64,000 nucleotides of DNA from Mya arenaria (lineage: Eukaryota > Mollusca > Bivalvia > Myida > Myidae), in the NCBI RefSeq assembly GCF_026914265.1, contig NC_069122.1:36197473-36261472 (forward strand). Direction: 5' to 3'. The position numbers and the translations under genes were made by a program. The notes beneath the pieces are model-generated. The model had not been told where the DNA came from and searched no databases. It saw only the letters and a program-made list of their open reading frames with translations. Below are positions 1-64,000 of the stretch, piece by piece. Numbering within the stretch: position 1 is the first letter of the stretch; each line of letters begins with the position of its first letter.

Positions 1-655
1 ACATTATTCCAGCTTCCAATTTCCACAGGTAATTTGATATTTCTAGTTCTAAATTTTATCATATATCGCAAGAGTTTGTAAGGTGTCTGTACAAGATGAT
101 TTTCAAATTCAAACTTTTCTTTATACAGTCTATAATTTATACATTTTCTAGAGTTATTTATAGTAGAAAACCATTCATTAATAAAGGGATCGGACAAGTT
201 TTGATAAACAGTTTTCTTTAACCATGATCTGTTTTTAAAGTCATGACTCTGCCCAATGTTAATATGCCCGCATTTAATCAATATTTCCTTAATATTACGA
301 ATCCACTGGAAATGGGACTGTCGTGGATTTTCGGAAAACATAAATCTACTTAGGACAATATTATATAAAGATACAGTAAGTTTAGGTAACGGCGGGGTTA
401 TTAATTTTGACCAAAAGTCAATCAAACGAGTATTAATGTTAATATTTAGAGGTTTAACACCAGTTTCGCCATATACAATACAGTTTGGTGTACTGCTCTT
501 GACACCTAACACATATTTCAAATACTTTAGTTGCACTTTCTCGAGAATATTAATATTACCACAACCCCAACATTCACATCCATATAACAAAATAGGTTTG
601 ACAACTTTGTGAAATAAATCAATTTGCAATTCAATAGAAAGACTATAAGTATCTT
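1..655 (-). pseudogene. LINE ORF2 C-terminal region
   Basis: The minus frame is open without stops from about 650 to the left edge. It reads LFHKVVKPILLYGCECWG, then an LGVKSST/YGETG block, then a basic region ending near KFRTRNIKLPVEIGSW. This is the region after the RT thumb in animal LINEs of this kind. It joins the RT palm at about 1230 once the intervening insertions are removed. There is no start codon because this is an internal part of a longer ORF. The 3' end of the LINE is outside the window. Confidence 0.75.
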
Positions 656-786
656 CCATGGCCGAGAGTGTAAGATAGGTTCATTCCGACACAAGCGTGG
701 GGTGTTTTGCGGAAACGAGGTTTACCGAGTTTCCGCAAAACACCCTGCGCGAGGGTCGGGATAAACCTATCTTACACGAGCGGCTA
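656..786. repeat. Small foldback (hairpin) insertion in the LINE
   Basis: Near-complete palindrome. The perfect 16-bp inner arms GGTGTTTTGCGGAAAC (701-716) and its complement (729-744) flank a 12-base loop. The perfect 14-bp outer arms GTGTAAGATAGGTT (668-681) and its complement (764-777) continue outward to CCATGGCCG / CGGCTATGG. It interrupts the LINE reading frame. No coding capacity. Confidence 0.7.
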
Positions 787-796
787 TGGTAGATGC

Positions 797-1230
797 GTTT
801 TCTCCCACCTCAGTTAAACAAAATTTAGTTAAAATGTATTTTTTGCTGGAACTCTTTTGTGCTTAGTGAAAATAATTGCGTACGGATATGCGATAATTCG
901 TGGTTGTCATGGATATTCGCGCAGTGATTCAGAGTGTGTTAATGGTCTGATCGGTCTTTAAATAGTTCTAAGAAGAGTGAAGCATTATTTCTTGAAATAT
1001 GCGTGAAAACTGTTTTCTGGTGACATTTGAAGCGATAAATAATAAACTAGCGTTCTAAATATTGCCACAAGGCAAGGTTTCCATGATGCGCTACAACAAG
1101 GGAGGTAATTACAATGTGGTGACCACTAAAAGAAGTTCCATACGGGCATTTTATCTTCGCCCGTGGGCAAGATAAGAATTTCTAGCATGGTTAAATTAAT
1201 GGATCTACTTATCTGAGGTGGGAGAAAATG
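797..1230. mobile_element. Short non-autonomous terminal-inverted-repeat element
   Basis: The ends are inverted copies of TCTCCCACCTCAG (801-813) and CTGAGGTGGGAGA (1213-1225), the outer match extending to GTTTTCTCCC / GGGAGAAAATG. The interior has no ORF but carries a second palindrome, TTATCTTcGCCC / GGGCaAGATAA, at 1151-1175. Together with the hairpin at 656-786 it separates the LINE palm from its C-terminal region. A target duplication could not be fixed. Confidence 0.55.
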
Positions 1231-1259
1231 ATATCTAGCTTTCTACAACAAAACAAACA

Positions 1260-1858
1260 TAGCTTTAGTGGCTTGCTTTGCGATATATTCCTTTGCTTTG
1301 AAAAACGAACCACTTCTACTAAATAACACACCTAAATATTTATATTCGTTTACTATTTCTAATTTATCATCGCATAGAAGGAATTTGTGTTCAACACGTC
1401 TTTCCTTCGAAAAATAAGCAATTTTGTTTTAGTGGTGTTAACAGTAAGTTGCCAAATTTTACAATAATTTTCATATATATTTAGAGCATTTTCCAGATCT
1501 GTATATGATTGTGCCAATATGACTGTGTCATCTGCATAGAGCAATACAAATAACTTTAAAAAATCTATCAAACGAACATCATCATCATGTTTATACACAA
1601 TTGTACCATTAACAATATTACTATTTGCAAAGAAGCTATGTAAATCGTTCACAAACATAGAAAATAACAACGGAGAAAGGCTCTCGCCCTGCCTTACACC
1701 TATAGTACAAGGGAAATAGTTTGACTTTACACCATTAACACATACACAACTTAGCATTTTCATACATATTTTTTACAATTTGTATAAATTTCCCTGCTAT
1801 ACACATTTTATCTAATTTAAGCCACAAGTAGCTTCTATTTATGGTATCAAATGCTCCT
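1260..1858 (-). pseudogene. LINE reverse transcriptase palm with YADD
   Basis: Minus-strand frames read KGAFDTINRSYLWLKL (finger/palm motif, around 1860-1800), then GVRQGESLSPLLFSMFVNDL (about 1715-1655), then the catalytic LLYADDTVILAQS (about 1550-1510), then a thumb-like NTTKTKLLIFR and an EYKYLGVLFS block. The catalytic YADD is intact, but the frame shifts between the first two blocks near 1735-1763, so no functional enzyme can be made. The N-terminal half lies at 3750-4388, beyond the inserted DNA transposon. Confidence 0.85.
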
Positions 1859-1861
1859 TTA

Positions 1862-3746
1862 GGCCACACCAAATTGATATTTCGTTCCGCGGATTTACCG
1901 CTCCTATTTTTTTGAAATTGTAAAAAAAATATTTTTATTTTGTTGTGTGCCCGCACCTCCATTTTGATCGCCAAGCAGATTTTTTTTCTGGTAATAAATT
2001 ATTAAAAGGCTAAAAATAATCGAGTATAATTTTTCTACGCTAGTTTTCGTGTTTTTGTAAAGGGAAGTTACCGGTGCGAAGTGTTTTTATACTGTATATC
2101 GATCGGTTTAGCATGGGTTTCAATAAATTCAATCAAAATTGCGGCTTCCGGTATAAACAATGTGGCTCGGAGTTTGGAAATTAAATCTTATTTTTGACAA
2201 TAAATATATTTTGAGCATGCTTGAAGTCATTGTTGATCGTCTCATGCACTAAAGGATCATTATTTAAAGCAATCATTATGCAATAAAGCATGTGTATCTG
2301 AGACTGGTAGCGATTATATTGCGTAATTTAGTTTATTTTGGCTCTAAAATACCTTAATTATTTGGATGAACGTTACCGTTTTTTCTTTGCCGATTGGTCT
2401 AGTTTTTCTTTATTTTTATTTTGGAACTACTTTCTTCGTAGAGTAACAAGTTTTGATTGGTTAATATTGTTGTTTTTATTTTGGGCGCGAATTCTAGTTT
2501 TTTCCATGGTTTTTGTCTTTACATATCTTCATTCTGTGTTTGGTTTAAAAGCGGATCACTTCGTTTTTTTGAGAAGAATTATAAAAAAATACTGGAACAT
2601 GAGTTATTGTTTGGTCCAAATTGATGTATCAAGCTCTTTTTTGATCAAATTCTGACAAAACAACAGTTTTGAACAAATATCTTTTCACCAATAGCGATAT
2701 AAACACTGGTCTGGATATACCTCAACATAAGTAAGCCTAAGTTTATCACCTTATATTTTGTTTCTATTTGCAGCATAATCCGGGATTGTAATGCACTTGT
2801 CAATTGTAACCACTGCCCCGCCCACCCCTCGCCCTTGTTCTAGGTGTATACCGGGGACAGCAGAGGCAATTGACTGTGTTTTTACCTTTCAGGTGGCCCC
2901 GCAGTGCATAGTGAATGTGTTTTTGTCTTCATATTGAAAATAGTTGGGAACGCGCCTCACATAGGTATTCGGGGTTGCGGGGCCATTTGGCAGGGATTTT
3001 ACCAGCAGTGTGTCCCTGCAGGTTGGGTATTTTACCCGGGTTTTGAAAGACTGGTAGTCAACGTCCCCGCTATTCCGGACTTAGGGGGGGAGGGGCATAT
3101 ACAATTGGCTGGTGCACAAAAACATCTAAATAACCAAAATAAGTACTCTGAAAAATACCCTTGTTCTTTTTGTTTTAATAAGCACATGTCATTGCATTTC
3201 CTGTGATAATAAAAACAAAATTTAGTCAATGTTATATGGAGTCTGATGTTTGATGATGCCTGTGTAAGTAAGTGATCATTTTTTACAAATCCCAAATCAA
3301 TCCTAAGTTATGTCTAAATACAGTTGCATATGATGTTAAACTGATTCAAGTAGATTTATATAAGTCGTTTCAAACTTTTTACTAAAAGCAGGGTTATTTA
3401 TTATCATGAATGATCGTCATATTAAAGTACGTTTTAATTATATAAGAAATTAGATTTATCCATATAATGTTTATACTAAACACGGATGAATAAATAGTAT
3501 GTATTCCAACATTTTCCCAATGTCCATTAGAGGTTCAGTTCAAGATGGCATTAAAATGGGTTTAAGGGCAATTATTTAGAACAATCTTTCTTACTTATAT
3601 TGAATATAAGGAAAAATATATTTTTCGCTCTTCGCTCGCTTCGGTTTTTATGAAAACTGACTAATTTTATTTTTATTTTTTTTTGCTCGCTCGCTTTTAT
3701 TTTTTTGGCAAAAATCTGAGGAACTAAACATTAATTTGGTGTGGCC
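1862..3746. mobile_element. Harbinger-like DNA transposon relic with TTA duplication
   Basis: The ends are perfect 14-bp inverted repeats, GGCCACACCAAATT at 1862 and its complement ending at 3746, flanked by TTA at 1859-1861 and 3747-3749. Removing the element plus one TTA restores the LINE frame exactly at the RT motif (DLK then GAFD), which proves the insertion and the duplication. A 3-bp TTA/TWA duplication is the hallmark of PIF/Harbinger; the superfamily is inferred from that alone, since no transposase was recognised in the 1885 bp. It carries a nested GC-rich element at 2792-3116. Confidence 0.8.
2792..3116. mobile_element. GC-rich palindromic element flanked by TGCA (copy 1)
   Basis: Inverted ends TGCAC(T/C)..TCAATTGTA at 2792 and the complement of TATACAATTGGCTGGTGCA ending at 3116 bound a GC-rich core with ACCCGGG and runs of G. 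The same ends and core occur at 57717-58014, and a core fragment at about 56285-56350. No protein is encoded. TGCA at both outer edges may be a 4-bp duplication or part of the repeat. Confidence 0.65.
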
Positions 3747-4678
3747 TTAAGATCTATAAAAGCACAAAATAACTTTTTCTTTGAATTATGAAGTAAGTCT
3801 ATTAACATATTTATGACAAACATATTGTCCACTGTTGAATATCCTTGTCTAAAACCTAATTGATATTCACTTAACAAATCATTATTAATGACAATTTTTT
3901 GAAATCTGTTATTCAGTATTAAGGTACACAATTTACCAAAACAACTCAGTAAAGTGATTGGTCTACAATTTACAGGATCAGATGTATCACCTTTATTTTT
4001 ATAAATTGGATGTATAATACCAACGGTCCAGTTTTGTGGGACGAGACCTTTATCAAAAATAATGTTAAAAAGTTTAATACTCTTCTTTGAAACAACTATA
4101 AGAATATTTGATATGTTCATTTAAAATATTATCTTCACCACAAGCCTTATTGTTCTTTAATTGTTTAATCGCTTTTTAAATTTCATCATATGTAATTGGC
4201 ATATTTAACTCATTTCCGTCAATATCAATATTCTTCATATTATCGTCGTTCAGGTCAATATTATCAGAATTAGCGTTGGAGTTTATATTTTTGAAAAAAA
4301 TATACATATCTTCTAAAGATGCATTGACATTACTAGACTGTTTAGATTTCAAAACTTTCCAAAATTCTTTTGGCTTAGCCTTACTCATTTACTTCAGTCT
4401 AATAGCCTTTTCTTGTCTATAAATGTTAAAATTGCTATTCAAAACTTTCTTATAATGTTTACCTTGTACATTCAAATTTTCTTTATTTGCATCATGTTTC
4501 TTCAATTTAAACTTAAACCTAGCAGTATGAAAGTTCCGTCTTGCCGTTTTACATTCAGCATTAAACCAACATTAAGCAGTACCATTGAATAATATTTATA
4601 TCTACAATAGAATAGTTGCCCGTGGAGAGAGTCTCCAACTAAGCACACATCAATTCGTGTAGACTGTTAATTATACTT

Positions 4679-4940
4679 ATGGCCAAAAGTCTTGTCCAGT
4701 CTACAAAAACTACAATATCTAAAAGTCTTCTCCGGTCTACAAAAACTACAATATCTGTTTTGTTTTATATCGCACACTCATAAATTTGGTATCGATGGAA
4801 AGAGGACATTAATATGCATTCAATGAAAAAATAATTTTTGAATTTGAGCCAGTACTGCCGGTACAGTAATGGGTTGAAAATTGGCATTGAGGATTTGCAA
4901 GGCACAAATGAAACCCATACCGGACAAGACTTTTGGCCAT
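4679..4940. mobile_element. MITE-like element with 19-bp inverted ends
   Basis: ATGGCCAAAAGTCTTGTCC at 4679-4697 and its exact complement at 4922-4940 bound a 262-bp element without coding capacity. Inside the left end, a unit of about 36 bp (AAAAGTCTTSTCCRGTCTAC...) is tandemly doubled between about 4685 and 4757. Confidence 0.65.
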
Positions 4941-6675
4941 TAGTATATTTAGTTATCATAACACTAGCCGATTTAGTTGGCGTCTGCCCCCTCTAAAATT
5001 GTCTTATTGTAATTTGTTTATCAATATGGGAGAAAAAGTATTAACAGGCGCTCGTAATGCATCATTTCCGACAACAAATCGTTATTTTTTTCCATGAAGG
5101 AAGTAATCCCAAATCCCAATGCAAACAGTTTATGCCATATACTTTCGGTGCTTAGGGATGGGCGCATGTCAAAAGGTTGAGCCCCTAAGTTACACCCCCT
5201 CTAACGTCAATTCCTGGACCGCCCATGCCATAATACTAACAAGTATACTTCCATATGTTAAACTTATTAGCTCGACTATTCGAATAATAGGTAGGCTATA
5301 CTACTCGCCCCGGCGTCGGCGTCCGGTTAAAGTTTTAGGGCAAGTTGGGATTTTCATTTATAAGTCCAATACCCTTCATTCAATTGACTTAATACTTCAC
5401 ACAGTTGTTCAGGGCCATCACATGATGAGGTTAGATATCTCCATATTGTTCTTTACACAGATTATGGCCCCTGATTGACTATGGAACTTAGGTTAAAGTT
5501 TTAGGGCAGGTTGGGATATTTATTAATAACTTCTATACCCTTTGTTCATATGATTTAATACTTCACACAATTGTTCCGGACCATCACACAATAAGGTTAC
5601 ATAACTCCATATTATTTTTAATACAAGTTATGGCCACTGATTGACGTCGGTTAAAGTTTTAGGGCAGGTTAAAGTTTTAGGGCAAGTTGGGATTTCCACT
5701 TAAAACTCCAATACCATTCATTCAATTGACTTAATACTTCACACAGTTGTTCAGAGCCATCACATATGAGGTTAGATAACACCATATTATCTTTTATACA
5801 CATTATTGCCCCTGATTGACTATGGAACTTAGGTTAAAGTTTTAGGGCAGGTTGGGATATTTACTTAATAACTTCTTTACCCTTCATTCAATTGACTTAA
5901 TACTTCACACAAGTGTTCAGGCAGGACTATCACCCAATGAGGTTACATAACTCCATATCCTTAATACAAGTTATGGCCCCTGATTGACTTAGGTTAAAGT
6001 TTGAGGCAAGTAAAAGTTAAGCAGTTGGGATTTTAATAAAAAAACTTCTATACCTTTCATTCAATGCACCTAATAAAATTCAAAATTATTTACGACCATC
6101 TTACAACAAGACACATAACTCCAAAATTTTTTTTTAATTTTTTTTAATTTCTTTTAGGGTTGGAAGCGAATATCCGAGTATCCGGATATCACGCAAGTAT
6201 TCAGATACCAAAATGGGTATTCGAATATTCGTTAAGAATTAAAATTTCAATGAAATATCTTAGCAGAGACATAGCAATTGTTATAAAACTTTTCAGATGA
6301 AATATTTCAGGTGATCAACAGTGTCTGTCGCGAAGCGGGTATGTGTCACAAATCGTCTGCTAATTGGGTGTTTGCACAAGGCGTGATATTGTGTCCTTGT
6401 GCAGCACCCTGTGAAGTACAGTACTATGACCTTGTTAACAATGACAAGTGTTGTTTTATGATCTCAGATGTGCTTAATTGACACTAATTGGCACTAGTTG
6501 ATATTAAACGGATTGATCATTAATCCGTAGGAATTGATCGATGGTTGGTCACGTGACAAAGATGGACGTGTTAAATTTTCGGTGACAAATTTTATCAAGT
6601 TTTCTGGATATTTAGAGTGTGTTTCGATAGAATTTATGGATATTTATGTGGAATTATGTGCATTGGTGAACGTTC

Positions 6676-7677
6676 GTGCGAGTGATGGGAAAATCTAGTA
6701 GAAACAGGGCCAATAAACGTAAAAAGGGCAGTAGTACGGACGAGGAGATAGTAAACATTAGTAAATCATACAGAATTGGAGGCCCGGCCGATGAAACAGA
6801 GGGTCAACCATTAGTAAGTGAAATTTTAAATCAGACAAACTCTGTTCTTTTTGACGATTCTCCAGTATTTAATGAGTCTGATTGTGATAATTTTGATACT
6901 TCTGAGCCTATACACTTACCTGGAGCTATGGCGAGTAAAGTTACACCTGATGTAGCTAATGCTGATATTGCAACTGTGCTGAATGTATTAGAGAAACTCC
7001 AAGTCCAAATGAATAACGTAGAAGCCAGATTAGAAACATTAACTGTACTAGAAGAGAAAGCAAATAGTTTTGATAAGGATCTCAAGAAATTATGGACCTT
7101 AGTGCACGATGCAAATAATCGATTTGACGAAAAGCTCGCAAAAACTGATGAAAAGGTTGAACAGATTGACTTTCGTCAGGCTGAAATAGCATCAAATGTT
7201 GAACAATTAGAGCAACAAAATATGAAAATGCATGAAGAATTGGTATACCTTAAGTCACAAAGTATGAGAAATAATCTCATATTCGGTGGAATAGAAGAGT
7301 CACCAAGAGAAACACCCGCTGATTCAGAGGTTGAAGTCCGTAAGTTCATGACTGAAAAGTTAAAAATAGCTAAGGAGATAGCTAACAATATGAAAATTGA
7401 AAGGGCACATCGCACTGGTACACGTACTGAGGGCGATAACCGCCATCGTAACATCATCTGCAAGTTTGCTGACTTCAAAGATCGCGAAATGGTTCGAAAA
7501 CAGGGGCATCACCTCAAGAAAACGAAACTATTTGTCAGCGAACAATTTCCACCGGAAATCACCGCGAAACGAAGAGCGCTAGTCCCTAAAATGAAGGCTG
7601 CAAAGGAAGCTGGGAAACGGGCCTGGCTGGTATATGACACCTTATATATCGACGGAAAGCCGTGTAAAAGTAACTAG
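6676..7677 (+). CDS. LINE ORF1 protein (L1 ORF1p-like nucleic-acid chaperone)
   Basis: 333 aa, uninterrupted. It begins with a basic, low-complexity N-terminus (SSRNRANKRKKG). Residues about 90-195 form a heptad-rich coiled coil for trimerisation. From about residue 196 (RNNLIFGGIEES) comes an RRM-like domain, and from about 255 (HRNIICKFADFKDREMV) to the end a C-terminal domain with LFVSEQFPPEITAKRR and AWLVYDTLYIDGKP, as in the Transposase_22 family of L1-type ORF1 proteins. Family role: binds the element's RNA in the cytoplasm and assists target-primed reverse transcription. The start at 6676 follows a stop-rich leader; the second ATG (codon 4) is also possible. The gene ends in a single UAG, after which ORF2 continues in the same frame. 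The parent element cannot move by itself because ORF2 is deleted. Confidence 0.85.
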   Translation: MRVMGKSSRNRANKRKKGSSTDEEIVNISKSYRIGGPADETEGQPLVSEILNQTNSVLFDDSPVFNESDCDNFDTSEPIHLPGAMASKVTPDVANADIATVLNVLEKLQVQMNNVEARLETLTVLEEKANSFDKDLKKLWTLVHDANNRFDEKLAKTDEKVEQIDFRQAEIASNVEQLEQQNMKMHEELVYLKSQSMRNNLIFGGIEESPRETPADSEVEVRKFMTEKLKIAKEIANNMKIERAHRTGTRTEGDNRHRNIICKFADFKDREMVRKQGHHLKKTKLFVSEQFPPEITAKRRALVPKMKAAKEAGKRAWLVYDTLYIDGKPCKSN

Positions 7678-7995
7678 GAATGGTCGGAGAATGAACTGAA
7701 AATAGTTGTGTGGAACTGCAATGGACTCACTGAAAACAAATTATCAAACGAAGACTTTTTAAATATCATTGATGGAAACGGTATAGTTATTCTTTCTGAA
7801 ACATGGACTAATTCTTCTTCAAATATAAACATTGATGGATATAAGTGTTTTAATTATTTTCGAAAATACAAACATAAAAATGCCAAAAGAAACTCTGGTG
7901 GTATTGTAGTCTATGTTAAAAATGAAATTTGTGGCGGTATAACAGTTGTTCGCAACCATTATGATAGTATCATTTGGTTGAAAATTGTTTATTGA
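7678..7995 (+). pseudogene. LINE ORF2 fragment, N-terminal AP-endonuclease domain
   Basis: It reads from directly after the ORF1 UAG in the same frame: ELKIVVWNCNGLTENK (first endonuclease motif with the catalytic Asn), then ILSETWTN (the metal-binding Glu motif), then SGGIVVYVKNE. This is the start of an APE-type endonuclease that nicks target DNA. It is cut at a stop at 7993-7995, where the internal deletion joins 3' sequence; the catalytic Asp/His motifs and the RT are missing. No in-frame ATG exists between the UAG and the end of the fragment. Confidence 0.8.
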
Positions 7996-8805
7996 ACTAA
8001 TTAACAACCAAAATAAGACAATTATTGTGAATTTGTGCAAATATTTATTGCAGGCTAATAACAGAAGGACTCTTTTAATTAATGACCGTGTATAATTAAA
8101 ATATTTTTGCAGTGACTTAAAGTTTATGTTGTTTATATTGTTTAATATAGTAATTATGTTTTCTAAATGTTTTTTTCAAATGAACATTCTCCATATTGCT
8201 TTGACATCGTTCCAGATTTTGATTGTTGACCACTGTATTGTTAAATTGTATGTAATAATTATTTGTATACTTTGTGTATGACGAGATGCATGAGCATAAG
8301 TCTAAATAAAATTCTGTTCTGTTCTGTTCTCTGTTCCAATAACAAGATAAGGGTCGTGCAATCAAGGCTATTAATTACCAATCGTATTTTTGATGAATAT
8401 GCATGAAGAAATAATTGCTATCTGATCAATAAATACAAAAAAAAATTTTTTATCTTTTCACCTTTCAATCAAATACTTATTTCATATTTTTCATACGATA
8501 TGTAAACATGTTTAGTTTATTGATAAATAAAAAAAGTACACGCATGTTAATAAAGAAAAATCAGATCGTCTTTTTGTCTCCTTATCTTTTCCGCAATCAT
8601 ATCCTTCATTACAAAACATCGCAGAAATTGTAGGTATTGCATTAAATCAAACAATGTAATGAAATAAAATTACTATCGACTATCAGATACTAGTAATCAA
8701 AGCGTCATTTAACATGAAACTGATAAATAACAAACTCGAAAGCACGTGGCAGTAACCAAGCAACCACCTCGGCCGAAGTGATTATCAAATTCGAGAGGTG
8801 TTTAT

Positions 8806-9298
8806 GTGCAGTGTGTGTATACCATGTGATAAATTACGTCATATATGCTACGTAGGAAGGCAATATTTTTCTTAAAATAAAGACTTAAATTAAAGATAAC
8901 TTTTCTCTTACTTCACCATTTTAAATGAAACAAAGGCCAGTCTATGCCGCTTAAATAGCCCCACCTTTGTTTTATAACCGGAGTTTGATAAGGTGATTAG
9001 TTTCATCAAACACTTCGACAAACCTGTTTCCCAAACAATGTTTTGACAGTGCTCCTTCAGACGGCCGTATCGTGAAAAGGTTTGTCGAAGTGTTATAAGA
9101 AACTAAACTCACAATCAAAATTTGGTATAAGACCGAAGGCGGGGCTCCGTAAGCTGCATAGACTGCGCTATGTTTCATTTAAAATGTTAAAAAAAATGAA
9201 AAGTTATCATTGTTTTAAGTCTTCAATCGAAGCAAAATATTGCCTTCCGACGTAGCATTTATGACGCAATTTATCATGTGGTATACACACACTGTATG
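8806..9298. mobile_element. Foldback / long-palindrome element
   Basis: The outer ~185 bp on each side are inverted copies, e.g. GTGTGTATACCATGTGATAA at 8813 matched by TTATCATGTGGTATACACAC at about 9270-9290. Within the arms, an ATTTTAAATGAAAC block and a CTTCGACAAACC block are mirrored. The centre (about 8990-9110) includes a second CTTCGACAAACC / GGTTTGTCGAAG inverted pair. Open frames here (e.g. 8972-9178) are a by-product. Confidence 0.75.
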
Positions 9299-9826
9299 TG
9301 ATATTCATTACGAGTTTTATGACGTAAAATGAGTTGTTTAGCTTTGTTTATAACATTATAAATTATTAAGACTGAGAAAGAATGAATGAAAAAGTGAAAT
9401 TGCCATATGACAAATTATAAATTAAGTGGACAATTATGTCAAATAACGAAGAAGGTGGGTGACATATAATCGGAAATTTACTTATTATGAAAAACAATTT
9501 GATACGAGTATCCGGATAGTATTCGAATACTCGATACGAATATCCGGATACCGATTTGGTATCCGGTTTCCATCCCTAATTTCTTTTGAAAGGCATATTT
9601 ATATATTCTTTACCACATTTTCATAATAGGAAATCAAGTCATTTGAATGACTTGCGTCATTTTTCGGGTGGTGGGAGGGCAGCATCAAAGTCACCTCATG
9701 TATTGAATAATTTTAGTTAGGTTTGACATAAATAGACCAAACGTGGTAATATTACATTGTTATTGTATTCACTTCTAAGTCAAAGCGGCGAAGTCGAGCG
9801 TGCTGTCTTACGACAGCTCTTGTTAT

Positions 9827-10152
9827 GGTTCATACTTTCTATAAGTACTGCTACTACAACTGTACCAACAGTGACCAATAATACCATATTTCTTTTTGTT
9901 TTGAACTGAATTTTTTTTCTAGGTTTAAGATCGAAACACTACTTGCTGTTCAAATCCCATGTAAACTTATATAAAAGGGTAATTTAGTTCTGTTTAAGAA
10001 ATGAAAATATAATTACACCCTAAATTACTAAAATGTCATTAATATAAAGGGAATGGTCAGCTTTAGCGAAATCATTTGTTTATATTCGGGAGTCCAAAAA
10101 GAAATAACGGGTTGAAAGCATCTCAGTACCAAACTACACTAGCAAAAGATGC
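9827..10152. other. Intergenic, nothing recognised
   Basis: AT-rich single-copy-looking DNA between the pearl-like element and a TTAA MITE. No splice-supported exon or repeat was recognised. Confidence 0.5.
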
Positions 10153-10501
10153 TTAAAGCTTTACACTCTCACAGATTGAACGTTTTGAACTTTTTAAAAT
10201 TATTGTCTTGGAACCAACCAATCTTGCAAAGATGCATGAACAGCAGTGACTTGCTGCTGACAAAAGATCAGATCGCAGGTTTTCATATTTATAATAAAAA
10301 AATGATGTTTTATGCATTTTTCTTAAACGGTTTTAGCCTTAAATTATTTATTTTGAACGTAAATATGAAAAACTGCGATCTGATCTATTGTCAACAGTCT
10401 TATATCACTGATTTTCTGATATTAACGCAAAAATTGGCTCATTCCAATACAAAACATAAAAAAGTTGTCAAAACGGTAAATCTGTGAGAGTGCAGCTTTA
10501 A
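10153..10501. mobile_element. TTAA-flanked long-palindrome MITE, copy 1
   Basis: Bounded by TTAA at 10153-10156 and 10498-10501. The ends are AGCT(T/G)(T/C)ACTCTCACAGATT and its complement, and the interior is a long palindrome around GATCAGATCGCAG / CTGCGATCTGATC. The same family occurs at 19905-20255, 45176-45523 and 52332-52873, all about 350 bp. TTAA suggests piggyBac-type targeting, but the superfamily is inferred only from the duplication. The 112-aa frame inside is not a gene. Confidence 0.75.
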
Positions 10502-10714
10502 AATAAAAATGATTTTTAAGCATCTTCGAACAAGATACAACAGTTACTAAAACAATAAACTTCAGAATTTAGACACATTTCGTTTTAGTGTTGACAACTT
10601 AATGAAGTTTATATGTTGTATTTAAAATGGCATTCTTATTCAAAATCAATGCATACACATGTATAACAAACAATGACTTTATGTGATAAACCTTTTACAA
10701 CTAAATAAATTATG

Positions 10715-10935
10715 CAACTAAATTATGGAAAATATTAATTACTGATAACAAGATTGTAACCGTGTATTAATTAGTTGAAACGCAAAAATATTAAATGATT
10801 GGTGAGTGCTAAAAGATTTTTGTGACCTACTATCGTCTCATGAGGTAGAAATACTGTGATTTCTGCACCTTTCTTTCAAATTCAACTCGGTGACCTTCAT
10901 AAGAACCATTGTTTTCGATATATATTTCGAGTGCA
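10715..10935 (+). repeat. Dispersed repeat, copy 1 (second copy about 30805-30965)
   Basis: Shares with 30805-30965 the blocks GAAACGCAAAAATATTAAATGA, CTAAAAGATTT, GGTAGAAATACTGTG, TTTCTGCACC and CTTTCAAATT in the same order and orientation. Between the copies the interval lengths match but point differences are frequent, so this is an old dispersed family. No coding potential. Confidence 0.6.
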
Positions 10936-11284
10936 CATTTAACTCATCAAGAGCATCTGTCTACATTCTCTAATGGATTAGATGCTCGTCTGCAGACCTA
11001 GATGACATGCGTTTGATCCCCGCGAACAAGATTTTTTTCGAAATTGCTTTTTAAATTATTATAATTATAAAATGAATTGGGTATCTTAGCAGATCACCTT
11101 GGTATGTTTTGCAAATTTCTTAGAAAAGCTTTATCTGATAACATGAAAAGTTATTTAATATAACAAATAAAGTAAATTTGACACTTACTAGAATTTGCGT
11201 GACTCGAACAAACAGGTATTGCACTTATCCTGAAAAATATGAAAAGCAAAAATTTATAGAGAAATTGTTTGTTTCAGTGTAAGA

Positions 11285-11826
11285 TCGATATTTCTTGCAT
11301 ACCGGACGTGTGTTTCCGGTCATGTGACCGGTGCTGGAAAAACTCATCTCCCCCCCCCCCATGTAAGATGAGTCACGCGTAACAACGTGCCACTTCTTAT
11401 TTCTTTTATTGTATGGTTTATGAAAAGTATATTATGCAATTTCAATAAAGCGGAATCAAAAAAAAAAATAAGTATACAATACTTTTAATTCAAACTGAAA
11501 ATAAAAAATCGTAAAAGCGCGATTTTAAAGGATCCTTTTGACGTTGATAGTGATTTAAAATTACTGCGCTTTATGATGTCAGTACACAACGTCGCACGCG
11601 CTTTTTGGTGAAATGTACAAAAGTGCGTTTACGTCAATTTTTCCACAAATTCATAATTTAGGTATGCAAGAAAAAATATCAATCATGTTTTTCCGGTCCG
11701 GATCGAAAAATCCGACCCTCGGGCACGCTGCGTGACCGGTAACTCGACAAGCATGGTTACCGGCTTACGCGCGTGCCCTCGGGTCGGACTTTTCTATCCG
11801 TACCGAAAACACATGATAGATACTTA
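11285..11826. mobile_element. Inverted-repeat element with terminal hairpin, copy 1
   Basis: TTTCTTGCATACC at about 11292 is mirrored by GGTATGCAAGAAA at 11661. Beyond it lies a hairpin with arms TCCGACCCTCGGGCACGC (11711-11728) and GCGTGCCCTCGGGTCGGA (11771-11788; two mismatches at the centre) and an inner pair CCGGTAAC / GTTACCGG. A second copy at 45983-47803 shares the left block (CATACCG-ACGTGTGT, GTAAGATGAGTCACGC) and the right block (CTATCCGTA-CG-AAACACATGAT) but is split by a pearl-like element. Non-coding. Confidence 0.6.
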
Positions 11827-12038
11827 TAACATTACACCGCGAACAAGATTGTTTTATTGTTTTGTTTTCGAAATTTCTTTTTTAAGTATTATAATTATGA
11901 AATTAATCCTATCTAACCATAGCTGATCAACTTGGTGTGTTTAACAATTTTGAGTGAACACCAATATTTATACTTCATGAGTGGCTCAGCCACTAGTAAA
12001 ATATTCACTTTTTGGTGTTCACTAGGTGAAATATATCA

Positions 12039-12039
12039 C

Positions 12040-12080
<41 letters not shown>
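12039..12080 (+). repeat. (CAT)n microsatellite
   Basis: Perfect CAT triplets, about 14 units. The poly-His reading across it is not a gene. Confidence 0.95.
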
Positions 12081-12179
12081 ATCAATCATTATAATTAACA
12101 TTTTCGAAAGTAATAAAATTATACCTTTAAAATAGAGCACAAGGATTGAAAGTTTCCCATGATTATGAACTATACAAAT

Positions 12180-14767
12180 AGGTTTTGAAAATTATCAATG
12201 TTCAAATTAACTTTTTTATAAACTCCTCAAACACCACGACCCAATGCAAAGAAGATTAAGAAACAACTAAAGTGTCAAGACGTAAATACTTCTATCTATA
12301 TAGATGCATAATATATAAACGACTCACAAATTCCTATTTTTCATTTTGGATGCAGTGTTGAAATGATATTTAAACCCTGACTAATACATAATCATAGCAT
12401 GACATCATTTAAAGGTGATGGCATTTGTTTTCTTTTGTTTAAGACATGCGAACGCAGTACTGCACGCCAAAAATCCTGAAACCAAAGCTGAAACTGGATT
12501 TGTATCAACAAAAACTCCCTATATAAAAAATGTGAATGAGGTGTCAACCAGAATAAGGTTAAGTAATAAAAGGAATTTAATCTAGCATTGTATATCATTA
12601 TTTTGTGGAATGATGGTAATTAGTAACAGGTTATGAGTAATAAAATCGGGGAATAAGGTTAATTGGTGGAATATGACATGTTCCATCAACCTCAATATCT
12701 TCATGTTTTACAAGAACATTAATAGATGAACATATTGACTGAAATACTAAAGAAGGCCAAAGATTAAACAGATTGGTATCTGCCAATCCACGTAATTTTG
12801 GAAAATAACAATAAATAAACGCAAGACAAAATAGAAGTTCAATCAAATTCATAGAATGCAGACTTATTATAGACAGATTTATTCAACCATTTAAAAGACA
12901 TGTTCCAGTAAAATGAAATTCATGATAAAGAACATTTCGAGTCAAACTATGACGCGACAAATGATGATCAAATTTTGGATATGGAGATTTAGTATATAAA
13001 TGCTTACAAATTCCTATCATTCATTTTACACGCAGTGTTCAAATGATATATATTTTTAAAACGTGGTCATCTTTTGACATAACAAATATGTGTTCATACC
13101 TACACATGTATATGAGTAATATTATGGACATGAATCTTCATGAAATTACTTATTTTTTCAAACTTTGTTATTTAAATGAATCACGCATTATTTATCTTTA
13201 TCTTTATCTGCGACTCGAAATGGACAATTGTAGGTATTTTTAAGTGTTTACCTTAGCATACAAACAATTCTAAAATTGAAAAAAAACTAAAAAAATAATT
13301 TGCATTGCACTTCGATAAAGCTAGCACAGGGTTCAAAATGTATAATGTTAAGATCTTTGCAGTTGATGTGAAAGTAAAAGTATGCAATACTGTAAGTTAT
13401 TCACTCATGTTATAAAACATGAATTAAATGGGCTATATACAGGAATTAACTGAATACTGTGTGTGAATAAGATTTAAGCCAGGAAAAGGAAAAAAAAGAG
13501 AAAAAATGGTTGTTTGCAAAAGCTTGGTTGACTTATACCAAATACCCATAAAATCATATGTTATATACGCAATATCTTACATGTGAAATATCTGTCCTGA
13601 ACAAATAACATTTCCATCATACCGAGCTATGGCTTAAAGCCCTGGCCAATATACAAAAATATTATGTAAAGGATTGGTCGCATTTTTTTTCTTTTGTTTA
13701 AGCTCTACGAACGCAGAAGGGCACGTGAGCAATTAACGCTTCTCAAAATCGCCGAAACCAAAACTGAAACTCCATATATAAAAAAAAATGTGAATGGGAT
13801 GATATTTTCCAATTACATGTTATCTAGCAATATAGACTATTGGAATGAGGTTAATTATTAAAAAGGATTTAATCTAGCAGTGTTAATCATTATATTGGAG
13901 TGGCCCGAAACTGATAAGTTACTGTCATATCCTAAGAATTTGTTATTTAAATTGATGATTTGTTCATAAAGTATGACACATTTCCATTGTTTGCGTATTA
14001 TATTATTTATACATATCTATTCCTCTCGGTTCCTCACAAAAACTTATATAAGATCTTTTGGCTTGCTTTCAAATTCACATTAACATACCTATAAACGCAT
14101 TTAAATATAGCGGTTGTTTAATCACCACTATTTAAACCGCACAATACGTCCAAGTTTGTGACGTGCACCGATGCTTTTAACATGTCATGTGAACAAGTAC
14201 AACTGACGATAACTGATTTGGATTTGCGGCATTAAAGCCTGTAGGCGTGCGGCAGACAGTCTAAAAACTTTAGAGAGGTCACTTAAACTGATATTATTTT
14301 CAAAAATATATTCTTAAATCTTGCTAAATAAGGTTCACTAAATGGTCTTAAGAGCATGGAAAATAAAAATAAAAAGTTTCGACTCAAAAAAGGAAATCAA
14401 TAGCAGACTTATTTTATTTTACAATCAATTATTCAATTATATCGAAAACGTATTAAGTTTTCGTTGATAACCAGCAAATTTTCGACCTTGTTAATCATCC
14501 ATTTCTTTTGGAAAATTGCTCAATGAAAATATCAGTTAGCATAATGCTATGTATAACTCTGTAAAGCAGTGTGTTAAGTTCAACTCGGAGTTCTCTCCCT
14601 TTCCCAACTATTATTAGGGGTCCAAGTTGTACATCGTCAGCAATTTTTATTGTAAACGATCTTACTGGAAATATTAACTCTGACATGCCTGTTATCATTT
14701 CCCTAAAAGATATCAAATTTCCATATCATTATCTGCAAACGACATGTTATTGTTGTTTTTTGCAAAT
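12180..14767. other. Diverged segmental-repeat region left of the satellite
   Basis: No gene recognised. Two sub-blocks resemble each other (TTTTCTTTTGTTTAAG...CGAACGCAG...ACCAAA-CTGAAACT at about 12430 and 13690), and 13110-13430 resembles 20330-20690 on the far side of the satellite (TGAGTAATAT.ATGG, GATAAAGCTAGCACA, AAGATCTTTGCAG.TGATGTG, ATGCAATACTGT). A weaker match (GTCAAGA.GTAA, CTATCTAT, AAATTCCTA) exists near 32740 in intron 1 of the gene A described below. The 73-aa minus frame at 14495-14716 was not recognised and has no splice support. Confidence 0.5.
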
Positions 14768-17700
14768 TCACACTCCTCACACTGGGGGTGCTCGAATTAA
14801 CCCACAACGGTCTCTTGGGTGAGGGGCGGACACTTGTTGCACTAGACCACTCTCACCCTGGTGGTTCTCGAATTAACCCACGACCTCCTGGATAAGGGGC
14901 GGACACTTGTTGCACTACACCACTCTAACCCTGGTGGTGCTCGAATTAACCCACAACCTCCTGGATAGGAGGCGGACACTTGTTGCACTAGACAACTCTC
15001 ACCCTGGTGGTTCTCGAATTAACCCACGACCTCCTGGATAAGGGGCGGACACTTGTTGCACCACACCATTCTAACCCTGGTGGTGCTCGAATTAACCCAC
15101 GACCTCCTGGATAAGGGGCGGACACTTGTTGCACTAGACCACTCTCACTCTGGTGGTGCTCGAACTAACCCACGACCTCCTGGATAAGGGGCGGACACTG
15201 GTGACACTACACCACGCTCACCCTGGTGGTGCTCGAATTAACCCACGACCTCCTGGATAAGGGGCGGACACTGGTGACATTACACCACTCTCACCCTGGC
15301 AGTGCACGAACTAACCCACGACATCTTGGTGAGGGCAGACACCTGTGGCACTACACCACTCTCACCCTGGTGGTGCTCGAACTAACCCACAACCTCCTGG
15401 ATAAGGGGCGGACACTGGTGACACTACACCACTCTCACCCTGGTGGTGCTAGAATTAACCGACGACCTCCTGGATAAGGGGTGGACACCTGTGACACTAG
15501 ACCACTCTCACCCTGATGGTGCTCGAATTAACCCACAACCTCCTGGAAAAGGGGCAGACACTTGTGGCACTACACCACTGTCACCCTGGTGGTGCTCGAA
15601 TTAACCCACGACCTCCTGGATAAGGGGCGAACACCTGTGGCACTAGACCACTATCACCCTGGTGTTGCTCGAATTAACCCACGACCTCCTGGATAGGGGG
15701 CGGACACTTGTGGAACTAGACCTCTCTCACCCTGGTGGTGCTCGAATTAACCCACGACCTCCTGGATAAGGGGTAGACACTTGTGGCACTACACCACTCT
15801 CAACCTGGTGGTGCTCGAATTAACCCACAACCTCCCGGATAAGGGGCAGTCACCTTGCACTACACCACTCTCACCCTGGTGGTGCTCGAATTAACCCACA
15901 ACCTCCTGGATAAGGGGCGGTCACCTGTGGCGCTACACCACTCTCACCCTGGTGGTGCTCGAATTAACCCACGACCTCCTGGATAAGGGGCAGACACTTG
16001 TTGCACTACACCACTCTCACCCTGGTGGTGCTCGAATTAACCCACAACCTCCTGGATAGGGGGCAGACACCTGTTGCACTACACCACTCTCACCATGGTG
16101 GTGCTCGAATTAACCCACAACCTCCTGGATAAGGGGCGGACACCTGTTGCACTACACCTTTCTCACCCTGGTGGTGCTCGAATTAACCCACAACCTCCCG
16201 GATAAGGGGCGAACACTTGTTGCACTAGACCTCTCTCAACCTGGTGGTGCTCGAACTAACCCACGACCTCCTGGATAAGGGGCGGACACCTGTGGCACTA
16301 GACCTCTCTCACCCTGGTTGTGCTCGAATTAACCCACGACCTCCTGCGGCGCTAGACCACTATCACCCTTCCAGTGCTCGAATTTACCCACGACCTCCTG
16401 GATAGGGGGCGGACACTTGCGGCGCTAGACCACTATTATCCTTCAGGTGCTCGAATTAACCTACGTCCTCCTGGATAGGGGGGCGGACACTTGCGGCATT
16501 AGACCTCTCTCACCATTCCGGTGCTCGAATTAACCCACGACCTCCTGGATAGGGGGCGGACATTTGCGGCGCTAGACCACTATTATCCTTCCGGTGCTCG
16601 AATTAACCCACGACCTTCTGGATAGGGGGGCGGACACTTGCGGCATTAGACCTCTCTCACCCTTCCGGTGCTCGAATTAACCCACGACCTCCTGGATAGG
16701 GGGCGGACACTTGCGGCACTACACCACTATCACCCTGGTGGTGCTCGAATTAACCCACGACCTCCTGGATAAGGGGCAGGCACTTGCGGCGCTAGACCAC
16801 TATCACCCTTCCGGTGCTCTAATTAACCCACGACCTCCTGGATAGGGGGCGGACACTTGCGGCACTAGACCACTATCACCCTTCCGGTGCTCGAATTAAC
16901 CCACGACCTCCTGGATAGGGGGCGGACACTTGCGGCACTAGACCACTATCACCTTTCCGGTGCTCGAATTAACCAATGACCTCCTGGATAAGGGGCAGAC
17001 ACTTGCGGCGCTAGACCACTATCACACTTCTGGGTCAAATTAACCCACGACCTCCTGGATAGGGGGCGGACACTTGTGACACTGGAGCACTCTCACCCTG
17101 GTGGTGCTCAAATTAACCCACAACCTCCTGGATAAGTGGCAGACACTTGTGGCACTACACCACTCTCACCCTGGTGGTGCTCGAATTAACCCACAACCTC
17201 CTGGATAAGGGGCAGACACCTTTGACAGTGGACCACTTTCACCATTGTGGTGCTCGAATTAACCCACGACCTCCTGGATAAGGGGCGGACACCTGTGACA
17301 CTTGATCACTTTCACCCTGGTGGTGCTCGAATTAACCCACAACCTCCTGGATAAGAGGCGGACACTTGCGGCACTACACCACTATCACCCTGGTGGTGCT
17401 CGAATTAACCCACGACCTCCTGGATAAGGGGCAGGCACTTGCGGCGCTAGACCACTATCACACTTCCGGTGCTCGAATTAACCCACGACCTCCTGGATAA
17501 GGGACAGACACTTGCGGCACTACAACACTATAACCCTTCCGGTGCTCGAAATAACCTACAACCTCCTGGATAAGGGACGGACACTTGCGGCAATAGACCT
17601 CTCTCACCCTTCCGGTGCTCGAATTAACCCACAACCTCCTGGATAGGGGGCGGACACTTGCGGCACTAGACCACTATCACCCTTCCGGTGCTCTAATTAA

Positions 17701-18911
17701 CCCACGACCTCCTGGATAGGGGGCGGACACTTGCGGCACTAGACCACTATCACCTTTCCGGTGCTCGAATTAACCCACGACCTCCTGGATAGGGGGCGGA
17801 CACTTGCGGCACTAGACCACTATCACCTTTCCGGTGCTCGAATTAACCCACGACCTCCTGGATAAGGGGCAGACACTTGCGGCGCTAGACCACTATCACA
17901 CTTCTGGGTCAAATTAACCCACGACCTCCTGGATAGGGGGCGGACACTTGTGACACTGGAGCACTCTCACCCTGGTGGTGCTCAATTAACCCACAACCTC
18001 CTGGATAAGGGGCAGACACTTGTGGCACTACACCACTCTCACCCTGGTGGTGCTCGAATTAACCCACAATCTCCTGGATAAGGGGCAGACACCTTTGACA
18101 GTGGACCACTTTCACCATGGTGGTGCTCGAATTAACCCACGACCTCCTGGATAAGGGGCGGACACCTGTGACACTTGATCACTTTCACCCTGGTGGTGCT
18201 CGAATTAACCCACAACCTCTTGGATAAGAGGCGGACACTTGCGGCACTACACCACTATCACCCTGGTGGTGCTCGAATTAACCCACGACCTCCTGGATAA
18301 GGGGCAGGCACTTGCGGCGCTAGACCACTATCACACTTCCGGTGCTCGAATTAACCCACGACCTCCTGGATAAGGGACAGACACTTGCGGCACTACACCA
18401 CTATAACCCTTCCAGTGCTCGAAGTAACCCACAACCTCCTGGATAAGGGACGGACACTTGTTGCACTAGACCTCTCTCACCCTTCTGGCGCTGGAATTAA
18501 CCCACGACCTCGTGGATAAGGGGCGGACACTTGCGGCACTAGACCTCTCTCACCCTTCCGGCGCTCGAATTAACCCACAACCTCGTGGATAAGGGGCGGA
18601 CACTTGTTGCACTAGACCTCTCTCACCCTTCCGGCGCTCAAATTATCCCACGACCTCGTGGATAAGGGGCGGACACTTGTTGCACTAGACCTTTCTCACC
18701 CTTCCGGCGCTTGAATTAACCCACGACCTCGTGGATAAGGGGCGGAGACTTGCGGCACTTGACCTCTCTCACCCATACGGCGCTCGAATTAACCCACGAC
18801 CTCGTTGATAAGGGGCGGACACTTGTTGCACTAGACCTCTCTCACCCTTCCGGCGCTCGAATTAACACACAACCTAGTGTTTAAGCGCCGACACTTGCGG
18901 CACTAGACCAA
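14768..18911. repeat. 73-bp satellite array, about 57 monomers
   Basis: Head-to-tail monomers, each with CTCGAATTAACCCACGACC, CTGGATAAGGGGCGGACAC and CACTAGACCACTCTCACC; successive units are 73 bp apart (e.g. 14867, 14940, 15013, 15086). The array is GC-richer than its AT-rich flanks. Two main variants are GGTGGTGCTCG (mostly left half) and CTTCCGGTGCTCG (mostly right half), the latter about 1-2 bp shorter. A block of about 874 bp (12 monomers) beginning near 17030 recurs near 17904 with the same private changes, so part of the array has higher-order duplication. On the minus strand the unit contains TGGTCTAGTG and GGAGGTCGTGGGTTAATTCGA, resembling tRNA box A and T-arm sequence. The open frames inside simply translate the repeat. 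Confidence 0.95.
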
Positions 18912-19904
18912 TCGGAACTCCTCGGCTAGTATCAAACTGTCGTGCGTTCAGTTACCGCAAACAGTCGCTAACAATCTTAACCAATGAAAAACAATCATAA
19001 AGGAATTGCTATCAAAAGAAGGGATTTACAGGGTATGATTTATTTCCTGCTATGGGCGAAAAGTGGTCTTCAAAGCAGTATACCGAAAACAATATCGGAA
19101 ACTGTTGGTGTTTTTTTGGCCTTTGAAGAGTGGCCATTTCACGTTTGATTCCAACGGAAAAAAGGAACAAAAATATCAATCTGCAATAACTTTATTAATT
19201 TTTTTAACATTTGTTTTACATACATATAATCTGTAAGCAATACTCTTTAAAATGACAGCAAAGTTATATGAGGACATTAGGTATCTGATTATGACATTAT
19301 TGTCCATGATGTAATCATGATAATGCAATAACAAGCATATATGAACAACGGTCAACTTAGTTAAACAACTTAACAAAATACATAACATAGCACTTAAAAC
19401 AAAAAAAATGGCACAGAAAATAGTTTGATTTGAATAAAAATAGTACAGACCAGTCAGTTGAGAATAATATACAAAGTCAAATAATTTAATATCTTTTATT
19501 TTCACCATCTAAAAAAGACATCATTCTCCTTCATTCTTAAAAGTGTAATTTTAATACCATCTTACAATACATTGTGTTTAGTTTTGCATAAACTTTTATG
19601 GACCTATTACTCAATTTAGAATGAATCAATGCTTAAAGCACATTCAACATGCCTGCCGACAATGATAGTTCATGAAACTTTCATATGTAGTGCAATAATA
19701 TCACATATGGGTTGCATGATTTTAAGATCATAACCTATATGGTCTTTCAAAACTAGCACAACAGTTAACCTTTCAATATCAAATAGTATCACGCATTGAT
19801 CTTAAATCATTGCCTGTAACATATATTCTGCATTTCTGATCAGTTTTTTCTTGATGCAAATTTATGCTATTTGTTTACTGAATATTAAAAAGCTGTTGTT
19901 TTTT
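18912..19904. other. Intergenic, nothing recognised
   Basis: Starts with about 60 bp unlike the satellite and becomes very AT-rich. The 110-aa minus frame at 19176-19508 is hydrophobic by composition and lacks splice or family support. Confidence 0.4.
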
Positions 19905-20255
19905 TTAAAGCTGCACTCTCACAGTTTGACAGTTAGGACTTTATTTTATTTTTTTGTCTCAGAATCAGCTGATTTTGGTATCAATGCCATCAAATCAGTC
20001 ATATAAGATAACTCACTAAAGAACTGATCTCAATTGTCTGGAAAACTGCAAAAAAACTCATTTTTCTTACAGCGTTAGTAACGCTTTTAACCATAAACAT
20101 TAATTTTTTAACGTAAACATGAAAATATGCGATCAGATCTTTGTCAGCAGTCCTATATCACTGGTTTCCACAAATTAACTCAAGAATTGGCTCATTCCCA
20201 GACAAAAAATGAAAACAGTTGTCCAAACAGTCAATCTGTGAGAGTGCAGCTTTAA
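19905..20255. mobile_element. TTAA-flanked long-palindrome MITE, copy 2
   Basis: TTAA at 19905-19908 and 20252-20255. Ends AGCTGCACTCTCACAG and exact complement. This copy retains the uninterrupted site TTTTGTCTCAGAATCAGC that is broken by another MITE in copy 4 (52.3 kb). Confidence 0.85.
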
Positions 20256-22261
20256 TAGTAAAACTGAACATTTTGCACTACAAGTAGAACAATAAAGTTA
20301 GGCAAATGTCAAAACTGCTGTTATCAAATAAAAAAACTATGTGAGTAATATCATGGCCATTATATATGTTTATGGTAATTTTAGGTGTTTCAACCTTCGT
20401 TATGCAAATGAATCATGCAATGTTTATTTAAGGTTATTTTACTAATAAACATACAAACAATTTAAAGATTGAGAAAAATGAATTGCAATGCACTTACCAT
20501 AAATAAAGCTAGCACAAGTTACAAAATGTACCGTAAATAAAGCTAGCACAAATTACAAAATATACCGTAAAAAAAAGCTTTCAGCAAAAGTTAAAAAATG
20601 TATAATACCAAGATCTTTGCAGATGATGTGAAGGTATAATTATGCAATACTGTCAATTATTAACTGATGGTATAACTATAACATTAATAAAATGAGTTAT
20701 AAACAGGATTTAACTGAGTATCATAAGGGTGAATAAAGTTAAAGCCATCCTTTAAAAAACACATTTATTTGCAGTAGCTTGACCGTCTTATCCCAAATGC
20801 CCGAAACCAAATTTGCAACAACATATTCCTAATATTTTTTGGTCTTGAACACATGTAATTCCCTGCCTAAATAATCAACAGAAAAGTCTGCAGACTTGTC
20901 CACAGAAAACCATGTGTTTTTTTTTTATTAAGGATGGCCTTATATCCACAATCATATGAGTATGTGTGAATATATAAAATCATATTATGGCTTAAAATCC
21001 TGATCAAAATACAAGAATATTATGACACACTGATTATGACATCATAAAATATTTGACAACATGTTTTATTCTAAACACACAATCATGTAAGAAAATGTTT
21101 ACTAAATCACCATACGACGGTAATCAATTTTGAAGCTATCTTAAGGATTTAAATAAACTATACTCTGGGTAATCATGTATAAAGCCAAAAGCATTAACAT
21201 TTAACAAATTTATTTCAACTGCTATATTAGATATTATGTAATAAAAAAAGATTAAGTTTTAAGGAGACATCATATGATCGTATCAAATATGGCAATAACA
21301 CATACTGTTAGGTAAAATGAAAGGTATAAATGAATTTACATTCTGAATATTTGCAATAACTTGTTTTAAATAGCATTTATCAATCATTTGCAACCATGTG
21401 CCAAGTAATACAATGATTATATTTATTAACAAAATATTAAAAGAATATCATTGGCCATATTATATAAATAAGTTTGATTTTCTAATACACACAATACAGG
21501 GAGCTTGAACATTATAAAAAAAATATATAACAAAATCTTTTTTTTCAATGTGAAAAACTTGGACTTGGAATAGACCTGGTTTCAATTAATTCTAAAACAA
21601 ATAGTTTACCTTCATTTTCAAAAAAGTGAAATAGGCTGATATTTATAATGCATGTAGAAAATGTGGTTTGCCAGAAAACAAAAGGAATTTATGAAGTGCT
21701 TCAATAGCTTAGGCCATTCTTAACTAATATCTGGCTTAATTCATGAAAACTACTTTTAGATAAAAAAAATATATAGTGCTCTCTAAGTTAAATATAACTG
21801 TCATTTCTGAACTCAAAATTCAATTTTCCATCCTCACAGATTACAATTAAGAAACACCGTGTGTGGTACACATAATAAGTAATTAAGATAAAATGTCAAG
21901 AGTATGGTAGTGTATGAATGGTGACTTGTAATAGAGTATGAGGTGTAAACCACAGGTAATTAATCAAGCATTATCGATCATTAATTGGGGAATGAGGTTA
22001 TTTAGTAAAATTAGTAAAAGTTTCAAGGACTGAAAATACAAATATATAAAGATGTCTTAAAAATTAGTCCCCATCAAACAAACCACTAAAAAAAGTCAGG
22101 GTTTGGCCACTGAAAACTACTATTTTGTTAAAGTTGGCCTTATTATCCTGTTCACCAAAACATATCAACATGCACAAAAAATGGAACATCAAAGGACTAA
22201 GGTAAAACCAGTAGCAAAAAATTCAGTTTAATACTTTGGACAGGCCTAATGGAATCTGGTT
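20256..22261. other. AT-rich segmental-repeat region right of the satellite
   Basis: 20330-20690 is a diverged copy of 13110-13430. It also holds a local triplication of GTAAATAAAGCTAGCACAA-TTACAAAATRTACC (about 20496-20575). The rest is AT-rich with no recognised gene. Confidence 0.5.
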
Positions 22262-22264
22262 TAA

Positions 22265-22447
22265 GGGCTATTCCAGTAAAACATAACACACGGGGGGAAA
22301 GACAATTATTTTAATAATATTAATAGTAAATGGGTGGGTGTCTTTTTTTCGCTAATTTGGACCCCAAAAGGGTAAACTTGCTTCTGTAAGGGTGTGGCAT
22401 ACTTTAAAAGTGCCTTCCCACGGGAGTATGTTTAAATTGAATAGCCC
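22265..22447. mobile_element. MITE with GGGCTATTCCAGTAAAACAT ends, copy 1
   Basis: 183 bp, ends GGGCTATTCC... and ...GAATAGCCC, flanked by TAA at 22262-22264 and 22448-22450. The second copy at 52388-52577 is flanked by TCA. A TNA-type 3-bp duplication fits Harbinger-like elements (inference). No coding capacity. Confidence 0.75.
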
Positions 22448-22992
22448 TAAGCTAAAACATAAATGATCTATCCTTTGAAAGTGTGTTCAGATGTACATCT
22501 TTGGCAAGAAATTGTTTTCGAAAAGTCACCCTCTAACCTTTGAAAAACATAATGTTTTTAAAATAAAACTAAAATCATTGGCACAAATTAACAACCTTTG
22601 TAAATTTATCAGTTGAAAAAAAAAACAAAGAGATAGGGACATGACAAAATGACTAGAAAAATGGAAAAGAATATATTCATGAAAAGGAAACATTCTATGA
22701 TAATTGAAAAAAACATCTGATAAAATCATATAATTTTGGCATTGATAACAAAACTTAAACAACAAATACTAAAACCTCCATGCATTTAATAAAAGATTGG
22801 TAAGTCATTAGTACTAATAAAATTACGAATCTCCAAGTAGGGATTTTAGGAAAGATGAAGAGCATCAAACTAACGTCAAAAAGTGCATTTTTCATAAAGA
22901 ATATCCTTCATGAACTTTACTTAAGATTTAAAGTTCAAAGTCAAGGCTATTATATTTATCAAAATACAATTCACCAAGTTTGGAAGCAAAGA

Positions 22993-23461
22993 TTAAAGGG
23001 ACTAGACACCAGATGATATTACCATTGTAAGAAAAAAGAAATTTGTCAAAAACTTCCATAATTAATATCGTTGTGTACAATGCATTGAATCTTATTTACT
23101 GATGTATCACATTGGGTACCACACACATATCTTTTGCATTTTTTAGCATATTTTTCCAATGCAAAATTTACATGGTTTCTCTACAGCCTAAATCTAAGTA
23201 AATTTAAAAATAGCGTAGGTATATGTATCTGTACTAATCACAGGACCTTCACATGTTAAATATACACACTATAAACTGGGAAACCAATATGCACTATTTT
23301 TAAACAGGTAAACTCAGCTGAGACAGCAATAAAATATGATTTTAATCATGTAAAATTTTTTTTATCAGACTCATACTAGCTTGCATTGTTAATTCTAGGC
23401 TGGTTTTGAGGAAATATTGTATTTGCCTATTTTTGGACCATTTGGTGTCTAGTCCCTTTAA
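22993..23461. mobile_element. TTAA-flanked MITE, different family
   Basis: 469 bp between TTAA at 22993-22996 and 23458-23461. Ends AAGGGACTAGACACCA and the complement TGGTGTCTAGTCCCTT. No ORF. The termini differ from those of the AGCTGCACTC family. Confidence 0.75.
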
Positions 23462-24496
23462 GTACATAAAACTTTTTTCAAAATGTGCATGAAAAATAAA
23501 AGCATAATAATTTTAACATCATAAAATCATAACTTAATACTTTTAACATCTTTTTAAAATGACAAAGAACATGCCTCCATGTTAAAATAATTTTAATGTC
23601 TACAAAAGCCCTGCCTTGGAAAATATAAGGTGTCTAAAAGCATCAATTAATTGTAACTAGAGCACCAATAACAAATGCCCACGCTCCACCTTTCATGTTA
23701 GTAAATCAGCTCAAATTCTTACACTAAAAAGTCAGCATTGATAAAAATTCAATGATCCTGCTTCACAAAATCTAAAATTTGAGCAAGCCCAGAAAGCATT
23801 TTACCACAGCTTGCAGGTTTGCAATAATTTCGACCACTGGATCAAGGGACATAATCTGACATGAATTTTAGCCAGAGTTAAGGAACATGAGTGTATTGTC
23901 ATAGTCAACATGAGTACCAAGTTTCGTGTTAACACCTTTCAATGATTTGAGTTCTTTCTGTCAAAGATTAAAGGCCCTGCATGATGTTGATGCTGAAAAT
24001 GTCACCATTGCTATGACAATTATAAAGAGCCACTTTCAACAAACAAATTCGAAGTAAATTGAGCAAGGCATGAAGAAAGAGAATGTGAAAAAATGTTCTA
24101 ACAAGCAGGGCAAAGCTAATTAATCAAATTTACAATCAACTACAATGTCAACATTCTAACAAAATATTTACAACAGAAATTGAACAATAGAATTTGACAA
24201 TAGAAAAATCTAAATTCTTCCTTAACCCTATTACTGAAAGAAAAATGAGTTTATAACCTTAAAACAACTATTTAAGTGAGAGCACGACATAAAGTTGTCA
24301 TCCTTTGGCTAAGTTTCCAAACAGGGATCTCGTTGTTGTCTCTAACAAGTCGTTGTTCGGCTAACAGGTTGATCTGAGAACCATTATAACTTTGAGTTAA
24401 AGATCATTAGTTATAACGAATACATGAATATTCTTTGTCAGTTTCTCTCCGTAATTCATTTCTATAAACACTTTTGTTGTTATTTCATCATGTGGC
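23462..24496. other. AT-rich intergenic sequence
   Basis: Nothing recognised. It lies downstream of gene A on its strand and may include part of its 3' UTR, whose end could not be placed. Confidence 0.35.
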
Positions 24497-24775
24497 ACTT
24501 TTGTAGTACTGATGTTGCTGTTATTGTTGCTGTTGCAACGGTGACATTTTTGTTGTTTGAGCTTCTGTAGTTGTTGTTGTTGCAAAGGTAGCATTGTTGA
24601 TATTTCATCATGTGGCACTACTGTAGTACTGTCAACGTTGTTGTTGTTGTTGCAACAGTAGCATTGTTGTTGTTTGTGCTTCTGCAGTTGTAGTTGTTGT
24701 TGTTGCAATGGAAGTACTGTTGTTGTTTGTGCTTCTGCAGTTGTAGTTGTTGTTGTTGCAATGGAAGCGCTGTAG
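24497..24775 (-). repeat. CAA/CAG-rich minisatellite
   Basis: Minus strand: (CAA/CAG)n blocks alternating with units such as CTGCAGAAGCACAAACAACA and CATGATGAAATA-CA. Two or three imperfect longer units of 54 bp and more can be aligned. Gln/Asn-rich frames across it (24397-24868) are compositional and have no splice context. It lies just 3' of the gene A stop codon. Confidence 0.7.
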
Positions 24776-25176
24776 TTTTTTTGTTTTAAAAACGCTTTTG
24801 CAACTTATGTTTTTGCAACAACTTTTTACAAAAATATGTGAGTTTTTTCCAATAACATTTTCATTCAAGTTAAATAATTCACATCTTAAACATGACTGTT
24901 GAATAAAATGTTAAAACCAACTTTGTCATAAGCACTCTTGAAGATTTGCATCCGTTTCAGTGCTATCTTAAGGAAGTTTTTATCTTCATTTTCCAATACA
25001 GAACAATATGATGAAGTGCTTCTTAATATCTCCTATATATCACTGACTATTTTGTCAGAGGGAAGCCAACTAAAAGCCTAGTCTAAATGACGCGGAATTA
25101 ATTGGATTTTACCCATCGATTGGAAATTATGAATATGAACAAGCTAAATATTAACCACCATCATAATCATAGTACA

Positions 25177-28100
25177 TCAACTACTAGAGTTATCATCACT
25201 GCGATCATTATTTTTTTCACTCTTTCCATGAATGGCACCATTACTGTCAACAACGTCAATTTCAACAGTGCTGCTGTAGCTAGGTGGTGGCTGTTTTTCT
25301 ATTTTACTGTAGGGCGGAGGAAATCGTGGCTGTGAGTTGATAGAACTTCCTGTGAAATAAATGTCAGATAAAAATGGTAATTTAGATCTATAACTTATAA
25401 GTTTTTCTCACTTGTATGTTATACATGTTTGACCAAAGTTAAATAAATACTATGGATGGCCAACCATAGCTATAAAAGTGATTGCCACTGGTACTCATCT
25501 GCCAATTCTCCTCAGTCAAAAAGGGGCATTATTTGACAGTTATTACAGCCAGAGTTATGGGCCTTGCTACCAATTTAAAGTGCTTTGGCTTTGGCAACAA
25601 GTATACTAAGTTTCAGTCGAACACTTTAAATGAATTTTTGTGTAATGACAAATATTATATAACAAAGTTTTTGCACAATATAAAAAACCCTTAAAAATAA
25701 CAGACTTAAAAAATATATTGATTTTTTTCCATCAATTTACAGCGAAGATCAATCAAGGAAAAAATAAATTTCAATAAAACATATATTATTAAGACAACAT
25801 TTCTTTTTTTATACTAACCTGATCCCAGAAAGTATGGCGGGGGTCCCAGATGTGGGCATCCTGTGTTGTCACCCATGTACGGGGGTGGGGCTGTGACTAC
25901 AGAATCAGGGATAATGACCGAGGGGGCCGATGTCACACTGTCCCCTGAAGAACAGAGAACAGGAATTAGATAATTACAATTGAAAAAGAAGGTTAAACTA
26001 CACTATCCAAAAGTTCATGATGTTTAAACAGGCTTTTTAAAAAAAAAAATATTATAAAAATGCCATCATGTTAACTTTATGCATTCTCTGTGAGGCAGCA
26101 AAGATCGCCACAGGAAATTAAAAGGCGCTATCTTGTATATCACATGATTGCATAGAAATTGGCTACCAAGCTTAAGCAACACACCTCAGGTAATGCCAAA
26201 AATGCAAGCAAGTGCCAAGATGCTTCCATTTTTTTACATCTTTACTATCACTCAAATTAAATATGCACCAGAAATGCACATGACTATAATTACTTACTTC
26301 TTACTGTTAACAAGGCAATTGTATACATATATGTCTATTTTGTCTTCTGTATTTTTTAGTAAGAGTTATTATGATATTTTTTTTATTCTTGGCAGTTACA
26401 CATATTCACCTATTTATTTATGATGTGTTTGTCTGTTGTTTACGTCATATTACATGGAATATAAGTGCAGAAAGTACCTGGTACATTACACTTTGAAACT
26501 ATGAAACTAAAAGTTATATCAAAATTTGTGTCATACAAGCATAATGTTTATTATCCAAGGTTAACAACCTTTTAAGCACAAGTGCCAGTGACCTTAATCA
26601 TACTTAATCTAATTAAAAATGACAATTTAATTGGTACTTAATGTGTTTGTTACCTACAAAAATGACACCTTCAGAATAGTTTTATACAACACAAGATCAT
26701 ATCTTGCTTTAAAAAAGAGCACTGTTCAGGAAATGCTAACACCCCTCTGTTGTTTTTTTAATGAAAAAGGGGTATAACTCAACAATTGTTAAAGTCAGAA
26801 TTGCGGACCTTACTATATATGTGTACCAAGTTCTATTTGATACCCTACCATTAAGGTAGTTTACACAAAACTAATATAAAAAGTTTGGTATCATATCATT
26901 TGCACATAGAGAGCTACATTTTACACATCCTTATTTATTAAGAACAAATACTAAAATAATAAAATACATCATAGTATTCTAATTCTTATAAACATAACAT
27001 TTCTACTTAAAAGTATACACTTTATATAGTAAAAATGGAAATCCATATTTTTACATGTTCTGCGTAATAACACGTAATTGTTGAATTCCAGTGTCATTCT
27101 GGTATCCCAGAATACATCATATGCTGTGGGATCATATGCTGTGGGGAATATACCTCAGGTTTCCACTCAGAAACAAAAACTAAGTTAAGTAACAGCTAGA
27201 TATTCAATAAATGTAACATTTATTACAAGTCATGCATAGTGGCTATATGATCATTAGAATGCTGCATAGCTTAAAATTCAATGTAAATTATTCATGAACC
27301 ATTTAACTTGACACTTTAAATATCTGTATGTAGGTATTCTTGAGGAATGAACACATCTATACAAATAATCTTTAAGGCGTAAATTACCCTTTCAATATTA
27401 TACATCTGATATCATCTTTATTCTAATACACAAGAATATTTACGATGCATGGTATTAATAGCTGTTACGTTTTTTTTTTCATGATTTGTCAACAACTTGA
27501 TATATTTCCAAACCTATGTGACCTTGACATTTTCATCTCCTCTGTGTTTCAAAAGAGTCCTAGCAGTGATTCATAAATTTGTTACAATAGATACTTATAT
27601 CCCTTATTAAAGGTTAATATTCAACTATACCCCCAGCAGAGCTATTGAAAAAGTATCTTCTTACTTTTGTAAGCCGACCTTGCACGAGAATTTCGAGTAA
27701 TCCCAATACATTGTATTTCGAAAGGCCATGATAATAATCTAATATTTATCTTTCGGAAAAATATTTTTGTTTATCGATTTATAAATCTGTATTTATTTAT
27801 TTATTAATGTATTTATTTGCTCACTAATATATGCAATACACTTATCATCGTATAAGTCAGATACAGTTACTCGTTTTTTCTTCAAAAGTGTCCTCTTGCA
27901 GACGTAAGAAATTGTTTCGCTAAGACGAACACTGATTTTGTCCTAGGCTTCCAAAATTGGTGTTCGTCCAAGCGAAACGGCTTCTTATGTCAGTAAGAGG
28001 ACACTTTTGAAGAAAAACTGTATCTATTACTTATTGGTGGGTTTTTTACTGATTTATAATATGTATAGGAATAAATATTCAAAAACCGGGTACCGGTAAA

Positions 28101-31100
28101 TGACCAAAACTAGATTAAATTATAGCAGCTCATATTTTTCCTCTTACTTTTTGAAATCAGATATGTGAGTTGTCCTATTTCTCAAAAAAAGGTTATTTAT
28201 CTTTTTATTTTCTGGCTTAATTTTTACAGTTTCCTTTTTCTGTACGACAAACATATAAACCCTTTCAAATGATACCGGAACAATATGATGTCCCCAGGCA
28301 TCCGACATTCTAATGTATGTGTACAGAACAGCTTAAGTTCTATGAATGACTGTGGAAATCAGGGAGCTGTTTCATTAATTTCATGAATGAATATTAGTTG
28401 TTACTAAAAAAAGTTATCTTAATGCTTTGTAAACATCACAAAAGGCAATAAATCAGTTTGTTTTTCCCTTGACTTGGTGTTCATTTTCAATGCTGGCTAA
28501 ATTTCAATTCACACAAATATGCAGCAATATAATTTCAATTCACGACTAAAATAGACAATGATCTTTATTAAAACTGCCTCAGAAGTCTAGTTTATGGCAA
28601 ATTTACCTGTCAGCTGTTTATATCTTCTTCCAGATTTTGACCTTCTGTTTGACTTTTACCTTTGATCCTGACCTGTTCTGTGGTTGCCATGGTGATTTCT
28701 CAATTTGTATTTAAGCTACATGACTATGGTGCATGCATTTGGTGTTATAAATGTAACCATTCTAATACCAATATACCTGTCAGTTGCCTGTATCTCCTTC
28801 CTGATCTTGACCGTCTGTGTGACCTTGATCTTTGTTCCTGAGCTGACCTGTTGTTGCCATAGTGATTTCTCAGCCAATAGAAAGCCACAAATGCAGAGAG
28901 GATCAGAACAAGAATGCATAACCTGTAAATGGAACATTAAATGGTTTAAAGCAAGTTGAAAAAAAAAATCTGCCAGAACTAAAACTGCTAAAAATGTATA
29001 ATTATTGCGATTGATACAACATGACAATGAACTCATATTATGTTTTATACTAGTATGCAGAGTTCAACCTTGATGGGGCATCCCCCTGCCCTTTCCTGGC
29101 ACCCTGCTGCTGCCTTTTTATACTACTCCCAGCTGTGCCCTTTTGTTTGACAGGGTCAAAACAGTAATATGTATGATTTTGACACTAAAGTAAAGATAAC
29201 AGCTTAGGTATTCATAACAAACTATTAATATTGAAAGTAATTACAACACATACACAATAAGAATTGGACATTGTCCCATGCTAGTTCCCCTTTAAGGCTC
29301 CATCAATGGGCATCAAAGTGCCTTTCTGACCTAGCACCCTGCCTTTTTCAAATCCTGGCTGGTGTACTGATGCTACTATGCATCTGCTACTTCATGGCTT
29401 TAAGGGGGCAAGATATATTTAAAGGCTGAGAAGATCATTGGAAGCCTGGTCAGACATGTGTTCTTCTGTTTGCAAAGCATTTAATAACAACACCGGTCAA
29501 AATCCAGATGATTGCTTTTAAAACAAATTTAGTTTCGTAAACATCAAGAGACCACCAATATAGGCAGAAAAATTGTCACTTCGTTGACAACACCACTAAA
29601 TAAAAAGTCTGCCAGACTGGTCTGAAACTGAATTTTAAAGCATTATTTTGGGTGTGCCACTTATGTGGCATTTTTGGTAGCCAAGTTGCGGTGGCTTCAA
29701 GCATAACATCAAACGTGAGGCTTAAATGTTGAGTGTGACTGTTTTTTGCAGTATGAACTTTAACAGTGCTTAATTGCAATGTGAACATGCTCTACTTAAG
29801 TGGTTTATAGGTCCGTGACAGTAGTAATTATTTCATTGCATTTCTATGCAAGCCAGTCTGTTTAGTGAAAAAGATACAGTAAAACCTCCATGAATTTTCA
29901 TATAAAACAGTACATTTAAATTTTTATACCATTATAATTCAAATTAAATAAAACTGAAATTACGTAATAAGCCTTTTTATATTTTTCAATATCTAGTACA
30001 AATTTCAAACTAAACTTGAAGTCCTATGTCCTTTACAATTGGTAGCATTGAAGTGGTAAAAAAGATTAAATATCAAGGTCACAATGCATCAATCTCAAAC
30101 ACTGATATATAAGATGAAGTTATTATATTTACAAGCTGAGTGTTTGATATTAAATCCCTGTACTCATACATATTAAAGCCATACATTTAACTGTCAGTAA
30201 ATAAGATTTGAAAATACTTAAACCATTTTAGTATTTTAAGCTTGGACCAATGTCAAATTGAGGAAAATATAACCTTCTTACTTCAAAACAACTTAGATAA
30301 AAGTAACAAGGAACAAGAAATAAAATTTATGATTGCACTAAAGTTCAATAAAAACCAGAAATGTTTCACAGCACGTTGACAGAGGCAACAACAACGATAA
30401 ATTCTAAAGTTATATACAGCCGAAACCGGTTGGCTTGAACTCGCTTGGCTCGAATTCCTCGTTGGCTCGAACTATATGAAAGAACCAATTTCTTTATACT
30501 GAAGGTAAACTTTCCCGCTTGGCTCGAATTTTCCGAGGCTCGAGGTATAATTTCGCCAGTCCCTAGGAGTTTGAGTGAACAGGGTTCGGATGCATAAAGG
30601 CTATGTTGACAGCTTAATGTTTTTTCTCTAACATCTAAGTATGCTAAAAATCTTTACTCAGCTAAACTGCTACAGCTTGTAGAATTAAACCTATTTATTT
30701 AAAGTGCTACTCGTATTTATACTCAATATAACAAACATAAATTTTGAGTGACCAACCTTAAAATACCCTACATGTACTTACTAAGTAGTGCATTTATGGA
30801 AAATAATTAATACCGGTAGTTGAAAACGCAAAAATATTAAATGACTGGGGGCCGACCTAAAAGATTTATGGTGATCAACAATCGTTTCATAAGGTAGAAA
30901 TACTGTGTTTTCTGCACCTCTCTTTCAAATTAAACATGGTATCCTTCAAAAGAACTATTGTTTTCTATATTTGCTTATAATAAGCAGTACCATAATCAAT
31001 ACAACTGTTTTAATTTAAAATTATTTGGAAGTAAGAGTGCATCTTTAACCTTCAGAGAGACATAAGCTATTGTTACATAAATTTTACCCACCAAAAGACC

Positions 31101-32174
31101 TAAAGTTTGTAGTATAAACCTTCATCTTTGCCACATATCTTTGTCATTAGCTCTTACACAAGTCACACACCTATAAACTATATAATGGTTAATATGGGTC
31201 GTGCACAAATATCTTATAAATCCAAAAAACTCACCAAAAATACCACAGCTTGTAGAATTCATCTATATTTTCACAACATTTGTCGCCACAGCAATACTGG
31301 AAAGCACTGCAGCTGAAAATGTAAATCATTTAGCATTTATAATTATGACAATTATGTGTGTTATCAGGTAATTGACATGTATGGACAAAATATTAGCAGT
31401 TCTTATTCTGTCTCAGTAAAGAGCAAAGCTGTTATGTAAAGGTACAGTACATGTAGATGTCTGTCTGCCTGTGGAGAGAGAGAGGTAGTGGGTGGTAGGC
31501 TTTGTGTAACAACGTTACTGTCATGATTCAGGAGAAAACAGCTTTAAAGCAATCATCAGTATAAAGCTTCAAAGATTTTTAAACCACATATGAAAAATGC
31601 ACACTATTTTATTTTTTTTAAATTAGTAAGAAAATCAATATTTTTTTTTTTTTTTAACCAATAAATTTGTGGTCTGGAAAGGTGCATTATAAGTGTATTC
31701 TATTATTCTTTTCTTTGATAATGACATAAAAAAGAAACTTGGATGAGTTTAGATGGGGCACGCGCGGGATGTGTCCCCCTTTAAATCCGCTAGTTTTTTA
31801 CATGTATTTTATTTTTTTTAAATGGAACATAAAAATTTCTGAGTTGCATTCATACCCTCTAATTAAAATTCCATGTAGGCTCACATCAAAGGGTTTGACA
31901 TAAATCTGTTAAGTTCAATATCTTAATACAAAAATATTATATAACAATCAAATTTACTAAATTTATCATTTATATAGATATTAAATTCATCATTTATATG
32001 TCACTATATATACTATAACTATCATCAATATATATGTAACAAGTAATTACAGGAGACACTTACTAGAAGTGGGAGGACTTTCCAAAGCCTGACTTGTACC
32101 AACAGTATTTACACTCTGTCTGGAAAAAAATGAAAAGGAAAAATCTATTTATATTTCAACTGCACCATCATCAC

Positions 32175-32236
<62 letters not shown>

Positions 32237-34245
32237 CCATCATCAATAATCAATAATCATCATTGATCATCATCAGCAGCAGCAGCAGCATCATAAAATA
32301 TCCCCGTCCTGCCATCTCCACTGCGACTGTCATCAGCACTTTGACCACCATCCTCATCATCATCACCATGCAAGCAGCATCAACATCTCATTTTCAACAT
32401 TTCATAACAAATTTAGAAAATAATTATTAATACCTTGAAAGAAGAGCACAGGGTTTTACTATCCATTTTAGAAGTCATTTGATTTTCAAAACATATAAAT
32501 GTTACAATTCGCAAGCACTGGATATGTTTATCATTTATTTATACGCAATATATTTATTATATACAGTACAATTCTCACAACCCTAGGTTATATGCAAAGA
32601 CACACTTTTGTTTCCAAAGAACAAGGTTTTATCTTGTAGACTTAAACATTTTAGGTCATGAACAAGTGTTAAGTAAATAAAACACACTGTAACTCTTAAA
32701 TGTAAACTTGAGTAACATCAACTAATAATTGTCAAGATGTAATCTATCTATTTATGTAGATGTTGAAATGCTACAATAAATTCCTACTTTCACTTTGCAT
32801 GTGGTGAACATGGGTTAATTGAATTGATTTTTGGAACTTACTCATCCATTGATGATCAGATTCCGTAGGATCCCACTCACGCATTTAGGCCAGTTTTTAT
32901 TTTTAAATATATATTACATGGACATTTTAAAAAAATATTGCTTTAATAATAAATTGAATCATAATATAAATATGAATAAGAAGATGACTCTCTTACTCAT
33001 ATAAATTTGATTATTTATTTTTTAAAAAGCAACTTTTTGGGAAAATCCCTTATTAGGCATTAACAAAGTTACAGAAATCCTGCATGATAAAGAAAATTGT
33101 GCACAATTTCTGTATTGGTCAGGTACCTGGAAATGGAGGCTTTTTATAATTTTAGAAACACTGAATATTTTTGAATGAAATTTCACAGGTATAATCTATT
33201 AGTATGATAAGATAATGTATCCTTATTTTAAAAACATAAATTTCATGTGCCAAACATAATCAGTTAACCCCACTGAAATGAAAGTGTACATCACCAATAA
33301 TTCACCTGATTTAGATAATGATAATAATTCAAAAAAGGTCTAACAACATTTTTTTTGATTAAAACCAAAACATTTCATATATTTATATTTTCTATAAAAT
33401 TCAACATGGTGCTCTGTTAAAACCCTTATTTTGGGCTGAAACATTTTCTTGTCTGTTGAGTGGTTAAAAAAGATAATTTTCATCTGGAATAAACATGCAC
33501 ATCGTGGTGCAATTTTAACAATGCTGATAAACTGCTCATAAAAATTTCTGAAAAAAATATTGGTTTTCCTTTATTGAAGCTTCCTTTGAATACAAACTAT
33601 TATAAATATGACAAACATCATAATGGAATTGCTAACCATGGGTTTTAAAGAGTGAGCGACTAATTGGAACAGACGTAAGAGTGGTTCCTTAGCCAGTAAA
33701 TCTTTAAAAGTTTCTACTTTGAACCGTGTTAAGTCGGTGTTTTTGTTCCCAAGGTTAAGTAATGAAAAGCAGCAATTCAGATACAAACTATGCTGCATGT
33801 GCAGCTGGTAATGATTTATGTACATGTATGAAGTACTTTTTAATCGCAACTTGTAATAGCTTCTCACTTGTTTATACTTAAATCTTGGACCAATAATACA
33901 TCCTACTCCCAGCTAAAATGAACCTGCCTCTTATAAAATATGTTTTTATCAATTGATTCATGAAACATGCAAAACCATTATTGTGTTATAAAAGTTTAAA
34001 TGCTTCATACAGAGGACATGCATAAATAACTGCTATAGAATAGGTCTCATTACAGAGTTTACGTGATCATGTTTATTTCTTAGCAGGCTAATTTACGTTT
34101 TTGTGCACATTGAATCATGACATTGTGCACATAATCGACGGTAATGAACGTTTCTAGCCCTATGAGGACCATGCAACAACATGCAAACATTATTACTTAC
34201 AATTTCTATCAATAAAATCACAAGAAATATCAGTAAGGAGGCCAT
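25177..34245 (-). CDS. Gene A: WBP1/VOPP1-like single-pass membrane protein with PPxY tail
   Basis: Six exons on the minus strand: 34245-34201, 32119-32064, 31312-31235, 28922-28777, 25944-25819, 25349-25177. All introns are GT-AG and the phases agree (0, 2, 2, 1, 1), giving 207 aa. Residues 1-15 are a hydrophobic signal peptide (MASLLIFLVILLIEI). Residues 16-60 are a Cys-rich ectodomain with KYCWY, QYCCGDKCC and KLWYFW, the pattern of VOPP1 and WBP1/WBP1L. A membrane helix follows at about 58-77, then an Arg/Ser-rich stretch (91-103), YRQL (104-107), and a tail with PPxY motifs at 128-131, 143-146, 161-164 and 172-175. PPxY motifs bind WW domains (NEDD4-type ligases, YAP, WWOX); VOPP1 is endolysosomal in mammals. 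The exact role here is inferred. Gene B starts 341 bp away on the other strand. WBP1L or VOPP1 orthology cannot be decided by eye. Confidence 0.85.
27860..28024. mobile_element. Short palindromic MITE in intron of gene A
   Basis: GATACAGTTACTCG...TTCTTCAAAAGTGTCCTCTT at the left is mirrored by AAGAGGACACTTTTGAAGAA...ACTGTATC at the right, continuing inward with GACGTAAGAA / TTCTTATGTC and GTTTCGCTAAGACGAACAC / GTGTTCGTCCAAGCGAAAC. It is almost entirely palindromic with a centre of about 35 bp. It lies between exons 4 and 5 of gene A. Confidence 0.75.
30410..30600. repeat. TTGGCTCGAA-rich repeat fragment
   Basis: Contains several copies of (C/T)TTGGCTCGAA within about 120 bp in intron 3 of gene A, plus an AGTTTGAGTGAACAGGGTTCG end. 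It looks like a remnant of a DNA transposon terminus. No coding capacity; the family was not identified. Confidence 0.4.
30805..30965 (+). repeat. Dispersed repeat, copy 2
   Basis: Same blocks and order as 10715-10935. Located in intron 3 of gene A. Confidence 0.6.
32164..32246 (+). repeat. (CAT)n microsatellite
   Basis: Long CAT run with few interruptions, followed by a short (CAG)n at about 32273-32290. Located in intron 1 of gene A, just upstream of exon 2. Confidence 0.95.
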
Positions 34246-34585
34246 GGTTGTCACAAATATCTGATGACTTTGAAAAAAATTCCTTCACAATTTGCAGTGC
34301 TGTCTGCTATAATGTCAACAAACATTACGAACCGAGCTTCTCCGAAATCATTTATTTTCTGTTGTTGCTTTTTACTCCCCTGCATTTCAGAAGTATTCGT
34401 GGTGAAAAACATTTAAAAAATAGTATTTTTTCGCAATATTTACTTTTATGAATGTCAATATGTCGTTTAAATGAAATACTGTTTGAAATATATGCATATA
34501 GTACATGTGAAAAAAGTTGTTATTTAAAATTAAAGAGGGAGCATAAAGAAACAGCCAAAAAAGGTCAGAGGTCGCAGAAATAAAA
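34246..34585. promoter_or_regulatory. Shared 5' region of divergent genes A and B
   Basis: The 340 bp between the two start codons must hold both 5' UTRs and the promoters, unless non-coding first exons lie further out. The sequence is AT-rich, with no clear CpG island and no convincing TATA box placed for either side. The gene B start has A at -3 and G at +4 (AAAAATGG), a good initiation context. Bidirectional activity is inferred from geometry alone. Confidence 0.5.
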
Positions 34586-37500
34586 ATGGCGAGAACTAAA
34601 TTTGACGTCGCAGTAATTGGAGTATTTTTTAGTTTTTTTGACAGTGTGAGTTCCTTTTTTTAACAATTAACGTTATAGAGTAATTCCACATACTATTTTT
34701 CTTTCAGTGTTTGTATATGTTCTGGTATTGTTTCGTTTAAACGTTAAATACGCATGTCCATACTGATCATTTTATCAAAACAAAAACAAGAACATTGTTC
34801 TGTAACATAATTACAATTCAGGAATCAATGTTCTAATAAATTTATCATCTAATTCTATGACATTATAGCAAGTTTTTATAGACTTTGAATAGCCATTAAT
34901 ACTACACTGTGGGCTCTCAACGTATTTTCAGGAAATAATAACTAAATAAGCTGGACATAGCTGAACATTTCATTAATTATATGATATCCCTAAAATTGGG
35001 AAAGAATGCCTTCACAAGCATGAGCAAAGTGTTTCAACTATTTAATGCTACATGTAGATAAGACATCACAGATGACAATGCAGAGATAGAACTCGCATAA
35101 TAATCATACCAATACTCCAACAATGACAAAAAACTTTTTGTCATTATAAGTCATAAGAAGTCTGACAACATTGGTTACTTTGGAAACCTGTGTTAACTTA
35201 CCCTGTTAAGTACGTAAATTTCGAGTTTTAAGAATCTGTAAGATAATGTTGGAATACCTTTCCATTCAAAGACAGAAGTTCCAGAGAAAATTAATATTTG
35301 CCTTAAAAAAATACAGTGTTTCGCAATTGTCAATGATCATTAATTTATATCATGATTTTGTAACAATAAGATAAAAAAAAAAAAACATCAAAATTACACA
35401 CTTTGTCTCATATTATATTGTTTCTACCACAGGTCTGAAAAGATGGCAAATGGGCATTTATGTTTTGTTAGTTAATGCCCGAATATATCTTAGTGACTAC
35501 ATGTAGCTGATTATGCTTGCACAACTGATAAATAACCCATCAGTTTATCCAAATGAGTTCATTTCAAAACCTAGGCTTCTAATAAAGTGTTCTCATAAGG
35601 GATTCATAAAGCGATCCCATTGGTAGACTTGAGCCCTAGCAGTTAATGGCAATACTACTAATTGTGATAATCAATTACTGTGTAAGTATCGCACAATATT
35701 TTGAGACCCTGTTATATTAGAATTTTGTCATGAACATTGGATTTTTTTAAAGGATAGTTTCAAATGTTCCAAACAAAAACTTTATCATTTGGAACATGTT
35801 ATTTGATTCCCAAATCGGTACTGGTACAGCGTGAAAAGTACACATTGCCAACAAATTGAGCAATCAAAATTTTCATTACCATTTAGTTCAAGTGTTTAGA
35901 AACACAAAAATAACTGTTTAATGTTAAAATACTTTTTTATTCCTTGTCAATGTTTATTTAGCAACAATGGCTTTGAAAAAGGAAGTTTTCAAAGAAATAT
36001 TGTTGGACCGGCGAATTTTCATTTTTGACCAACAAAATATTGGAGCCTGTCGGTCTGAATGACAGACCCTTTTTCGATGTCTTTTGCAATGTCTGTTAGT
36101 GTCATATTTAGTAGAGCGAAAAATAGCTTTTTCTGTTTGACTTGATTGTAGATTATTTTCTTTTAAGTAATGGTATCAAACATAGCAATTGATTAACATC
36201 TTGAGCATGTCATGAGTAACATAAAATTTAATAATTTGTACATGTAAAAGGTTATGCAAATAATTGTTTTTTTTATACAGCAAAACCTTCATGTACAAAT
36301 TGATTGATACCTTTTTCGGCCATTTGTTCCGATTGGGATTCTCGGTTAAAGCATATTTATAATGTCTATAAAAGATCATAAAAACATGCTAAATTACTCT
36401 AAATGTTATTTCATATCAGTTCCTTGCACAAAAAGTAAATATCCAACAAACAATTAATATTTTAAGGTGTTATTTTCATTCCTTACTGTCAAAACATAAC
36501 GGGTTGTACATGAAACAGACGACAGTTTTGTAACTATGCAGTTCACATAATGCAAACTGATGTCTGTTTCATTTGAAGCTTTGTCTACCGAATTAAATTA
36601 AAGAGGTAAAACCTGTTTTTTTAGAAGATTTAATGCTTATTTTGTGCAAAATGCTTTTGCAATTACATGGTAAATATGAATATAACCCTATGTTATTGTA
36701 TATAATCGATTTGAAGCATCAAATACTTATCTTACATAATTTTAATATATAAAAGCCCCTGTTCTTTGACAAACCAGTTTAGATGTTTAGGAATTAGAAG
36801 AATCCTGTTCTGCAAATTGTTGCCAACGGCAAGGTTTTTATATTTATTTGTTTGTATACTTTCAGGTCCTGTGCTACTATTGTGATAATGATAAGTAAGT
36901 TTTTTTACTTTTTCAAAGAAAAACAGACAACATTTGTCAACAACTGACTATAGAATTGGTATGGTCGGCTCCTATTTTGTTGGTAGGGTCGGGTAACCTG
37001 AACCAAATGTATTTTTTTTAGTCTTTAGCCGATACATTTCTTTTACTGAATACTCGGAAAATGCAGTATGTGATGTCATTGGAGAAAATGAATCCTGTTG
37101 AGGTCTACATGTTTACAACTACATGTAAAACAAATTTTACGGTCAAATGTTTGTTTGTTGTTAACATGAACACAACTGACAACATGACTCAATTTCACAG
37201 GCAACATCACATTATTATGATTTAAAACCAAGAGATAGGATTACAAAACAAACTTTTAACATTATATCTTACATTAAATAATGAACCTTTTCTAATATAT
37301 GTAAATCTAGCGAAGATTGCTTGCTTATGAAGCAAGAAACCTCGCAAAAATGAACCTTTTCCTCAAAAACGTTAACAATTTTGTTTAGGGTATTGTTTTT
37401 ATCTTTTTAAGGTGAACTAGTTTTTCATGAACTCATATATTTAAATACAAGAAGCACAGCTGAAAGAATTGCCTCATATCTTGTTAGAAAGGCTGCAGAT

Positions 37501-39832
37501 TGCAAGTCACTTACTGCGTCCATGGAATTTTCAGGGCAGTGAATTTTAAATGTTAACAACTAAGTTTTGAACATTATCGTCCCATTGTCAGAAATGAGTT
37601 ATTGTTGCAAGATCAGTTTATAAACTTTGCTGTTGTAAGACAAATATTTACCATTTACCGTACATTCACAGGTGTTTGGAGGACCAGTTCTGTTGTGGAG
37701 AAAATATCTGCTGTGTCTCATACAAAGTCTGGGAACTCTGGTATTTCTGGTAAGTGTAATGCATCAATGCTGATCATTTGCATCAATGCTGATAATTGGT
37801 CTGGGGTTTTAGCTAGAAAGTTTTAGAAGGGGGCTCCCCCACCTTTTCTTTGTTCCCCCTAGTATCTTATACTAAAGTTTAAAGACTGTAAAACTTTCTT
37901 CTTCTAATCTTCTATTGGTGTTTCTTCTATTGGCGTTTATGATGGTCTGCCCGCATATGTATGGCTGCATTATGGTTTGATCTCTCAATGTATTCAATAA
38001 CCAATTTAGATCTAACTTTAGTCTATCTGTTGAATCTGATCACTTTGATTGATCTGTTCAATATAATTCTTATCCTTACCCTTAGACATGCCTCAGTGAT
38101 TCCATTCAATCTATTGGCCAGTTATTTTTACAGTCCAATCAAAACACTCAGATTCTACTCTTAAACTAAAAGAAGATCTCAGCTGGTTATTGAATACAGC
38201 CCCTGTTGTTAACCATATAAGGATATTCTCATTGATCAGCTGTAGTATATTTCACCCTTTACTGCTTCACATAGTTAAGGCCCTCAAAGTTGATAAATCC
38301 GGATGTCTTTTTATTTATCAATGGTCAGGTCTTACTGCCAATGAATGAATGACTCTAAAACCAGTCATTATCCATAAATATATATTAATATAATTATGTT
38401 GTCAGAGCCTCACGAAGTGGGCCTCACTTATGACTAAATCCCTAAATGTGGCAAGCCCTACTAGGAAGTCTGTGTATAAGAAGGGATGCCACTTTTTCGC
38501 TTTTGAAAATTTCAGCTTATTTCCACTTATAATTATTGCTTTTGATCTGATCTATACAAAAATTGATATTTTGTATCTATACAAAAAAATGATTTTTTTG
38601 TATACAATGTTTAAGGGATACAATGCACTCCTATTTTGTACTGGTTCCCTTCTTTATACAAATTTGTGTTGGCATCCAATGGATTATGGAACTGGTGTAT
38701 CTAACAGTGAAATCTATATATATATACACAGTTCCATTAGATATTGAACGAATCCCATAAGGGCAAAAAAGGTAAAATTTTTGAAAAGTTGTTTATTATT
38801 CTGTTCCTCAGGTTGGGTATCCTGTTTTGCGTATTCCTGTTGTCCCTATGTGGATGTTTCTGGCGGGAGAGACAGCGTGCATACTGGTTCCACTCTCCAA
38901 CACAGCATCCATACAGGCAGCTGAATCCCGAGGATGATTTAAAATATAAGGTAAGTTTCGCTGATTAAAGATCCACTTAAACACGAGAGATTCTCTATTT
39001 AAAGTAAAATTAATGTCTTTTAACGAAAAAATCTGTAAGCCTGTGCATTCTGTGCAATGAATTTACCAGGAACTAAAAGATAAGAAATTGTAAATAAGCA
39101 TTACTGTCAAGTTAAATAACATTGGATTGACCAAATGATGGTAAATTGAAATAAACTGCGGAGTTTGACTTTTCTTTAAACGGCAATTCAAGGGTATAGT
39201 CATACACTTGGTCCTGTGGACTGGCACTGACTGCCATAGCATATTCGTCTGCATGGCAACCTGTATTATTCTTAGGCCTATATGGTATTCTTGGCTCTGA
39301 TTAGCTTGTTTCAACAGATCAGGATGAACTCTAGCTTTCAGTTCCGGACTATCCTTGGGAAGTTTGTTTTTGCTAGATATTTGCATAAAAATAGTAAGAA
39401 GTACCTTAAATTACATATTTTTAAAAGGCTGCAGACACATTGTCTTATTTCACCAGGGGTCTTAGTTCTTAACCCTCTCTTGGACCTGAATCCCTCATAC
39501 TTACTTTACAGAATTGGGATTTTTGTTCTGTTTTCATCAATTTACTGTAGATAAAGTGTGTGCTAGATGGAAGCTCAGCAATATCATATAGTTCTGACTG
39601 GACTGTTAATGTTTGTTGATTTTATGGCATTCAAATCATTGCACCCTTATTGACAAATTTATGTTTATGTTTGCTTTAGGATGACTACCATGCAAAGAAG
39701 GATAGATCTCCCGAGTTTTACGGTCCTTCCCAGCCATCATGGTACAGCCAGGGGACTGCTTCCCCGTCCACAGTTTACAGTGACAATGAGCAGCTCTATG
39801 ATACAGACACAAGCAGGAAACCAGACTACTAG
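34586..39832 (+). CDS. Gene B: WBP1/VOPP1-like single-pass membrane protein without PPxY
   Basis: Five exons: 34586-34645, 36866-36894, 37672-37749, 38812-38950, 39680-39832. All introns are GT-AG and the phases agree (0, 2, 2, 0), giving 152 aa. Residues 1-20 are a signal peptide with core [11 protein letters not shown]. Residues 21-56 form a compact Cys-rich ectodomain: [15 protein letters not shown] and ELWYFW, matching the CCG-x-x-CC...WYFW signature of VOPP1/WBP1. The helix spans about 53-72 ([17 protein letters not shown]), then RERQR. The tail has YRQL (90-93) at the same place as gene A, HPYRQLNP, and several tyrosines ([17 protein letters not shown]), but no PPxY, so WW binding as in WBP1 is not expected. 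The 78-bp third exon matches gene A in length and phase, which points to duplication. The open frame over exon 4 from 38744 is only partly coding; exon 3 is read in another frame. Confidence 0.85.
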
Positions 39833-40130
39833 CACTTCCTGTAGACGATTCCTGTGAAATGGTACCTGAAATTCATCTCAAGGAATTTAGACTGTTTTGT
39901 GAAAGTGCTTTGTATTTCCTGATGTTTGGTGCCAAGTTTCATCTCATCAAGTTATAAGGTGTATAAGCAGGAAACCAGGTTACTAGAACTTCCTGTATAT
40001 GCAGTCTGGTTCCTGGTTTTCATCTCATAAAGGATCTTTAATGAAACCAGACTGGTCTTTGGTGCCCAAAATTTGCCATCAAATTTATACCGTTTTTAAG
40101 CAGGAAACCAGTCTATAAACACTTCCTGTA
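39811..40130 (+). repeat. Coding end of gene B repeated in its 3' UTR
   Basis: AAGCAGGAAACCAG-CTA-TAG-ACTTCCTGTA occurs at 39811-39843 (covering the last seven codons and stop), 39965-39997 and 40098-40130. The copies lie in longer imperfect repeats that include TTCTGGTACCTG-(G)TTTCAT and CATAAAGGAT. AATAAA at 40171 and 40436 are possible polyadenylation signals after the array. Confidence 0.75.
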
Positions 40131-43100
40131 GTACGTGTACAGTACATGTATTCTGGTACCTGGCTTTCATAATAAAGGATATTGGAGGAAACCAGACTAA
40201 AGCTTACCAATTCTTTCAGGCGTTTAGTGTCCAGTTTTATTCCATAAGCGTCATAAATGGATTCTTTGATAAGCAGTATCACTCAACTTGTTAAGGGAAA
40301 TATTTGTTATATTATTACACAAGTGTGAATTTAAAACATAGTTTCTGGCTACGGAAGTTTTTCTTAACTCGTATACTACTGAGTTCTGGTTTATTTTACA
40401 TATTGTTCTATTTAGACACACTGATCTTGAAATGAAATAAATCCATGTTTGTGTACATTCAATTGGCATGCAGACAAAGCCCAATCAGGGGTATATAAAC
40501 TTGTAGATCTGTTAAAATGGAATTATTGTCGTACACATTTAAATAAAAAAAATGCAAAAGCTTTGAAAAGGGCTACAGAACTGGTCATTTATTAAAATCT
40601 TTAATATTTTTTGTAACTTCAATTGAGTTAATTTCCTGAGATAATTTTTGCCAAAGTCAAAAAAAAGAGATGAATTTTTGTTGTTGTTTTTTAATAACTT
40701 ACAGTCTGTATTGTGAATGCTGTCAGTGAAAATAAGGTATTTTAAAAAAAAATCGAGCAATATATAAAATATATGATTTTAACAATCAGTTAAATAAGTA
40801 CAAAAATGATAGGAAGTGACTTATGTAAGGGATTGACCTACAGTGTAAATGTATGTTTAATGTTTAAGGAAATGACTTATGTAGGAAAATGACTTATAAT
40901 GTATTAAAGGAAACAATTTTTGTTAGGAAATGATTCAAGACCTTTAATGCATACTTAAGCCAGTTGCCATAAGTGGTGAATCATGTATTATATGATCTTA
41001 TAAAATGTGGGCATTTGCAATTTGTCATCTTGTTAATGGCTTATGTACATGTATATATGTTTAATGAAAGTCCATATGTTATATTATATAAGAACCGGTG
41101 CCTAATATTTACTTTGGGGTTCTTACGATTGTTGTATGTTTTTAAATAACTGTCCCTGTATATAATTGTAGGCCTGAGTGAATACAGTCTGCCCAAGATA
41201 ACATTAAAAGTGGGAATAGTCGGTTTATTAAAAAAAGGTGAACCAAAATTTAAAGCAGAATGTATCTTCATGATGTTGTTTTACTATGATTTGCCAAATT
41301 TTCTGGTTTGGACTAATTTGATTAGAGTTCTGTTAGCACAAAATCATCCTGGGATGACTGCATGTCATAAATTCTATTCATAGTGTGTAATTGATATCTG
41401 TTATTAATATTGATTTTCGTTGTTTATCTCTAATTTGTCCATGCATTATGTTTAAAAAATATATGTAAATACATTATATGATAGATTTCACAGACAGATT
41501 TGAATGTTTTCAATTGACTTGCAACAAAATTTGTTGTAAAAAATTATGTTCCATTGTTGAATTCAGAAAGATTTAATCTCGCTGAATTTTAAAATGAAAA
41601 AAATGGGTATTATTATTGTCATATAGCTTTGGAAAACGTTGTGGCTTCTCATTATAAATGTTGCCTTCGTTGGAATCATGCACAATTTTTATGTAAGCCA
41701 TAGCTTAGGCGAAGCTCAAACACAGGCACTGAGACCCTGGGTCACCAATATCAGAAGTTCTCCAGTTACTTAATCTTGATCTAAATTAATGGTAGGCCAG
41801 AACACATTCATTCAGGCATAAAAAGGAAGAATACATAATGGAGTATGCCAGGGTTCCCTTAGTGTGATTTGGGGAGGGATAGTGGGTCTAGATTAAATCC
41901 AGCTTCAACCCTGTTAACTTATCAATCAAACTTGGAAATCATTTAAACAGTAATCATTCACAATAACCAATGCATACATAACATAGAGTAATGATAGTAA
42001 CTGTATGTGTAAGAAGTCACATGCTTTGGCTAAGAAAAACTTAAAGCAGAAGAGTGTTTGTGTCCTCTCGAAGTGCTTTTGTAAACAGAACTGTCATAAC
42101 AAAATAAACTTATAGTGTTATAATTGCTTTGAATTTTCTTCATTTAAACTTCAGTTTGTCAATATTGAAAGTGTGTTGAAGTCGCTATAAGTAAAGATCT
42201 TGCCACAATGATCAAGTCATTATTAATTTTGTCCAAGTCATTTTAAATCAATATCAAATACCATTATAAATTGTCTTTTAGTTAAAATGTATTTTTGAAC
42301 ATTACATTTTTAGAAAAAAGCCTTTAAATTTGTGGTTGGCTTGGAACTGGCAGGGGCAATATTGAGACCTCTGATCTTTAAGATGAAACTGATCTTGATT
42401 TCATTGCTGAAATGTAACAGACAGGGATGCAGTTTGGCTGAATTGATGTGTAGGCCGATTTCTTTGTTGGTTTGTGGGCATGTTATTTTTAACAGCTAGA
42501 TTATTGAGAGTTGCATTTTGGTATGCATTTTCCACCAGGAAATATATTGATACAAGTACACCTATATCCTAACATTTTACTTTGGAACAGTATGGTAGAT
42601 AAATATGTATAGCATTGTTATTTTTTCATATTTACGGTTTGGATATTTGTCAGTTATATTTTCTTAGGTACTAGTATATGTAATATGTTACTTTCAATGA
42701 TGAATAGGCCAGTTGCGTATATCAGCCAATATCAGAATGTTGATGAAGTCATTTAACAGGACAAAAAAGGACAAAATATCGCATTCTCTACACAATATAG
42801 TTAGCTTGCCATACTGCAACCATTGATAGATTGTACACAGGATTGTTTGAAAAATAATGACTTGATTGGTTAATAGTTATGACTGGATATATATTGACCA
42901 ATCAATAAACATTTTGTGTTACTTTGAGTCTTTGACCAAACAAAAAACTTTATAGTTTTATACAATTGGCTGCCAGCCATTACCGTAGTATTACTGTGTT
43001 TGTATGATTTTTTTTTTTAAATATTTATTATGGAGCAACATGTATAGCTCTGTATATTGAAGAAAGCTTCACAAAAATAAGATGAATGTCAGAACATTTT

Positions 43101-43376
43101 ACTAAATATATGATAGCGTAACTAAATGGTATAACCTTATTTCAACTTGTCATGTATTTCAACGAGAACAAGTCTAGGTATTCACTTTTGTCAGCATGTT
43201 GACATCATCATCATTAAAACCCCCTTTGCAGAATCATGCAAAAAAAAAAAAGCGGTTCATAACTTGGTTGATTAAAAAAAAAAAAAACAGACAAGCTTTG
43301 GCGTCTTGTAACTTTTGTCATTGGTTTTTACAACATACATTGTTAATACAGTGAAAATGTAATTGTTATTGGGGTT

Positions 43377-43399
43377 GGGGGGGGGGGGGGGGGGGGGGG
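43377..43399 (+). repeat. Poly-G tract
   Basis: About 23 consecutive G following GGGGTT. Similar G runs occur at 52505-52522 and 55203-55218. Confidence 0.95.
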
Positions 43400-44604
43400 A
43401 GAAATGGCATTTTTTTTCAGTTATGTTTGAAGTCTTATAAACTGTAACAGTTTAAATACAATTTGTGACTCTTAAGATGCTTCAAACAGGGGGCTTCAAG
43501 AAGTTCCTTGATCCCTGGAGTAAATTTCAGGGATTTTTGTTCTCAGCCACATATACATGCAAGATATTTTCTACCTCATGGAATTCTTAATTGATAAATA
43601 TCTTGAAATTCTGCATGGTAATTAAGAATCAGTCAACTTAATGAAATGTCTTATAAACACAATGATTTGATCAATTTCTGTAAACCACCCACTATGAAAA
43701 ACTTTATTAGATATCTGCATTTAATTTTTGGTTTTCTTGTGAATAAGATTAAAGCGATATTAATTAATGGTAAAAAACTTATGATTAAAATAAACCAGTT
43801 TTCTATGATTGGTTGCCTTGTACTTAGTTAAGGTAGAATTTGGATTAATTTCTCTGTTATTCATTTAATGATGTATATAATTGTCATTGTTTGTTTTATG
43901 CAATGGTCATTGATTATACTGCGTAGCAGGCCTGCACATACATGTATTTGTTGAATGTGGTTTAACTTTTATGTTTTTGTTTTATTTACCGTAAGTTGAA
44001 AACATTGAATTGAATATATTTGTTAATTATTGTTTTAGAAAGAGTGTAGATTTTGTTGAGTATCTATTTGTATATCATAAAGTACATGTATAATATTTTA
44101 AAATTATGATGTTTTGTCTCTAAATTTTTTCGCACAAATCAGAAGAATAAAATTTATACCATACAAGAATAATTGAAGAAGAATGAAGTTAAAACTGCAT
44201 GTCTGGGTACCGACTTGCCTGGTACCGACATGCACAGGAAGGAGAGTACGTACCATTTGCATGTTTTCAGTGCCAGTAAGCTGGGCCAGTATAGCACATG
44301 GCTTGCAACAGGAGAAGTCAGTCTTTTAAGAGAATTGTGTGTATTTATAATCATCAATATAATTATCTAAAGTGTTGGCCCAAAGAACTGATTATTGTCG
44401 TAATGTGGATTAAATATCGAGCGCACGCAAGATATACAATTGAAACTTGGTACAAATGTTTCCAGTGACAATATGCACATGTGAGGCTCATAAAAATAAA
44501 ACCACCTTAACAATTGTAAAGTTAGTTACTTGTTCCACTTGAAAAGACCAGATGAGCATTGGTGCTCACTCAGTGGCACTCTTGTTTTATCTGTTTGCTT
44601 GTAA

Positions 44605-44608
<4 letters not shown>

Positions 44609-44637
<29 letters not shown>
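44609..44637 (+). repeat. (AC)n microsatellite
   Basis: About 14 perfect AC units, preceded by GTAAAAGT. Confidence 0.95.
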
Positions 44638-44638
<1 letters not shown>

Positions 44639-45175
44639 TTGCACACATGATATTCATGAATTTATATCATGGAACATTTCATAAGCTCTGAAATTATTAT
44701 CCATAGTTAACAGGGAAACAATCGGCCTCCCCAGTTAGGCAACGCCATCTTGCCAACTCTTCCCTGCAGTACTTTCAGTACTTTGATTTTGATACTACAT
44801 GTATCATGCATTGGTTCTGTATTGTACATGTACTATATGCTTGATTAGATAGGCCATGCCAGATTAATTCTTTGTTTATTATCACCTGCCTGGAATTATT
44901 ACGATTCTTTAAATCAAACAAAAAACTTTCAAAGACCCAAATATAGCAAGGATGTTGCAATTGTGAACCAATTTTATGTTAATAAACCCATTTTGAAGCA
45001 TGTTAAAACCATATAGAGGTTTCGCTTTTGTCAATTATTGGAAGATATTCTGAGCCTACGGTATATATCTTCGAGGTTAAAGTTTGGATAGTTATGATCC
45101 TTATTTTTTCCTCCAGGTATTGAAGGTGTTGAAATTTAAGCCGGATGCTACACATAGAATCAATTTGGTATAGCC

Positions 45176-45523
45176 TTAAAGCTGCACTCTCACAGATGGA
45201 ACGTTTCCACAACTTATTTATTTTTTGTCTTGGAACGAGCCACTTTTTGCGAAATCCATGGAAACCAGTGATAAAAAACTGCTGACAAAAAATCAGATCG
45301 CAGATTTTTATACTTGAGTTCAAAAATTAATGTTTTGTGCATTTTTCTTAAACGGCTAGTAACGGTTTAAGTCATAAAACATTAATTTTCGAACAGTTAC
45401 CAATCTGATCTTTTGTCAGCAATCTTTCATCTTTGGTTTGCAGATATCTACGCCAAAATTTGCCCTTTCCAAGACAAAATATATAATAGTTGTAAAAATG
45501 GTATATCTGTGAGAGGGCTTTAA
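45176..45523. mobile_element. TTAA-flanked long-palindrome MITE, copy 3
   Basis: TTAA at 45176-45179 and 45520-45523. Left end AGCTGCACTCTCACAG; right end damaged (GAGAGGGCT in place of GAGAGTGCAGCT). The interior palindrome is as in copies 1 and 2. Confidence 0.8.
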
Positions 45524-45982
45524 GAGTGTAACAGCAGTCTTGAATACACTCAAGTCTTTGACCTTTATATTCATAACATATATAAATCATTGTTTGTTTT
45601 TTCTGTCATAAATCATTCTAGCATGGGGTGAAGTGTTTTTATAATGTATCTGTATTCACTTGGATGCAATTTGTTGATGACTTGCTGTTGAGAAGTTTAT
45701 TTTTGTGCAAATATTTTTTCTTCTCAAATAAAAAAAATATCTGTTTGTAGTGCAGTGTTCTGTTATGTTTGGACCCTATTATTTCAAGTTTCCACCAGTC
45801 TTTTCCACATCAAACATGTGATACCTCATGGAGAGAACGGATTGGCTTTGGAACAGTGCCAATCAAGTTTATTATAATTTATCATTTATAACCATTATTT
45901 TATGGCCATTAAATAATAAAGTAAAACAATAAACCCTTAAGTTATGTGAATGAGCCATCATGCCTGACTAAGTCACCAGATC

Positions 45983-47803
45983 TGTTTTTCTTACATACCG
46001 AACGTGTGTGTCCCCTCATGTGACCAGTGCTTGAAACAGCCACCCTACATTAACCCCCCTGTAAGATGAGTCACGCACAACAACGCACCACTTCTGATTT
46101 CTTTTATTGTATGGTTTAAGAGTAAATAATGCCATTTCAATAAAACGCAATCAAATATATAACGTATATAATATTATGACGTCAGTCAACAACTTCGCAC
46201 ACGCTTTTTATACGCCCATCTTACGATGGTCGTATTATGGGAACACCCATGGCGGGCGGGCGGGCGGGCGGGTGTCTCCACAATGTTGTCCGCTCTCTAA
46301 CTTGAACATTTCTCATCCAATTTCCACCAAACTTCATGAAAGTGTTTGTTGGTGAAATATCTAGGTCAAGTTCGATAACCAGCCAAATCGCTCTAGGCAC
46401 TCCAGAGTTATGGCCCCCTGAATTTGTCAAAATTGGGCGGGCGGCGGGCGGGCGGACGGCTCCACAATGTTGTCCGCTCTCTAACTTGAACATTTCTCAT
46501 CCAATTTCCACCAAACTTCATGAAAGTGTTTGTTGGTGAAATATCTAGGTCAAGTTCGATAACAAGCCAAATCGCTTTAGGCACTCCAGAGTTATGGCCC
46601 CCTGAATTTGTCAAAATTGGCCATTTTAGCTTTGTCCGCTCTCTAACTTGATCATTTCTCATCCAATTTCCACCAAGCGTCATGAAAGTGTTTGTTGGTG
46701 AAATATCTCTGTCAAGTTCAATAACCAGCCAAATCGCTTTAGGCACTCCAGAGTTATGGCCCCCTGAATTTGTCAAAATTGGCCATTTTAGCTTTGTCTC
46801 TCAAACTTGAACAGTTTTTATCCGAATTTCACCAAACTTGCTACTATAAATGTTTGTTGGTATATATTCTTGGCAAAGTTCTATAACCAGCCAGGCTCTT
46901 CAGGATTATGGCCCTTGAATTGGTCAAAATTTGCCATTTTTGCTTTGTCCACTGTCTAATTTGAAGTTATCATCTGATCTTCACCAAACTTGATGAAAAT
47001 ATTTGTTGGTAAAATAAATCGGTCAAGTATGATAATCAGCCAAATGCCCCGAAGCACTTCAGGATTACTGCCCTTGCCATTTAAGCTTTGTCTACTCTCT
47101 AACTTGAACAATTCTCATCTGACCTTCACCAAACTTGCTGAAAATTTTTGTAGCTATAAAATCTTTACCAAGAATGTTTGCCGGTATAAATGCTTTGCCA
47201 AGTACACACTGATTGTCTCTTTGGTACGATTAAGGATGAATCATCTCTTGGAGACGATTTTTACATGAATGTTGTTTTTCAAATCCCGAACACGTTGATC
47301 GTCTTTGGGCATGATTTGGGATATAGTTTGACAGAACAATTGCTATAGATAACTGAAGAATGTGCCATAGTTCCCTGAAATACAGAAGTACTTGGTAAAT
47401 ACAATTTTGCATGAAACCCTCAGTAAATATCAAGGGCTTGGTCCCCAAAGGTTCTAAGTGCCTATGAAAATTATAGACATTTTAGCACCTTTTGACTCGA
47501 AACCCTCGAAATAAAATAAAAAAATTCTACTGTTAATGCCATATTGTGCCAAATCATTTGCTTCTTGAAAAGCTTGCTTCTCAAAGGGCCAATGTGACAG
47601 TAAGTTGTCTTAGAATCCAAGAAATTATTGATGGGCGTATTTTGTGAGTGTCACTCTTGTTGGTGAAATGTACTAAAGCTTGTTTTCCACGTCAATTTTT
47701 CCACAAATTGATAATTTTAGATATGCAAGAAAAAATACCGGCTTACACGCGTGCCCTTGGGTCAGATTTTTCTATCCGTAACGGAAACACATGATAAGAT
47801 ACT
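45983..47803. mobile_element. Inverted-repeat element, copy 2, split by a pearl-like element
   Basis: The left part (TTACATACCGAACGTGTG ... CGCACACGCTTTT) and right part (GTTGGTGAAATGTAC ... ATCCGTAACGGAAACACATGAT) align with the continuous copy at 11285-11826. Interrupted at about 46209-47655. The left arm of the terminal hairpin is missing in this copy. Confidence 0.65.
46209..47655 (+). mobile_element. Pearl-like element with six tandem units
   Basis: Inserted in the element at 45983-47803. It begins TACGCCCATC (46211), which is mirrored by GATGGGCGTA (about 47631) near its end, and ends with the hairpin GAGTG-T-CACTC plus TTGTT. The core has about six units of 145-180 bp, each with TTGTCC(G/A)CTCTCTAACTTGAAC, a CACCAAACTT-ATGAAA block and AGTTATGGCCC, interspersed near the left with GGGCGGGCGG runs (46251-46272, 46435-46460). 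The overlapping open frames are translations of the repeat. Confidence 0.65.
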
Positions 47804-48119
47804 TATATTCCCAGCATTGTAACAAACTGTTTGGGTCAATTTTTTTTTGTTCAATTGAATCAAAAGTGATGTCATATAATCAAATTGTTGCAGTTAATCC
47901 CGAGAACAATGATGAAATGGTAAATAAATCCCATGAACAGTTGCCCAGACATGTGTGCTCAAAAATGGAATTTTAATGGATGAATGTTTTAACTACAGCC
48001 TGATGCCACCCCCTCCAACACACTACAAGGTTCAAAGTATCTTACAAATGTATATATAAAAAATTATAATATATATATACCGACAACAAAGAAGGGGGGT
48101 TTATTGGAGTCACTCTGTG

Positions 48120-48950
48120 GTCGGCCAGTCTTTTTTTAGATCTGGTGCAATTTTTCCTGTTCAGAGCATATTTTGAAAACTACTGGATGGAATTTATTTT
48201 AATGCCATACGATGGTAAAACACAATGAGAGGAGGTCAAAGACCATAACTTTAATACCTTTTTAATGTCCAGGCCCCAATTTCTCGAAACTTCTTAAGCT
48301 TAAAAGGTTTAAGTTGCTTATTTCAATTAGCCAAAATACATACTAATAATGAATTTTGATAAATGAAAAATGGTTTCTTCTAATTAGCTTTCAGAATGTT
48401 CTTACATAATTCATAAAAACTCTAAAAGAAGTAAATATAACGCATATTATAAAACAACAAAAATAGTGAGTTTAGCTTAATCCTGTTATAAAGGACTATA
48501 AATTGGGCCCAGAGCATACTGAAACTATTGCATGGAATTTAATTCAACTTCATACAATGGTAAAGCATTATAATAGGAAGTGTAGTGTACAATAACCAAA
48601 ACACTATTCCAGCTAATTACAGAGTTATTGCCCTTTTTTACTTTTCCTTGAGCATTACTTGAAAACTTAAGGAGGAATTTAATTAAACTTCATATGATGG
48701 TGAAGCACAATGAGAGGAAGTGCAGTGTACAAGACCCATAATTCTATTTTGGCTAACTACAAAATTATTATCCTTTATAACTTTCTTTGTCAGCAGCGTA
48801 ATTTCTAAATTACTCAATGGATTTTAATCAAACAACACACATTGTTTAAGCATGATAAGTGAAAATGCAGTGTACAAAGAAATAGTTTGTTATTTCAGTG
48901 TCCAGGCGGCACTCAGAGGTATTTGTAATTCCTGTGACAGCTCTAGTTTT
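48120..48950 (+). repeat. Third tandem-core (pearl-like) repeat
   Basis: About four units of 170-180 bp, each with GAGCATA(C/T)TTGAAAACT, GGAATTTAATT-AACTTCATA, CAATG-TAAAGCA, AGTGTAC and a TTATTGCCCTTT-like end, closing with CCTGTGACAGCTCTAGTTTT at about 48931-48950. Same architecture as 5080-9826 and 46209-47655 but different core sequence. Confidence 0.55.
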
Positions 48951-49792
48951 ATGGATTTTGGATGCGTAGTAGCCCATGTCTTTGTGATATATTTAAGCAA
49001 AAAATGTATGAAATTGTAAGTAAAAATAAAGTTTTGGGCAATTTAAAGATGTCAAGGGGTTAGTTCATGTTTGAGCGTTCGGTCGAATAAAAAGAAGAAA
49101 AGTTATGTTATGGGATTTAGGTCATTTGGTGTTCATGTCTTTTTAATCAGCATGTATGGGGTCACCAGTTATCGAAATTCAACATTGAGTGTAGGATCTG
49201 ACAGTGATGCAATAAAAAGAAATAGATTATTTGTCCACCAGATAGCTCTGACTCACTCAATCACAAGTGGTTATAAAGATAAGAGCATGATAAGTAGCTT
49301 GCACTCAAAACTTTATACAAAACCCGTAAATTTTTACTCTACCTGATAAGATCAGTTATTGTCCTATGTATCTTTCAAACTTAAAACGTACATGATAGCA
49401 TGCGGTTGTTTCCAAATTAAACATAATATCCTCTTACAAGGGCTGTTTTCTCCCAAAAGTTTTTATGCCCTTTTCCTCGACACAGTGTAAACCCCTGAAA
49501 GCTGGAATACCAGGATGAGAGTGACAGTAACAGCCTTCTTTAATTCTTCCCCTAGTTAAAAAAGAAGGGATTATGCTCTCTGAAATCAAATCTTACCTTC
49601 CTAAATCATTAGCTTCACAATTAAGTGCATACTTCATAAGTAGATATATCTTTGGACAGTATATACAGAATATGCATTTGTTGCATACAGCTTCAATTGC
49701 ACCTTCACAGAGATGTTGATCAAAAAGTTTTACCCTAAAATATAAAGCACATTTCAGTCAATCTCACACTCGCTTTAGATTGGCTTAGTAAA

Positions 49793-50026
49793 AAATGTTA
49801 AGAAAGTGTTACATAACATTCAAGAAAAGTATTGCACCTACATTCATGAAACTTCATAGGAATGTTAGTCAGTTTTATTACAAACATGTGCTCCTGCTGT
49901 TAATTTCAAAACATGTTAAGAAAGTGTTACATAACATTCAAGAAAAGTATTGCACCTACATTCATGAAACTTCATAGGAATGTTAGTCAGTTTTAAACAT
50001 GTGCTCCTGCTGTTAATTTCAAAACA
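49793..50026 (+). repeat. Direct tandem duplication of about 119 bp
   Basis: ATGTTAAGAAAGTGTTACAT ... CTGTTAATTTCAAAAC occurs twice in a row (about 49795-49913 and 49914-50028). The second copy lacks the TATTACA present in the first. It is followed by CTGTGATAGCTCTAGTTT, another pearl-like 3' end. No coding potential. Confidence 0.8.
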
Positions 50027-50124
50027 TGTCATTTAATCTGGAAGTATTTATTACATCTGTGATAGCTCTAGTTTAAGTTGGGGTTAAATTTGGACCAGTA
50101 ATTTCCAAAGAATAAACACGGTTG

Positions 50125-50334
50125 CAGGGGCGTACTTGAAGCATTTTGAAATGTACGCCCGTACACTTGAGAGCGGTGAAAAACGGTATTTCTATATTCT
50201 GGTTCCAATATGAATAATGGGGTTGGAGCGGGACCGATATCTCTGACGTGGGACTTTTTTTGCTGGCCATTTCGCGGGAACCTTTATTCATTTGTAGGCC
50301 TAGGCGTACTGGAGTATGCCTAGGTACGCCCCTG
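50125..50334. mobile_element. hAT-like MITE with CAGGGGCGTAC ends
   Basis: 210 bp from CAGGGGCGTAC (50125) to GTACGCCCCTG (50334), with a second inner inverted pair TGTACGCCC / GGCGTACTGG. CAGGGGCGTA-type termini are typical of hAT MITEs. A clean 8-bp duplication is not visible. The 93-aa minus frame across it is spurious. Confidence 0.65.
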
Positions 50335-51500
50335 CGTTGTATCTCACTACCCATTTTATTAAATCAACATGCACAATTTTAATGCACATTCCCTATATCA
50401 TTTTGGTACTGTTTGAGAGATTGTATGCAGACTAACGGTATGTAAAATTAATGATCAAAACTTCATTTAAGATTAAGTCATTGCAGTGTTTAATTTTGTA
50501 CTTCATTTCAACAAAAATTGGACATGCAATTGCCTAATGAATAGGCAAACTTTTGAATCCAAAAATGCTTGACTAGAAGGGCCATAGCTCTGCGAAGCAA
50601 CACACAAAATCCCAGGCGCACACTTTCAAATGCTGCACAATTTATGTCAAGTTCCAGGACTCTGGCTGATGTACTTTTGGAGGTGCATGTGTCAGAAGTT
50701 TGCATTCTCTTTTGGCTTTTAAACTTATTCAAGGACCTTTACTCTGAACCTAATGGATAATGTCACACACAAAACCCGGGGTGCACTTCACATGCCGGTG
50801 AACATTCCAGGACAACTATGCCAAAAACAATATAATTATCTAGTATTCACTCACAAAACAGCCAGTACAGGTTAAGATATTTATTTCTTTGATTGTATAA
50901 AAAAGTAGAATATTGAGTACAAAAGAAACAAGAAGAAAACTGTATTATTTCTCTGCAATTCTAAGAACACAGACATACAATTTGAACACAACCTTTAAGT
51001 ACAATGTACTGTTCAAGAATAAGAAAATGTCCATGTTGCCCCAAAAGTCATGTCAGTGTTAAACAAATGGGAAATCTGTAGAATTGAAGAAAAATTGAGG
51101 CATTTTAAATATAAAATTTATTCTTGTATTGATGGCAGTCTTGTTTACAGAAGATCAAACTTGTATAACAATTTAATCGCAAAAATATGAATTCATTTAA
51201 TAAATAGACTTGTTCATGTCTTGGCCAGCTATACATGATGGATATTGCATTATACAATCGAATTATAAGTATGCAATAAACGCAATAAATAAATACAAAA
51301 CAGAATCAACATAATTGTAAAATATAACCTATAAAATTACTCCTTATGTAAAATCACATGGTTAAACATGTATACATAAATTAATAATAGATAAAGGCAA
51401 GAGTTATATATGGAATACGGAATTACATTGAAGCACATTGATTTCCCTGTAAGAGCTAACATGACTAAAAAATGGAATTTCTTTTCTGGTCCACTCGATC
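50335..51500. other. Intergenic / 3' UTR of the ACBP gene
   Basis: No coding exon recognised. Probably contains the 3' UTR of the minus-strand acyl-CoA-binding protein gene; its polyadenylation site was not fixed. Confidence 0.4.
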
Positions 51501-54500
51501 CTATTCCACTGAAAATAAAACAGATCGTGTCAGAGAATAAACTTTGATATCAGCATTACTCTGATAAAGACAGCTCAACATTAGCGTACAGTCATATTAA
51601 ATCACATGTATATTATATGTTGATCATGCAAGCATCACACTTGTTTTCTGCTACAAAAATGTATGAGTATATCTTGTGCTAAAACATATTTATTTAAATG
51701 TTGATGTATCTCATTTTTTCTATTATGTCAACAAAATCACTTACTTTTATAATATTCATTCCCTTATGTTCTATAAATGTTTTTGTTTGTATAATAAATG
51801 CTCAAGTTAGAAAGCAAAGTTAATCTGGTTGAATTTTGACAAATAAAGAGCCAAAACTCTAAGTCAATGGTGTGATCAGGCTAATTATCAATATTATGCA
51901 AATAAACATTGTGACCAAGAATTGAATGGATTGGACAACAAATAAAAAGTTAAGAGAGCAGAAATGAAAGTGTTATGGCATGGGCGACGCCAATAGACAC
52001 CATCATCCCTATATGTATGCCTTGCTTATACACAAGTGACTAAAAATGATAGTACTAAATAATACCGTGTCTTAAATAATTAAGGTCCGCATGATATAAC
52101 AATTTTCTTATAACACCAACACATTCATTTTAAGGAGATACTTGTTTAATACTTACAACCATACTGCTCTCCAAGCCTTTTTGCTAAATCAACGTAGGCC
52201 TTTTCAGCATCTTCCTTAGATAGCCCTATAAACAAACCAGACTGATAATGATATAAACAAGGAAACTGCAAGTGCATGCAAACAAGTGTCTAGTGTTGTT
52301 TTGTTTTCAGATGAACACGATAAGAAGGGCCTTAAAGCTGTACTCTCATAAATTGATAGCTATGACCTTTTAAAGTTTTTTGTCTCAGGGCTATTCCAGT
52401 AAAACATATAACCCACGGGGGGAAGGCATTTATTAAAATGGCATATAGGACAGTGCCCTTTTTCCCTAATTTGGACCCATCTAGGGTAAATTTGCTTCTG
52501 TAGGGGGGGGGGGGGGGGGGGGGCATAATTTAAAAGTGCCTTCCCCCCAAGGGTTATATGTTTAAATGGAATAGCCCTCAGAATTAGCCCATTTTGGAAT
52601 CAGTGCCTTCAATACAGTCAAATAAGATAACTAACAATAGAACAGATCTCAATTGTTTGGTAAACTGCTGAAAAAATTATTTTTTCTTAAAGCATAGGTA
52701 ACGCTTTCAGCCATAAAACATCAATTTTTAAATGTAAAAATGAAATTTGCAATCTGCTCTTTATCAGCAGTCTTATATCACTTGTCCCCAGATATTTTCC
52801 CAAAAATAGCTCATTCCAAGGCAAAGACAATAAAAAGTTGTCAAAACGAGCATCTGTGAGAGAGTAGACTTAATAGATAGATTTTAGTGAATAGTGAGTT
52901 ATATGAACTAGCTTCACACTAATACCATCAGCCATATTGTTTTGTTGTTTCATTACTTGCTATAGTGAACATCATCACAGCAACTGTATGCATAAACATT
53001 GTAATCATGGAATGTATATATGCATACTGATATTCAGGGTTCGACATGAGAGTGCAGTCCGAGACGTCAAAATTAAGGCCTTGACTCAAATATGATTTAT
53101 GTTGGCAGCTTGTTAAGATATCACAGGAGATAGTTACGATAAATATCATTTTATAATTAATATCATTGTAAGTTTTCACTTTGATATTTAAATCTCTGAG
53201 CATGCTGTACTCCTTGATGGTGGTGTTAGTAGTTTATACTCCGGGTCCTGGCATGAGCACATTGAAGGGTCCCAGAGTGACAATTAAACCACCGCACACC
53301 TATCCTGGGCAAAACCAGTACTAGGCGCTTTCACCTCTGCAAGGAACTGACAACTTATGTACATGTACATGCCAGGGGCAGTGGTACAGTGTGAATGGTT
53401 GTAGAAAGGATTTCATAACCAATCACAACAGAAGTGACATGGTCCGCCCGGGAATCGAACCCGGGTTGTCAAATTCAGAGTCCAACGCTCTACCGATTGA
53501 GCTAACCGTGGGACTGTACTCCTTGATTTTGACTCAGACCCCTTATATTTGTAAACAGGTGTGGTGACGACGTATGCAAACACAGTCAGGTGAAGCTGGT
53601 GAAAAAACTACATTTTGTTTTGTTTAAAAATATTATTTGGATTGTCATCAAAATCAGTAATGTGTTCGGTTTTGCGAAGGTTTGGTGACTCTTACGTAGG
53701 TAATCATAGAAATTTTTACATGTTTTCAAACAGGTTCTTTAATTTAATTGAACACACTGCAATAAGATTATTTTGTAATCCTATCACTAGGTTACACTTT
53801 GCTTTTGTTGTTCTTGTTGTTTCCAACTGGATACCTAAACAGAATTCATCTTCACAGATGATGCCACATATAATAATAATATATATAATCTGAAAAACTG
53901 TATCAGAATAACCCAATTTTGATAGTTTAGTTTTTGCAGAATACGAATGCCAACTGTATAACGTCCACTTGAAGATGAACACATATTTGAAGCAATAAAA
54001 TGAGTTTGGACCTGTATATTACTAAAGTGGACAAGTATTTGAAGCAATGAAATAAATTTGGACTGGTATATTAATTAATACACCAAACTATTTGAATTTT
54101 AGCATTAAACAAAGTATTACCTTTCTTAGCACTCCAAGCATCCCACTTAGCCTTGCCCTTGAAATCCAACATACCAGGACGTTCTGGAAACAATTAAACC
54201 ACTGGCTAGTTATTAATAATTCACTATAATACCAATTCAAAAATTGGGATAAAATAAGGAATAAGGATTTTTTTTAATTATTACTTATACATTTCTTTTT
54301 CATTTTTCAAGAGAAATAAATAATATTTTTTGTAAAAAAAATTCATTTAATAAAGCATGGGACTTCATAAATTGATGTCATTCTTTTCACACCATATCAA
54401 AGATTGAATCACCTGTATTAACATCTCCCACAGATGCCTGTTTAAACAGTGCATACAGATCTAGCAGCTCGGCATCTGTAGGCTTTGCCTTCAGCTTCTT

Positions 54501-54527
54501 CACATCAGCAGCGGCCTTTTCAAATTC
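51501..54527 (-). CDS. Acyl-CoA-binding protein (ACBP/DBI), first coding exon not found
   Basis: Minus-strand exons 54527-54413, 54183-54121, 52225-52157 and 51508-51501. All introns are GT-AG and the phases agree (1, 1, 1). The product reads [20 protein letters not shown]..., [54 protein letters not shown] then LE and stop. The family ligand residues are present: Tyr of LYALFKQ with its Lys, Lys of KAKWDAW, and Tyr of KAYV. ACBP is a small cytosolic four-helix protein of about 86-90 aa that binds long-chain acyl-CoA. About 84 residues are covered here; only the extreme N-terminus (usually M-S-x) is missing. That exon must lie at higher coordinates, perhaps beyond the LINE at 55.4-58.1 kb. 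If the last splice is not used, the frame ends -YGCKY instead of -YGLE. Confidence 0.93.
52332..52873. mobile_element. TTAA-flanked long-palindrome MITE, copy 4, carrying a nested MITE
   Basis: TTAA at 52332-52335 and 52870-52873. Ends AGCTGTACTCTCA and TGAGAGAGTAGACT are diverged from the other copies. After removal of the nested 190-bp MITE and one TCA, its length is 349 bp, equal to copies 1-3. Located in an ACBP intron. Confidence 0.8.
52388..52577. mobile_element. MITE with GGGCTATTCCAGTAAAACAT ends, copy 2
   Basis: 190 bp, flanked by TCA at 52385-52387 and 52578-52580. Internal blocks CTAATTTGGACCC, GGGTAAATTTGCTTCTGTA and TTTAAAAGTGCCTTCCC are shared with the copy at 22265-22447. It carries an expanded G run at 52505-52522 that the first copy lacks. 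Confidence 0.85.
53236..53516 (-). mobile_element. tRNA-headed SINE
   Basis: On the minus strand the first ~75 bp (53516-53442) are tRNA-like: TTAGCTCAATCGGTAGAGC (D arm / box A), an anticodon loop CTCTGAA, and CCCGGGTTCGATTCCCGGG (T arm / box B). The acceptor and anticodon stems contain mismatches, so it is not a working tRNA gene. A tRNA-unrelated body follows with GCGCCTAGTACTGG and ends near 53236. Pol III-transcribed SINEs of this build are common in molluscs; the family was not assigned. Located in an ACBP intron. Confidence 0.8.
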
Positions 54528-54841
54528 CTATAAAATATATGATCAAGTCCATAAAAATGTTCATTTATAAATAACTACCCTCAAATGTTGACGCAAGTAG
54601 TATAGTCCTCCTTTTTCCTTGAAAAGTCGAGCTCAAAATTATGTGCTATTGTTCACATGCATGACATCACTGGTTATGTTTCCAATTTCAACAGTGGCAC
54701 TTCATCAGATGCGGAGTTCCGTCATGGAATCATACAGTCAATTATATCGAATGATTTCCGTTGTGTAGTCAAAGTGTGGGTCCAGTCAAAGTCACTCCTG
54801 TCTGAGCTAGGCTTGAACCCACTGCTACAGGAACACTAGAA

Positions 54842-55289
54842 CATACCTGCTATATTTCCGGAGACCATTCCAGGGGATTTGTTTTTCGAGGGGATTTGTT
54901 TTCGAAAGGCTGAAAATTCAGGGGGATTTTGGTAGTATTCAGGGAGATTTTTTAGGAGGTCTTAGTTGGCGAAATTTCAAAGTATTTTTAGAACCAAGTA
55001 GGAATAATGTATTCACATATATATAATATTATTGTATTGTAAAAGTTTCATTTTGGCATTTATCAAACCTTTTTTAAAATATTCATTTTAATTTATACAG
55101 TCATTTCTCCCTGGTGGAGTAAGCAGTTGTTTGTTTACATTCAGTTTCACTCACATACTGTGGTTTGACTTTGTCATTATTGCCTGTTATAAAAAAAAAT
55201 TGGGGGGGGGGGGGGGGGATTTTAATTCCCACCGGGAGACCGGGGAAATGATTAAAATTCTGGGGGATTTTCCCCCGCCGGCATGTATG
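54842..55289. mobile_element. Short DNA element with CTAGAA duplication
   Basis: CTAGAA occurs directly at 54836-54841 and 55290-55295. The ends are short inverted repeats CATACCTGC and GGCATGTATG. The interior has many GGGGATTT / GGGGGATTTT units and a G run at 55203-55218. A 6-bp duplication fits some hAT-related groups; the superfamily is uncertain. Confidence 0.6.
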
Positions 55290-56050
55290 CTAGAAAGGTG
55301 CTAAAAAAATTAATTAGGGTAAGGGCTAAGTACACATATTGGGAAGTGCTTGCTCATTGTTTGGCATGCCTTATTTATTTTAATTGAAACATGACAGTTA
55401 AATGATGCATGGTTATACTATCTATCTATCTCTGTTTAATATCAACTCATCTTCTGAGTGTTACTGACATGAATGGTGCACGCCGGCTTGTTAGTGAAAA
55501 AAAAACACTGATGAAGCAAGTCAACATCAGAAAAGTGAGAACTGGGGTATAAAAGAAAACACAATTTAAGTAACATAAATAAGTGATTGGTGAACTGGTA
55601 AAAGATAAAAAACATTGCTCGCTTATCTAATGCTTAATGGTTACCCCAGCCATCTTGAATGTGTCAGGGGTGGGGATAGTGAAAATATGATTTGGCAAAC
55701 TGTTCCAAAGTATAACTGAGTGAGAATAGAATAAAAACTTGTGATAGTCAGTTTTTAATTGAATTTGTCTGAAACATAGTGGGTGCATTAGTCTGGTTTA
55801 CCTCATTGGTGTTTGAATATAACATGGCAGCGTTATTATAACATGATGATGGTATATGTTGTAAAACATTACAAGTCATGAATCTAGTCTACGTTGTTCA
55901 AGTGAGTGCCAACCAAGACTTTCCTGCATGTTTGTAACACTGGAGAGAGGAAAGAAGTCATGTTTCACCCAACGAATAACCCGACGTTGAAACTTTTCAA
56001 TTTTATTGCCTTTAATTGGTGTTTGATTTTGTGTATGGGTGCCAAATTGT

Positions 56051-56862
56051 CAGGGCTTGAATTTACCACTCGCACACTCGCAAAATGCAAGCCAAAGTTG
56101 GAAAATGCGAGTTGAATTTAAAGACACTCGCAAAAATTTGCAAGTTCAAAAGTTGCAATCCTTGAAATAGACATGAACATAATCAGTGATCACAATCGAT
56201 ATAAAACTAATTTAAGAAATGCCTACTTTCATTTTTCGATAAACACAGAGAAACTGATGACGTTGATTAACGTTATGCGCACAGGCAGGGAATGGGCCTA
56301 ACCTAGGGTCCCTGGGTGCGGGGGCAGGGCTGGGATTTTACCCGGGGTTGTTTCTAGCAAAATTTGTTTCGAGACACAGTCTGTATAATGATGGCTAGCA
56401 AAGAAACGATAAGTTCTTTTACGCCTGTTGATTTTAAATTCACCAATGATGGCAATGATTAGTTCCAAAAAAAGAAGCCAAAATGAAATAATCCGTTTGT
56501 TAAAACTGTTTCAATGTGGAAGAGGAAGTTGAACATTTAATTGACCCTCAGCACAGATGACGGAAGGAACGTTTTGAAAATATTTTGCACAGACTAATTC
56601 TCGTCTGATCAGACTTCCTCAGAATGTATTGTCAGTGTAACATATATAATGATATCGTTTAAAGAACAATTACATGATTACCGGTATTCATTAAAACAAT
56701 TACACTATTCCTTAAACCATTGTTTTTCATACAATATACCTTTTCCTAGCAAACACAAAAGTTTGCCCTCAAAACATTCAAGCGAGTGTCTGATTTTGTG
56801 AGTTGAAAATTTAATCACTCTCAAAAATTGCGAGTATCAAAGAAAGTTAAATTCAAGCCCTG
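56051..56862. mobile_element. hAT-like element with 5-bp duplication in the second LINE
   Basis: 15-bp perfect inverted ends CAGGGCTTGAATTTA (56051-56065) and complement (56848-56862). Target duplication ATTGT at 56046-56050 and 56863-56867. Excising the element plus one copy rejoins the LINE frame as A-S-T-I-W-H-P, confirming the ends. Subterminal ACTCGCA / TGCGAGT motifs repeat on both sides. No transposase recognised in 812 bp. It carries a fragment of the GC-rich TGCA family at 56285-56350. Confidence 0.85.
56285..56350 (+). repeat. Fragment of the GC-rich TGCA element
   Basis: GGGAATGGGCCTAACCTAGG ... GGGATTTTACCCGGGG matches, in inverse orientation, 57790-57870 of the complete copy at 57717-58014. 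Confidence 0.8.
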
Positions 56863-57716
56863 ATTGTGCTTGCATATTCTCACTGTGGACAGACAAGGGT
56901 TTTGTAAGCTAAAGTCCTGACACTTTCTGTTTTTATTTTTATATTTCTTTTAATGAAGTTGAGAGTATTATTTCCATTGGTGGTAATTCTTGAAATATGA
57001 GTGTTCCAGCTGAGATCTGCTGTTATATCAACACCAAGATATTTAGCACTTGAGACTGGCTCTAGGATCTGGCCATGGAATATATATATGGGTTTCTGGT
57101 GATATGCTTATTCCTTGTTATGTGCAGATCTTGACACTTGGAGGGATTAAACTCCATATCCCAATTACTTTCCCATAATTCCAGTTGTTTGAGGTCATTT
57201 TGAAGGATAGCACAGTCAGAGGGAGAATTGATGGTAAAATAGACAGCAGTATCATTGGCAAAAAGTTGAACTTGTCATTTCATACTAGAAGGGAGGTTAT
57301 TAATATAAATTAGGAAAAACAAGGGACCCCGTACAAAGCCCTGAGGTACACCAGATGTTACGAGTACTTCTTCAGAATGATCACCATCCAAACTACTGTC
57401 TGACTTCCATGAAGGAGAAATGCCTCAGACCACTTGAGAACCTGTGGACAAACACCATAATCCTGTAGTTTGAAGAGAAGTTTAAGATGATTTACCTTGT
57501 CAAAAGCTTTGCTGAAGTCCAGGAGAATTAAGACTGTTTGATTGCCTGAGAAAGTGATTCTTACAAGATTGTCGGTCAGCTCAATAAGTTGAGATTTGCA
57601 TGAGCGCTTTTCTCGAAAACCATGTTGTAGGTCATAGAGAATATTGTGTTCGGTCAGTTGTGCAGAGAGATTTGAGGCAATAATGTGTTCTAATGATTTG
57701 CATAAAATACATGCAA

Positions 57717-58014
57717 TGCACCAGTCAATTGTATAAACCACAGCACCCCCCCCCCCCAGGTCCGGGGAATAGCGGGGACTTTTGGTCCAGCCAACCCCGG
57801 GTAAAATCCCAGCCCTGCCCCCGCCAAATGCCCCCGCACCCAGGGACCCTAGGTTAGGCCCATTCCCCGCTATATTTTGCGCAAAGACAAAACCAACGCA
57901 TTCACCTGGCACTGCAGGGCCAACCAAAAGGTAAAAACACAGCCCTTTTTCCCGGCTATCCCGGTATAGCCCCGGACCGGGGGGGGGGGGGCGTGGTAAC
58001 AACTGACCAGTGCA
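57717..58014. mobile_element. GC-rich palindromic element flanked by TGCA (copy 2)
   Basis: Inverted ends (TGCACCAGTCAATTGT at left; complement of TGCACTGGTCAGTTGT at right), C/G runs at 57747-57759 and 57979-57991, then a core with ACCCCGGGTAAAATCCC. It interrupts the second LINE between the NYRPIS and CKSLEHI motifs. It contributes the Gly/Pro-rich first half of a 232-aa minus frame (57358-58056), which is therefore not a real protein. Confidence 0.75.
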
Positions 58015-58229
58015 TAAATGAGATAGGTCGATAGTTTGCTGGGTTGCTGGAATCACCCTTTTTAATCAGTGGACATACAAAACTCTTCGTCCAGGCAACA
58101 GGGATAGAGTTTGTGGTTAGTATACATCTCAGAGGGTCACAGACATAACGGACCATGGACATTACGGACCAGATTTAGGGACATTATGGACCGTATTTAG
58201 GGACATTCTGGACCATCTTCAGAAACTTA

Positions 58230-59281
58230 CGGTCCATGATTTATAATGTAATTAACTTTTTTTTTTATTTATTCACTCATTGGTCTTTAATTTGTTAATA
58301 AATACTTGAATATGAGTGCTCAGTATGATGACACATGACAATTATCTTCAATACAACTGTGAAAAATCCCGTGATATTCGAATAAATCAATATAAATTCT
58401 TGTGAAATATGGTTTTTGTGGTCATGAAGCACTAGAAACAGTTTAATCTTTCGTGTAAATTGGTGAATTGACTATAGAATATATAGAATATATAGAAAAT
58501 TTAATTAGTCAGTTGTATCTGACCTCGAAATACAAAGTTGGCAATAAACTTTGTATCGTCATTAGTTTTCGTGACCAAATTACTGATGGCGACATCGTAA
58601 CGAGCGTTGTAAAAATATCCAACAAGTACAATTTAAAACAATGTTCAAGATTAAATATATTATATTTATTTATAAAAGATCCTTACTGCAGACATTGTAG
58701 ACTTCTAAAACCTGGATTCGTTAAATTTTTAACACAACACACACCCACCAACTTCGGAATGCAAGAACGATGAAGGGAGGTAAATTATGTACATGTGTTC
58801 TCAAAATGCGGAACGGCTACACAAACTCGATGCATCGGTTACTCCCCTTTCTAGATCATCATCGTAAAAATCAAATAAAACCTCCACTACTTATCTATTT
58901 TGTTAATTAAATAATGAATAGATATTTTGTATATACTATAGCATATTATATTACGCTGTGTACAGATGAATAGAGGAGTCTACAAAACAACATCAATTTA
59001 CATCTTACTAAGAAAGCAAATAAATAAGCGTGTTTTTTCCAAAAACATTTGTTAAGGATATCTTATAGCTATCTGAATATACAGACCCGGTGACGTACAA
59101 TTTTGAAAGACTCGTGAACAAACAAACCTAGGTACGCAAAATAAACTGAACATTTTATATAAACTTGTTCCAAATATAGAATTCTATCAAATACAATCGA
59201 ATTAACGGTTGCAAAAACAACAAAACGAAAAGTAAGCTATCCAGATCTACTGTCATTCGTGACTTATTTTCGAGCTCACGC
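58230..59281. other. Intergenic, nothing recognised
   Basis: AT-rich. The 101-aa plus frame at 58468-58773 has no family signature or splice context. The missing first exon of the ACBP gene could lie here but no ATG-plus-donor in the right phase was convincing. Confidence 0.4.
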
Positions 59282-62200
59282 TCAACTTATCTCGGTTTGA
59301 GGGTCGTCACACAACGTGTACAATGCGTAAAATAGAAAACACGCTAGGATAATCCAGTCGACTGCAGTCAAAAACAATGCAAAATTGATGAAATGATAGT
59401 TCCAGTTGTATTCTAGCAGAGGGCAATATTCTTTGATTTCTGTGTAGTTTCCGAAGCACCAAGCGCTGCCTAATAAAACAATGAAATGTGTAAATAAATG
59501 AGTAAATACAATTACGTGGGAGAATATACATTATTTCGTTATTTTATAATTGCGTTACTGCATCTACGACATGCATTAATCAATGCAATGGAATATACAC
59601 TTGTCAGATTTAAAATGAAGCATTGACAATTATAATTACATTAAATCTTGCGGTGCTTAAGTAAATCTATAAAGCTCAATAATTACATGCAAAGAAAAAG
59701 TTTATGGGCCCATAAATGCAGCTTGCATGCATTGACTTTTAATGAACACAATATCATTCATGTGTAATACACTTCTCTTATTGAATAATCCTCATATTGA
59801 TTTTACCATTTGTTTGATCATTTAACATGGTCAGGTGTAAATAACTTACCAACTATAAGCCAGATGAACGAAAACAACGCATTCAAAATGCTGTAAATTT
59901 CAAAACATGGATTCTTGATTGCGTTTGTAATCTCCCCTTTGTAACCAAGAACCAGAATTGCAATCCAAAACAGAAACCCGAGAATGCTTTTCACAAACAA
60001 GTAGACGGCAACGTCCTGTTCTTTATCACAGCTGGAGGCTAGTTTCACAGAACCTGTAGGAGTTGAAGGTACCATTTTAACACCAAATATATATATGTGC
60101 TATTCTATATTCTTTCACACCAATTACGTTTATATTTTTTCAATACGATTAGTGACGATAAGTTACAGTGTCGGGAAACAATTTTGTTACGTGACACACA
60201 AATGGTAACGTACATGTACACACAGGACGTAGGACAAAATAGTACAAATCAGGTAAGTTATTTGCATATTTCAACGTTATTAACTCGCTCCTAAATTCGA
60301 GACCTAGCCTACCGACTGCTGCAATTCAAAAGCTTTCCGAAAATGTGCGATTATGTCTTCCGGAACTTTTTAATTTTTTGAGAACATTCAAACAATATTT
60401 TCTAAACATGGCATGCCAACATACACACTTTTAACAAATTTGTTATTCAAACGTCCCAATTTAAAAAAACAAACAAATATTCGTTGTAAGTGTTTTGGAA
60501 AATATAAGAATCACCGGGGCTGAGCAAACAAAGTCACGTGACCACAAATGCAAACGCCAGTAGTATTTTGGCTCGATTGATCGTCAATCAAGGTAAGTTT
60601 CTTATCGATATTTTTGTTATACGCGAGAGTTCGTTCAAATGACATAGCGCAAAAAAAGAATGCGTTGTTTTGTCTTTCGATCGGTGTATTGGTCACCATT
60701 CATGTCTGAATAGTTTTCGAGAACACTTCGATACAAATTGTGTCCATGAATGCAAACGCACGTAGGTAGTGTTAAAATGTCAAATATTAAGATAAATTGC
60801 CACATTTTTTCAATTGTTTTGACTTTCAGTTGTTCAATAATGGTTTTTATTTGTTTTATGAATACTTTGTGCGATGCAATATGTACAAAAATGCATTTTC
60901 TGAAGTATTTCAAATTTGGCAAACGTACGTAGTCTACCTAAAATGGCAAACGCACGTAGGCATCTTATAATAAGGAGCAAACGAATATTTCGTTAGCATT
61001 TAATTGAAGATATTTATCCGCTTTAATATTAAATATCCATCATAATGAAAGTTATATAAATTTATGATACGTAACAAATATTGACACGATATTATGCGGG
61101 AGTGTTGCGGGAAATATGAGTTCTCGAACAAACTCTCATCCGGCCATACTGGTGGTATACAGACTTATCTAACTTAACAATGCTTGTTAAATGTTTATTT
61201 CGAACATTTAGAACAGCTGTTGTAATGTCACATTTCAGGAACCACACGTTTGATACAAAGAGTCGGAGTACAGTACAGTACGGGACTGTTTTGATAAACA
61301 GAAATGCATTACAGAAGGGTGTGTGCTGGGAGCTGGCCAGACGTAACGATTCTAAGATGCTTGTAACAGATCGCATGGGGATAAACATTTAATTTGAACA
61401 TAATTTAAACATCTTTAATGAACCTTTTATTTAACCATTCTTCATGTTGTGATGATAATACTGTCATGATAATTGTTAATGACAGATATTGTGATAATGA
61501 TAACCATAAAATGAATTGCGATGATACAATGACAATGTATGCTCTACCCGGAACAATGTTTATATCACTGAAAATACTCTTTAAACTGTATGTATAAGTG
61601 CCGTTTTACAGAAATAAAGACATTATGATGGAAATATTCTTAATTTATTCTATAACTGTATATCTTAGATTAGTTTTATACATTGAATAAATTGATTGAC
61701 AATAAAAGCGATCACAGATAATCAGATAAAATCAAAGATAAGTAATCAAATAACATAACGATTAATTAATAAACAATACTTTTGTTATGATCTGCCTGAG
61801 ATTCTACCTTCTTCCACATCAGATAAGTTGACCTAAAAATTTGGCAAGGGCCAAGATAAAACAAGTACCAGTATGGAATTTATTTTTTTAATCGTCATCA
61901 CACAATTACCTCCCTTGTAGACGACTGTCGTTCTAAATAACTAATATATATATATATAAGAGACACATTTAGCCTAAACAATGCATATCTTATTATTTTT
62001 TACTCATGAATATGAATAAAGTATTCGTTTGAACAAAACAGGGACATCACTCTGAGTGTGTGTGTGTGTGTGTATGCGCGTGCGTGTGCGCGCGTGTGTG
62101 TGAGTGTGTGTTTGCGTGCGTGCGTGTGTGCGGGTGCGTTCGTACGTGCGTGCGTGTGTGTGAGATAGAAATTATTTTTCAATACAACACAGAGATGTTT

Positions 62201-63617
62201 TAACATATATATATATGTTTTGATATATTATGTAAATATGATTTATGTTGAAAATAAATGAGAAAAAAAAAGAATATGAACGATTCGTACCATTCTCAGA
62301 AATAAACGTTGAATTAAAGAATAGTTTGAATATTTAAAGACAACGATGATTAAATGGTTAGCTAACGTAGAATACTCCCTGAACATAATGAGTGATGTAG
62401 GATTTACATGCAACGCATATACATACTTGCAATGAATCTGGAAAACGTTACGACAAGAAACACTACGCTGGTAATCACTGCAAAAGAAATAAACCACTTA
62501 ATTAAGGCAGTCGAATTGTATCAGCCATGCATACTTTTTTGCACAGAAGCTGTATTTAAATTGTAAACAAGACTACCGCAAGCGGCACATAATTTGGGTT
62601 GATTGTCGAGATGTGCCAAATTTGTTAAAGAGGGAAAAGATTTTGGTGAAATGCAGAATCACCCGAAGGAATACTTACCACGAGTTGTATTCTCTTGGTA
62701 GTGATCACGAAAGAACTTCTCAAGAAGTCGTCGAATTGAAAAACGTATTCGTTCTGAAATTAAAACTACGAGGAGTCAGAACAGGAGTATACAAATAATT
62801 AAAAAGAAGAAGGAATAATACAGTTACTTTTCATATTTATTGTCATACATACCAATGTTATTTTTGACACACTGAATTGAGCACCCCCCTTCGCTGAAAA
62901 GAAATCATAGTAATGTATTCATCCATGTTCATATCCGAAGTACGGCCAATGCGTGCCAACGCTCTCCTGGCTGAATCCCAATCGAATAAACAGTCCCCAA
63001 GGTGAGCTATTGTGATCGCTTAATGTCCGTCAACAAGTCAATAGGGAATATTTTCTCGCCAACTTTATCAAACTGAGTAAATATGTATGTCACTCTGAAC
63101 TCTAGGTTATGCTTAATCATGTATGAGTCCATTGTAAAAAGTCGATACCTTGGTCAAAATGTGCAAAAAGTCTCGTTAACACTAAAGATACTTGAATATG
63201 GGTCATGTCGGGTCAGAAGATAGGTCACTAGGTCATTTTAAAATGCAACACTACAGAGACCACGTTTCTACTAAATTTCTTCATAAAAATAATTATCGTT
63301 ATGCAATCTAGGTCAGTTACCTTGGAACGTATTCCGGGCGGTTGGATTGCAAATTACCAGGCATTTCTGGGGTAGGAGATATATCCTGATAGAATTGCCT
63401 TTCTGCTGCAATGTGTTGAAGCACAACATCTTGGTCAATAGTAATTATCCGCGAACTGATAGGTCGTGTTGTCGGCACCGTCGAAACACGTACAGAAGGG
63501 TTGCTCTGTGGAACATTCGGTGGTTGGTCAGCATCTAGAAGTCTTTGAATAGCGACGTTTGGAGGAAATCCGCCGCTTGGAACATCATGCATAGCGCGGC
63601 ATTCTGGGCATGTCACT
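59282..63617 (-). CDS. Gene C (3' part): RING-finger protein with TMEM272-like four-helix membrane region
   Basis: Five minus-strand exons: 63617-63321, 62893-62853, 62477-62427, 60053-59850, 59469-59282. All introns are GT-AG; phases agree at every junction (2, 1, 1, 1), and the first exon enters needing one base from an upstream exon outside the window. The 259 visible residues begin VTCPECRAMHDVPSGGFPPN, the last Cys pair of a C3HC4 RING followed by the P-x-GG...N segment usual in TRIM-type ligases. A Pro/Ser-rich linker follows to about residue 98. Helices lie at about 112-129, 144-166, 181-203 and 223-248, ending LCDDPQTEIS. The order helix-loop with Cys-helix...FSFIWLIVGSAW...CFLFYALY resembles TMEM272 proteins. 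A membrane-anchored E3 ubiquitin ligase is the likely role (inference). The ATG at 60075 could start a separate 137-aa three-helix protein, but phase matching favours the longer model. Confidence 0.7.
60054..62426. other. Third visible intron of gene C
   Basis: AT-rich. Contains a twice-used phrase GCAAACGCACGTAGG (about 60751 and 60948) and an (AT)n run at 61943-61958. No additional exon in phase with the flanking ones was seen. Confidence 0.45.
62054..62163 (+). repeat. (GT)n / (CGTG)n microsatellite
   Basis: Imperfect GT-rich tract with GCGTGC interruptions in an intron of gene C. The His/Thr-rich minus frame is compositional. Confidence 0.95.
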
Positions 63618-64000
63618 CTGTTAGTACAAAACAGTAAAAATCGTAACAGAAAGGATAAGTAATGAACTCATCGGCCATTTTTATCGAAAACAACCTCGGG
63701 TGTATTTGGACGGTTTACATACTCAAAAAGTGGTACGTTTAAGTCCGCTGCAAGGAGATCGCGTAGTTATTTTATTTAGCAGTTAAACTTTAAGACTTAA
63801 CTCTTGGGAATCTTAATTTTGTTTGCAATAATTTACTTCACTGGCAATCAATTTAAACTTCGATAAATAAATGCAACTCTAAAACACTATATTTAATTAA
63901 TGATATAATTTAAAAAAAATACGAACTACTTCAACAGATGTACCAGCATACATCCGAGGTTGATTTCAATACAGAAGAAGTTCCGAATGGTCGTTGTGCT
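63618..64000. other. Upstream intron of gene C, up to the window edge
   Basis: An AG acceptor borders the RING exon at 63618. No N-terminal RING exon with a CxxC...CxH pattern was found before the window ends. Confidence 0.5.

What the first reader, a model, noticed from the sequence alone, without database searches (positions are those of the whole stretch)
25177..39832. Head-to-head pair of WBP1/VOPP1-like genes with matching exon structure
Seen: two complete multi-exon models on opposite strands, start codons 341 bp apart. Both have a phase-0 signal-peptide exon, a short second exon ending in phase 2, a third exon of exactly 78 bp ending in LWYFW, and a helix exon. Both ectodomains carry CCG-x-x-CC...LWYFW. 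Known: this signature marks VOPP1 and WBP1/WBP1L. Inferred: an inverted tandem duplication sharing one regulatory region. Only short coding pieces are visible as open frames, so ORF-based annotation would miss both genes.
Basis: partly seen in the sequence, partly recalled or inferred. Interest (0 to 1): 0.8.

Follow-up and report, generated by a model that had tools for sequence, protein, structure and literature searches.

The report
Divergent pair of VOPP1/WBP1-family membrane genes
Two related genes for small membrane proteins lie back to back in an animal-like genome and may share one control region; the family is known, but one partner lacks the usual docking motif and both carry an extra cysteine.

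Summary
Six minus-strand exons (34245 to 25177) and five plus-strand exons (34586 to 39832), GT-AG at nine of nine introns, give 207-aa and 152-aa proteins; the ATGs are 341 positions apart. Both pass Pfam's cut-off for WBP-1, PF11669 (E 1.1e-8, 7.1e-7), and match each other. The first three introns sit at the same places in the cysteine framework, so the genes are paralogues. The minus product is VOPP1-like with four PPxY motifs. The plus product leans weakly to WBP1 and has none, so it is filed by profile only. Both ectodomains have seven cysteines; the family is described with six. "Inverted tandem duplication" is partly supported: no exon-to-exon inverted repeat was found, and the pair is less alike than each is to its presumed human counterpart (recalled sequences), so any duplication looks old. 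The shared promoter is inferred from distance. Linkage in other animals could not be tested: relatives were sought only in prokaryotic and viral collections (none), and the genome search did not complete. A new member of a known kind, moderately interesting.

The parts
34201..34245 (-). minus gene exon 1: start codon, hydrophobic N-terminus (presumed signal peptide), ends phase 0
   Evidence: 19-residue hydropathy mean 1.99 from residue 1
32064..32119 (-). minus gene exon 2 (56 bp): TECKYCWY..., first two ectodomain cysteines, ends phase 2
31235..31312 (-). minus gene exon 3 (78 bp): C-x5-CC-x3-CC ... LWYFW
28777..28922 (-). minus gene exon 4 (146 bp): hydrophobic helix, basic stretch, YRQLT
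25819..25944 (-). minus gene exon 5 (126 bp): two PPPY motifs
25177..25349 (-). minus gene exon 6 (173 bp with TGA): one PPPY and one PPSY motif
34586..34645 (+). plus gene exon 1 (60 bp): start codon, hydrophobic N-terminus (presumed signal peptide), ends phase 0
   Evidence: hydropathy mean 1.84 from residue 8
36866..36894 (+). plus gene exon 2 (29 bp): VLCYYCDND, ends phase 2
37672..37749 (+). plus gene exon 3 (78 bp): C-x5-CC-x4-CC ... ELWYFW
38812..38950 (+). plus gene exon 4 (139 bp): hydrophobic helix, YRQL, ends phase 0
39680..39832 (+). plus gene exon 5 (153 bp with TAG): tail without [L/P]PxY
34246..34585 (.). 340 bp between the two start codons, presumed bidirectional promoter; 7 CpG, observed/expected 0.88 against 0.63 for the window
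   Evidence: promoter function is inference
28600..28702 (-). decayed tandem copy of the 3' part of minus exon 4 in the following intron (82% over 103 nt), one stop in the exon's frame, donor GT kept
   Evidence: (D4)

Best explanation
Two old paralogues with the WBP-1 (PF11669) ectodomain and helix, head to head over 340 bp. Shown: gene structure, profile membership, shared intron positions, motif content. Inferred: the minus product (VOPP1-like) is a single-pass membrane adaptor of the STMC6 kind, with its cysteine-rich domain outside or in the lumen, whose four PPxY-type motifs recruit WW-domain proteins (NEDD4-family E3 ligases, WWOX) and so steer cargo, or the recruited protein itself, towards ubiquitination and the lysosome. 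The plus product keeps ectodomain and helix but has no [L/P]PxY, so it probably cannot recruit WW proteins itself and would bind cargo, compete with, or partner the other. The short spacing would allow expression of both from one bidirectional promoter.
For: Full spliced frames with GT-AG at 9 of 9 introns. PF11669 above cut-off for 2 of 2 products. Pairwise BLASTP (low-complexity filter and composition correction off, two-sequence search space) E 1e-8, 42% over 43 aa; 0 of 1000 shuffles reach the Smith-Waterman score. Intron 1 two residues before the first Cys, intron 2 in the codon before the third Cys, intron 3 in the last W of LWYFW, in both genes. Minus tail: PPPY three times, PPSY once. 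Minus matches recalled human VOPP1 best (z 14.7; WBP1 and WBP1L 7.1); plus matches recalled WBP1 best (z 10.4; WBP1L 8.6, VOPP1 7.9). Passages seen: WBP1L (PMC6991692) and CYYR1 (PMC11399591) recruit NEDD4-family ligases through [L/P]PxY motifs; VOPP1 draws WWOX to lysosomes (PMC6125347).
Against: No transcript or protein evidence. Human comparison rows are recalled. The plus product lacks [L/P]PxY and is only 2.2 bits above the Pfam cut-off. Both have seven ectodomain cysteines where the family is described with six. The fourth introns differ in phase. The nearest AATAAA/ATTAAA on the minus strand below the minus stop codon is at 23597, about 1.6 kb away. YRQL in both tails is weak: 1593 of 10000 shuffles of the plus tail also share a 4-mer with the minus tail.
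Confidence: 0.7

Rival explanations
1. The pair arose by a local inverted tandem duplication within this animal's lineage, followed by fast divergence and loss of the PPxY motifs in the plus copy.
For: Inverted adjacency; first three introns match; a shared additional cysteine (C18 / C23) two residues after intron 1 in both. The likelihood test does not reject minus+plus as sisters (p-AU 0.31).
Against: No exon-to-exon inverted repeat among 15 pairings (the tool misses repeats below about 65% identity). Minus is much closer to recalled VOPP1 than to plus (z 14.7 against 6.9). Fourth introns differ in phase.
Confidence: 0.2
2. Adjacency is coincidental: two old paralogues brought together by rearrangement, each with its own promoter.
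For: Human counterparts are unlinked (recalled). The gap has only 7 CpG, and none of the TATAAA, CCGGAAG, ACTTCCG, GGGCGG or NRF1 patterns tried lies in 34150-34700.
Against: Two members of one small family head to head within 340 bp look unlikely by chance (inference, not computed).
Confidence: 0.2
3. One or both models are pseudogenes, or the exon choice is partly wrong, for example a missed motif-bearing last exon of the plus gene.
For: Exons were picked by motif and frame. Two minus donors rank only near the top 5% (4.98 and 5.08%). An LPVY lies at 39989 in a 35-aa plus-strand frame just past the plus stop codon.
Against: No stop within the joined frames of 11 exons. Of the four plus-strand matches to the [L/P]PxY search within 20000-47000 (LPFY 29110, LPAY 37947, LPVY 39989, and one with a stop inside at 42980) none is PPxY and none lies in the model. 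AATAAA-type signals follow at 40171 and 40436.
Confidence: 0.1

Closest known systems
VOPP1 (ECOP)
   Same: minus product: CWY near the N-terminus, C-x5-CC-x3-CC, LWYFW, single helix, PPxY tail; best match among four recalled human fragments
   Different: one more ectodomain Cys (CKYC); the recalled human fragment has six
WBP1 / WBP1L (OPAL1), PF11669
   Same: plus product: CC-x4-CC, ELWYFW, helix; PF11669 30.3 bits; best match is recalled WBP1
   Different: no [L/P]PxY, a seventh cysteine, only 152 aa; the Pfam match covers profile positions 5-47 of 102
CYYR1
   Same: architecture of signal peptide, Cys-rich domain, helix (PMC11399591 passages); its PPxY tail is shared by the minus product only
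   Different: no significant similarity: 378 and 553 of 2000 shuffles reach the score with a recalled fragment

Membership tests
Pfam PF11669 WBP-1 | whole-protein score at or above gathering 28.1 bits | tested here: met
   36.1 (minus) and 30.3 (plus) bits
STMC6 | C*C*CC*CC cysteine arrangement before the helix (passages) | tested here: met
   contained in both: minus Cys 18,21,35,41,42,46,47; plus 23,26,31,37,38,43,44
STMC6 | six cysteines (the majority of the family, passage) | tested here: not met
   seven in each ectodomain; the source says majority, so this marks a variant rather than an exclusion
STMC6 | N-terminal signal peptide | tested here: inconclusive
   hydropathy only (19-residue means 1.99 and 1.84); no signal-peptide predictor at hand
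STMC6 | single transmembrane helix at the aromatic motif | tested here: met
   best 19-residue means 2.47 (from residues 56 and 59, minus) and 2.26 (from residue 55, plus), overlapping LWYFW; hydropathy only
STMC6 / WW-binding adaptor, minus product | [L/P]PxY motifs in the tail | tested here: met
   PPPY three times, PPSY once; binding itself not testable here
STMC6 / WW-binding adaptor, plus product | [L/P]PxY motifs in the tail | tested here: not met
   none in the 152 aa; so plus is filed as a PF11669 relative and paralogue, not as a WW-binding adaptor
VOPP1 orthology (minus), WBP1 orthology (plus) | tree placement with the vertebrate genes | tested here: inconclusive
   preferred by 2.1 log units (p-AU 0.75 against 0.31 and 0.06); recalled human fragments, 71 columns
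Bidirectional gene pair | co-expression, or promoter activity both ways | not testable with these tools
   only spacing (340 bp) and CpG ratio

The most novel reading that the evidence does not exclude
The head-to-head pair is a surviving trace of the ancient duplication that founded the VOPP1 and WBP1 branches, and works as one unit: a PPxY-bearing and a PPxY-less subunit made together from one promoter, whose odd seventh ectodomain cysteines join them in a disulphide-linked heterodimer in which one chain picks cargo and the other brings the ubiquitin ligase.
Probability: 0.1. Interest if true: 0.6.

Novelty: new member of a known kind. Interest (0 to 1): 0.3.

Why it matters
It adds two gene models to a little-studied adaptor family and gives a testable case of linked VOPP1-type and WBP1-type genes. 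If the linkage and the PPxY-less partner hold across related animals, they would tell how the family split and whether its members act in pairs. As it stands it is a sound annotation rather than a surprise.

Tried and rejected
Relatives in the searchable collections: minus product, genome contigs 21 pattern matches and 0 confirmed, viral contigs 4 and 0; plus product, viral contigs 5 and 0, genome contigs 5 and 0. These hold prokaryotes and viruses, and the search wants contiguous stretches, so they say nothing about animals. Solved structures: minus product only, 2 hits at E 0.62, not meaningful. Papers: VOPP1 with Crassostrea, 0; 'overexpressed in cancer prosurvival' with mollusc, 0. Two loose searches were swamped: 16,288 and 3,379 papers, of which 15 and 3 were listed, VOPP1 occurring in none of the listed ones. 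Head-to-head with bidirectional promoter and mollusc: 3 papers, 2 listed, neither on these genes by title and start of abstract. I claim no absence in print beyond these searches. The founding paper (PubMed 22120523) is not held and was not seen. Of the four papers cited I saw only the passages printed (12 of 34, 12 of 26, 8 of 8 and 7 of 7 places) and abstract starts in the listings. A CYYR1-type identity was rejected. For the 73-bp array no RNA family was found.

Full report
Observation. The two gene models were rebuilt from the sequence and translated. Both are complete, with GT-AG at nine of nine introns and open frames of 207 and 152 codons. Start codons at 34245 (minus) and 34586 (plus) are 341 positions apart. 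The first three exons match in layout: a phase-0 first exon (45 and 60 bp), a short exon ending in phase 2 (56 and 29 bp), and a 78-bp exon that ends two bases into the last W of LWYFW. The fourth introns differ (phase 1 in minus, phase 0 in plus), and the minus gene has one more exon. The signature CC-x(2-4)-CC-x(4-14)-LW[YWF]FW, shaped on these genes, is found at 2 places in the window's six frames and at 0 in 100 order-1 Markov windows.

Family. Pfam places both in WBP-1, PF11669: minus 36.1 bits, E 1.1e-8, profile 3-101 of 102; plus 30.3 bits, E 7.1e-7, profile 5-47; gathering score 28.1. The six other families listed for the minus product are below their cut-offs; plus had no other. The two products align to each other at E 1e-8 over 43 residues (search space of two sequences, low-complexity filter and composition correction off), and 0 of 1000 shuffles reach the Smith-Waterman score, for the whole proteins (z 9.9) and for the ectodomains alone (z 6.7). 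Intron 1 lies two residues before the first ectodomain cysteine, intron 2 in the codon before the third, and intron 3 in the last W of LWYFW, in both genes. I take common descent of the two genes as close to certain.

Which branch. CYYR1 matches neither. A likelihood comparison of three trees on 71 columns prefers minus+VOPP1 with plus on the WBP1 side; minus+plus is 2.1 log units worse (p-AU 0.31) and plus+VOPP1 2.9 worse (p-AU 0.06), neither rejected at 5% by that test. The minus gene is therefore VOPP1-like with fair confidence, the plus gene WBP1-like with low confidence. As the human rows are recalled, this is a lead, not a test.

Motifs. The minus tail carries PPPY three times and PPSY once; the plus product has no [L/P]PxY. 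Each ectodomain has seven cysteines, whereas the family is described as having six, C*C*CC*CC, in most members (passages of PMC5578492; PMC6125347; PMC6991692). The first cysteine stands at the same distance from intron 1 in both genes. An odd number leaves one cysteine free for a bond between chains; that is inference. Both tails contain YRQL near the end of the helix exon, but 1593 of 10000 shuffles also share some 4-mer, so it carries little weight.

Mechanism. In passages seen, WBP1L binds NEDD4-family ligases, through its WW-binding motifs for the ligases tested, and its absence raises surface CXCR4 (PMC6991692). CYYR1 brings WWP1 to late endosomes through PPxY motifs, and the same text names WBP1, VOPP1, WBP1L and TMEM92 as the other mammalian STMC6 members (PMC11399591). 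A review reports from a meeting abstract that VOPP1 draws WWOX to lysosomes (PMC6125347). By analogy the minus product should be a WW-recruiting membrane adaptor. The plus product should not recruit WW domains by itself and may bind cargo, compete, or pair with the minus product.

Arrangement and origin. The region between the start codons is 340 bp with 30.6% G+C, 7 CpG and a CpG ratio of 0.88 against 0.63 for the window. One AAnATGGCG (YY1-like, recalled) overlaps the plus start codon at 34583; the pattern occurs once more, on the minus strand elsewhere. One AGGTCAnAGGTC (recalled as a nuclear-receptor half-site pair; the pattern was written after seeing the sequence) lies at 34562 and is the only match in the window. 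With eleven patterns tried this is weak; TATAAA, CCGGAAG, ACTTCCG, GGGCGG and NRF1 patterns had no match in 34150-34700. None of the 15 inverted pairings in 24500-41000 joins exons of the two genes; three short ones join their introns. If an inverted duplication made this pair, it is old. Conservation of the order elsewhere could not be examined: the collections searched hold prokaryotes and viruses, and the genome search did not complete.

Exon copy. A 103-nt stretch in minus intron 4 (28600-28702) is 82% like the 3' part of exon 4 and its donor. In the exon's frame it has one stop, and no copy of the helix part aligned. It is read as a decayed tandem exon copy.

Verdict. The finding is real and correctly placed in its family. 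It is a new member of a known kind; the PPxY-less partner, the seventh cysteine and the tight divergent layout are the points worth a comparative look.

Noticed in passing
28600-28702: Decayed tandem copy of the 3' part of minus exon 4, 82% identical over 103 nt, with one stop in the exon's frame and the donor kept.
   Followed up: yes
39795-40130: A 49-nt unit covering the last codons and stop of the plus gene recurs twice downstream (39949, 40082; 67% and 78% to the copy at 39949), so the end of the coding sequence lies in a small repeat array (D5).
   Followed up: partly
14771-18910: G+C-rich tandem array of a 73-bp unit, also read as 19 copies of a 219-bp unit; no Rfam match at E up to 1.
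   Followed up: partly
53440-53507: Rfam tRNA match on the minus strand, 42.3 bits, not found by ARAGORN; perhaps a tRNA-derived repeat.
   Followed up: no
1359-4120 and 57062-58065: Reverse-transcriptase fragments (RVT_1) on the minus strand: E 1.1e-15, 6.1e-8 and 1.6e-10, plus one below cut-off, among ten frames chosen by eye.
   Followed up: partly
6670-7677: 335-aa open frame on the plus strand, perhaps a LINE first ORF (recalled resemblance); eight weak Pfam families, none above its cut-off.
   Followed up: partly
27875-28017: Inverted repeat with 66-nt arms, 85% complementary, 11 nt apart, in minus intron 4 (I1).
   Followed up: no
59282-60099: Two neighbouring minus-strand frames with several hydrophobic stretches by eye, possibly exons of a multi-pass membrane protein; no Pfam match at E up to 1.
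   Followed up: partly
63317-63667: Minus-strand frame with a CPEC stretch like the end of a RING finger (recalled); no Pfam match at E up to 1.
   Followed up: partly
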